Of a DNA stretch of 64,000 nt, positions 1-64,000 are shown one piece after another. A model generated the notes under the pieces. The model ran no database searches. It was not told the DNA's origin and saw nothing but the letters and a program-made list of their open reading frames with translations. The number at the start of each line of letters is the position of its first letter. Within the stretch, counting starts at the first letter, position 1. The stretch covers positions 46,435,228-46,499,227 of the forward strand of contig CM055901.1 in NCBI GenBank assembly GCA_029582155.1, given 5' to 3'. This DNA comes from Panopea generosa. Taxonomy: Eukaryota; Mollusca; Bivalvia; Adapedonta; Hiatellidae. The translations under genes were made by a program, and so were the position numbers.

Positions 1-2
1 AT

Positions 3-686
3 TTAGACGGGTTTGACAGAAACGTTGACATGGGTGACCCAGGAATCAATCATGTTTCCAGATTTCTTGGACAACGTGTAAACAATGACAGACCGTGCAA
101 CGATAGTTCTCCATGCGTAAGTCAGCCTAGAGGTCACTTGACAAACTGGAACAGGGGTGCAGAATTGAGATATTCAGACAGAAATGAGAACAATAATTAT
201 ACCATTAACGACAGTATTGATCCGGGAATGTGTCATATTTCAAGATTTCTTGGGCGGGAATCTAGTGGATCAAGAAATACCGATCAACCAGACTATATTA
301 GTACGAATATGTGGTCAAACTGGATTGAAAGCGGAGCTGCCGGCATTCGTTTGACTGAAAATGACACCGGCGTTGACGGTGCAATAGCTCAAAACAATAC
401 AGACCCAGGATTGAACCATATAAGCAGGTTTCTTGGGCGTGATCCAAGCGATCAGATTAACATTTATAATAGTGATACAGACATTGGGGTTGGGCACATA
501 CGTAGAGCTCTAGGTATGTCTAGGGAACAAGCAGAAACTGAGAGAAGGCCGTCACTAGAAACTGAACAGATTGATGAGGAGGATGACGCGCTACCAACCT
601 ATGAAGAGGCAGTACAAATGTTAGCAAACAGATCTCTGGAAGATGTTCCTCCGCCGACTTACGAGGATGTGATTATGATGTCATAA
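3..686 (+). CDS. C-terminal part of a protein with 61-residue DPGxxHxSRFLG repeats and PY-motif tail (5' partial)
   Basis: The frame is open from base 3 through the first ATG (30) to TAA at 684-686, so this is the 3' end of a longer gene or exon. Counting from that ATG, the motif DPG-x-x-H-[IV]-SRFLG sits at residues 3-14, 64-75 and 125-136, exactly 61 residues apart, with a degenerate fourth at 151-162 (DIGVGHIRRALG). A second motif, NWxxGA or NWxxxGAA followed by R, recurs at about 39-47 and 97-107, so the full repeat is about 61 residues. Linkers are rich in Asn, Asp and Ser. The tail is acidic (EEDD, 183-186) and ends with LPTYEEAV (188-195) and PPPTYEDV (207-214). PPxY is the classic ligand of WW domains, including Nedd4-type ubiquitin ligases, so an adaptor role or the cytoplasmic tail of a membrane protein is possible (inference). 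No transmembrane segment is visible in this part. I do not recognise the family. Confidence 0.7.
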   Translation, partial: LDGFDRNVDMGDPGINHVSRFLGQRVNNDRPCNDSSPCVSQPRGHLTNWNRGAELRYSDRNENNNYTINDSIDPGMCHISRFLGRESSGSRNTDQPDYISTNMWSNWIESGAAGIRLTENDTGVDGAIAQNNTDPGLNHISRFLGRDPSDQINIYNSDTDIGVGHIRRALGMSREQAETERRPSLETEQIDEEDDALPTYEEAVQMLANRSLEDVPPPTYEDVIMMS

Positions 687-889
687 ATCGAGCCTAAAGT
701 CGTCACTACATGTATAACATCGTGCAGCCGTGGTTACAGTTTACAAGGCCGACATGTGTTATAATGCATTAAAAGCACATATATCTGGCATATAAAACAT
801 TTCCTGGTACTTTATGATACCGAGAAGTAAACATATAACCACTTGTTAAACCACAGCTACATGTATCATAGTTCTTCGAAACTGTTTAC

Positions 890-1375
890 TTGAATTTTTG
901 AGTACCATTTATTTTTACATTTAAGCTCACGTATATCTGACATGTGTTCGAGTACATTTCGTTAAACTGTGTACTTCCGAGTACTGTTTTAGGAAACCAT
1001 GTACTCGTGCTTTTGAGTACCATTTATTTTACATTATAATCTGGTATACGTCACTGATTCAATTATATCACACATACAAGTAACATATTTGACGCACTTT
1101 CGGGTAATTTTTCTAAGTTATATACTTATTCCTTTGAGCACCATTTGTTTTACGTTTGATCAGAGTTGCGAGTATATATCTGACATACTCGTACGTCCGA
1201 GTACCTTTAGGTAAACTATGCATTTTTACTTTTGACGCACGCCCGACACACGTAGATCTACATGTACCTTCGGGTACTATTTTTTACATTTAATCATCAC
1301 ACATAATATATCTGTAGCAGGTTCGAGTACTTTTACGTAAGCTAGGTATTTATACTTGTGTGTAGGCCTACCATT
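890..1375. repeat. Degenerate tandem repeat with GAGTACC/GGGTAC motifs
   Basis: Variants of 'gagtaccatttatttttacattt', followed by a phrase like 'tatatctgacatgt' and 'cgagtac.tt..gtaaact', recur several times at irregular spacing of roughly 100-130 bp. The copies are strongly diverged, so this looks like an old tandem repeat rather than simple low complexity. Confidence 0.5.
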
Positions 1376-1389
1376 TTTTTACATTTATT

Positions 1390-1845
1390 TTATTTATTAA
1401 TTTTTATGGGGTTTAACGCCATTTTCAGCCTGTTTCGGTATGTATGGCAAATCCAGTTTTAATGGTAGGGGAAGACCTCAGAATGAAACACATATAAGTA
1501 TTTATCCTATTGACGTGCGGCCGAGTAATTTTTGATAAATTATCCTAATACTTATATCTGATATATTGTAATTAATGAATAGTTTAAAATAAATACAATT
1601 GTTAAAAAATAGGAAATTCCGTTTAACCGTCGCGCATCTGTCTTAAATACGTTTGTATGACGAGTACTGAATTGAGAACTTTTGCCTGTTTTCAACAGTT
1701 TTTCAGCTGTTAAACGTTTCATGGCCAGTCATCACATTGACTGTGGCTGTTCGGGTATTCGAACTCACGGCCATTTGATTGAGTCAGATTATTGACTAAG
1801 CAGATTATTGACTAAGCTGGCTGGTTCCGGCTTCCTAAATAAGTA
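1390..1845 (-). repeat. Probable tRNA-derived SINE remnant, minus strand
   Basis: The left part 'tatggggtttaacgccattttc' resembles the tail of the SINE at 32032-32345 (tatggtgtttagcgtcgctttc). The right part, read on the minus strand, has a B-box-like GTGAGTTCGAATACCCG near 1750-1770, and a 16-bp direct duplication (gattattgactaagc) at about 1789-1820. The middle is diverged, so this may be two fragments. Confidence 0.4.
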
Positions 1846-2265
1846 ACATATGCTGGAACTTCTTAATGTCGTTTTATTACTGCTTTACTTACGCATACGT
1901 CTAAGTTAAACACGTTTTTGATACATGTGTTGGTACTTTGGGTACCAGCTAGTTTGGGCACCATGTTACCAATATGCCTGCCACCAATGATCCTGGTGAC
2001 GATATACGGTTTATATGTGGATTTTCATTTACTATATTGTTTTATATGCACGTAGATAATAGGGCCGTTTAACATAGCCATACTCGTATGTGCACCAGGT
2101 TTTTATGTATTTTACGGTTACATATGAATTGTTTGTGTAACGCTTCTTGCCTGTTCATGAATGCCAATTGTAATGAATAAATTATTTCATTATAATAATA
2201 GAGACATGTCATATTTGTTGCCGCATTTGTCTTAACTGAGGTTGTATATGGTCATGAATGAACAA

Positions 2266-4612
2266 ATAAAGCACCCGCAGCCACGACAGCAGCAGTAGCA
2301 GCAACGTAGAGCAAAACAACAACAAAAATAAATCAAGCCGCCACGACAAAAGCAGTAACAGCAACGCAGAGCAAAGCAACAACGACAATAAACCAAGCAG
2401 CCACTACAGCAGCAGTAGCAGCAAAGCAGAGCAAAGCAACAACAAAAATAAAGCAAGCAGTCACAACGGCAGCAGTAGCACCAAAGCAGAGCAAAGCAAC
2501 AACAAAAAAAGCAAGCAGCTACGACAGCAGAAGTAGCAGCAAAGCAGGACAAAGCAACAATAAAAATAAAGCAAGCAGCCATGACGGCAGCAGAATCAGC
2601 AACGCAGAGCAACAACAACATAAAAGCAAGCAGCCACGACAAAAGCAGTAGCAACAAAGCAACAACAACAATAAAGCAAGCAGCCATGACTGCAGCAGTA
2701 GCAGCAAAGCAACAACAACAATGACGCAAGCAGCCACGACAGCAGCAGAAGCAGCAAAGTAGACAATAAAGCAAGCAGCCACGACGACAGCAGTAGCAGC
2801 AAAGCAGAGCAAAGCAACAACAAAAATAAAACAAGCAGTCACGACATCAGCAGTAGCAGCAAAGCAGAGCAAAGCAACAGCAACAATAAAGCAAGCAGTC
2901 ACGACAGCAGCAGTAGCAACAAAGCAGAACAAAGCAACAACAAAAATAAAATAAAGCAAGCAGCCACGACAGCAGCAGTAGCAGCAAAGCAGAGCAAAGC
3001 AACAACAAAAATATAGCAAGCAACCACGACAAAAGCAGTAGCAACAACGCAGAGCAAAGCAACAACAAAAAAAAATCAAGCATCCACGACAGCAGCAGCA
3101 GTAGCAGCAAAGCAGAGCAAAGCAACAACGACAATAAACCAAGCAGCCACTACATCAGCAGTAGCAGTAAAGCAACAACAAAAATAAAGCAAGCAGCCAT
3201 GACGGCAGCAGAAGCACCAACGCAGAGCAAAGCAACAACAAAAATAAAGCAAGTAGTCACGACAGCAGCAGTAGCAGCAAAATAGAGCAACAACAACAAA
3301 AAAAGCAAGCAACCACGACAGCAGCAGTAGCAGGAAAGCAGAGCAACAACAACAAAAAAGCAAGCAACGACGACAGCAGCAGTAGCAGCAAAACAGAGCA
3401 AAGCAACAATAAAGCAAGCAGCCACGACAGCAGTAGCAGCAAAGCAGAGCAACAACAACAAAAAAGCAAGCAACCACGACAGCAGCAGTAGCAGGAAAGC
3501 AGAGCAACAACAACAAAAAAGCAAGCAACCACGACAGCAGCAGTAGCAGCAAAACAGAGCAAAGCAACAATAAAGCAAGCAGCCACGACAGCAGCAGTAG
3601 CAGCAAAGCAGAGCAACAACAACAAATAAAGCAAGCAACGACGACAGCAGCAGTAGCAGCAAGCAGCCACGACAGCAACAGAAGCAGCTAGTAAGGAGCA
3701 AAGCAACAACAAAAATAAAGCAAGCAGCCACGACAGCAGCAGTAGCACCAAAGCAAAGCAAAGCAACGACAAAAATAAAGCAAGTAGGCACAACAGCAGC
3801 AGTAGTAGCAAAGCAACACTACAATGAAGCTAGCAGCCACGCCAGAGCAAAGCAACAACGACAATAAAGCAAGCAGCCTAGACAGCAGCAGTAGCAGCAA
3901 AGCAGAGCAAAGCAACAACAAAAATAAATCAAGCAGCCATAACAGCAGCAGTAGCAGAAAATCAGAGCAAAGCAAAGCAACAGCAACGATAAAACAAGCA
4001 GCCACGACGGCATCAGTAGCAGCAAAGCTACAGCAACGATAAAGCAAGCAGCAACGACAGCAGCAGTAGCAGCAAAGCAGAGCAACAATAACAAAAGAAC
4101 AAGCAGCCACGACAAAAGCAGTAGCAGAAAAGTAGACAATAAAGCAAGCAGCCATGACGGCAGCAGTAGCAGCAAAGCAGAACAAAGCAACAACAAAAAT
4201 AAAGCTAGAAATCACGACATCAGCAGTCAAAGCACAGCAAAGCAACAACAAAAATAAAGCAAGCAGCCACGACAGCAGCAGCAAAGCAACAACAAAAATA
4301 AAGCAAGCAGCCACGACGGCAGCAGTACCAGCAAAGCAGAGCAAAGCAACAACAAAAATAAAACAAGCAGCCACGACAGCAGCAGTAGCAGCAAAGCAAC
4401 ATAAAAAATAAAGCAAGTAGTCACGACAGCAGCAGTAGCAGCAAAGCATAGCAAAGCAACAGCAACAATAAAACAAGCAGCCACGACAGCAGCAGTAGCA
4501 GCAGTAGCAGCAAAGCAACAACGACAATAAAGCAAGCAGCAACGACAGCAGCAGTAGCAGCAAAGCAGAGCAAAGCAACAACAACAATAATGCAAGCAGC
4601 AAACAACAGTAG
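2266..4612. repeat. 60-bp CAG/CAA-rich minisatellite
   Basis: About 2.3 kb of imperfect tandem copies of a 60-bp unit of the form aagcaagcagccacgacagc / agcagtagcagcaaagcaga / gcaaagcaacaacaaaaata, with many internal deletions. The unit is a multiple of three and almost free of stops on the minus strand, so long Leu/Cys/Ala-rich frames appear there, and Lys/Gln/Ala/Thr frames on the plus strand. These frames are by-products of the repeat. Confidence 0.9.
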
Positions 4613-4804
4613 AACAGTAGTAAAATCAACACCAAAAGTAACAGAAGAAGAAAAAGATTTAGTTTAAACATATTTAATTTCAATATCTACATGTTACAAA
4701 ACAATAACATGTAATATTTGATCAACTGTAAAATGATACACAGACAGAAAATTGATTGGATTGGAAAATTGTTTATCTAAATTCGCTTCATATCAACTTG
4801 TAAT

Positions 4805-4805
4805 C

Positions 4806-4884
<79 letters not shown>
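4805..4884. repeat. (CAGA)20 microsatellite
   Basis: Eighty bases of uninterrupted CAGA, that is twenty units. Perfect arrays of this length are normally very variable between individuals. Confidence 0.97.
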
Positions 4885-5889
4885 TTCTGGGACTTTTACT
4901 GATCATGTCGAAGGGAAGTCTGAAGAACTGCAGAGAGATTATGAAGTTCTTTCGTCATTGTATTTCTCAAGTTGGAGTAATAACTACATTTGAAAAAGAA
5001 GTTATAAGCCTGCAATGACGTTCTCCTTTCTAGAACCATTATACACCGAAAGTCTTTAGAAACGCAACTCTCAGATAAATAGTAATAATACATTGAGTTC
5101 TTAATCGATTTTTTTAAAATTTATTTTAAACGGGGTTTGGATCACCCCGTACATGGTACAATTCGTCTATTAGCCCTCGATGACATAAACTGACGCTAAA
5201 TATTCAAACAAAACATTGTTCTTATATAATAATCATTCTTTTAGCTGTTAAGATTATAATTATATATTAGCCACACTGAGGCAAACGGAGGCACTTGCCT
5301 CCTGTTAGTAAAATTTGTGGAGTTTCACATGTTTATTAGTGGTTTTGAAAAAAAAAATAAAGTTATTTCCAAAATATTAATTACTCTCGCAAAAATATGA
5401 CATATCCTTCACATATAATATATGCAGTATGAATGTATCATAATACTCAGCACATACTTGTAATACTTGACTTACAGTGTATTACTAACAGTTGATATGT
5501 ACTGTTATGTGCATTCAATATAATAATGTAAAAATGGTCAATTGTATAAAATGTAGTTTGTGTTATAGATTTGAACGGCTTAAAATGTCTGAAATATCAG
5601 AAAAATGCAAGAAATACATGCCACGAGCTAAATAACATTTCGTGGCAGCATGCCCCCGGACACCCCTAGCAAAGTTGTGATTGTGCCTCCTGTAAAATCA
5701 AACAGGACGATATAATAGAATAACTATATACTTCAACATTTCCGATACCTACGCATAATAATATCGCTTTTCATACAAGCACACCATGTATACTTCTACA
5801 TCACAGGATTACGAGAAGGAGTGTGATTTTGTCGTTGCTTTAAGTTGACATATGTTTCAAGTGTGTAAGTTGAATACCGGTAACAGTTT
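4885..5889. other. Non-coding stretch with short SINE 3'-end fragment
   Basis: No supported gene. Bases 5163-5212 (cgtctattagccctcgatgacat...gacgctaaatattcaaac) match the 3' end of the main tRNA-derived SINE family of this window. The rest shows nothing I can name. Confidence 0.5.
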
Positions 5890-6420
5890 CAAAAAAAAAA
5901 GATAAAAAAGAATAAAATAAATGTATTATTAATTTTGTATTTTTCTTAGGATTGACTGCAGTTTGAACATACGACATCCTGAGTGACAGTCAAAGGCGTA
6001 CACCATTAGGCCATTTTGGAGCCTAATAATAGTGTAAAAGTTAACACCTTTTAAATCTGTTAGGTCTTGAAAGGGGCGTTGTTCTAGTTGACCGGGACTA
6101 GAATTAATTCATACGTTTTATATACGTTTTATGTTATGCAAATCGTTGTAACCGACTAAACGTTTTTGCTAGTGAATATAAATTACCTCGAAAGGTGTAT
6201 GATGTATCCATACGTTTCGGCGGTTTGCTAGTACTGCGAATAGCCTGATTTTGAAAATTCTCATTGATTTGAGGTAAACCCATTTAGTGGGATGCGGTTA
6301 TCTTACAATTGCTACAATCACCGACCGTGGAGGATTGAGCACCTTTCACTGTCTTCTCTCTATCTTTCTTATGTCTAAATTACAGTCGTATAACATAATT
6401 TTCTTTTCTTGTGTTTGAAT
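5890..6420 (-). repeat. Diverged inverted copy of the composite-repeat 5' block
   Basis: Read on the minus strand, this follows the order seen at 42370-42770: a phrase around 'accgaccgtggagga' (here 6322-6336), the 'ggcggtttgct' block (6219-6229), 'attaattcatacgttttatatacg' (6112-6132), the 'ctagttgaccgg' block (6083-6094) and a tRNA-like head (about 5950-6040). It is more diverged than the three right-hand copies, so probably an older insertion. Confidence 0.7.
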
Positions 6421-7938
6421 AAACCTGTTTTAGTCCTTATTTAATATGGATGTCATATTTGATAACTGGTGTTTAAAACACTATTAGTAGCTCGTTCTGA
6501 TTTCAGATTTGTCTGCTTAAACTTTCGTTCTTCATCCTAAAGCTTTTAATTCTGTACATTCCCGTATTAGTCTGTTTTTCTAAATTTAATATCTTTCATT
6601 CTTGAGTGTGCTTACTCATGATGGAATGATGAAACTTGCGATTCTCTGTCAATCTTATCATTTTATCACCGGGTGCCATGTGCACATTTTACTCAATATC
6701 GTTTTATTTTGCCATGTTGTGAAAATTCTGAATCGAACAATTTAGTAAATTAGACACGTAGAACAAGTATGGTAAATTTCAGGGTTGTATCTTATGAAAT
6801 GGCCGAGAAATAAGACAACGACAATCGACGGTGTACTAGGGATTGCATTTATGTGTACTGGGTATTGAACTGTAACACATTTTGCAGTACTGGGGATTTC
6901 TTCGATGGTAAATATGTTTTCTTGCCAACATTAGCAATAAAAAGCATTTAACTTGCTTTAAAATGTGCAAAACAGTTATGTAGTCACAATTACATGGGCA
7001 TAAAACGTTTTAAGAAGTTGCGAACTTCCCGCTCGTCTGTTTGTCAGCCAAATCAGTAGTTAAATATCGCACTTTACACCCAGTATATATAATTGATTGG
7101 AACTTTGCAGATGTGAAAAAAGTGATGTGTCAAAATATTGTGATATTTGGAAGAACTACTTTCTTATGTGATGTTAATACCGCTTCTTACTCAAACCATT
7201 CTATACAATATCTTTGACATAAAAAAAATATAACAGAAAGTATGAATGACCTTTTTTGTTGAGTGCATTTGATGGAATAGTGACTGATAAAAGCAAGCAG
7301 GATTTAAAATCACAAATAAATTTTAACTGCTTTGAAAATACTAGGATAATGGCGATTAGGGTTCGCTATCTACAAAGGTGTTGTGTATTCCGTTACTCAT
7401 CATACACAGACTCAATAAAACAGAGTCTGACATTTTCCTTTATTTGACGTATTCTGTTTCAAATGATTCCCTCCATCCAATAGTATTCTACATGTATTTC
7501 TATTTTAGATTCACAATGTACCCATGTAAACACTTCGACAAATTCACAGATTTTAAGGTGATAATATGCCATCAGCTTGGCAGTCATGCAAATGAAGAAC
7601 TTAATTAATTTATCATTTATTAACATGTATTACAAAATAACACCAGAACTGTGCGGAGAACAATGCAAAGCTATAAGAGTTGATGAGGAAAAAACTAGCA
7701 TACATGTATCGGGGAAAGATAGTTAGATATTGAAGTTAGACTTGAATACTCAGACGTGGTGGTGGAAGAGCTTGTAACAGATAAAAGTGAAGAAGAGGAG
7801 GTGTTTAAGGAACTTGTACTATCTTTGCCTTATCCAATGTGCTCCCCGCTCGGACATATGGTGCTAGGGTCGGTTTGACCATACATTTTTAGAAAGGATG
7901 CGTTACAAATCAATTTGTTTCACAAACTTCCTTGTCTT

Positions 7939-8226
7939 GCCCGGTTAGCTCAGTCGGTAGCGCGCCTGACTATCTATCTAAGGGTCGTGAGTTCGTATCC
8001 CCGCCCGCCCAGTCTCTGTAATGATTGATATAATATATTACGCAGCGTTGTCATTCGTCTCTCATCGCTGATTCAAGAAAAAATAATCAGTTACTTGCGG
8101 AGCCTGGGTGTGCTCGAGTAATGGTTAACCTTCCAGGATTCCAGAAAAAATGTGGTTATGTGAACTGATTGTCTGTTAGGACCCGGTGGCATAAAATGAC
8201 GCAATATATTCAAACAAACAAACAAA
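7939..8226 (+). repeat. tRNA-derived SINE, full length
   Basis: Head GCCCGGTTAGCTCAGTCGG (A box) and GTCGTGAGTTCGTATCCCC (B box), a central domain (tcattcgtctctcatcgctg, cagttacttgcgg, gtgctcgag) and the tail ggcataaaatgacgcaatat ending in a short CAAA repeat. Other copies lie at 18077, 25888 (minus), 42986 (minus), 49179, 50729 (minus) and 63408. A V-SINE-type (RUDI-like) or other molluscan SINE is possible; I have not assigned the central domain. Confidence 0.85.
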
Positions 8227-9154
8227 ATAAACTCTCCCTATACAGTGGATAACTGTATTTAATAAATCGATCGTGAACAATATTAACTATCCACTACTCA
8301 TAAGTGGAACATGGTTGCTGCATAAAAAACATATTTACTTATACCAAGACTTGATTGCCACACCCACTGCCCCTCCCCGTACATACATGCATACTGTTTT
8401 TAAATGTTGAAAAACAACAACAACAATATCTTCGATTGTATAATCAGTGGCGCAGTCGTGGACAAAGACGATGGGTTTTCTGACCACACAATAAAAATAA
8501 TCGTGTTAGTCGTATTGATATATTGCGATTGTAACATCCCAGTATTGGATATATGCACCATTACTATCGATGGTTAATCGCGATAGTGCACTGTAGAACT
8601 TTTTTTCGATACCTTCTATCAATATTACATCCGTTTTAAATCATAGACAATACTAGTATGTCTCTTATATAGACTGGACAGTATTCCAAGCCGGTTTTTA
8701 TCGTAAACGTTAAAAACATCTATAAAATGCATTCTCAGTAATTTTTAAATATTATCTGCACAAAAAAACAAAAACAAATAAAGTGTGTACCTCCACAATC
8801 GCAATGTAAATCCAAAAACAAAATAGCACTAAGCGCGTACATGACACAAAATTCTGCCGTAATAGCGGCACAGATCAGACAGGATTCTATTATACTAGTC
8901 TTATTTATCATGTTAGGCGCTTATTTTTGTAAAAGACAAACATCCTGAAAATTTCTTCTTTGAAAAAAATTGTTATGGGATTCTGATAACATTTCTAGCG
9001 AGTTGATTCAAACAATTGGACTACCATGGCGATTGTCATAACTATATTTCGTTACACTGTCGCCTACATTTTAATTTTCTATCTTTATTTGTTTGCTTAT
9101 TTCATATAATTTGACAACAAATTTAGACAATATACAAGTTTGTCTTTTCTCGGA

Positions 9155-9224
9155 GCCGGGCCCAGTTAGCTCAGTCGGTAGCGCGTCGGACTACTGACGC
9201 TAACTATTCAATTAATCAATCATT
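9155..9224 (+). repeat. Internally deleted copy of the main SINE
   Basis: The tRNA-like head (gttagctcagtcggtagcgc) runs directly into the terminal segment (ctgacgctaactattcaatt), so the B box and the whole central domain are missing while both ends remain. Confidence 0.7.
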
Positions 9225-9972
9225 CCTCGGAATACAATAGTTCTTCGTTTTATCGAAAAGGCCGCTGCAAAGGTCAGTCTCAGAAAATCAAGCGACGAAG
9301 ATGATAAAGACTATCAGTCATGCAATATGACTTTGTGTCAATCTATTGTTTTATTATAACGGATTATAACTGATTGCCCATTTTTGCTTAACTCGCATTT
9401 TCTAACCATCAATACAGAAATTCGGCAAGTACAACAGTTTCAGAGAGTCGTATTTAAACCCATATTTAAATGTTTAATATTTAATTTGTATAGAAACAAA
9501 GCGAATAGTTAATTGTATTGTAACACAGTTTTTTTTATATAATGAAGATAATTAAACACAAAAATCTACTTATTTAAGTCTTCACGTAACATGCGCAAAT
9601 ACTTAGTCATAAATGGAATGAAAAGTGATTGCAGGGACCGAGAAATGCAGAACGATGGCACACTAAACACTAATTGTCACATTTTTAAATGGTAATCCTC
9701 AGTACAACCAAATGCAATACCCAGTACAATTCTGTGAGAACATATCAGTCCCCAGTACACCGCCTATTTTCGTTTTAGTCCTATTTCACAATCATAACAT
9801 TAGGCACAACCCTGAAATTTACCATACTTGTTCTACGTGTCTAATTTACTAAATTGTTCGATTCAGAATTTTCACAACATCGCAAAATACGACGATATTG
9901 AGTAAAATGTGCACATGGCACCCGGTGATAAAATGATAAGGTTGACAGAGAATCGCAAGTTTCATCATTCCA

Positions 9973-10789
9973 GTATAGTTTTGAGTGATTTCCCGTGTTG
10001 TAAAGCATTTGTCACATGGACAATTTATGTTGTAGTCACAAAAAAAAACACTTGATAATAAGGTTTGAACTTAACTTGTTGGCAAAAATCATGCTGAACT
10101 TTAGAAAATATCTTATCACTTTAGGGCAATATCCGATGTACGTTGTACCCCATCGTGAGCATATACATATATCCCCATCATACACTCTCTCCTCAGGTTG
10201 CCCTCCCCACTCTAACGCTAAAGGACTCACACCACTATTATCTCCCTAGAGTACTCCGGACCTACAGATGAAGGAGGTAGAAATTAAGCTTTAGTTCTCT
10301 TTTTCTTCATTTTACAGGGCTTGTATTGCAGCGATTTATTTTTTCCTACCATGTGTTAAATGCATAGTATTTTAGAAATAACCACTGAAAATATAATGCT
10401 GATACCAGATTTCTAATCAAATATGTGTCATTTAAGAATTATTGTTTCGAACCGCATCGTGGGCGAATAGTTGACACATTATTTTTTCTGCAAAATGATA
10501 GGTATCACAAAACCATTGAATTAAAAAGCACCTGGTCAAGGTAATCTGTTTTCCTTTATAATTACAGATCTTGAACCAGTGAAGAAATTGAGCCCAGTCA
10601 CATTTTTTCGCTGTGTTTCGGACACTATGATAAATGTTACAATTGAGCCCTATGGGAATGTAATAGTGGTGTGAGACGTTAATGTCGCAAACCCCTCTGC
10701 CACCAAATGTTGCACGTTATGGCATAGCACCACATTGGGAACAGGATGCGCTTCCCTGGGTAGTCGCATAATGGCGTTTATAATAAGCT
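9973..10789. other. Non-coding stretch left of the PIN-nuclease element
   Basis: Short frames only, no conserved protein signal. Nothing recognisable apart from the edge of the neighbouring inverted repeat. Confidence 0.4.
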
Positions 10790-11183
10790 GGGAGCTAGAA
10801 GGGTCCACCGTGCACCCCCCCCCCCCCCCACAAACCTCCGAACCAATATTTTTCTGAAGCCCCATGACGCCCTGATCACACGAAAATAAATGTTAACATT
10901 GCGTAAGTTGGGACGAACTTACGGTTATGACGTCATCAAGATGGCCGCCATAGTGAAATTTACCCAAAATGTGAAAAATATCATCAAATCGTTATTTTTC
11001 GATCAAATTTAACAAATGAGGTATCAAAATGACCGCAATAGAATAACAAACAGATCTGTTAACAAAACAAACTACTATGAATAGATTCATTTCGAACAAA
11101 AATGAATTTATGTCGATTTTGAGGTCAAAATTTCAATTTTTCACAAAATAATTGTCATTTTTTTTTGTCAAATCTTTTCCAGA
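10790..11183 (+). repeat. Left terminal inverted repeat of the PIN-nuclease element
   Basis: Reverse complement of 16356-16763. It contains a poly(C) run near 10811-10827, TGACGTCA at 10928-10935 and AAGATGGCCGCCAT at 10938-10951. Confidence 0.9.
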
Positions 11184-11377
11184 AAGCAAACAACCTTAGT
11201 CATGATTCAGAAATGTTTTATTCACACTATTGAGCTGAATGACCACACGCTATTTTGCTCATATCCTGTGTATCACAACTGTTCAAATATCAACAGTCAT
11301 ATCAACAATAGTTGCCGTTTCTGTGTGTCTAAATATCTAACAAACACAGAGTTTATGTCATTCGAGGGTACATATTG

Positions 11378-11881
11378 TCAATCCAGATCACTGTCTGTGC
11401 TTTCACCACTGCTTTGTACACTAAACTGATCTAGCACATCTGTCAGCTGGTATACAGTTTCCGAGTCATCTGAATCCACATCGTCGTCAGACTGCAGTGG
11501 TTTGCCAGCGATGTCGACGAGCTCCTGTGGCAGAACATCTCCTGTGTACCACAGTCGCTCCAGCTTTCCATCCTTGACCTCCCATCCATGGTCAACCTTC
11601 ACATCTGGAATATCTGGTTCAGCAATGTGGGCCCTCTTCCAGATTCCAACCTGATAGTTGACACGTCTTACGTGCTGCTCCAGACTTCTTCTGCATGGTG
11701 GAAGTGATCCCAGGTCCACATTCTTTGAAGGGTGGGGTTGGTCTTCCTTGGCACACAGCTCCTGTATGCGGATGTATCGCAGCTCATTAACCTTGTGCAC
11801 TCTAGCACGACCATATATGGCACACGTGAATTCCTCCAGTTCATCAAGGAGGTCTTCGGTTATGTCCCAAGTTTCCTCCAA
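11378..11881 (-). pseudogene. C-terminal region of the PIN-nuclease element protein
   Basis: A 167-residue frame holding the segment downstream of the nuclease: ELRYIRIQELC, then LPPCRRSLEQHVRRVNYQ, IWKRAHIAEPDIPD, HGWEV, and an acidic Asp/Ser-rich tail ending at 11378. A 'HGW...W' segment near the C-terminus is a conserved feature of this family as I remember it. It lies in a different frame from the nuclease segment to its right, so the coding sequence is broken here. Confidence 0.7.
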
Positions 11882-12420
11882 CCTGCAGCAGCAAACTTTG
11901 GAGTTTTCTGGAGAGCTTTCAGTGGCTTGCTCTTTCCTATTCCTTTGAATGCGCTGGTAGTGTCACATCTAGTGTATGCATGGAGACACATGAGTGCTGT
12001 GCAGTGGTTCTGTGTATAGCCCTCTGCCAGTTCGGTGATGTCGATCAGTCGCTGCTTATTTCCAGTGCCAGTGTCAAATAGAATCACTACATTTGGCAAT
12101 GTGAGGGCGTAGTGCAGTAGGATGAAAAATACATCGCTGTCTCCACTTTTGGTCCGGATGTACTCGTATCCCTTGTCCTTTCCATACATGCAGTACAGAA
12201 CTACTCTGGAATCAGTTTCCTCTTGGGATGAGCGTAGAGTTTCGAACTCCGTCTTCGCTGTGCTTTGCCCATCTTCAGACGTCAGCTGGTATGCAGCTCC
12301 TTCACATATGATGATGACTTTTCTTCAAAGGAGCTTATTGGCATATGAATGATTCCTCCACGTCTTGCAGAGGAGATTGATGAATTGTGTCTTGTTGTCA
12401 TCATTTGTCAGGAACTGCTT
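11860..12420 (-). pseudogene. FEN1/XPG-like PIN nuclease segment of the element protein
   Basis: Read leftward from about 12420, the minus strand encodes KPPDWKQFLTNDDNKTQFIN, then an acidic stretch QEETDSRVVL (about 12200-12230), SGDSDVFFILLHYA, VVILFDTGTGNKQRLIDI, and HAYTRCDTTSAFKGIGKSK. In FEN1/XPG nucleases the E-x-D and D-x-D pairs bind metal and the 'CD-T-t-x-x-GIG' segment is the helix-two-turn-helix that holds DNA. The order and spacing fit this family well. The segment is spread over more than one frame: 11860-12189 is one clean frame of 109 residues starting MYGKDKGYEY. Assignment rests on motif reading only. Confidence 0.65.
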
Positions 12421-12445
12421 CCAATCAGGAGGTTTCTTGCCCCCT

Positions 12446-13216
12446 TTACAATGAGCGTCTCACTACAGCCCCTTCTCTCACGTTCCATGGATTTGACAGA
12501 ATTGGGAGTCTGAACACCGCATCTGTTGTCGTTGACATCATGCCTAAAATCCTGTTGCAGATCAAGCTGAAATTGGCTGGTATCTCCTTGAGGTAGTAGA
12601 AGTAGGCATTACCATCATAGACCACAAGTGTTGACTCAGCCGATGGAACTGGCGCATCCTCACACTCTTTGGTCAGATACTGGAAAGATTTAGATTTGTC
12701 TGTCTTTGTCAGAAATCCATCTGCTGTTCCAATGCTGTATGGGACAGGGGTCAGCGGGTACGTCATCAGCTCCTTCATGTCCAACTGCAAGCCCTGGCTT
12801 TGGGATTTCACAAATAGTTGGAAGGCAATATTGCCTTGTTGCTTATACTGGACCACTTTGTTGTTTGCCGTTGTTACTTTCATCTTCTTGTTCATGTCAC
12901 CAAGCGTTCTCAGATTCATCCGCTTTACTGGTTCAAAGAAGTTTTCATTCTTCTCCAGCCTGTCTTTTATGAAAGCTTTCTGTGCCTCTTTTCCTGACTT
13001 TTCTGCGGCCAAAACATCATTTGCTATAATCTCAGTGGCTGCAGCTCCAGATGAAAGACTGATAAGTTTGTCTTGGTCGTCAACTATAAATGGATTGATG
13101 AAGCTTTCAACTGCCTCATTTGCCTTTCGTACGCATTTCTCACTTTTCAGGATCTCTGCAGGTCGTACATCACGATGCATTGTTCCACTTTGGCTGTCTG
13201 TCAGCATGTCAGCCAT
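12446..13216 (-). pseudogene. Middle region with start of the PIN domain, element protein
   Basis: A 256-residue frame. It contains a helical charged region (SEKCVRKANEAVESFINPFI; AAEKSGKEAQKAFIKDRLEK), TPVPYSIGTADGFLTKTDKS, and LVVYDGNAYFYYLKEIP. The last has the 'hhhDG-a' pattern expected of the first strand of a PIN fold, with Asp as a metal ligand. It continues the same protein as its neighbours but in another frame. Confidence 0.65.
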
Positions 13217-13264
13217 GTTCAGTGTCGTGTTGACATACTGGGATCTCGCGTGTGTTGTTCGTAC

Positions 13265-14958
13265 CTATCTTTGGTATGCATCATGGTTGCTGAGAACCCC
13301 TGAAACACCAAAACCACCCCCACCAGCGCCACCATGAGATTTGGCATGTCTCATAAAGGTTTCCTTCATAGTTTTGTCGACGGCACAGCGGTTTCCGGGT
13401 ATGAAGGAACGAGCCACACTCATTGCTCCTCTCTTGATCAAATCAGTTGCTCCGGGATGAGATACCTCAATGTTAGCCAGAAAGATGGAGAAGTATGTGA
13501 GATATCGGGCGTAGCTCTGACCACCGAATGCAAAAAATATGTCTATCATGAGATGCAAACAGTGTGCATATGCAAGGAAGTCATTGTGCTTCACTGCCTG
13601 TACGAGAGAGAGTACTAGCCATATATGACTCATGTAGGAATCCCAAAGTTGGGCAGTTTTTCTGTGACTGCCTTCACTGACCTCCACTCTATACTGCAGG
13701 TAACCGTGGATGTAGTTACTGAATGCATCGTCATCTAATGCTGCGTTCAATTTGGTTTCTGTGAGCGATTGTAACAAATCATCCAACTTCTTCATCGAGT
13801 CTGCTGGGATGGAAGAGAACAGTTCCTGCTCATTTTGGTGAGCCATGTATTGTTCCAATAATAACCTTTCCAAGCACTCCAGCATGGTCTTATGGCTGTG
13901 CATCGCCCTGTCATAGTGCTTTCCGGATATCACACCTTGCAATGAACCAGAGGCAATCAGCCCTGCTTCAAGTAGGATGTCAGACAAACCAGAGCCATCC
14001 ATCTTCTTCCCCACCATCTTCAGATAAGCACACACGAGGTGGAAGGTACCAATCAAAACAATGTGCTTCTCATACCGTTTAGGGTTGTTCCAAAGCAATG
14101 GATATGTCTTCATGCAGACTCCCAAGTCGAAGGTTGTTATGACATACTGCTGGTTTACTTCATGTGTGGTCTCTTCAGCATATCTCAGACATTCTTGCAC
14201 AGTCTTATAATCGGTGATGGGTTGGGTGATGACTGGGTAATAGTCAATGGTGGCGAGATTTGTTGGTGGCATACCAGTTAAGGATGTGAAGCCTGTCCAA
14301 CCAGGTGCGTCCTGTGAGGCTGTACGCATCATGCGAATGAGAACCCAGACAAAATTGCGTCTCATGGCGCGTTTTAGGGCTTCTTCGCCTCCAGGGCATG
14401 TCAACTGTTGGATTGTGAGGGATGGACTCTTTCGTTGTGTTACATAGCATTCAGGAAGATTCCCGACTTGATCTGTTTTCAGAGAACGCGCTCCATTTCT
14501 GCTGACGGCCGGGATTTCAGGACGAGTACCCCCCTGTTGCTCTGGGTTTCCTTTGATGTCCTGCATCATAATACCATGAGCAGTGTGAATAGACCCATTG
14601 CCTGTCAGATCGTTCAAGAGCTGATCAAAGTTGTCAAATTCGGAATGAAACACCGATGGAGCATCAGAATCACGAACAATTTGGGTGGACAGAAAACTAC
14701 AGCCTGAGCAATAGCTGAGAAGGAGTAATTCTTTGAGTGCCCCATTCTGTTCAATAAGGTGATCAGTTGTTTGCTTCTGAACAGATGTCGCATTGTCATA
14801 CAGATAAGCACATGCTTTGGTAATTTCCATTCTCCATTGGTAGCGGCCCTGCATATGTCTTGGCCAATAGAAAGTACCAGCCTGTTGGCTCGTGACGTGT
14901 CAGCAGTTGGTGTCCCAGTGACAATACTTAAGAACTTCTTCAGCTGCAGTGGGAGCAC
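13265..14958 (-). pseudogene. Central helical region of the element protein
   Basis: Two overlapping frames (14614-14958 and 13265-14854) together cover the segment from LQLKKFLSIVTGTPTADTSR, through LPKHVLICMTMRHLFRSKQL, DAPSVFHSEFDNFDQLLNDL, HTAHGIMMQDI and a long helical stretch, to a Gly-rich KSHGGAGGGGFGVSG end. Each piece keeps good protein-like composition, so the break between the frames looks recent compared with the selection that shaped the sequence. Function of this region is unknown to me. Confidence 0.65.
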
Positions 14959-16121
14959 TCTTCACTGTTTTCTAAGTCTGTTGATGTTGGTGGCCATTTC
15001 AGCTCTGCCGATTGTTCAAAGCTACGCAGAATCAATTGGTGTAGGTGAGTGGCGGCATCCTTAATTATGTCAGTGGAACCTAGTGCATATACACTCTTGA
15101 CAGCACGGTTTACATCAATGTCCGAGCTGTATACAGTGCATGGTGTAAACTTTGTCTGCTTATCAAGTTGGCAGAATGATAATTTCCCACAATAGTTGAC
15201 ATCCTTCGCCAGCTTGACCTTCAGTTTCTCACTGCGATAGTTAGGATTGGCGAACTCCGTATCTTGCAGGCTCGAAATATAGACCTGAACAATCTCACAC
15301 ATTGTGACAATCTTTTTGTCACATATCACATCTTTGTCAATCTTCTCACACACATTCTGATACGCTGTCCTGTGTGCCAGTTCAAGCTTTTCCTGCTGTG
15401 TCCTCTTCTCGTCATCAGTACTTCTCCACTGCTTTGGGTCTGTAATGTACTTGGCTCTACAGCTCTTGTGAAATTGCACCTCGCATGCAAACAAATCATG
15501 TCCTCTTATTTTAGTTAAGAGTTGTTCATCGGATTTCTGCTCTGCTACTTCTAGAACTCTTCTCCAACCATCAAACTCAAACATATTGGTTCCTTCACTT
15601 GTCCAGTTACCCTTCACCTTGATTTTCTTGCACCCTTCGGAGTTACAAAATATACAATTGGGCTTGAAGATAGTGGTATCACTGTCATTTGAAGATCGCC
15701 GACTTGTTCTGGATGAACATGTTGCTTCCGGCGTATCTGGAGGAACCTCAAGGCGCTTAAGATTCATGGTGAACCTCTGATAACATTCACGATGATATCC
15801 ATCAGAGTCTGTATATGTTTCGGGAATGAGGTCACACACCTGTTGCATTCTATGTATAGAACCGAGTGGTTGGCAAAGTCTTCGGGATCGTACTTCTTTT
15901 ATTTTGTCCAGTGTTTTGTTGCAATCTTTCATGTTCGTGAATAACTGCAGTTGTCCACATTTTAATCCCTGAATATTGATAACACATCTTGGTTTCATAT
16001 GGGACGTTGATGCTTTACAACTTTCACCACGTCTTCTCTTTGACGGCGGGCCATCATCTTTTGGGGGATCCTGGGTATCAGAGGAACCTTGCATCACTGT
16101 CGTTGTATGTATTAGAACCAA
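14940..16121 (-). pseudogene. N-terminal region with NLS and Cys/His modules, element protein
   Basis: A 393-residue frame starting MVLIHTTTVMQG; an internal start at MQGSSDTQ is equally plausible. It has a basic nuclear-localisation-like PPSKRRRG (residues 25-32) and two modules ending in an H-x-x-C signature: DGYHRECYQRF, and CIFCNSEGCKK ... LFACEVQFHKSCRAKY. The second gives a C-x2-C ... C-x4-H-x2-C spacing that could bind zinc. As the most upstream part of the coding region it lies about 240 bp inside the right-hand terminal repeat, which would then carry the promoter. Confidence 0.7.
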
Positions 16122-16355
16122 TCACTATATGCTTGATATGTAACATACAAAAAATGCAATATTTAGAACAGATATTCCAGTGTGGTCATTTTGATTGCTT
16201 TTCTAACCAAATGAAACAAGAAAGCTAAGACTGTATTTCCTTTAGGTTTTATGATGGCGTCAGTCTTCATGAAGTTGTGATTGACCGCTCCTGAAAATTG
16301 TCATGAATCTGTGTTTTATGTTGATTGAATGGGGTTCGAAAAACTACTCTCAGGT

Positions 16356-16706
16356 ATGGAAGAAATTTGACCAAAAAATAATGACAATTATTTTGTGAAA
16401 ATATACAATTTTGACCTCAAAATCGATATAAATTCATTTTTTTAGAAATAAATATTTTTATAGTAGTTTGTTTTGTTAATAGATGTGTTTGTTATTCTAT
16501 TGCAGTCATTTTGATACCTCATTTGTTAAATTTGATCGGAAAATAACGATTTTATGATATTTTTCACATTTTGGGTAAAAATTTCACTATGGCAGCCATC
16601 TTGATGACGTCATAACCGGAAGTTCGTCCCAACTTACGCAATGTTAACATTGATTTTCGTGATCAGAGCGTCATGGGGCTTCAGAAAAATATTGGTTCGG
16701 AGGTTT

Positions 16707-16737
<31 letters not shown>

Positions 16738-16763
16738 GTGCACGGTGGACCCTTCTAGCTCCC
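16356..16763 (-). repeat. Right terminal inverted repeat of the PIN-nuclease element
   Basis: Reverse complement of 10790-11183 with scattered substitutions. It contains TGACGTCA at 16605-16612, ATGGCAGCCATCTTG at 16589-16603, a (GT)n-poly(G) run near 16706-16738 and the outer end ...GGTGGACCCTTCTAGCTCCC. Confidence 0.9.
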
Positions 16764-16799
16764 GGACTATAAGAAATTAAAAACTGAATAACAACCCTC

Positions 16800-17110
16800 A
16801 GATAGTTGGATAGAATGTAATTAGAAAACCGCTGAATGACACTTATATATACGAGGCACCTACGTATGCTACGTACTAAGCATATTTTGGCAGTTGCAGT
16901 CTTATAACCTCAATTTGTATCGGCTATATCTTTGATTTAAAACCGAAATAATAATACGAACATAAAGGGGGTTTCCAACCTCACTTCCCAACCGCGTGCA
17001 CAAAAATAACAGGAAGTACCAGTTTATCGTGTGTAGTTATCACCGTAAATGCCGCGTAGTAGCCGCTTATGTAACGTATACGTTGGACGGAGTGTGTATG
17101 TTTCAATTCA
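16800..17110 (+). repeat. Dispersed repeat, copy 1
   Basis: Phrases such as 'tatacgaggcacc', 'ggctatatctttgattt', 'gtgcacaaaaataacaggaa', 'atcgtgtgtagttatcaccg' and 'aacgtatacgttggac' recur as the reverse complement at 40905-41450. The family is not identified. It directly abuts the right edge of the PIN-nuclease element. Confidence 0.75.
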
Positions 17111-18076
17111 ATAAAAAGAATTTATAATTTCAATAGATTTTGATGAAAATTTCCAGAAAAGGTAGACAGTGGCTATATTATACAAATAAAATAAATTTTA
17201 AAAAGGCCGATAAAGCACTAAAGGTTTTATTGCTGTTTAACTGAGCGTTGCATTTCTAAAGTCTTTCGGTGTAGAAATATTCTGGGCCCTTTTTACCCTT
17301 ATTTAGGAGTGATGCAAATGCAACACAACAGAGGGGGGCACTTCGTAAGTTCAGTGGAAGGTCATTACACTAACGTACGAAGGATTGTAATAAAGTCTAG
17401 TTCGTAAACGGACTGTTTGGAGATTTCATAGTTTTTTTCTTAAATTATAACCGGAGGTATCAGCAACAGATAGGGGAATTAACAGGAATATATCAGGGGG
17501 GAATGATATTAATATCTTGAAATATAAATTATTTCTAAAATGGATAAAACACATCGCATTATCATTAATAAATAAAATCCGAATGGGTTGCAATTTTAAG
17601 CGGGAAATCTATTTAAGTACAACCTAAGCGCGAAGCCCAAGCTGGGAAATCCCTATTTAATATATTATTTTGGCATGTTTGAATAGTTATCCTTTTGACA
17701 ATACGGGGTCAATGAGTGTATATAAACATGATAATTATATTTGGGAAAAATGTATTTAGCCAATTGTAAAATTCTGAAAATCCTGATCAATTCCCTTTAA
17801 AGTAGATAGGTACTCAGACGAGAGGTTAATGGTAACTAACTTTGCAGAATTGCGTGAGTTTGTTTTATTCTCTTCTCGTTCCGAGTGATTCCCAACAAAC
17901 TTCGTCATATAGATCAAGGATAGAAACTAATTTGGTTGCACCACAGACAATACTTGCTGCTTCGTTCTGAACTTTATTAAGTTGTTGTTTTTCGTACTGG
18001 GTACAATAACCCCAGACATATCAGCATATTTATAGACGGGTCGACAAACGATTGGTAGATAACCTCGAGAGATAAC
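17111..18076. other. Non-coding stretch
   Basis: AT-rich, no open frame of note, no repeat recognised. Confidence 0.4.
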
Positions 18077-18362
18077 AGCCGGGTCCGATGAGCTCAATCG
18101 ATAACGTGTCTGACTATCAATTCAGGGGTCGTGAGTTCGAATCCCCGCCCAGCAGCAGTCTCCGTGATGATTGATATACGACATTGTGTCTCATTATCAT
18201 TCGTCCCTCATCGCTGATTTAAGTGGGAAAGTTATCAGTTACTTGCGGAGATGGGGTGTGCTCGAGTACTGGTTAACCTTTCAGGATCCCAGTGGTTACG
18301 TTAACTGATCGCCTGTTAGCCCTCAATAACATAAAATGACGCTAAATATTCAATCAATCAAC
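18077..18362 (+). repeat. tRNA-derived SINE, full length
   Basis: Head GCCGGGTCCGATGAGCTCAA, B box GGTCGTGAGTTCGAATCCCC, central domain and tail gacgctaaatattcaatcaa, matching the copy at 49179-49466 closely. Confidence 0.85.
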
Positions 18363-21300
18363 CATTCCATCGAGAAACATACGATCCAAGTTGTATTTTA
18401 GGCGACGAATAATATTATTTCGTTTCGGGAGAAGAGAACCGATTTTGAGATGGATTTAGCAAGTTTTGGCAAGGATAAGGCAATATCAACAACTGGAATA
18501 ACACCAACAGGAGCAACAGCAGAGGTAACTGAACAGATATAAACAACAGCAGATTCAGCAGCAGTGAAACAATATTTATTGATTCCAATATTTTGGAATA
18601 AATTTCAACCGTGACTATACACACTTGTGGTCATCTTCAATGCTTGTTTTGATAAAAAAATAAACGTTTTGACAATTTCTTCTTTTATAATTCAATAGCT
18701 GTAGATCTAACAATAAACATATTTTGTGTATAGTTTCCGCGAAAAAGTATTCCTAAGTTATCATAAACGTTTTAATCACAGAATTTAATGTCATATTATC
18801 ATTGACGTATATGTCACTGATCTTATATCAAAGTGGAAGACGAAAGAAATTTGTTGTTTATGTTTTTTTATACGAATGATAATACATGTCTTGGAAAATT
18901 CCCAATCCGTTTGCTTATTAGGTGAATTATAGAATAAAGTATGTTTAAACCACTTTTTTATATAAACTTTAACGTTTTTTTATAGTGTCTCTTCCCAATC
19001 GAGCTAAAATAAATGTTTGATACCAATGACGTATATAGTAGTTCTTGTTGATACCTAAATCACAAACGTCTGTGTTTTATAAACGCACAGTTATAGACCA
19101 AAATATAAAAATTAATTCACAACTTGAAGAGTCGCTCGGAAATTATCTGATTTAGGATAGTTGTATTTTCAGTGCGGGACACGATTTAATCGACAACACT
19201 TCACATTCGGAATGCAAAACACGCACTATTAGGCCTACAGAACCAGAACATAACACATGTTTCTGAACAAAAAGTTAATAAAATAGCGTTATTTATATGA
19301 TAGCATGTAAATAATCAGTGTTAAATATTTTATCTTAAAAATTTCGGACTTATAAGTGATGCCTTTTTAATATTCAGTTAAGACTAAGTTAAATTGACGA
19401 CTGTTATATTATTAAACGTGATTCGGTCGATCATTAGACCTTCCCAAACACTCAGCACTTCCGGGTTGCAAGTTACGTGTCAGACAGGTATTACATTGCT
19501 GTCTCTGTTCATTTCCCGTATTATATGTCTTTTTTTAATTTTCATAATGTGGAAGTTAAAACACACTTGCAATGAAACCTTTTTTGTTGGATTTCAGTCG
19601 TTGTGTTTGCTCAAAATAGGATGATTTTAGTTACAAGATACGTGTTTTTGCCCTTGAGGAGTAGCCGGTTTCAAGCACTTGAGACAGGGCTCGAATTTAA
19701 GCGCTCGCCACTCGCAAAATGCGAGCTGTATTTTGAAAATGCGAGTTGAAATTACTTAAGCTGGCATTTTTTTGCGAGCGGATTTCAAGTTGAGAAAATC
19801 ACTGATTGTATTCATTTTATTGTTTTTTGAAAATAAACAAGTATTATCCTGGTAAAAATAACGGATTCTTGTCAATTTTACCAAATTACCCCTTGGCAGC
19901 ATGATTGTCAATGACATGTATTAAATATTTAATATGTGTAGAATGCGTCCAATTGTTTTTGATATCGAGTTCATTCTGCAAACAAGAAGTAAAGTTAAAA
20001 CCCGTCAACAACATAATGAGTAGACTGCGTCTAATTTGATCGATCGCGCACTCACTCTATAAAATAAAAGTTAAGTTGAAACCAGTCAGCTTTATTGTTT
20101 ACATATTTTGTCAGCTGTTAAACTTGACAATGACAAAAATGGTGTGTCAATTGTAGAAACCACATGATCAACAATTAAACTATATTACTATGATATCAGA
20201 ACATTTACACATGTTAAACAATCGTCCTTGGCTAGATCAAGATCTTATTTTAAAACGAAAGGCCATTGGCTATATTAATTCTATAAATAGAAATGTGTGT
20301 ATGTCCAATCTCGGTCTCTGTGCACTTGTTATTGTTGGTTACCATATTTTGGTTTTGTTAAAAGTGTTTATTTATGATATATCATTGTATGCATTTATTT
20401 ATGGTAGTATAATAAATAACAAAGACAATTTTATTTTTTAAAATATTTTGTTTTGTAAAGTACTGCTTTGAATTTTACCTTTACATATATAATAACCTTG
20501 ATACCATTGTCTATAAATAAAAAAAAGCTAATAATGCATATTAAATAACACACAGACTTTGAAACAATTAATTTTGTGTTTGTTTAGACATTTAGGACTA
20601 CAAGTTTCTGCGAAAATTGGTTTGGCTAGTTGTTTTCAAATTTGGCCAGTTGAAACTTTAGGCACTGGCCAAAATTGCCAGTGCACAAAAAAGTTAAACA
20701 TAGCCTTGAAATTGCAAAATAAAATATAAGGAGTATGCCAGTCCTTAAACAGTGATTTTTTAAGTAGGTAAAGAAGTTTAAGGGTTCTCCACAGGAAGGA
20801 ATGCAAGCACTGGGGTAAGAGTGCATAAACACCTTCAACACATTTTCAAGCGCTGTGTAAGGCACTCATTGAAATATATCACTAGTACAACTTATATTAA
20901 TCAGTTGAAGTTATCATATTCAGTATGTTTCATTTTAGGCATTAAAATGAGAACAGCTATGCAAAGATTTTAATAATGATTTAAAGGAAAGTAGGCTTTT
21001 GCAAATTTATTTTTAAAGAATTCAAGGGTTAGGGGAATACCATTTCTGATAGTCAATCGTTTGAGAGCCCTTGTGCTTAAATGCCTGGAGAAGCCTGAGT
21101 TTTAGCAAAACATGTATTTTTTTTATATTTATCTTGTTTGCATACTTCACATTATTTGTCTGCATGGGGGATTTGTTTACCTTTTGCAAGAAAATCCAGT
21201 TAGTGACTGACATCATTGATTCTTGTGTTCTCAAAAAAATGATGTTTACAAAGTGCATGAAATTTGGGTTGCATGAAAACTGAGTACCCAATGATAAATT

Positions 21301-21900
21301 CGTCCACATACACCACTGTCACCCAACACAATTCATATGTTATTCAGACAAACAAAATTGATTTCATATATCCATCATAATAAGTTAATATGATGGACAT
21401 ATGGAATCCATTTTGCTTGTCTGTTGTGTTGAATGAAGGAATTACAACATTATGTAAAAAAAATGTGAATCTGAGGCTATACTGAATCATTGATTCTTTT
21501 GTATGTTTAGTTAAAGCAAGAGAAGGAAAAGCAACTGATTGAGATTAAATGAATGATCCCATATTCTCATGCATACTTATATGATGGAAGATTGCATGCT
21601 GTAACTGTATTGTAACTTATTAATATCTACTTTAAAATAAATACGGAAAATTGTATTTTTGAGTCGCCAGGCCTTCTTCTACCATATACTGAGCTGGGCA
21701 ATTTAAAGCAAAGTAGCAAATTCCAATGGCAGTCAGTTAACCCTTTACTCCATAGATACGTGTTTTCCCACACCAATCACAGAAGGCCTTTGAAAACAGT
21801 GCAGGAAGAGTTCAGATTGCTTGTAACAAACAATCTGAACACTTCATGCACTGTTTTCCACTCTGTCAGTTAATATAAACATAATTCACCCAATAATTCA
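18363..21900. other. Non-coding intergenic stretch, possibly 5' region of the kinase gene
   Basis: No frame with protein-like conservation. Bases 19685-19790 and 20590-20700 hold low-copy-looking phrases (gcgctcgccactcgcaaaat; cactggccaaaattgccagt) that resemble transposon ends but could not be paired. An upstream non-coding exon of UMP-CMP kinase may lie here; I could not place it. Confidence 0.35.
21345..21423. repeat. Near-perfect hairpin, 34-bp arms
   Basis: Bases 21345-21378 pair with 21390-21423 at about 30 of 34 positions, around an 11-base loop (aataagttaat). A second pairing stretch (aacaca / tgtgtt) lies just outside. Likely a small foldback MITE. Confidence 0.75.
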
Positions 21901-21904
21901 AAAG

Positions 21905-22197
21905 CCTTCTATATTAGAGGTGTCCAAAGGCGTCTCTTTAGAGGTGTCCAAAGGGGTGTCCAAAGGCGTCTCTTTAGAGGTGTCCAAAGGCGTCTATATT
22001 AGAGGTGTCCAAAGGCGTCTATATTAGAGGCGTCCAAAGGCGTCTATATTAGAGGTGTCCAAAGGTGTCTATGTTATAGGTGTCCAAAGGCGTCTATGTT
22101 AGAGGTGTCCAAAGGCGTCTATATTAGAGGCGTCCGAAGGCGTCTATATTTGAGGTGTCTGAAGGGGTCTATATTAGAGGTGTCCGAAGGCGTCTAT
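21905..22197. repeat. 25-bp minisatellite upstream of UMP-CMP kinase
   Basis: About eleven copies of a unit like GAGGTGTCCAAAGGCGTCTA followed by TATTA, with some shortened units near the left end. It ends about 320 bp before the acceptor at 22515. Confidence 0.9.
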
Positions 22198-22515
22198 ATG
22201 AAGTAAAGGGTTAATTTGAAAGTACTTAGATTCTCTAGAGACCTCCGTTATTTCAATATGAAAAGAATGAAAGGCTCGTCTCTTTCTCTGAAAAATTAAA
22301 TTTAAGTCTGAGAACATTGCTATACAGTGCGGATGTAACAAAATTTTTATAGCCAATGATCTATTTATGTGAATAAAATTTCTGCAAAATAAATGAAGAG
22401 TAATGCCAACAAAAATTGGTGATTTTACAATATATAACCATAGTACCATATATACCTAACCATAGTGTAGATCTTAGACATAATGTTGTTTAATATACCA
22501 ATCCTTATTTTACAG

Positions 22516-22657
22516 GTGCCGCTCAGTTTGTGAGTTACCACAGCAAAAAAGCAAGCTGATTCTGTTATCCACTTTCACCAGAGCTGTACGAGGGCTGGTC
22601 ATATCGTCCCAGAGTCAGACTCGCTTCATATATAAGACAATCCACACATCACGAATA
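22516..22657 (+). other. 5' part of UMP-CMP kinase exon: UTR or N-terminal extension
   Basis: A good acceptor (ttattttacag) ends at 22515. From there the kinase frame stays open to the ATG at 22658, reading ...KLILLSTFTRAVRGLV...TRFIYKTIHTSRI. No in-frame ATG lies in this stretch, so a longer form would need a start in an exon further upstream. The stretch is basic and Ser/Thr-rich with few acidic residues, like a mitochondrial presequence, and sits where human CMPK1 has its own N-terminal extension. It may equally be plain 5' UTR. Confidence 0.5.
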
Positions 22658-25600
22658 ATGGCTCTGTATAATGTTGTTTTTGTGCTTGGAGGACCAGGTG
22701 CTGGCAAGGGAACTCAGTGTGAAAAAATTGTAGAGGTAAATAATTATTGGCAAAGCTGTATAAAATATGAAACTTCTATAGTTCTACATCTGCAAAATGA
22801 AACAATCTGAAAATTCAAAATAAGGTATTATGTACTTACAAACTGCCTAGCCTTTTAAAACTGAAACCATTATCATGTATTTATATTGGTCAATTCAATT
22901 AACCACCAACTTTGAATTTACCTTTGAGGCTGCTGGCCATCATGTCAGTTCACTTGTAGTTTACTTGATTTGACATTGAACTTATGTGAAAATGTATATG
23001 AAAAACATAAGTCGTCATGCTAGGAAAATTGCGGTCGCTGTCCAACAAAGTTTTTAAATTGGTTTTTGTTTCAATAGTGTGTTTATACCACTTAAAAATA
23101 TTGATCAATGTTGCCATGACAACATTAACTGGAAGATTCCTTCAAGGATTATATACATTGTTTAACACTCTTCTAAAGTGGTTGTAGTGGTTTTGGTGAT
23201 GAACTGTTTAGATTAAGTTTCTATGTCTCCAGCATTAACATTTTGTTCTGTTTTTTATGGTTTAATTGCAAATACATACATTAAGAAACACTCTGTGGTC
23301 ACTTCTTATTTCTACCTTAGTATTGTTATAGTAATTTATATTCATTTATGATTTATGAATCTTTTTTTGCAGAAGTATGGTTATATACATCTGAGTGCAG
23401 GTGATTTGTTGCGAGAAGAAAGACAGCGAGCAGGATCAGAGTATGGGGAAGAAATTGAGAGTCATATAACAAATGGAAGCATTGTACCAGTAAAAATAAC
23501 CTGCTCATTGCTACGGAGGGTAACAATTGTTATTTTTAGCATACTGGAGTCTAAAACTCCAGCTATGCTTTTATGATTAACCTTTCTGTCATGAGCAGCT
23601 GATGGCCGACAGGTTAATCACAAAAACTTTGTAAACAGCTCCAATAAACAGTTTTAACCATTACTACATATACTAGAGTTTAAATATGTGATAACATAGA
23701 TCAGTGGTCCCTAACTAAAATGTGTACATTGTGACCATAGGGTCATATTTTTACTTGCTCTGAGGTGTCAAACATCCTATTTTATAACTTAAAAATATTG
23801 ATCATGGAGGACGTAAAAGCAATAAAAGAAAAGAAATGGAGTGTGTAATAGCTCAAACTTGTGAAGTACTTTAATCAGCTATAAATACACTTTATTTTAT
23901 TTTCAGGCCATGGAACAGAGTGGTAAATCAAAATTTCTGATTGACGGATTTCCGAGAAACAAAGACAATCTAGATGGCTGGAATGAGGCTATGAATGAAG
24001 TAGCAGATGTTAAGATGGTTTTGTTTTTTGATTGCCCAGATGATGTGAGTGAAATAAAATCAACATAGACAACCATATGATATTTTATTAAGTTTCCGGC
24101 GAACCTCAATAACGGTTATGGGGTATTATGTACTTACTCTGTCCATGTATATATGATACAGCTTAGTTAGTTCAGCAATTTATTATATATCACATTCCCA
24201 TGAATAAATGTCCATGAAAGATTGGGACTATGCATTATTCGAAAGGGGAACATTTATATAAGTAGAAGAGTTTAACAAACAATATTGTGTATGATAATTG
24301 TTTCACAAGCAAATTCCTGTTTTCATTGTGAACGCTTTGAATCTTTTTTAAAAAATTGGTTGAGGGGGTTTATTTTTTGGCCCAACCCAAATCCAACATA
24401 ACATGATCATTATTAGTATAAAAGGTTAGACAAATTGTGAAAAAATAAAACAACATCGCTGAAACCACTTACTCAGCTTTGTTGGCCAACTATAAGATTT
24501 GTGTTTTTTGAAGCCACTCCAAATGTAGTATGGTTTAAACATCTCATATGAATCAATGCGCATGATCGGATCAGTATTGAGTCCACATGATCATGTTTGT
24601 GTTTGTATAGATCAAACAATGTCAATATAAGAGGCCAATGTGTGCAGTCAAACCTGTCTTAAGCAGCCACTCTCGGTCAAGACAAGATGCAATGGTGGCA
24701 TTTTAAGACAGATTGTTGCTTAGTACAGGTTAATTTGCTCTGAAAGCATAGAAAATGGCAAATGTGGCTGCTTAAGACATGTGGCTGCTCAATATAGGTG
24801 ACTGTTTTGACACAGGTTTGACTGTACATGGCGGCCATCCTCGGCACTGAGTTTACTTTTATCTATTCTCACATATGATTGGCAAATCCATATTTAGTTG
24901 AAAATAGTTGTAATGTATATGTTATATCTACATAAAAAATCAATGACTATTTTTCAATGTTCCAATCACAAGGTAAAAATAGACACTGGTCATCATCAAA
25001 AAATTTATTGTGAAAATCGTTTCTGTCTGTATTGCCAAAACAACCAAACACTCGCATGTGTTAGAAGATGAATATCATGTATTCTTTAAATGTCCCAGAT
25101 ACTCTGATTTATGTCATTTCCTTCTGTTTTCTTGGTACTCTGGTGAAACTGATCTATTAAATGTTTACAATATTCTACAACTGGATGACACTTATAAAAT
25201 AAGAAAAATCTCCTATAACCTTTATGATCTGTTAAGAAGAAATGAGTTCCAAATATATCATGTATAACTTTTTATTTAACTCGTAGTTTTATGTAAATAG
25301 TAATACAGTCAAACCTGTGTTAGTGGTCACCTCTATTAAGCAACCACTTGTCTTAAACAGCCGCATGATACAGTCAAACCTGTATTAAGCAGCCACCTGC
25401 TTAAGGCGCCATTTTTGCTCTTTCCCTTGAGTGGCTGTTTAAGATGGGGTTGACTGTATATTTTGGGCCAGGAGGCCTTTGTTTAGGATATAAAACATTG
25501 AATCTTGATCTATGCTAAAGTCATTAATTGATAACTAATTAAATGACCAATTGACCGCTAGAACTTTAGTTTAACACCTGATCTCATCATCTCTATTTTA

Positions 25601-27981
25601 GGTCTGTGTGGGCCGGTGTATGAACAGAGGAAAAACAAGTGGACGTTCTGATGATAATATGGAAAGTCTTCAAAAGAGGTAATTTTGCATCATCACATTT
25701 GTGTATTTTGTTTATATCAATATCCCCATGTTGCTGCTGCAGAGAGAAGTTGCTGTATATAGATATTATTTACTATTATGTTAAAATGTTAAATTATTAT
25801 TCTTCAAAAAACATTGATAAAATGTCTTTGAATGTTTTATTTACTTTTTAATTGTGTTGCTACCAGTTGTTCAAGACGGCTGCCATTGATTGATTGAATA
25901 TTTAGCGTCATTTTTATGTCATCGAGGGCTAACAGACGATCAGTTAACCTAACCACTGTTACCTGGGATCCTGAAAGGTTAACCAGTACTCGAGCACACC
26001 CCATCTCCGAGAGTAACTGATAAATTTTCCACTTGAATCAGCGGTAAGAGACGAATGATAATGAGATACAATGTCATATATCAATCATCACGGAGACTAT
26101 TGTTGGGCAGGGATTCGAACTCGTAACCCTTGGATTGAAAGTCAGATACATAACCAGCTGAGTTAATCAAGCCCGGCTAAGACGGCTGCCATTACGGAAA
26201 AATAGACATTAACTTCTATAAGAAGACAGTGACTTTTTCACCTTTATCATACAGAGGTGGAAATTTGGCTACTCTCCAATTTAACTAACAATTTGTTCAT
26301 GAACAACAATTATTTTAATTCCTTTCTATCCTCTATAGTTCTGGAATACAATTCATTACAATAAGGGGCCCATTGCCTGGACTCAGGTTATTCTTATAAA
26401 CATTATCTCAATATAGATATAGTGTATGCACCGAAATATTATTATTCAGGGAACAAAAAGGCTCAAAGACTCCACATGCACTTTAGAACAAATTTTAGTT
26501 CACTCAATCAGCACTCGTTTCTTAAAAAATATTACTTGATCCCCGTTATGTCATTGTGGTAGTATCAAGGACACTCAACACTTTTTCTTTACATGTCCAG
26601 CCTATCAAAATATACAGTTTGCATTTTTAAATACACTCTCATCCTTATGTTCTGTTTCTACAGAAATGATTTGATATAGAGATACCAGTCTAAGTTACAA
26701 GTTGAACTCATCGATTTTTAAACCCGTGCAGGAATTTATCATAAAAGTAAATGATCCTAATAAGAAGCCATGAGCAATCGCAAATCAAATATTCAAAATT
26801 GAATTTCAAATTTCTGATATTTCCGCCTATCCGGTGTCGTTTTCTGATTTCTAATGACATCTGTCGAGTGCTGAAGTTGTATATGTTATAATAATAGCTC
26901 CTATCAATTTGTTAAAAAAATAAACTGTATAGCTTCTTTCTAACTTATGGTTGAACTTTCTCTGACGTTGAAGAACCTTTTACAGATACAACTTTTGGTT
27001 CACAAGGAAGCCGAATGTCAATATAAATAGTATGGAAAGGCATTCTCGGGCTAACTAATGTGTAATTGTCCAACGTCCTCAATATTTTATCTAATCTTCA
27101 CAATAGAATACTTTATGTTATATAAAAGATTTGGGACAAAATAATGATGCATTGTGAACATCCTTCTTTTGTAATAATTTGGTTTCTATTGATACGGTAC
27201 GAGATTTTCTGTTTAATAATAAAATCTTGAAATTAACACTTCTTCTGAAAGATCATAAAAGGTCTGGAACAAAGGATGAAAGATTCTTATTACTGAATTC
27301 CAATAAAATCTGGTATAATATTTATTAATGAATTATATTTCAGAATACAGACATATAAAACTTCAACGATGCCAGTTATAGAGCACTATAAAACACAAAA
27401 GATTGTCAGTGAGATAAACGGAGCCAATGTTACAGATGAGGTATGTGGAAATACTGCTAATATAAAATTATATTTGTTTACTCTTTACTGCATATGGACG
27501 TGCTTCAACACCTCTGTTGATACCTTGATATAGACCCATTTTACTGCCATTACCTATTCCAGGATAAAACTGCTTTTCAATGCAAGGTCCTGATGAAGCA
27601 GTGTTTTGACGCCCCTCATTTTTTAGTTGCAAAAATGCCACACTTTGATTTAGTATGCAACAACCCAATGTTTATATTTGTGTAAAATGTCTTTCATAAA
27701 GTAAATTAGATATCAGCTACTTTTTGTGATCATTTTCTCATTTTCTGTCCGTTTTTGATGAAAGAAAGTCATTAGTTTTGAACAGTGTTTCTGAAACAGC
27801 CAAACAATATTTCTTAAGGGTACATGATATACATACATGATCGGTACTGCTCATTTAAATTGTCATAATATGTCTAGAGTCATTTTCTGTATATTGTTAA
27901 CAAAAAGTTTAAAGTATTCAATGTTATTTCTTTCAGGTGTTTGAAAACGTGAAGAACGCTATGAATAAACTTGAATTGTGA
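22658..27981 (+). CDS. CMPK1: UMP-CMP kinase (six coding exons)
   Basis: Transfers phosphate from ATP to UMP, CMP or dCMP in pyrimidine nucleotide synthesis. Coding exons are 22658-22735, 23373-23519, 23907-24044, 25602-25678, 27344-27440 and 27937-27981, all with GT-AG introns; the first two junctions and the third and fifth are phase 0, the fourth phase 2. They give 193 residues, usual for the cytosolic enzyme. Visible signatures: P-loop GGPGAGKGT (11-19), NMP-binding SAGDLLREE (34-42), DGFPRN (88-93), FFDCPDD (115-121), and the short lid [11 protein letters not shown] (130-140) typical of UMP-CMP kinases rather than long-lid adenylate kinases. All expected catalytic arginines (40, 92, 130, 136) are present and no frame is broken, so the gene looks functional. 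The last exon encodes [14 protein letters not shown]. Introns 3 and 4 carry MITEs, LINE tails and a SINE. Confidence 0.96.
24645..24826. mobile_element. MITE in kinase intron 3
   Basis: Begins CAGTCAAACCTGTCTTAAGC and ends with the inverted form ACAGGTTTGACTGTA; inner arms also pair (taagcagccac / gtggctgcttaag). No coding capacity. Confidence 0.75.
24995..25290 (+). mobile_element. Non-LTR retrotransposon (LINE) 3' tail, truncated
   Basis: Encodes [12 protein letters not shown] in one frame and, after a shift, [20 protein letters not shown] in the next. The C-x2-C ... H-x4-C-P-x-Y pattern is the zinc-knuckle-like end of many LINE reverse-transcriptase proteins. The 5' part of the element is absent, as usual for LINE insertions. 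Confidence 0.65.
25304..25460. mobile_element. MITE cluster in kinase intron 3
   Basis: Two starts of the CAGTCAAACCTGT family (25305 and 25372) and one inverted end (ggttgactgtata, 25448-25460), so a second copy seems to have entered or duplicated within the first. Confidence 0.65.
25888..26178 (-). repeat. tRNA-derived SINE in kinase intron 4 with 15-bp target duplication
   Basis: A full copy of the main SINE on the minus strand, flanked by AAGACGGCTGCCATT at 25873-25887 and 26179-26193. The duplication is perfect, so this insertion is relatively young. Its orientation is opposite to the host gene. Confidence 0.92.
26330..26765 (+). mobile_element. LINE 3' tail in kinase intron 4, truncated
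   Basis: One frame reads [20 protein letters not shown], again the C-x-C ... H-x4-C-P end of a LINE polyprotein; upstream, [20 protein letters not shown] is in a neighbouring frame. Different in sequence from the tail at 24995, so from another LINE lineage. Confidence 0.6.
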
Positions 27982-28068
27982 TAACACTACAATGGAAACA
28001 TCTACTAGTATATGTCTATGTTCTCCCCTTTACATTGTTAAATGGCTCGCCCAACAGTACATAAGTGA

Positions 28069-28074
28069 AATAAA
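28069..28074 (+). terminator. Candidate polyadenylation signal of UMP-CMP kinase
   Basis: First AATAAA after the stop, 88 bases downstream. Further AATAAA signals at 29318-29323 and near 30037 would give much longer 3' UTRs. Confidence 0.5.
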
Positions 28075-31000
28075 TGTAATCATTCTAATTGATTTAATAA
28101 TGTAACATGCCAGCATTCCCAGATTATGAAAGGATTGGCTATCATGCTTTGGTCACGTGACATGTCAGCAAAGACATAAAGGGGAAGACTTCAAATTTAT
28201 CAATAGAAAAGAAATCCATTCAAAATGGAAATCCATCAGCACTTTAAGAATTAATTTTTAAGAACATCATTGAAAGAGCATCATTGATGATTGAGGAATG
28301 GTAAAATATAAGCACCAGCCGTCGCAGTTCCCTCCAGTGTTAAAGTTTTGGGCTCTTGCCACGTCAACGATGTAGAAGTGCAGTTTACCTAGTATTTCAC
28401 ACCAAATATAGTCTAGGAATATAGTGATACCTTGTGCATTTATCAATGTGCTCTACTGGGGTAATGGAATCTCTAGATAATTGAATAACAGAAAATTCTA
28501 CAGTGGGACAATATATCAGCAACAACATGGTTCCCGTGGGGCAAAAAACTTTTAGCATATTCTTTACCTAGGCTCTGCAGAGAGAAAAGTCAAAAGTACC
28601 AGCTGGTGGGTGCAGGGATTAAGCTAACTGATGCATTACTTTTGGAGAGTGTTGGACAACAGCGAGACTTGTAATTGACTTGTAATCTGAATAGGACTCA
28701 TTGTAAAATGGTTTCAATTATCTGGCCGGCAACATCTGAGCTAGTCATACAGACATCGTAAACTGATTTGCACCAATTAGTCGAGGAATGCTTGTGGAAG
28801 GGAAGTTACTCCTGCTGGCAAACAAAATAACTTGTCCTTTTAGAATAACATGGCATTATAGCATGTGAAATGTTATGAACATATAATTTTTATGGCTACA
28901 AACATGAGATAAAATGTTTCTCAACTTTGTAAAATGAGAGATTAAAATGTATTTACTTATTGAGGCATCATAATTATATTTGAGTGGGAATATAAGAACT
29001 TGTCATGTTTGAGGAATGGAAAATTCCTTTTAGAGACCTGTCAAATTACTGTCAAGGGACATTTTATATATGAACCAAAAATCCATATATATTTCTTAGG
29101 TACAAAATTTAAATTTTAAGATAATTAATTGATGTTTTTATCACTGTTGTTTTATAATTTCTTGAGAATATGAAGTGCACTTAAATATTTAAGCAATAGA
29201 TGTTATTTGTTAAAAGATCATGAGATATGAATTTACATATAGGACAAACAATATAAGTGAACCGGTGTGTAAACTTTACTTGCTACATGTAAGTTCATAT
29301 CTCATGAATATTCAACAAATAAAATTCATTTCTTATATTTATATTATTTATGCACTGGACATTTAAACAGTAATTACGCTGAACTGATGTGATATTGAAA
29401 TATACAGTGTACATTATAATGTTAGGGTACAACACAAGGTCAGTAGAAAAGACATGAAAGAAGTGTTAGATAAAATTTCTATACCCAGGTGAAAAAAGGA
29501 AATCCATGTTTGTCATGCAAGAGCAAAACATCTCGGTCCTACAATATGGCAGATGTTTTTGTACAGGTAGAAAGACTTCGACCAAGTAAAGCAGCAGGAT
29601 ATTAGTGAAAAGATATAGTATTATGGAAAACCCAAATGTAAATTGTACAAGATATGTTCAACTCCTTGTGCATATCTCGGCCAGAAGGTTAGACTTTTCT
29701 CAATAAAAATTGTAACTTGAATTTGCAGTGAATGCTAGTAAATATCTCCGGTTAACATTCCATTAAGTTGATTTAAGAAATTGGCACTTGGAAATTATTG
29801 AACCAGTCTGGTTCCCATTCCTTTCTCTTATGTATGTGATTGGGGGAGAGCCTAGTATTTTTTGTGGGTCAAATACATTTTGTGTTATTTATTGATGTTT
29901 TAGTGCTCCTGTAAATGATAGAGAAAAAAATATTTTAATTATTTATTTCCTTTTGGGTATGACATTGTTTTTCTTTGAAAAAAATGGTTTTATTTTTAAA
30001 GCATATTTTTGTGTGAGGTTTTAGTATTTAAAGTTAAATAAATGTTTCGTAAATTAGATAGAATGAACACTTCAGATTTTCTGGACTTTCTAATCTAGAT
30101 TAATTACAAATTTTCATAAGGATCTAAGAGAAACAAAAGGAGTTAAGCATACATAAATTTCATATTTACATAATTATTTTTTCTCTATTAATACTTTGAA
30201 AATTCTTTCAAAAAAAAAAATCCTGTTCATATTTATGTGTTTTGAAAAATTCATGACATTTATTTTTTATAATTTAAAGTATTTATTGCAAATGATTTAA
30301 ATTGCTGATTTTCTGTATTCTCAAATAAAACTTAAAGTAAAAGCGTAATGTATGTTAGTGCGACACATAGCATTCTCTAAGAAGCTTTTTAATGGTCTTT
30401 TACGTTTGGTCTCGTAGATGGACAACATATTGAATATCCAAATAATAATAAAAAAGCTGTCTATCCACATCTTATTTATTAGGCTTAATATTTGTGAACA
30501 TAAATATAATCTAGTGAATCCACATTTTCACTTCATTAGCTTTGCCGACACAAACAACCTATTTACATGCCACATGGTTAAACTCACCATTCATTTATTA
30601 CTGACCATTATACTAGTATCAGACAGCAACTTTAATTATGATAATTTTTTCTAAAATTGGCATTAAATTGAAATTCTGACCTGAATGAACTGTTCCGTTT
30701 TAAAACTGTATTTAACTGATGTGTCAATGCACAATAAATGATTTGTTTATGCTTAATGCAGATTATCAAACAATTAAGTATACAAACTTTTATATGTTAA
30801 TATGATTATTAAATTTACATGCAAAATTCGTAATGTCTTTGTGTTATTTTATACCAGCTAAGCTGGGCTGTGTTTCACAGAATAACTAATGATAAAAGTC
30901 GCCATACATCAATTTGACAATTCCTTTGTCGGATGTTTAAATTTAAGTGTCATTTTAAATGTATGATTGTATCGGATACTAGTAACTGTTTAAGAGACAT

Positions 31001-31390
31001 TTTAAATGTAAAATTGTATGGGATACAAGCAACTGTTTTAGCGGGAACTTGGCAGAGCCTGGTTCCCTCCAAAAACAGTTATCCCTCAGGAATTTTATGT
31101 CGAACCTCCAACTCGTGTAAGATACTTATAGTATGCATGATTTGAGCCAACTTTAGGTTCATTTGGAGGAATATTATAATGTAATATTGTGAACAAATAT
31201 TGTTGAATTACTAAGAGAGTTTTTCTTGTATATTGTTTTTGTGAAGCACATCCCTAATCTGCACCAACATTTCTGTAGGTAATATTTTATATGAATTACC
31301 AGTTGTGCAATTCTTGTTCTTTGATTAAGTCAAGATTATAGGTTGATAATCTTTTTTATGTAAGAATTTCATTAATAATTTAGTGAATCT
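28075..31390 (+). other. 3' flank of UMP-CMP kinase, no gene seen
   Basis: AT-rich, several AATAAA signals, no protein-like frame. The left part may be alternative 3' UTR. It contains the hairpin at 29203-29325. Confidence 0.4.
29203..29325. repeat. Inverted repeat (hairpin) in the kinase 3' flank
   Basis: ttatttgtta..gatcatgagatatgaatttacat (from 29203) pairs with atgtaagttcatatctcatgaatattcaacaaataa (to 29325) with few mismatches around a loop of about 50 bases. If transcribed it would form a long RNA stem. Confidence 0.7.
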
Positions 31391-31394
31391 GTTC

Positions 31395-31790
31395 AAACAT
31401 GGAATCTAATTAATGTGTCGGAACATGAAATCTAATGTCAGAATCTGTCCGCACATGGAATCTAATTAATGTGTCAGAACTTGGAATCTGCTGAATCTGT
31501 CCGAACATGGAATCTATTGTGTCGGAACATGGAATCTAATGTCAGAATCTGTCAACACATGGAATCCTATTAATGTGTAGGAACATGGAATCTGCTGAAT
31601 CTGTCCGCACATGGAATCTGTTGTGTCGGAACATGGACTCTTATGTCAAAATCTGTCCACACATGGAATCTATTGTGTCAGAACATGGAATCTATTGTGT
31701 CAGAACATGGAATCTGTCTGCACATGGAGTCTATTTAATGTGTAGGAACATGGAATCTGATGAATATATCCGCACATGGAAAGTTCAAAC
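31395..31790. repeat. Minisatellite of ACATGGAATCT units
   Basis: About fourteen irregular copies of a 19-33 bp unit: [GG]AACATGGAATCTATTGTGTC or CACATGGAATCTAATTAATG, alternating with 'tctgtccg'. The mixture of unit lengths points to repeated unequal exchange. Confidence 0.85.
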
Positions 31791-32031
31791 TTAAGAAATT
31801 ATTAACTGTGTCAAACTAATGTCACACTAGTTTTAGAAATACTAGTAAATATCAAATGAAAATTACAAATGGATATTTTTTTTTATTTCATTTTACTGTA
31901 AAAACTATTGAATTAAAATATACTACTTCCATAGGTAATTCACCTGATAATTGACATACATGATCACTATTAATTGTAGATCTGTGTGATGCTGATTTAG
32001 TTTGATACAGAGTTATTACCCTTGCATTTAG

Positions 32032-32345
32032 TTGTTGTTGTATGGTGTTTAGCGTCGCTTTCAACAATTTTTCAGTCATATCGCGACGGTGTCTACTTGA
32101 GACAGTATTTTAAGCGCTGTCACACTGGAGTATCATGCCGCAGACACATGGTATGATACCCCACCAAGTCACATTATATTGACACCGGACCGACCAGACC
32201 TAGAACTCTCCTCTAAATGCTGAGCGTCAAACGAGGAAGCTTCTTGTACCATTTTTAAAGTCTTTCGTATGACCCGGCCGGGGATTGAACCCACGACCTT
32301 CCGCATGCAAGGCGGACGCTCTACCACTAGACCACGCCGTGGTCT
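32032..32345 (-). repeat. tRNA-derived SINE with 11-bp target duplication
   Basis: The minus-strand head (32345 leftward) reads GACCACGGCGTGGTCTAGTG / GTAGAGCGTCCGCCTTGCAT and has a B box GTGGGTTCAATCCCC, tRNA-Ala-like (TGC in the loop). The tail is 'gctaaacaccatacaacaac'. It is flanked by CTTGCATTTAG at 32021-32031 and 32346-32356. The tRNA-like part is therefore a SINE head and not a free tRNA gene. Confidence 0.9.
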
Positions 32346-32356
32346 CTTGCATTTAG

Positions 32357-33215
32357 TAAAACTGCTATATTTATTATTTATTTATATAAATGCTATATTT
32401 ATTATGTTTCAATCTCATGGAGTGAACTACATCCATAATTGACTTGATATGTTACATGCTGATCAACATCAGTTGGAGATGTGTGTGCTGTAAATGTGGT
32501 GATGCGGATTTAATTCCACTGACTTAGTTTAATTACTGTATTTACCATATTGAAATTCCAGTGGAGTGAGTGAACTACTTCCAGTTTTAATTTTTGCATT
32601 TATGACTGAATTTATTTTCAAAGAGAACTACTAAATTGCACCTAAATGACTTGTTGGTTAGGTTGTTAATTCTATATCAATTTTGTATATTGATGTCAAG
32701 ACTGCTTTAATGTTGTATAAATAACTTTTAGTGATAGGTCTAGATTTTATGAGTTCATTAGCCAGAAACTGTTATTTAATGGTAATTTTATGTTAATTTA
32801 ATGTTAATTTGTTCATCCAATGTATCCAATAAAAGTATTATTTTAAGTGGATTGCAATTAAACTTTGATATGGCACATGTTACCATTATACCATGGACAT
32901 CTTAGAAAAAAAGCCAAGTGCAACTGTACTAAAATACCACTTCTGCTTGTTAATCAATTGGGGGGGGGGGGGGGGGGGGGGTTCTTGTGAAGGGACGTCT
33001 TAGCCATTATCATTATATCAATAAATGTAGTATAAATAAGCTAACACACTTCCTCCACTAGAAAACATTCTTAAAAGCTAGAATCTGATTAAAACACATT
33101 GCAAACGATGTATACCAATCAGTGGGTCCTACCTGGAAGGGACAATGCATGGGGAATCTGCCCTAAGGAAACCAAGCCCCCATTATACAAGGCATTATAC
33201 AAGGCAAATCAAGGC
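32357..33215. other. Non-coding stretch
   Basis: AT-rich with a poly(G) run at about 32961-32980; no gene recognised. Confidence 0.4.
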
Positions 33216-33800
33216 CTGGTATACAAAGCCATATGTCATGGAACCATCGCACGTGACAAAGTCATTAGTCCTGGTATACAAAACCATATGTCATGGAACC
33301 ATCACACGTGACAATGTCATTAGTCCTGGTATACAAAGCCATATGTCATGGAACCATCACACGTGACAACGTCATTAGTCCTGGTATACAAAGCCATATG
33401 TCATGGAACCATCACATGTGACAACGTCATTAGTCCTGGTATACAAAGCTATATGTCATGGAACCATCACGCGCCTCAAAGCCGTAAGTCCTGGAATACA
33501 AAGCCGTATGTCATGGAACCATCACATGTGACAACGTCATTAGTCCTGGTATACAAAGCCATATGTCATGGAACCATCACACGTGACAACGCCGTTAGTC
33601 CTGGTAAACAAAGCCGTATGCCATGGAACCATGTTTCATGTGACAACGTCATTAGTCCTGGTATACAAAGCCGTATGTCATGGAACCATCACACGTGACA
33701 ACGCCGTTAGTCCTGGTAAACAAAGCCGTATGCCATGGAACCATGTTTCATGTGACAACGCCGTTAGTCCTGGTATACAAAGCCGTATAGTGTGGAACCA
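33216..33800 (+). repeat. 55-bp minisatellite, left part of the E-box array
   Basis: About ten copies of a 55-bp unit (CATGGAACCATCACACGTGA / CAACGTCATTAGTCCTGGTA / TACAAAGCCATATGT). It is the 75-bp unit to the right minus about 20 bases (the 'attatacaaggcaaatcaag' segment). Confidence 0.92.
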
Positions 33801-36800
33801 TCACATGTGACAATCCCCATTATACAAGGTAAATCAAGTCAGTCCTGGTATACAAAGCCGTTTGTCATGGAACCATCACACGTGACAATCCCCATTATAC
33901 AAGGCAAATCAAGTCAGTTCTTGTATACAAAGTCGTATGTCATGTAACCATCACACATGACTAACCCATTATACAAGGCAATTCAAGTCAGTCCTGGTAT
34001 ACAAAGTCGTATGTCATGAAACAATCACACGTGACTACCACTTTAAACAAGGCCAATCAAGTCAGTCCTGGTATACAAAGTCGTATGTCATGGAACAATC
34101 ACACGTGACTACCACATTAAACAAGGCCAATCAAGTCAGTCAGGTATACAAAGTCGTATGTCATGGAACTATCACATGTGACAATCCTCATTATACAAGG
34201 CAAATCAAGTCAGTCCTGGTATACAAAGTCGTATGTCATGTAACCATCACATGTGACAATCCCCATTATACAAGGCAAATCAAGTCAGTTCTTGTATACA
34301 AAGTCGTATGTCATGTAACCATCACACATGACTACCCCATTATACAAGGCAATTCAAGTCAGTCCTGGTATACAAAGTCGTATGTCATGGAACAATCACA
34401 CGTGACTACCACATTAAACAAGGCCAATCAAGTCAGTCCTGGTATACAAAGTCGTATGTCATGGAACTATCACATGTGACAATCCTCATTATACAAGGCA
34501 AATCAAGTCAGTCCTGGTATACAAAGTCGTATGTCATGTAACCATCACATGTGACAATCCCCATTATACAAGGCAAATCAAGTCAGTTCTTGTATACAAA
34601 GTCGTATGTCATGTAACCATCACACATGACTACCCCATTATACAAGGCAATTCAAGTCAGTCCTGGTATACAAAGTCGTATGTCATGGAACAATCACACG
34701 TGACTTCAACATTAAACAAGGCCAATCAAGTCAGTCCTGGTATACAAAGTCGTATGTCATGGAACAATCACACGTGACTACCACATTAAACAAGGCCAAT
34801 CAAGTCAGTCCTGGTATACAAAGTCGTATGTCATGGAACTATCACATGTGACAATCCTCATTATACAAGGCAAATCAAGTCAGTCCTGGTACACAAGGCC
34901 TTATGTCATGGAACCATCACACGTGACAGTCCCCATTATACAAGGCAAATCAAGTCAGTCCTGGTACACAAGGCCTTATGTCATGGAACCATCACACGTG
35001 ACAATCCCCATTATACAAGGCAAATCAAGTCAGTCCTGGTACACAAGGCCTTATGTCATGGAACCATCACACGTGACAATCCCATTATACAATGCAAATC
35101 AAGTCAGTCCTGGTACACAAGGCCTTATGTCATGGAACCATCACACGTGACAATCCCCATTATACAAGGCAAATCAAGTCAGTCCTGGTATACAAGGCCG
35201 TATGTCATGGAACCATCACACGTGATCATCCCCATTATACAAGGCAGATCAAGTCAGTTCTGGTACACAAGGCTTTATGTCATGGAACCATCACACATGA
35301 CAATCCCATTATACAAGGCAAATCAAGTCAGTCCTGGTATACAAAGCCTTATGTCATGGAACCATCACATGTGATAATCCCCATTATACAAGGTAAATCA
35401 AGTCAGTCCTGGTATACAAAGCCATATGTTATGGAACCATCACATGTGATAATCCCCATTATACAAGGTAAATCAAGTCAGTCCTGGTATACAAAGCCTT
35501 ATGTCATGGAACCATCACACATGACAATCCCATTATACAAGGCAAATCAAGTCAGTCCTGGTATACAAAACCGTTTGTCATGGAACCATCACACGTAATA
35601 ATCCCCATTATACAAGGTAAATCAAGTCAGTCCTGGTATACAAGGCCGTATGTCATGGAACCATCACATGTGATAATCCCCATTATACAAGGCAAATCAA
35701 GTCAGTCCTTGTATACAAGGCCGTATGTCATGGAACCATCACATGTGATAATCCCCATTATACAAGGTAAATCAAGTCAGTCCTGGTATACAAGGCCTTA
35801 TGTCATGGAACCATCACACGTGATAATCCCCATTATACAAGGCAAATCAAGTCAGTCCTGGTATACAAAGCCATATGTTATGGAACCATCACACGTGACA
35901 ATCCCAATTATACAAGGCAAATCAAGGCAGTCCTGGTATACAAAGCCTTATGTCATGGAACCATCACATGTGACAATCCCCATTATACAAGGTAAATCAA
36001 GTCAGTCCTGGTATACAAAGCCTTATGTCATGGAACCATCACATTTGATGATCCGCATTATACAAGGTAAATCAAGTCAGTCCTTGTATACAAAGCCGTT
36101 TGTCATGGAACCATCACACGTGATAATCCCCATTATACAAGGCCAATCAAGTCAGTCCTGGTATACAAAGCCTTATGTCATGGAACCATCACATGTGATA
36201 ATCCCAATTATACAAGGTAAATCAAGTCAGTCCTTGTATACAAAGCCGTTTGTCATGGAACCATCACACGTGATAATCCCCATAATACAAGGTAAATCAA
36301 GTCAGTCCTGGTATACAAGGCCGTATGTCATGAAACCATCACATGTGATAATCCCCATTATACAAGGCAAATCAAGTCAGTCCTGGTATACAAAGCCTTA
36401 TGTCATGGAACCATCACACATGATAATCCCCATTATACAAGGCAAATCAAGTCAGTCCTGGTATACAAAGCCGTATGTTATGGAACCATCACATGTGATA
36501 ATCCCCATTATACAAGGCAAATCAAGTCAGTCCTGGTATACAAAGCCTTATGTCATGGAACCATCACATGTGATAATCCCCATTATACAAGGTAAATCAA
36601 GTCAGTCCTGGTATACAAAGCCGTTTGTCATGGAACCATCACACGTGATAATCCCCATTATACAAGGTAAATCAAGTCGGTCATGGTATACAAAGCCGTT
36701 TGTCATGGAACCATCACACGTGATAATCCCCATTATAAAAGGCAAATCAAGTCAGTCCTGGTATACAAAGCCTTATGTCATGGAACCATCACGCGTGACA

Positions 36801-39780
36801 ATCCCCATTATACAAGGCAAATCAAGTCAGTCCTGGTATACAAAACCGTTTGTCATGGAACCATCACACGTGATAATCCCCATTATACAAGGTAAATCAA
36901 GTCAGTCCTGGTATACAAGGCCGTATGTCATGGAACCATCACAAGTGATACTCCCCATTATTCAAGGCAAATCAAGTCAGTCCTGGTATACAAAGCCTTA
37001 TGTCATGGAACCATCACATGTGATAATCCCCATTATACAAGGCAAATCAAGTCAGTCCTGGTATACAAAACCGTTTGTCATGGAACCATCACACGTGATA
37101 ATCCCCATTATACAAGGTAAATCAAGTCAGTCCTGGTATACAAAGCCGTTTGTCATGGAACCATCACACGTGATAATCCCCATTATAAAAGGCAAATCAA
37201 GTCAGTCCTGGTATACAAAGCCTTATGTCATGGAACCATCACGCGTGACAATCCCCATTATACAAGGCAAATCAAGTCAGTCCTGGTATACAAAACCGTT
37301 TGTCATGGAACCATCACACGTGATAATCCCCATTATACAAGGTAAATCAAGTCAGTCCTGGTATACAAGGCCGTATGTCATGGAACCATCACAAGTGATA
37401 CTCCCCATTATACAAGGCAAATCAAGTCAGTCCTGGTATACAAAGCCTTATGTCATGGAACCATCACATGTGATAATCCCCATTATACAAGGCAAATCAA
37501 GTCAGTCCTGGTATACAAAACCGTTTGTCATGGAACCATCACACGTGATAATCCCCATTATACAAGGTAAATCAAGTCAGTCCTGGTATACAACACCGTT
37601 TGTCATGGAACCATCACACGTGATAATCCCGATTATACAAGGTAAATCAAGTCAGTCCTGGTATACAAGGCCGTATGTCATGGAACCATCACAAGTGATA
37701 ATCCCCATTATACAAGGCAAATCAAGTCAGTCCTGATATACAAAGCCTTATGTCATGGAACCATCACACGTGATAATCCCCATTATACAAGGCAAATCAA
37801 GTCAGTCCTGGTATACAAAGCCGTATGTTATGGAACCATCACACGTGACAATCCCCGTTATACAAGGCAAATCAAGTCAGTCCTGGTATACAAAGCCGTT
37901 TGTCATGGAACCATCACACGTGACAATCCCCGTTATACAAGGCAAATCAAGTCAGTCCTGGTATACAAAGCCTTATGTCATGGAACCATCACACGTGATA
38001 ATCCCAATTATACAAGGCACATCAAGTCAGTCCTGGTATACAAAGCCGTTTGTTATGGAACCATCACACGTGACAATCCCATTATACAAGGTAAATCAAG
38101 TCAGTCCTGGTATACAAAGCCTTATATCATGGAACCATCACATCTGATTATCCCCATTATACAAGGTAAATCAAGTCAGTCCTGGTATACAATGCCTTAT
38201 GTCATGGAACCATCACACGTGACAATCCCATTATACAAGGCAAATCAAGTCAGTCCTGGTATACAAGGCCTTATGTCATGGAACCATCACACGTGATAAT
38301 CCCCATTATACAAGGCAAATCAAGTCAGTCCTGGTAAACAAAGCCTGATGTCATGGAACCATCACACTTGATAATCCCCATTATACAAGGCAAATCAAGT
38401 CAGTCCTGGTATACAAGGCCGTATGTCATGAAACCATCACACGTGACAACCCCATTATACAAGGCATATCAAGTCAGTCCTGGTATACAAGGCCGTATAT
38501 AATGGAACCATCACATGTGATAATCCCCATTATACAAGGCAAATCAAGTCAGTCCTGGTATACAAAGCCGTATGTCATGGAACCATCACATGTAATAATC
38601 CCAATATATATACAAGGCAAATCAAGTCAGTCCTGGTATACAAGGCCGCATGTCATGGAACCATCACACGTTGCAATCCCCATTATACAAGGCAAATCAA
38701 GTCAGTCCTTGCACACAAAGCCGTATGTCATGGAACCATCACACGTGACCATCCCCATTGTACAAGTCAGTCTTGGTATACAAAGCCGTATGTCATGGAA
38801 CCATCACATGTGACAACGCCGTTATACAAGGCAAATCAAGGCAGTCCTGGTATACAAAGCCTTATATCGTGGAACCGTCACACGTGACATTCCCCATTAT
38901 AAAAGACAAATCAAGTCAGTCCTGGTATACAAGGCCGTATGTCATGGAACCATCACACGTGACAATCCCAATTACACAAGGCAAATCAAGTCAGTCCTGG
39001 TATACAAGGCCTTATGTCATGGAACCATCACACGTGACAATCCCAATATATATACATACAAGGCAAATCAAGTCAGTCCTGGTATACAAAGCCGTATGTC
39101 ATGGCAAATCAAGTCAGTCCTGGTATACAAGGCCTTATGTGATGGAACCATCACCCGTGACAATCGCAATATATATACAAGGCAAATCAAGTCGGTCCTG
39201 GTATACAAAGCCATATGTCATGGCAAATCAAGTCTGTCCTGGCATACAAGGCCTTATGTCATGGAACCATCACATGTGATAATCCCAATTATACAAGGCA
39301 AATCAAGTCAGTTCTGGTATTCAAGGCCTTATGTCATGGAACCATCACACGTGACAATCCCATTATACAATGCAAATCAAGTCAGTCCTGGTATACAAAG
39401 CCGTATGTCATGGAACCATCACACGTGACAATCCCAATATATATATATAGAAGGCAAATCAAGTCAGTCCTGATATACAAAGCCGTATGTCATGGAACCA
39501 TCACACGTGACAATCCCAATATATATATATAGAAGGCAAATCAAGTCAGTTCTGGTATACAAGGCCTTATGTAATGGAACCATCACATGTGACAATCCCA
39601 ATATATATATATAGAAGGCAAATCAAGTCAGTCCTGATATACAAAGCCGTATGTCATGGAACCATCACACGTGACAATCCCAATATATATACAAGGCAAA
39701 TCAAGTCAGTCCTGGTATACAAGGCCGTATGTGATGGAACCAGCACGTGACAATCCCAATAAATATACAAGGCTATCACT
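33801..39780 (+). repeat. 75-bp minisatellite with an E-box in most units
   Basis: About eighty tandem copies of a 74-75 bp unit containing ATGGAACCATCACACGTGA, TAATCCCCATTATACAAGGC, AAATCAAGTCAGTCCTGGTA and TACAAAGCCGTATGTC. CACGTG or CATGTG occurs once in most units. A 450-bp (six-unit) higher-order duplication is visible: the variant 'cattataaaaggc' recurs at 36731 and 37181. Between 35580 and 37736 the unit is exactly 25 codons and free of stops, giving a 718-codon frame of MEPSHVIIPIIQGKSSQSWY units. Toward the right end TA-microsatellites appear inside units (39030-39630). Confidence 0.95.
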
Positions 39781-39794
39781 GTGCCTTCAAGACC

Positions 39795-40195
39795 GGAACT
39801 GTTCAAAGGAAGGTTTAAAGGTAACAAGAAGAAAAATGCTCCATATTGGAATTGAATGGAAAAAGGAATGTTTCATGACACCAGAATTCATCAAGATATA
39901 CTGAGTAAGAGAAGTTTAAATGTAACAAGACGAAAAATGTTCCATGCTGGAATGGAATAGAAAAAAGAAATATTTCACGACACCAGTATTCATCAAGATA
40001 TAGTAAGTAAGAGAAGTTTGATTGTAACAAGAAGAAAAGTGTTCCATGCTGGAATGTAAAAGAAAAAGGAAATATTTCACGACACCAGTATTTATCAAGA
40101 TATACTAAGTAAGAGAAGTTTAAATGTAACAAGAAGAAAAGTGTTCCATGCTGGAATAGAATGGAAAAAAGAAATATTTCACGACACCAGTTTAC
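39795..40195. repeat. 102-bp tandem repeat, four copies
   Basis: The phrase 'gaagtttaaatgtaacaaga' recurs at 39911, 40013 and 40115 with an earlier diverged copy; spacing is 102 bp. It also holds 'gttccatgctggaat' and 'tttcacgacaccagta'. 102 is a multiple of three, so short open frames appear on the minus strand, but nothing marks them as a gene. Confidence 0.85.
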
Positions 40196-40797
40196 ATTAA
40201 GGGTCTTAAGTAAGCAAGAAAATAAATTTTATTTGAAGTCGGCAATACAAACAACAAATAAACTTAACTCTCGATGATCTTTTGAACATACATTATAAAC
40301 ATATCACTAATAACTTTCCGACATCTTGAGTACAAAATTTATTGCAATGTTACCATATAAGCACAACTGAAAACAATGTTATAATTACACACTGTCTCAT
40401 GAATGCGTATATTTACATGACCACAATGACACAACTTACAACCATACAACACTTGGCACATTATGCGCATCCATGTATATCTGAACACATACGCGCACAC
40501 ACAGAAGAACACATACCATGCACGCACACATAATAATAATAATAAAGTTTTTATTCAGAGGTGTATCCAAAATGTGTGGGGAGCACTCTCTATGAGGGGG
40601 TTGATGTGTGTGTGGGGGGGAGGGGGTGTCTCTCCTGAGAAATTTTGAAAATTTTGTGACTTCTGATTGGATATTTTGCTCACAGGAGCTTGGGAAATGG
40701 ATAATAACGTTTAATGGGGGTTGGCAGGTTCTCTAGCGTGGCAATATTAATAGTCTATATCAACGCCATTTTTTTCATTATTTATAAGAAAATATCT
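40196..40797. other. Non-coding stretch
   Basis: No gene or named repeat seen; a G-rich tract lies near 40590-40630. Confidence 0.4.
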
Positions 40798-40860
40798 ACA
40801 GTCAAACCTATGCAAATGGTCACCTCCATATAGCAGCCACTTGTATAAAGCAAAGATATT
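40798..40860 (+). mobile_element. One end of a CAGTCAAACC-family MITE
   Basis: Reads acagtcaaacctatgcaaat, then ggtcacctccatatagcagc; matches the left end of the kinase-intron MITEs. No partner end found. Confidence 0.5.
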
Positions 40861-40904
40861 TGAAATTTCCCATATCCATGCTTTCACAACAAATAAACCT
40901 GTAT

Positions 40905-41450
40905 TAATCAATAACATGTTTTAAAAGGCTTCATATTCTCCATCCCTATACTCACCCCGTCCAACGTATACGTTACATAAACGGCTACTACGTCGCCTTT
41001 ACGGTGATAACTACACACGATAAACCGGTACTTCCTGTTATTTTTGTGCACGCGGACGAACATTGACGTAAGAAAACCCCTTTATTTTCATATTATTATT
41101 TCGTTTTTAAATCAAAGATATAGCCAGTACGAGCGGCATTCTATTTAAGTTTCAAGTGGACATGTGTTTTTGAATGGGAACATGACCGTTTCCTCAAACA
41201 TTCGAGAAAAGTGACGTATTGAACCATTTTAAGATTGAGACAGCTCAATTTATTACTTTGGAAGCATTTATGGGACTATTTTATGTGTTTTACATTTGTT
41301 CTATGAATCAATATATCAAATATATCAGTAAAATTACAAGTTGATGTTATAAGATCGCTTAACGCCAACATTTGCTTAGCATAAGTTGGTGCCTCGTATA
41401 TTGTACACTACATAAGTCGGTGTATTGTGTCATTTAGCGGTATTCCAATA
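40905..41450 (-). repeat. Dispersed repeat, copy 2 (inverted relative to 16800)
   Basis: Contains 'gtccaacgtatacgttacat', 'cggtgataactacacacgat', 'acttcctgttatttttgtgc' and, further right, 'ggtgcctcgtatat', all reverse complements of copy 1. It extends past the part seen at 16800. Confidence 0.75.
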
Positions 41451-41881
41451 ACATGAAATAATGTTGCGAGCCGGCGTCACGTTGTAAACTGACCCCCGGG
41501 GGAGAGGGGGGGGGGGGGGTAATAATATCATGATTCCCCCACACGTAGAAAAATAACCCTCACATAGAATTATGACCCTCTATAACGACCCCTAACCCAA
41601 ACCTTAACCCATCTAAGGTACACTTACAACATTATTATCCCCCGCCGATAGGCATCAGAGGAGAATATGGTAATGGCACCCGTCCGTGCGTGCGTCCGTG
41701 CGTGCGTGCGTCCGTGCAACATATTTGTGACCGCAACTCCTCATTCTTTATTGGACGGAATTGATTCAAACTATCAGGGATTACTACTACCGATGCCTAG
41801 TTATGCAGCAAGAAATTTTTTTTATTTGCTCCACCTGTTCGGGAGTTATGGCCCTTTGTTACGTTTTTCTTATATAATTAT
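41451..41881. other. Low-complexity and repeat-like stretch left of the composite element
   Basis: Poly(G) near 41503-41518, a CCGTGCGTGCGT tract at 41682-41716, and a segment (tcgggagttatggccctttg) that resembles a common bivalve intergenic repeat. The short open frame here comes from the GTGC tract. Confidence 0.4.
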
Positions 41882-42076
41882 ATATATTTAAATCAGAGTG
41901 ACACCACAGGCTTTATATTAATATTATTTCAATGTTCAGTCCTGTATTGCTGTATGAATGCGTTGTATTGCATTGTTTGTATAAATAACGATACACTGTA
42001 TTTGTACTTGCTTAATACAGCTCTCTTAAGGTCTCATTGAAGACTTACCTCCCTTACATGACGGTAGCTATTTTAG
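41882..42076 (+). repeat. Left terminal inverted repeat of composite copy A
   Basis: Shares with 48730-48925 (reverse complement) the phrases tcagagtgacaccacaggct, cttaatacagctctcttaag and acatgacggtagc. Confidence 0.88.
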
Positions 42077-42689
42077 ATAATAAACTCTACTGGAAAACAC
42101 ATTATGAGAAGTGATTTAGCTAAAATCAGAGATCGTTACTAATAGACGACAGTAAAAAAATAGAGGTGAACCTATTAGAAACCAGGCTAGACTAATAAGG
42201 CTAAAGGTTGCACGAGCGAATATCGAAATATGAAATCCACAATTGATATGGACTCACACCGATATTTGTACAGTCAAAATTTAGAAGAGAGAGATGGTTC
42301 CTTCCGAGTACATGACTGAAATGGAAGCAAAAGTAGATATGAAAAAACAGTGAGACGACAGAAAAAGGCGTTCAGTCCTCCACGACCGGTGACTGAACAA
42401 TTGAAAAAGGCAACCACATCAGCTTGAGATGGGTTGACCCCACGTAAATGAGGATTTTAAAATTAGGCTTTTCGCTATACCAGCAAACCGCCAAAATATC
42501 GGGGACACTATGTACGGATTTTAACGTCTTTTTATATACACCTGCAAAAACTTTCAGGTGGTTACAAAAATTTGCATATATGTAAACGTATATTAAACGT
42601 ATGAATTAATTCTACTTCCGGTCAACTAGAATGACGCCCCTTTCAAGACTAACACCTTAAAAGGGTTTAAATGACCGTACGTAATTGGG

Positions 42690-42768
42690 ACCCGTAATAG
42701 CTCAGTGGTCTAGGACGTTAATTTGTCGTCCAGAAAGTCGTGTGTTCAAACCGCAGTCAAGGTAAAGA
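42690..42768 (+). repeat. tRNA-like segment of the composite repeat
   Basis: gacccgtaatagctcagtgg (A-box-like) and gtcgtgtgttcaaaccgcag (B-box-like) give a tRNA-derived head. It also occurs, shortened, at about 50481-50515, on the minus strand at 63850-63935, and diverged at 5950-6040. Confidence 0.6.
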
Positions 42769-42985
42769 AAAAAAAAAAAGATTTATTTTTATACCATTTT
42801 TATTTATCATTTAAGCAATTTACTTGTATCAAAACAGTCTGACGATGTAAAAGAAAGAAAAAACATTATGACATAGGACATATATAACTTATATATGTGT
42901 ATTATAAGAATATCAATGTACATGGTAGTTAGGAACCATTAGCTGGTGCCCAACAGCATCGGCTGAGTAAACTACATAATAATTA

Positions 42986-43258
42986 TGGTTTCATTTTTAT
43001 GCCATCGAGGGTAGACGGATGATCAGTTGACTTTACCACTCTTTCCTGTGATTCTGGGGGGTTAACCAGTTTTCGAGAATACCTATCTCCACAAGTAACT
43101 GATAACACTTTACTTGACAGCGGTGAGCGACGAATGACAATGTGACGCAATGTCGTACACCAATCATCATGGAGACTGTGGCCGGGTGAGGATTTGAACT
43201 CACCACCCGGCCAAGATTAATAGTCATACGTACTACCGACTGAGCAAACCGGTCCCGG
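42986..43258 (-). repeat. Main SINE family, minus strand, inside copy A
   Basis: Head at the right (ccgggaccggtttgctcagt on the minus strand) and tail at the left (atgccataaaaatgaaacca). Present at the same place in copies B and C, so it entered before the copies separated. Confidence 0.8.
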
Positions 43259-43849
43259 ATTAACGAAAAGAAGTATTGTCAAATCAACCAATCGATGAAT
43301 TGGGTGGGGTTAGCGGTTAACAATACACAATATATGAAACTACCCAGGAGGAATATTCCCAGCCCTTCTTAACTCGGCAACAAAACTGCTGTTCCTTACG
43401 CATTAATATACACACTAAAAAAATACACCAACAAAAGAATAAGCAGAATGAAATTAGAACTTTGATACCTGCAGAACAGCAGAGTTTTAGAACAAATATT
43501 CTATGCGTGCCTCTTACGAAATATCAAACAAAGAAAAAGGTCGTTATAGCCAACGTCTTTGTAAAGAAAAAAAAAATATAGTTGTTTGTGTGTATTTCTT
43601 ATGATGTCCTTGGTATTGGCGTGCATTTCATGGCCTGTTTACATGTGTGTGTTGCTATAGTTTCTTTTATCATTGTTATTATATCGTTCATGCATCACGT
43701 TGTCATGCTTTGTATACATGTACGGTTATTACCGTAATAGAAATATCTATCTATCTGCCGTGTGTTTGAATGAAATTTGGTTTATAGAAATATTTAGAAA
43801 ATTTGTAAGTTGTATGTACATGTAGATAGACGATGGTTCTAAACCGAAT

Positions 43850-45800
43850 CGTTCTGAGAATTTCCTAGTTCTATTCGGAGTCATTCTGAGGACTTCCTTG
43901 TTCTATTCAGAGTCATTCTGAGGACTTCCTAGTTCTATTCAGAGTCATTCTGAGGACTTCCTAGTTCTATTCGGAGTCATTCTGAGGACTTCCTAGTTCT
44001 ACTCGGATTCATTATGAGGACTTCGTACTTCTACCCGATTCATTCTGAGGATTCCTATTACTATTCAGGGTCATTCTAAGGACTTCCTTGTTCTATTCGG
44101 AACCATTCTGAGAAATTCCTTGTTCTATTCAGATCCATTCTGAGGACTTCCCAGTTCTATTCGGATTCATTTTGAGGACTTCCTAGTTCTACACGGATTC
44201 ATTCTGAGGACTTCCTAGTTCTATTCGGATTCATTCTGAGGACTTCCCAGTACTATTCAGATTCATTCTGAGTACTTTCAAGTTCTATTCGGATTCATTC
44301 TGATGACTTCCCAGTTCTATTCTGATTCATTCTGATGACTTTCCAGTTGTATTCGGATTCATTCTGAGGACTTCCTAGTTCTACTCATATTCATTCTGAG
44401 AACTACCTATATCTTTTCAAATTCTTTCTGAGGCTTTCCCATTTCTACTCGGATTCATTATCAGGACTTCCCAGTTCTATTCGGATCCATTCTGAGGACT
44501 TCCTAGTTCTATTCGAATTCATTCTGAGGACTTCATAGATCTTTTCGGATTCATTCTGAGGACTTCCTAGTTATACTCGAATTCATTCTGAGGACTTCAT
44601 AGTTCTAATCAGGTTCATTCTGAGGACTTCCTAGTTCTATTCAGGTTCATTCTGAGGACTTTCTAGTTCTATTCGTATTCATTCTGAGGACTTCCTATTT
44701 CTATTTGGATTCATTCTGAGGAATTTCTAGTTGTACTCGGATTCATTCTGAGGACTTTCTAGTTCTATTCAGATTCATTCTGAGGACTTCATAGTTCTAT
44801 TCGGATCCATTCTGAGGACTTTCTAGTTCTATTCGGAGTAATTCTGAGGACTTCCTTGTTCTATTCGGATTCATTCTCAGGACTTTGTAGTTCTACTCGA
44901 ATTCATTCTGATGACTTCCCAGTTCTTTTTGGATTCATTCTGAATACTTCATAGTTCTACTCGGATTCATTCTGTGGACTTCATAATTTTATTCGGATTC
45001 ATTCTGAGGATTTCCTTGTTCTTTTCATATTCATTCTGAGGACTATCTTGTTCTATTACTCGTATTTATTCTGAGGACTTTCTAGTTCTATTCGGAAACA
45101 TTCTGAGGACGTTTTAGTTCTAGTCGGATTCATTCTGAGGACTTCATAGTTCTACTCAGATTTATTCTGAGGGCTTCATAATTCTATTCGGATGCATTCT
45201 GAGGACTTCTTTGTTCTTTTCATATTCATTCTGAGGACTTCCTAGTTCTATTACTCGTATTCATTTTTAGGACTTCCTAGTTCTATTCGGAACCATTCTG
45301 AGGACTTTTTAGTTCTACTCGGAAGTATTCTGAGGACTTTCTTGTTCTAGTCGGATTCATTTTGAGGACTTTCTAGTTCTATTCGGAGTCATTCTGATGA
45401 CTTCCTAATTCTGCTAGGATTCATTCTGAGGACTTCCTAGTTCTATTCGGATTCATTCTGAGGACTTCTAAGTTTTATTCAGGTTCATTATGAGGACTTC
45501 CTAGTTCTATTCGGATACATTCTGAGGACTTCCTAGTTCTTTTCGGATACATTCTAAGGATTTCATAGTTCTGTTCGAATTCATTCTGAGGACTTCCTTG
45601 TTCTATTCAGATCCATTCTGAGGACATCATAGTTCTATTCAGATCCATTCTGAGGAATTCTTATTTCTATTCGGATTCATTCTGAAAACATTCTAGTTCT
45701 ATTTGGATTCATTCTGAGAACTTCCTAGTTCTATTCAGATTCATTCTGAGGACGTCCTAGTTCTACTCGTATTCATTCTGAGAACTTCCTAGTTCTACAT
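43850..45800 (+). repeat. 32-bp satellite array, copy A
   Basis: About sixty tandem monomers of 32 bp: TTCATTCTGAGGACTTCCTA plus GTTCTATTCGGA. Because 32 is not a multiple of three, all three frames alternate through the array; occasional open frames have no meaning. Confidence 0.95.
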
Positions 45801-45882
45801 GGACACATGGCAAAGTTCATGTTCAATCTTTACACATGCATACGGATAACCACAGGCAGAGTATTAATGTTCAATTAAGCTA

Positions 45883-46230
45883 GACCGCGGCGGTGGTCTA
45901 GTGGTAGAGTGTCCCCCTCGATTGTGTTCATATAGGTTTGTTCCCCGGCAGGGTCTTACCAATGATTGGAATAAATGTTACAAGAAGGCTTCCGCGCTTT
46001 GCGCACATCATTTAGAGGATAGTTCTAATTGTGGTCGCAAAAGTTCAGCGAGATACTTTACGTGCACTTGCTATGACTATCCTTGTACATGGAACCGACT
46101 GCTTTAAGTCCCCTTATACAGTACAATGCCGGACTAAGGCACTGTGGGAGTGCGTTTGAAACCCTATCCCCCATCCCCCGGACGAAACCCCTCCGAGAAT
46201 CGATCCAGAACTTCCGGGTCTTGGAAAATG
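45883..46230 (+). repeat. SINE-like segment with tRNA-derived head, copy A
   Basis: Head gaccgcggcggtggtctagt followed by ggtagagtgtcc, B-box-like ggtttgttccccggc, then a conserved body (cttccgcgctttgcgcacat; cccggacgaaacccctccga). The matching copy in B is 55876-56225. The head resembles that of the SINE at 32032. Confidence 0.6.
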
Positions 46231-46606
46231 GTTGTTAACCAATAAAGCATCGCAACTCCTCATTGCCCCTACTGTTCAAGGGCAGCATGAAGTGGCCTTT
46301 TATAAAACTTACTTTGAGAAACGGTGGGCTAAGTTTATTGACTTGTTTGTTAAAGGGCACCATGAGCAATGACACATGATCGGAATTGTGTTCAAAACTT
46401 ATTGACTTTCCCTCATATGAATTAACTATAATATGTGTGTAATATAAACATATATTAGACACGTTCTCAGTAACATGTTTAATGTTAATGGTTATAGGGA
46501 ACAGCCCTGTTTAAACACAAGTCAGTTATATCTGAATAGAACGTAACGACTGTTATCCACAAGTTACTTGCAAACTGTCTCGCATAAAGTTTTGGGATTA
46601 AACAGG

Positions 46607-46805
46607 GTCTGGCCCCGGTTTCACTAAACATCTCAACCTAAAATTTTCATAAACTCAGATTTTTTATGCTATTTACATTGATACTTATTTATGTTATCTT
46701 TTACCATTGAGACAAGATTGATCAGATTTGTGATTTAGAAAAATTGATAATTTTGAGTTCAGGAAATTCTGAGCTTGAGATGTTCAGTAGAACTGGGCCC
46801 AGGTA
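46607..46805. mobile_element. MITE inside composite copy A
   Basis: Ends pair: ccccggtttcactaaacatc at the left and gatgttcagtagaactgggc at the right; about 200 bp, no coding capacity. Also in copy B at 56610-56816. Confidence 0.7.
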
Positions 46806-46984
46806 CCCGAACCCACCGGCGACTTCAGCGGCGAGATGTAATTGGCCATGTGGCGGCAGTGTATTAGAAAACTCGGCCACTTGGGACCCTCATATAAAGC
46901 TACAGGTTTGCTCAGGGGGTCAGAAAACGGCCCGGTGCTAGTATGATGTTTGTCACTCGTGTCGTGAACACTTTTAAGGGGGCA

Positions 46985-47212
46985 TACGGCAATGTTAATA
47001 TTAACTTCGAGTTGACGTATCAAACCGATGTTAACAGTCATGCACGTTTAACCATATGGAAATGTTAGTATTGACTTCGAGTTGACGTATCAAACCGATC
47101 TTAACTCATGGACGTTTAACCATATGGAAATGTTAATATTGACTTCGAGTTGACGCATCAAACCGACCTTAACACTCATGCACGTTTAACCATATGGAAA
47201 TCTTAACCTACG
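46985..47212. repeat. ~67-70-bp tandem repeat, three copies
   Basis: Unit with 'gacttcgagttgacgtatca', 'aaccgatcttaac' and 'cacgtttaaccatatggaaa', repeated three times. The same three-copy block lies at 57003-57225. Confidence 0.85.
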
Positions 47213-47294
47213 TTATAATATCTTATCATCATATTTAACGAAGTATGATCAGTTATCATAGAGGTGAACGGGACATAATTTGACATGTTCAGCA

Positions 47295-47512
47295 TATTAC
47301 AGGTTATGCGATATATGACATATCAAATTTTATTGGTGGAGGAAGATCTCAAAGTAAATGTGACTAAAGCCACTGTCCTTCCGCAAGTAACTGGTAAACG
47401 TCCTCACATAGCGTTGTTGGATCAATATGGGGTCGAACCTATGACTTCAGCGGTGAGAGGTTAGTGAGCTTTAGACAACATCGTGAACCATTCGGTCGCG
47501 GAGAACAGAATT
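47295..47512 (-). repeat. tRNA-derived SINE-like segment, minus strand, copy A
   Basis: On the minus strand: ctccgcgaccgaatggttca (A-box region), cataggttcgaccccatatt (B-box) and a tail containing cctccaccaataaaatttga. Also at 57315-57532. Confidence 0.55.
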
Positions 47513-48729
47513 TTATTCAATATCCCTTAAATATATACAGTTTATCGTTTTACATCGTATAACGAAGTTATTTGTGCTCGAACTTACAGAGAAAAATAAT
47601 TGTTACATGTATTCCATTTACACAAAAATATGAAACATCAGTCTGATAAATGTTGTTTATCAATAAGTTATTCTGATCATACTGAATATGCAGGCATAGT
47701 GTTCATATAATATTTCAAGAATGAAGCCCGACATTTAGTGGTAAAAGAGCTTTATTTCTTTGTTTTTTCCTGAGCGAATCGACCACGTTTTGAAAATATA
47801 CAATATATTAAAATACTGTTCCTTTAATATATGCCTATTATGTTTAATGCATCTATTTGTATATATGGCTTGTCAATGCCACTTTATAAATGCATTTCAC
47901 AAATCACAAAATCAATGTCTGTTGTTTGTTTGAAACGTCGTGTTACCTTTAATCATGCAGGTGTGCATTTGTGTTGTTGTTAGACATTGTTTTTTAAAAT
48001 TTGGGTATCCAACTGCATCATCTTTGGGTGGGCTATAGAGTGGCGGATAGTTGCCCACCTTTTGCTGTGGGAATGTTTGATTTAATTACAGAAATGTATT
48101 CTTGAAATTTTCTAACTAGTCATGTTATGTAAGAATGTTAGTTAAATAGTCATGTATATAACATTCTACGCGCATTATTATATAAAGTAATCCATCATAT
48201 ATTACATTATAGTCATTTTATGGTACAATAAAATGACATGTTCGCATAACATGGTATTTGTGTATCTTTCGATGCCCATTTGCAAAACAAGCTGCATATT
48301 GATGTGGTTGGATACTTAACGTCTCACACACCGATTTATATGTGCTGTTCTACAAATAGAGACATGCACATCTGGAACACTGGATACATTACCAATGGTT
48401 CTAAAAATGCGTTATTCCCATAGATAGTCCTTTGTTGGTCTAAATATGGAGAAAAAACATGGGTTTGACCAGGTTGCTTTTTCACAATTTCGATGGTTTG
48501 ATGGCACCCCTACATTTTTGACAATTCTGTCCATTTGTTGCAGTGTATCACTACGCATCTTTAAACTGTTATAGCATCATCAAACAGTTCCCAATGTCAC
48601 CCAAACTTTGCAGAAATCGTGAAAATGTTCTAATGTTCCCATATGCACAAAGAAATATCACATTTTATGCATTTTTAACAAAAAAAAAATTGCCCAACCG
48701 CTTTACACAGCTCTAATTTCTTTGGCGTA
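47513..48729. other. 3' block of composite copy A, no gene
   Basis: AT-rich unique-looking part of the composite repeat. Bases 47860-48725 match 58635-59515 as reverse complement. No frame supported. Confidence 0.6.
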
Positions 48730-48925
48730 CTAAACTTGCTACCGTCATGTTAGGGAGGTTAGTCTTCAGTGAGACCTTAAGAGAGCTGTATTAAGCAAGT
48801 ACAAATACAGTTTATCGTTATTTATACAAACAATGCAATACAACGCATGCATACAGCAATACAGGACTGAACATTGAAATAATATAAATATAAAGCCTGT
48901 GGTGTCACTCTGATTTAAATATATA
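48730..48925 (-). repeat. Right terminal inverted repeat of composite copy A
   Basis: Reverse complement of 41882-42076, running into a (TA)n tract at its outer end. Confidence 0.88.
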
Positions 48926-49857
48926 TATATATACATTTTGTATATATATATATATCATATATAAAAAGCATATTTTATTGCTTTAAACATTTTACCGTTT
49001 ACATCACATTCTGTTTTTACATTCAGTTTCTCTTTGTATACAATCGTCTGTCGGCCCTCGATGGCATAAAAAATGACGCTAAATATGCAATCAATCAATC
49101 TTTGTAAACATTCAAATATTTTGAATTAAAATATAAAACATGTAGATTCCTTGCGTTACGTTCTTTTTTGAACCACCAGGCCCGATAAGCTCAGTCGGTT
49201 ACGCATCTTATTATCAATCTAGGGGTCGTGAGTTCGAATCCCCGCCCGGCAACAGTCTCCGTGATGATTGATATACGACATTATGTCTCACTATCATTCG
49301 TCTCTCACCACTGATTCAAATGGGAAAGTTATCAATTACTTGCGGAGATGGGTGTGCTCGAGTACTCGTTAACGTTTCAGCATCCCAGGAAATAGTGGTT
49401 AGGTTAACTGATAATATGTTAGCCCTAGATGGCATAAAAATGACGCTAAATATTCAATCAATCAATTCAATCTTTCTTGAAGCATCTAAATAGAGTTTAA
49501 CAATTCATGGTATATACAGCAGTAAGCTCGGACACATGTAATGGTTCGGATATACTTTTTTCGTTTTTGAGTAGTTTTGGATACACGAACTCTCTGCCTT
49601 TCTTGTTTATTACGTGCAAATAAGGCTTGTCTGCAAACTTACATGAATAGCTATTGATATTGTCATGGAATATACATGTATACTGAAATAGTAATATACA
49701 TAATAATAATGATAGTAAAAATGATAATGTCCCCTGCGCGAATGATCTAATTTCACAAACTTGTTTCGCTGTTTTCTTAGTATATTTGCAGCAAGAGTCT
49801 GTAACAAAATAAGCAATACAACTGCACGACAAATAAGCAATGAGAATATATATATAT
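48926..49857. other. Spacer between composite copies A and B, with SINE sequences
   Basis: Begins with TA microsatellite (48920-48965). Bases 49044-49098 are a 3' end fragment of the main SINE and 49179-49466 a full copy. No gene seen; the short frames at 49497-49840 have no protein-like features I can name. Confidence 0.6.
49179..49466 (+). repeat. tRNA-derived SINE, full length
   Basis: Head ggcccgataagctcagtcgg, B box gtcgtgagttcgaatccccg, tail gacgctaaatattcaatcaa. Confidence 0.88.
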
Positions 49858-50728
49858 TTTTTAGATAGTATACTCTACTGGAAAACGCATTATGAGAAGT
49901 GATTTAGCTAAAATCAGAGATCGTTACTAATAGACGACAGTAAGAAACTAGAGGTGAACCTATTAGAAACCAGACTGGACTAATAAAGCTAAAGGTTGCA
50001 CGACTGAATATCGAAATATGAAATCCACAATTAATATGGACTCACACCGATATTTGTACAGTCAAAATTTAGAAGAGAGAGATGGTTCCTTCCGAGTACA
50101 TGACTGAAATGGAAGCAAAAGTAGATATGAGAAAACAGTGAGACGACAGAAAAAGGCGTTCAGTTTTCCACGACCGGTGACTGAACAATTGAAAAAGGCA
50201 ACCACATCAGCTTGAGATGGGTTGACCCAATGTAAATGAGGATTTTAAAATTAGGCTTTTCGCTATACCAGCAAACCGCCAAAATATAGGGGACACTATG
50301 TACGAATTTTAACGTCTTTTTATATACACCTGCAAAAACATTCAGGTGGTTACAAAAATTTGCATATATGTAAACGTATATTAAACGTATGAATTAATTC
50401 TACTTCCGGTCAACTAGAATGACGCCCCTTTCAAGACTAACACCTTTAAAAGGATTTAAATGACCGTACGTAATTGGAACCCGTAATAGCTCAGTGGTCT
50501 AGGACGTTAATTTGAGAAAAAAAAATTTTTTTATACCATTTTTATTTGTCATTTAAACAATTTACTTGTATCAAAACAGTCTGACGATGTAAAAGAAAGA
50601 AAAAACATTATGACATAGGACATATATAACTTATATATGTGTATTATAAGAATATCAATGTACATGGTAGTTAGAAACCATTAGCTGGTGCCCAACAGCA
50701 TCGGCTGAGTAAACTACATAATAATTAT

Positions 50729-51001
50729 GGTTTCATTTTTATGCCATCGAGGGTAGACGGATGATCAGTTGACTTTACCACTCTTTCCTGTGATTCTGGG
50801 AGGTTAACCAGTTTTCGAGAATACCTATCTCCGCAAGTAACTGATAACTCTTTACTTGACAGCGGTGAGAGACGAATGACAATGTGACGCAATGTCGTAC
50901 ACCAATCATCATGGAGACTGTGGCCGGGTGAGGATTTGAACTCACCACCCGGCCAAGATTAATAGTCATACGTACTACCGACTGAGCAAACCGGTCCCGG
51001 A
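50729..51001 (-). repeat. Main SINE family, minus strand, inside copy B
   Basis: Equivalent of 42986-43258 with a handful of substitutions. Confidence 0.8.
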
Positions 51002-51589
51002 TTAACGAAAAGAAGTGTTGTCAAATCAACCAATCGATGAATTGGGTGGGGTTAGCGGTTAACAATACACAATATATGAAACTACACAGGAGGAATATTC
51101 TCAGCCCTTCTTAACTCGGCAACAACACTGCTGTTCCTTACGCATTAATATACACACTAAAAATATACACCAACAAATGAATAAGCAGAATGAAATTAGA
51201 ACTTTGATACCTGCAGAACAGCAGAGTTTTAGAACAAATATTCTATGCGTGCCTCTTACGAAATATCAAACGAAGAAAAAGGTCGTTATAGCCAACGTCT
51301 TTATAAAGAAAAAAAGAATAGTTTTTTGTGTTTATTTCTTATGATGTCCTTGGTATTGGCGTGCATTTCATGGCCTGTTTACATGTGTGTGTTGCTATAG
51401 TTTCTTTTATCATTGTTATTATATCGTTCATGCATCACGTTGTCATGCTTTGTATACATGTACGGTTATTACCGTAATAGATATATCTATCTATCTACCG
51501 TGTGTTTGAATGAAATTTGGTTTATAGACATATTTAGAAAATTTGTAAGTTGTATGTACATGTAGATAGACGGTGGTTCTAAATGGAAT

Positions 51590-54500
51590 CGTTCTGAGAA
51601 CTTCCTAGTTCTATTCGGTGTCATTCTGAGGACTTCCTTGTTCTATTCAGAGTCATTCTGAGGACTTCCTTGTTCTATTCAGAGTCATTCTGAGGACTTC
51701 CTTGTTCTATTCAGATACATTCTGGGGACTTCCTAGATCTACTCCGATTTATTCTGAGGACTTCCTAGTTCTGTCTAGTTCTACTCGGATTCATTATGAG
51801 GACTTCGTACTTCTACCCGGATTCATTCTGAGGATTCCTATTACTATTCAGGGTCATTCTAAGGACTTTCTAGTTCTATTCGGAATCATTCTGACGACTT
51901 CCTAGTTCTATTCAGGGTCATTCTATGGACTTCCTAGTTCTATTCAGATTCATTTTGAGAACTTCCTTGTTCTATTCAGATCTATTCTGAGGACTTCCCA
52001 GTTCTATTCGGATTCACTTTGAGGACTTCCTAGTTCTACACGGATTCATTCTGAGGACTTCATAGTTATATTCGGATTCATTCTGAGGACTTTCCAGTTC
52101 TATTCAGGTTCATTCTGAGTACTTTCAAGTTTTATTCGTATTCATTCTGATGACTTCCCCGTTCTATTCGGATTCATTCTGAGAACTACATACTTCTTTT
52201 CAGATTCTTTCTGAGGTCTTCCCAGTTCTACTCGGATTCATTATCAGGATACCCAGTTCTATTCGGATCCATTCTGACGACTTCCTAGTTCTATTCTAAT
52301 TCATTCTGAGGACTTCATAGTTCTATTCGGATTCATTCTAATGACTTCTCAGTTCTATTCTGATTGATTCTGAGTACTTTCAAGTTCTATTCGGATTCAT
52401 TCTGATGACTTCCCAGTTCCATTCTGATTCATTCTGATGACTTTCCAGTTCTATTCGGATTCATTCTGAGGACTTCCTAGTTCTTCTCAGATTCATTCGG
52501 AGAACTACCTTCTTCTTTTCAGATTCTTTCACAGGTCTTCCCAGTTCTACTCGGATCATTATCAGGTCTTCTCAGTTCTATTCGGATCCATTCTGAGGAC
52601 TTCATAGTTCTTTTCGGATTCATTCTGAGGTCTTCCTAGTTCTACGCAGATTCATTCTGAGAACTACCTACTTCTTTTCAGATTCTTTCTGACTTCATAG
52701 TTCTAATCAGATTCATTCTGAGGACTTCCTAGTTCTATTCAGGTTTATTGAAAGGACTTCCGATTACTTTTCGGATTCATTGTGAGGACTTTCTAGTTCT
52801 ACTCGGATTCATTCTGATGACTTCCCAGTTCTATTCGGATTCATTCTGAGGACTTTCTAGTTCTACTCGGATTCATTCTAATGACCTCCCAGTTCTATTT
52901 GTATTCATTCTGAGGACTTTCTAATTCTATTCGGATCCATTCTGAGGACTTCCTAGTTCTATTCGGAGTCATTCTGAGGATTTCCTAGTTCTCTTCGGAT
53001 TAATTCTGAGGACTTCATAGTTCTACTCGGATTCATTCTGATGACTCCCCAGTTCTATTCAGATTGATTCTGATGACTTCCTAGGTCTACTCGGATTCAT
53101 TCTGAGGACTTCTTGTTCTACTCGGATTCATTATCAGGACTTTTTAGTTCTACTCGGATTCATTTTGAAGACTTCCTAGTTCTATTCAGATTCATTCTGA
53201 GGACTTCATAGTTCTATTCAGATCCATTCTGAGGACTTCATATTTCTATTCAGATTCATTCTGAGGACTTCCTAATTCTATTCGGATTCATTCTTATGAC
53301 TTCCTATTTCTTTTCAGGTTAATTTTGAGGACTTCCTAGTTCTTTTCGGATTCATACTGATGACTTCCCATTTCTATTCGGATACATTCGGAGGACTTCC
53401 CAGTTCTATTCGGATCCATTCTGAGGACTTCCTAATTCTATTCGGATCCATTCTGAGGACTTTCTAGTTCTATTCGGGTTCATTCTGAGGACTTACTAGT
53501 TCTATTCGTATTCATTCTGAGGACTTCCTAGTTCTATTTGGATTCATTCTGAGGACTTTCTAGTTGTACTCGGATTCATTCTGAGGACTTTCTAGTTCTG
53601 CTCGAATTCATTCTGAGGACTTCATAGTTCTATTCGGATCCATTCTGAGGACTTTCTAGTTGTATTCAGAGTCATTCTGAGGACTTCCTAGTTCTATTCA
53701 GATTCATTCTGAGTACTTTGTAGTTTTACTCGAATTCATTCTGATGACTTCCCAGTTGTATTTGGATTCATTCTGAATACTTCATAGTTCTACTCAGATT
53801 CATTCTGAGGACTTCCTAGTTCTATTCAGATTCATTCTGAGTACTTTGTAGTTTTACTCGAATTCATTCTGATGACTTCCCAGTTGTATTTGGATTCATT
53901 CTGAATACTTCATAGTTCTACTCGGATTCATTCTGAGAACTTCATAATGTTATTCGGATTCATTCTGAGGACTTCCTTTTTCTTTTCATATTCATTCTGA
54001 GGACTTGCTTGTTCTATTACTTGTATTCACTCTGTGGACTTTATAGTTCTATTCGGAACCATTCTGAGGACGTTTTAATTCTACTCGGATTCATTCTGAT
54101 GACTTTTTAGTTCTAGTCGGATTCAATATGAAGACTTCATAGTTCTACTCATATTCATTCTGAGGACTTCTTAATTCTGTTCGGATGCATTCTAGGGACT
54201 TCCTTGTTCTTTTCATATTCATTCTGAGGACTTCATAATTCTATTACTCGTATTCATTTTGAGGACTTCCTAGTTCTATTCGGAACCATTCTGAGGACTT
54301 TTTAGTTCTACTCGGATTTATATGAGGACTTCCCAGTTCTATTCGGATCCATTTTGAGGACTTCCTAGTTCTTTTCGGATTCATTCTGAGGACGTCTAAT
54401 TCTATTCGGATCCATTCTGAGGACTTCCTAGTTCTATTCAGGTTCATTCTGAGGACTTCCTAGTTATATTCAGGTTCATTCTGAGGACTTACTAGTTCTA

Positions 54501-55795
54501 TTCGTATTCATTCTGAGGACTTCCTAGTTCTATTCGGATCCATTCTGAGGACTTCCTAGTTCTATTCAGGTTCATTCTGAGGACTTCCTAGTTATATTCA
54601 GGTTCATTCTGAGGACTTACTAGTTCTATTCGTATTAATTCTGAGGACTTTCTAGTTGTACTCGGATTCATTCTGAGGACTTTCTAGTTCTACTCGGATT
54701 CATTTTGAGGACTTCATAGTTCTATTCGGATCCATTCTGAGGACTTTCTAGTTTTATTGTTTTATTCAGAGTCATTCTGAGGACTTCCTAGATCTATTCG
54801 GATTCATTCTGGCCACTTTGAAGTTCTACTCGTATTCATTCTGATGACTTCCCAGTTCTATTTGGATACATTCTAAATACTTCATAGTTCTACTCGGATT
54901 CATTCTGAGGACTTCATAATTTTATTCGGATTCATTCTAAGGACTTCCTTGTTCTTTTCATATTCATTCTGAGGACTTGCTAGTTTAGTCGGATTCATTC
55001 TGAGAACTTCATAGTTCTACTCAGATTCATTCTGAGGACTTCATAATTATATTCGGATGCATTCTGAGGACTTCCTTGTTCTTTTCATATTCATTCTGTG
55101 GACTTCCTAGTTCTATTACTCGTATTCATTTTGAGGACTTCCTAGTTCTATTCGGAACCATTCTGAAGAAGTTTTAGATCTACTCGGATTTATTTTGAGG
55201 ACTTTCTTGTTCTAGTTGGATTCATTCTGAGGACTTTCTAATTCTATTCAGATTCATTCTAAGGACTTCTTAGTTGTATTCAGGTTCATTATGAGGACTT
55301 CCTAGTTCTATGCGGATACATTCTGAGTACTTCATTGTTCTTTTCAGATTCATTCTGATAACCTTCTAGTTCGTTTTGGATACATTCTAAGGATTTCATA
55401 GTTCTACTCAGATTCATTCTGAGGACTTCATAATTCTATTCAGATGCATTCTGAGGACTTCCTTTTTCTTTTCATATTCATTCTGAGGACTTCCTAGTTC
55501 TATTACTCGTATTCATTCTAAGGACTTCCTAGTTCTATTCAGATCCATCTGAGGACTTCATAGTTCTATTCAGATCCATTCTGAGGACTTCATAGTTCTA
55601 TTCAGATCCATTCTGAGGAATTCTTATTTCTATTCGGATTCATTCTCAAAACATTCTAGTTCTACTCGGATTCATTCTGAGAACTTCATAGTTCTATTCA
55701 GATCCATTCTGAGGACTTCATAGTTCTATTCATATTCATTCTGAGGACGTCCTAGTTCTACTCGTATTCATTCTGAGAACTTCATAGTTCTACAG
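51590..55795 (+). repeat. 32-bp satellite array, copy B
   Basis: About 130 monomers of the same 32-bp satellite. Four-monomer (128-bp) local duplications are visible: 'gagtactttgtagttttact' at 53711 and 53839, and a block starting 'ggacttcctagttctattca' at 54421 and 54549. Confidence 0.95.
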
Positions 55796-55875
55796 GGACA
55801 CATGGCACAGTTCATGTTCAATCTTTACACATGCGTACGGATAACCACAGGCAGAGTATTAATGTTCAATTATTC

Positions 55876-56225
55876 TAGACCGCGGCGGTGGTCTAGTGCT
55901 AGAGTGTCCCCCTCGATTGTGTTCATATAGGTTTGATCCCCGGCAGGGTCTTACTAATGATTTGAATAAATGTTACAAGAAGGCTTCCGCGCTTGGCGCA
56001 CACCATTTAGAGGATAGTTCTAATTGTGGTCGCAAAAGTTCAGTGAGATACTTTAAGTGCACTTGCTATGACTATCCTTGGACATGGAACCGACTGCTTT
56101 AAGTCCCCTTATACAGTACAATGCCGGGCTAAGGCACTGTGGGAGTGCGTTTGAAACCCTATCCCCCATCCCCCGGACGAAAACCCCTCCGAGAATCGAT
56201 CCAGAACTTCCGGGTCTTGGAAAAT
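55876..56225 (+). repeat. SINE-like segment with tRNA-derived head, copy B
   Basis: Equivalent of 45883-46230. Confidence 0.6.
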
Positions 56226-56609
56226 GGTTGCTAACCAATAAAGCATCGCAACTCCTCATTGCCCCTACTGTTCAAGGGCAGCATGAAGTGGCCTTTTATA
56301 AAACTGACTTTGAGAAACGGTGGGCTAAGTTTATTGACTTGTTTGTTGAAGGGTATTATGTTGAGCAATGACACATGATCGGAATTGTGTTCAAAACTTA
56401 TTGACTTTCCCTCATATGATTTAACCATAATATGTGTGTAATAAAACATATATTAGACACGTTCTCAGTAACATGTTAAATGTTAATGGTAATAGGGAAC
56501 AGCCCTGTTTAAACATAAGTCAGTTATCTCTGAATAGAACGTAACGACTGTAATCCACAAGTAACTTGCAAACTGTCTCGCATAAAGTTTTGGGATTAAA
56601 CAGGGTCTA

Positions 56610-56816
56610 GCCCCGGTTTCACTAAACATCTTAACCTAAAATTTTCCTCAACTCAGATTTTTTAATACTATTTACATTGATACTTATTAACATTGATCAT
56701 TTTGCATGTTATCTTTTACCATTGAGACACGATTGATCAGATTTGTGATTTAGAAAAATTGATAATTTTGAGTTCAGGAAATTCTGAGCTTGAGATGTTC
56801 AGTAGAACGGGCCGAG
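56610..56816. mobile_element. MITE inside composite copy B
   Basis: Equivalent of 46607-46805, with a small length difference inside. Confidence 0.65.
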
Positions 56817-57002
56817 GTACCTGAACCCACCGGCGACCTCAGGGGCGACAGGTAATTGGCCATGTGACGGCAGTGTATTAGAAAACTCGGCCACTTGGGA
56901 CCCTCATATAAAGCTACAGGTTTGCTCAGGGGGTCAGAAAACGGCCCGGTGCTAGTATGATGTTTGTCACTCATGTCGTGAACACTTTTAAGGGGGCATA
57001 CG

Positions 57003-57225
57003 GCAATGTTAATATTGACTTCTAGTTGACGTATCAAACCGATCTTAACAGTCATGCACGTTTAACCATATGGAAATGTTAGTATTGACTTCGAGTTGAC
57101 GTATCAAACCGATCTTAACTCATGGACGTTTAACCATATGGAAATGTTAATATTGACTTCGAGTTGACGCATCAAACCGACCTTAACACTCATGCACGTT
57201 TAACCATATGGGAATCTTAACCTAC
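57003..57225. repeat. ~67-70-bp tandem repeat, three copies, copy B
   Basis: Equivalent of 46985-47212. Confidence 0.85.
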
Positions 57226-57314
57226 GTTATAATATCTTATCATCATATTTAACGAAGTATGATCAGTTATCATAGAGCTGAACGGGACATAATTTGACAT
57301 GTTCGGCATATAAC

Positions 57315-57532
57315 AGGTTATGCGGTATATGACATATCAAATTTTATTGGTGGAGGAAGATCTCAGAGTAAATGTGACTGAAGCCACCGTCCTTCCGCAA
57401 GTAACTGGTAAACGTCCTCATATAGCGTTGTTGGATCAATCTGGGCTCGAACCTATGACTTTAACTGTGAGAGGTTAGTGATCTTTAGACAACATCGTGA
57501 ACCATTCGGCCGCGGAGAAGAGAATTTTATTC
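57315..57532 (-). repeat. tRNA-derived SINE-like segment, minus strand, copy B
   Basis: Equivalent of 47295-47512. Confidence 0.55.
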
Positions 57533-58609
57533 AATATCCCTTAAATATATACAGTTTATCGTTTTACATCGTATAACGAAGTACGTTTGTGCTCGAACTT
57601 ACAGAGAAAAATAATTGTTACATGTATTCCATTTACACAAAAGTACGAAACATCAATATGATAAATGTTATTTATCAATAAGTTATTCTGATCATACTGA
57701 AAATGCAGGCATATTGTTGATATAATATTTTCAAAAATGAAGCCCGACATTTAGTTGTAAAAGACATTTGATAATTTCGCACAGGTTTTTAAAGCTTTAT
57801 GTCTTTGATTTTTCCTGAGCGAATCGACCACGTTTTGAAAATATACAACATATTGAAAAAATGTTCCTTTAATATATGCCTATTATGTTTAATGCATCTA
57901 ATTGTATCTATGGCTTGTCAATGCCACTTTATTTATGCATTTCACAACTCACAAAATCAATGTCTGTTGTTTGTTTGAATTTTTGTATGGAAAATAAGTA
58001 AGTCGTCGTGTTACCTTTAATCATGCAGGTGTGCATTTGTGTTGTTGTTCGACATTGCTTTTTAAAATTTGGGTATCCAACTGCATCATCTTTGGGTAGG
58101 TATTTGTGTATCTTTTGATTCCCATTTCTCTCAGCTGCATTAAGCAAGCACAAAACATAATTATTGTAAATAATTGAGTTTGTGTGGTTAATCAGCCATC
58201 CTTGCCAGTATTTAGTTGTCATTGCATTTAGTACGCACAAAGAAGATATCATGTTAACCCTTACCTTCCATTACCAACACAGAAACATATACATATTTTA
58301 GCAGTCGCATTTTTCATCAACACGCCACCATCCCTACTTCGCCGCCTGACTTGTAATGAAATACATTCAGATATTGAGTTTGGTAGGTTTATGGCTATAA
58401 GTCTATATTATTAATGCAGGGACGACTGATTGCTTACTTAACATTTCTTACGCCATACGAGTTGTTTGTTTTTAATCATTATTTGTATGAATTTACAATA
58501 TATGTTTTATCTACACGGTGTGGGTGGATACTTGCCCACCTTTTGCTGTAGGAATGTTTGATTTAATTACAGCAATGTATTCTTGAAATTTTCTAAGTAT
58601 ATTAACACA

Positions 58610-58658
58610 GCTCTAATTTCTTTGGCGTAACGCCAAAGAAATTAGAGCTGTGTAAAGC
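58610..58658. repeat. Perfect palindrome at the tail-to-tail junction of copies B and C
   Basis: acagctctaatttctttggc on the left is mirrored by gccaaagaaattagagctgt on the right, with arms of about 24 bases around a single central base near 58634. In copy A the same sequence is single and leads into the right TIR. Confidence 0.9.
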
Positions 58659-59983
58659 GGTTGGGCAATTTTTTCGTTAAAAATGCATAAAATGCCATAT
58701 TTATTTATGCATATGGGAACATTGGACCATTTTCACGATTTCTGCAAAGTTTGGGTGACATTGGGAACTGTTTGATGATGCTATAACAGTTTAAAGATGC
58801 GTAGTGATACACTGCAACAAATGGGCAGAATTGTCAAAAATGAAGGGGTGCCATCAAACCATCGAAATTGTGAAAAAGCAACCTGGTCAACCCCATGTTT
58901 TTTCTCCATATTTAGACCAACAGAGGACTATCTATGGGAATAACGCACTTTTAGAACCATTGGTAATGTATCCAGTGTTCCAGAAGTGCATGTCTCTATA
59001 TGTAGAACAGCACATAATTAATTGGTGTGTGAGACGTTAAGTATCCAACCACATCAATATGCAGCATGTTTTGCAAACGGGAATCAAAAGATACACAAAT
59101 ACCATGTTATGCGAACATGTCATTTTATTGTACCATAAAATGACTATAATGTAATATATGATGGATTACTTTATATAATAATGTGCGTAGAATGTTATAT
59201 ACATGACTATTTAACTAACATTCTTACATAACATGACAAGTTAGAAAATTTCAAGAATACATTTCTGTAATTAAATCAAACATTCCCACAGCAAAAGGTC
59301 GGCAACTATCCGCCACTCTATAGCCTACCCAAAGATGATGCAATTGGATACCCAAGTTTTAAAAAGCAATGTCGAACAACAACACAAATGCACACCTGCA
59401 TGATTAAAGGTAACACGACGTCCTACCTATTTTCCATACAAAAATTCAAACAAACAACAGACATTGATTTTGTGATTTGTGAAATGCATAAATAAAGTGG
59501 CATTTATAAGCCATAGATACTACACTCTACCACTAGAGCACCGCTGCGGTCTAGAATAATTACACATTAATACTCTGCCTGTATGGAAGGGTATCACCGC
59601 CATAACTCTTAGTCTGAAATTTGTCGTTTGTTCTTCGTGCAATCGGTGTAAATGTTTCTTTCTTCTTAGTTCTTTGTGGGAAATGATGAAATATTTCACC
59701 TTTGTAACTTTGCTATTTGTCTATCCTACTATATCCCATAATTGTAAAAGTTATATAACGAGCTCAGCATAATCACGTGTTTCAAAAGGATTCGAATTGC
59801 AAACGTTAAACTATACAGTAAGCATGTTGTACAATGTACTTAGGCATATGTAAAAATGCGAAATACACAGTTGGCATTGTCAATTATGAAGACAAGTGTC
59901 GCTAGACGTATATGAAAGAATAACGTCTGGTCCCTAGTAAATCGGTGTTGCTTTGTTTTCTCCGTTGGCCATATGGAACATAT

Positions 59984-60626
59984 GGTAAGTTACCACCATT
60001 GAGTGGAGCTTTTGATCGGCTGAAAAAAGTATAGGGATGTTCAGAGCATATATTTTTATAGTAAGCTTAATTTTGGTTGGATGAAAATGTCAAACTGGCA
60101 AATGATCACAATAAAATATAAGTTTATTATGTTTGTGTCGATATATCAAGTATATTTCTGTTACTGACTAAATTCATTTTATCAAGGAAACTGTGTGGAA
60201 AGTAAAATTTGTGATTTTTTTTTCATGCTGAAAGTGGGAGTATACAACTTCAGGGGGCAAAAAGTGGTAAAAAGTGATACTTTTGACCCATTTTTGGGGG
60301 ACATTTTAATTTGAGTCTAGGATAGTACTTTGTTTTGATGTAAGACATTTTGGTGAAGCGCAAGGTCTAGTGGTAGAGCACCGAACTCATGATCGTAGAA
60401 TCGTCGGTTCGATCCTCCGCCACGGCTATGTGCGGTGTCCTTGGGCAAGACACTTTTCCACATATGCTTAGTACTTAGTAATTTGCCTAAGTTGTAATAA
60501 CTTGTTTCACAATCGAAGTAATATAAATAAGTTTAAACTAAACGTTTTGGTCCGCAAATGGTAGAAATGGTGAAAAATAGGTCAACCGTTATAAGTTTAT
60601 GGAAAACGCAATGGTGGTAGCTGACC
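59984..60626. mobile_element. Nested MITE, long form, interrupted by a SINE
   Basis: Starts ggtaagttaccaccattg and ends caatggtggtagctgacc. Shares both ends and much of its body with the short form at 60655-60882. Confidence 0.75.
60353..60541 (+). repeat. tRNA-derived SINE nested in the long MITE
   Basis: Head gcaaggtctagtggtagagc, B box cgtcggttcgatcctccgcc (tRNA-Met-like CAT in the loop), then 'gtgtccttgggcaagacact', a phrase shared by many aquatic-animal SINEs. Flanked by acattttg (60345-60352) and acgttttg (60542-60549), an 8-bp duplication with one difference. Confidence 0.75.
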
Positions 60627-60654
60627 TAAAAGAAACCTCACACTAACCTTTTGT

Positions 60655-60882
60655 GGTCAGCTACCACCAATGAGAGGAGGTTCTGATTGGCTGAGAAAAG
60701 TACAGGTATGTTCAGGACATATATTTTTATAGTAAGCTTATTTCTGGTTGGATGATAATGTCAAACTGGCAAATGATCACAATATAGTACTTTAATATGA
60801 TGTAGGACATGGTAGAAATCGTGAAAATTACGCCAAACGTTATAATGTTAGTCTATGGAAAACGCAATGGTGGTAGCTGACC
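60655..60882. mobile_element. Nested MITE, short form
   Basis: 228 bp from GGTCAGCTACCACCAATG to CATTGCG-like end ...caatggtggtagctgacc. It is the long form with about 210 bp of interior removed. Confidence 0.8.
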
Positions 60883-61474
60883 TTGTGTAAGACTGTATTC
60901 AGAGTCGCAAATTCTGATGACTGTTTACAGCAAATATTTCCATTCGCAACTTCTTAGGTTGTTTACAGGGGACCTGTCTGTAATTTTGCAACGCCACTGA
61001 ACGTTATAATGGGAAGTTATGATTTATTACAATGATGACGTTCAGCGGCAGCACAGTCGAAATAGTTCGGCACCCTGTCCAAAAACATTCCCAACACTCA
61101 TTACAAAGGGGGCGAACATTGGAATAAAAGATATTCGTGACTGACTGCTGCCGAAACACATATCGAAACTTACATCTAATTCTAAAAATATATTTTACGC
61201 AGCAAGTAATGTTTAATCTGACACAAAGAGACAAGACTTATGTAACTTTTACAATGATAGGATATGGTAGTATAGACAAACAGCAAAGTTACAAAGGTGA
61301 ACTGTTTCATTTCCCACAAATAACTAAGAAGAAAGAAACATTTACACCCATTGCACAAAGAACAAACGACAAACAGTTATGGCGGTGATACCCTTCCATA
61401 TGCCTGTGATTATCCGTACGCACGTTTAAATATTGAACTTTGCCATATGTCCATGTAGACCAAGGATGTCATCG

Positions 61475-62845
61475 GAATGAATCAGAGTAGAACTAGGAAA
61501 TCCTCATAATGAACCTGAATAGAACTAGGAAGTTCTCAGAATGTATCCGAATAGAACTAGGAAGTCCACAGAATGAATCTGAATAGAACTAGGAAGTCCT
61601 CAGAATGAATCTGAATAGAACTATGAAGTCCTCAGAATGTATCCGAATAGAACTAGAAAGTCATCAGAACGAATCCGAATAGAACTAGGAAGTCCTCAGA
61701 ATGAATCCGAGTAGTATTAGGAAGTCCTCAGAATGACTCCGAATAGAAATATGAAGTCCTCAGAATGTATCTGAATAGAACTAGGTAGTCCTCAGAATGG
61801 ATCCGAATAGAACTATGAAATCTTCAGAATAAATCCGAATATAACTATGAAGTCCTCATAATAACCCTGAATAGAACTAGGAAGTCCTCAGAATGAATTC
61901 GAATAGAACTAGGAAGTCCTCAGAATGAATTCGAATAGAACTAGAAAGTCCTCAGAATGAACCCTAGCAGAATTAGGAAGTCATCAGAATGAATCTGAAT
62001 AGAACTAGAAAGTCCTCAGAATGAATCCGACTAAAACAAGAAAGTCCTCAGAATAAATCCGAGTAGAACTAAAAACTCTCAGAATGGTTCCGAATAGAAC
62101 TAGAAAGTCATCAGAACGAATCCGAATAGAACTAGGAAGTCCTCAGAATGAATCCGAGTAGTATTAGGAAGTCCTCAGAATGACTCCGAATAGAAATATG
62201 AAGTCCTCAGAATGTATCTGAATAGAACTAGGTAGTCCTCAGAATGGATCCGAATAGAACTATGAAATCTTCAGAATAAATCCGAATATAACTATGAAGT
62301 CCTCATAATAACCCTGAATAGAACTAGGAAGTCCTCAGAATGAATTCGAATAGAACTAGGAAGTCCTCAGAATGAATTCGAATAGAACTAGAAAGTCCTC
62401 AGAATGAACCCTAGCAGAATTAGGAAGTCATCAGAATGAATCTGAATAGAACTAGAAAGTCCTCAGAATGAATCCGACTAAAACAAGAAAGTCCTCAGAA
62501 TAAATCCGAGTAGAACTAAAAACTCTCAGAATGGTTCCGAATAGAACTAGGAAGTCCTTAGAATGAATCCGAGTTAAAGAACTAGGAAGTCCTCAGAATG
62601 AATATAAAAATAATAAAGAAGACATCAGAATGAATCCGGTTAGAAGTACGAAGTCCTCATCATGACTCCGAGTAGAACTAGACAGAACTAGGAAGTCCTC
62701 AGAATAAATCGGAGTAGAACTATGAAGTCCTCAGAATTAATCCGAGTAGAACTATGAAGTCCTCAGAATGAATCCGAGTAGAACTAGGAAGTCCTTAGAA
62801 TGACCCTAAATAGAACTAGGAAGTTTTCAGAACGATTCTGTGTAG
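61475..62845 (-). repeat. 32-bp satellite array, copy C (antisense)
   Basis: About 43 monomers reading gaactaggaagtcctcagaa plus tgaatccgaata. A block of 447 bp (14 monomers) is duplicated in tandem: 'tagaaagtcatcagaacgaa' at 61654 and 62101, with identical variants after it. Confidence 0.95.
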
Positions 62846-63407
62846 AACCGTCGTCTATCTACATGTACATACAACTAACACATTTTCTAAATATTTCTAT
62901 AAACCAAATTTCATTCAAACACACGGCAGATAGATAGATATATCTATTAAGGTAATAACCGTACATGTATACAAAGCATGACAACGTGATGCATGAACGA
63001 TATAATAACAATGATAAAACAAATCATAGCAACACACACATGTAAACAGGCCATGAAATGCATCATAAGAAAAAAAATACAAACAACTATGGTTTTTTTT
63101 CTTTATAAAGACGTTGGCTATAACGACCTTTTTCTTCGTTTGATATTTCGTAAGAGGCACGCATAGAATATTTGTTTTAAAACTCTGCTGTTCTGCAGGT
63201 ATCAAAGTTCTAATTTCATTCTTCGTATTCGTTTGTTGGTGTATTTTTTAGTGTGTATATTAATGCGTAAGGAACAGCAGTGTTGTTGCCGAGTTAAGAA
63301 GGGCTGAGAATATTCCTCCTGGGTAGTTTCAAATGTTGTGTATTGTTAACCGCTAACCCCACCCAATTCATCGATTGGTTGATTTGACAACACTTCTTTT
63401 TGTTAAC

Positions 63408-63672
63408 CCGGGACCGGTTAGCTCAGTCGGTAGTACGTATGACTATTAATCTTGGCCGGGTGGTGAGTTCAAATCCTCACCCGGCCAGAGTCTCCGTGAT
63501 GATTGACATACGACATTGCGTATAATTGTCATTCGACTCTCACCGCTGTCAAGTAAAGAGTTATCAGTTACTTGCAGAGAGAGGTATTCTCGAAAACTGG
63601 TTAACCTCCCAGAATCACAAGGAAGAGTGGTAAACTGATCATCCGTCAACCCTCAATGGCATAAAATGAAAC
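63408..63672 (+). repeat. Main SINE family inside copy C
   Basis: Head ccgggaccggttagctcagt, B box gtggtgagttcaaatcctca, tail aatggcataaaatgaaacca; inverted equivalent of 42986-43258. Confidence 0.82.
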
Positions 63673-63849
63673 CATAATTATAATGTAGTTTACTCAGCCG
63701 ATGCTGTTGGGCACCAGCTAATGGTTCCTAAATACCATGGACATTGATATTCTTATAATACACGTATATAAGTTATATATGTTCTATGTCATAATGTTTT
63801 TATTTCTTTTACATCGTCAGACTGTTTTGATACAAGTAAATTGCTTTCT

Positions 63850-63935
63850 TTACCTTGACTGCGGTTTGAACACACGACTTCCTGGACGACAAATTAACGT
63901 CCTAGACCACTGAGCTATTACGGGTCCCAATTACG
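63850..63935 (-). repeat. tRNA-like segment of the composite repeat, copy C
   Basis: Reverse complement of 42690-42768: ctgcggtttgaacacacgac and ccactgagctattacgggtc. Confidence 0.6.
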
Positions 63936-64000
63936 TACGGTAATTTAAACCCTTTTAAAGGTGTTAGTCTTGAAAGGGGTGTCATTCTAGTTGACCGGAA

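Follow-up and report, generated by a model that had tools for sequence, protein, structure and literature searches.

The locus lies in a window of 64,000 nucleotides from contig CM055901.1 of Panopea generosa, i.e. the whole stretch of DNA that was analysed, and consists of a unit of 5974 bp (positions 10790-16763) which is bounded by long inverted ends and occupied by the remains of a gene (Table 1). When the element was compared with the window by BLAST, 10790-11181 aligned to 16763-16357 on the opposite strand (410 columns, 89.5% identical, E 2e-155). The search also returned the reciprocal of this pair (423 columns, 88.7% identical), and ungapped pieces of the same terminal inverted repeats (TIRs) were recovered as well. 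In the BLAST alignment, the outermost letters common to both TIRs are GGGAGCTAGAAGGGTCCACCGTGCACCCC. A 21-base TIR piece, searched with up to 3 mismatches, matched only at 10798 (plus strand) and 16735 (minus strand), compared with a mean of 0.00 matches in 100 shuffles. The preliminary description of this DNA had given the same coordinates and inverted ends of ~400 bp, both of which proved to be right (392 and 407 bp by BLAST).

Analysis of the minus strand between the TIRs revealed stop-to-stop ORFs of 393, 544, 272, 154 and 194 codons. The longest ORF found among 200 mononucleotide shuffles of the element had 204 codons (the mean of the longest was 121), so that the ORFs of 393, 544 and 272 codons exceeded every shuffle, whereas those of 194 and 154 codons did not. 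We read the five ORFs as one broken gene, which can be traced through five frame changes (near 14945, 14730, 12513, 12455 and 11882) and two in-frame stops (TAG at 13265-13267 and TGA at 12325-12327). The sequence itself makes the order of the pieces clear; we placed the exact joins by our own reading, aided by family motifs. The inverted ends and the broken minus-strand frames together bear out the earlier view of a TIR-bounded unit carrying one decayed gene.

Table 1. Features of the 5974-bp unit (positions in the window).
Feature	Position	Strand	Basis or remark
Left TIR, 392 bp	10790-11181	+	Starts with GGGAGCTAGAAGGGTCCACC; poly-C stretch close to the end
AGCT, candidate for the left copy of a 4-bp target duplication	10793-10796		By eye; a palindrome that could just as well belong to the TIR
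C-terminal segment, to the stop codon of the gene	11378-11881	-	ORFs, read-through
FEN1/XPG-like motif region; contains one TGA and shifts of frame near 12513, 12455 and 11882	11860-12515	-	Motifs
CDTTSAFKGIGK	11967-11932	-	Motif
DSD	12141-12133	-	Motif
EETD	from 12222 downwards	-	Motif
Linker and start of the nuclease-like region, with DGNAYFYY from 12616 downwards	12446-13264	-	ORFs, read-through
Central segment, which switches frame near 14730 and runs to the in-frame TAG	13265-14961	-	DUF6589 match
Cys/His-rich N-terminal segment (384 codons, counted from a presumed ATG)	14943-16094	-	Pfam best E 0.16
Right TIR, 407 bp	16357-16763	-	Poly-G and TG stretches close to the end
AGCT, candidate for the right copy of a 4-bp target duplication	16757-16760		By eye

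Pfam scans were performed with the five ORFs (E up to 1) and with three read-through pieces, N-terminal, central and C-terminal (E up to 10); the latter omit most of 13264-12650, a stretch that was covered by the ORF scan alone. In neither set was any named transposase, helicase, XPG or zinc-finger family matched. The only match of note across the gene was DUF6589 (PF20231), which covers residues 275-522 of the 544-residue central ORF (13265-14899) at E 2.7e-5 and 23.5 bits, i.e. below the curated cut-off of 27; the likeness of the element to this family is thus a weak one. The other rows (DUF5768, Syntrophin_4th and Enterochelin_N) had E values of 0.098 to 0.17 and scores far below the cut-off. 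Of the 383 residues of the N-terminal segment, 21 are Cys and 9 are His, with two HxxC and two CxxC pieces among them. This agrees with the Cys/His-rich gene start noted previously, although no Pfam zinc-finger family matched the segment in the ORF scan (E up to 1) or in the read-through scan (E up to 10).

Comparison of the centre with PDB sequences yielded 13 weak rows and nothing relevant (the best was Cullin-3, E 0.033), and the NCBIfam search gave one chance-level row (E 0.073). The fold of the central ORF predicted by AlphaFold without an alignment was unusable (mean pLDDT 34.1), and no DDD/E triad was identified in the central region in the sequence matches and this single-sequence fold. 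The statement that the centre matches no known transposase therefore held for Pfam, NCBIfam and PDB sequences, where the sub-threshold match to the unnamed DUF6589 was all that appeared; in the literature searched, we found no mention of DUF6589. The central segment is presumed to be the place of the DDD/E transposase.

In the C-terminal region, EETD, DSD and CDTTSAFKGIG follow one another in the order and with the spacing observed in FEN1, in which the corresponding motifs, located by pattern, start at 158, 179 and 233. The catalytic residues of FEN1 are E158/E160, D179/D181 and D233. When shuffles of the region (20,000) and of the complete read-through protein (5,000) were screened, the joint pattern (E..E/D, DxD and D-x6-GIG) turned up in 1 and 1, DxD plus D-x6-G[ILV]G in 9 and 32, and D-x6-GIG alone in 41 and 84, respectively. 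These frequencies are too favourable because the patterns were set after both sequences had been seen. Local alignment of the region with human FEN1 gave a score of 44, compared with a shuffle mean of 46.5 (607 of 1000 shuffles equalled or exceeded it), and other parts of the same protein outscored the region against FEN1 (68 for 560 residues, 50 for 383 and 53 for 205). The best local FEN1 alignment sets GYTQNHCTALMCLHAYTRCDTTSAFKGIGK on a 28-residue stretch of FEN1. The hhalign comparison with FEN1 did no better than chance either (49 of 100 shuffles), and searches of PDB sequences with the nuclease region returned two rows and one row, with nothing relevant among them (best E 0.56). The fold of the nuclease segment predicted by AlphaFold without an alignment was unusable (mean pLDDT 33.7). 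The motif-based assignment of the region as a FEN/XPG-like nuclease is graded as probable, because the order of the motifs is rare in shuffles but the FEN1 alignment is at chance level. Of the FEN1/XPG-like domain recognized in the preliminary description, the three motifs in their order were retained, while a significant FEN1 alignment or a Pfam XPG match was not obtained. The region thus resembles FEN1/XPG nucleases in the order and spacing of its acidic motifs and in D-x6-GIG, but differs from them in showing neither significant overall sequence similarity nor a match to the Pfam XPG family.

The flanks of the unit were inspected by eye for target-site duplications. With AGAAGGG...CCCTTCT as the ends, AGCT is present on both sides, and CTAG is a further candidate. 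Both of these tetranucleotides are palindromes within the conserved end, and would therefore look repeated whether or not a duplication had occurred. At the outer GGG...CCC boundary no duplication was seen by eye (the left flank reads ...AAGCT and the right flank GGACT...). A 4-bp AGCT target duplication is therefore possible, and ambiguous.

BLAST (E 1e-3) detected no second copy of the element in the window. In viral contigs, one stretch fitted the pattern of the central ORF and one that of the nuclease ORF, neither of which was confirmed by tblastn; in prokaryote genomes, six stretches fitted the central-ORF pattern, and tblastn confirmed none of them. The degenerate pattern CDTTSAF-x-G-x-GK was found 0 times in viral and prokaryote contigs, and the terminal 24-mer 0 times in viral contigs. 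FEN1-pattern scans of viral contigs for nuclease relatives, carried out for profile building, gave 0 each, and tblastn of the central ORF against phages (E up to 1) produced no match. This lack of viral and prokaryotic relatives is as expected for a eukaryotic element.

The features described above were compared with those of the Academ superfamily. The nuclease of the lineage AcademX is of the XPG type, and the lineage is said to go back to Kapitonov and Jurka in 2010 and to Kojima in 2020. The available part of one source (PMC10045372) describes AcademX as encoding a nuclease and making target duplications of 3-4 bp, and AcademH, also an Academ lineage, as encoding a helicase and making duplications of 9-10 bp; another (PMC9587614) counts Academ as one of the superfamilies that use a DDD/E transposase. 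According to the portion available of a mollusc study with a curated, bivalve-centred library (PMC10294476), Academ is nearly limited to bivalves and is represented there by 100 elements with a mean length of 5565 bp, compared with 5974 bp for the unit described here. In the text available from PMC10799480, PMC4455052, PMC9783078, PMC12210899 and PMC8290104, Academ or AcademH is named, with nothing on its nuclease. PMC8290104 also mentions an Academ profile by Muszewska et al. (2017).

The element shares with AcademX its TIR-bounded structure, a single gene, a probable nuclease (by motif), a size of 5-6 kb and, possibly, a duplication of 4 bp. No difference from AcademX was shown in this comparison, which set a decayed element beside the lineage by architecture. 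AcademH belongs to the same superfamily; unlike AcademH, the element gave no helicase match in Pfam, either with its five ORFs (E up to 1) or with the three read-through pieces (E up to 10). Membership in AcademH was rejected on this ground; the lack of a helicase match is what one would expect of the X lineage, not of H.

We consider that the unit is probably (at roughly 77%) derived from an autonomous DNA transposon belonging to the AcademX lineage of the Academ superfamily, and that it is an old copy which is no longer active. Its placement in Academ rests on architecture, namely the TIRs, the single gene, the size, the nuclease-like motifs and the lack of a helicase match. Most likely the unit is nothing new in kind, but a decayed copy added to a superfamily that has already been described. 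The preliminary description had suggested an unclassified kind of DNA transposon. We do not retain this suggestion, since a nuclease-carrying DDD/E lineage, AcademX, is in print, and the size, the single-gene layout and the nuclease motifs of the unit fit it.

Transposition of an intact AcademX copy of this kind may be envisaged as follows. The encoded protein, a single large one, would attach to the long inverted ends, and a DDD/E (RNase H-fold) transposase, presumably of this type and presumably situated in the centre, would cut them. The element would then be pasted into a new site with a duplication of 3-4 bp, the Academ literature making cut-and-paste the most likely mode. The C-terminal FEN/XPG-like nuclease may trim flaps or process the ends.

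It is unlikely, though still worth considering, that the unit comes from a different DDD/E superfamily, or from a sister of Academ still to be named, in which a FEN/XPG-like nuclease is encoded. Such an origin would be consistent with the profile results for the centre, where nothing but the unnamed DUF6589 stood out, and this below the cut-off, and with the lack, by eye, of a 3-4 bp duplication at the outer boundary; against it, the set of DDD/E transposase plus nuclease and the size have already been described for Academ (in the available parts of the sources), and none of the Pfam models for other transposase families was matched. An unnamed lineage, in which the DUF6589-like centre would not be the Academ DDD/E transposase and the FEN/XPG-like nuclease would work together with a mobilising domain of a new type, appears improbable.

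The preliminary description had also proposed that the nuclease or the central region could be the mobilising enzyme, if other copies shared these ends. This step was found to be unsupported, given that the published AcademX enzyme set explains the unit. In its stricter form, in which the nuclease itself mobilises the unit without a DDD/E transposase, the proposal has a very small probability. No DDD/E motif was demonstrated in the element, and no catalytic motifs other than those of the nuclease are recognizable, as this reading would have it; yet a central ORF of 544 codons, which is larger than the nuclease region, is not explained by a nuclease, and long TIRs around one gene, together with the published AcademX enzymes, suffice without a new mechanism. 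A host or domesticated nuclease gene with inverted repeats around it by chance would accord with the presence of only one copy within the window. The gene, however, takes up the interval between the repeats, with five frame changes and two stops in it, and inverted ends of ~400 bp with 89.5% identity suggest a transposon. The host-gene reading was rejected on account of the broken frames and the TIRs, and we regard it as highly improbable.

The weak match of DUF6589 to a probable transposon protein suggests that DUF6589 may be a transposon-derived family. There is also a hint that proteins annotated as "uncharacterized" and carrying CDTTSAF...GIGK motifs are perhaps transposon proteins.

Several other features were observed in the window. 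An imperfect AGC/CAA-rich tandem array with units of ~60 bp (42 copies, 73% matches) occupies 2277-4600, and the AT skew is 0.66 in 2001-4000. An ORF piece at 22586-22807, which includes a 24-residue piece, gave a weak match to adenylate kinase (E 5.9e-5; 23.7 bits, cut-off 26.8), and is probably an exon of a host gene. A gene for tRNA-Ala(TGC) is located on the minus strand at 32271-32342. At 33766-39757 there is a large tandem array of a 75-bp unit, with 71 copies up to 39104 (91% matches) and rows of longer period reaching 39757; open frames of up to 754 codons within it probably reflect the repetition alone. Finally, a duplicated unit holding 32-bp satellite arrays is present at 42772-47748, 50404-57764 and 61401-64000, its direct copies showing 87% identity and its inverted copy 82-86%.
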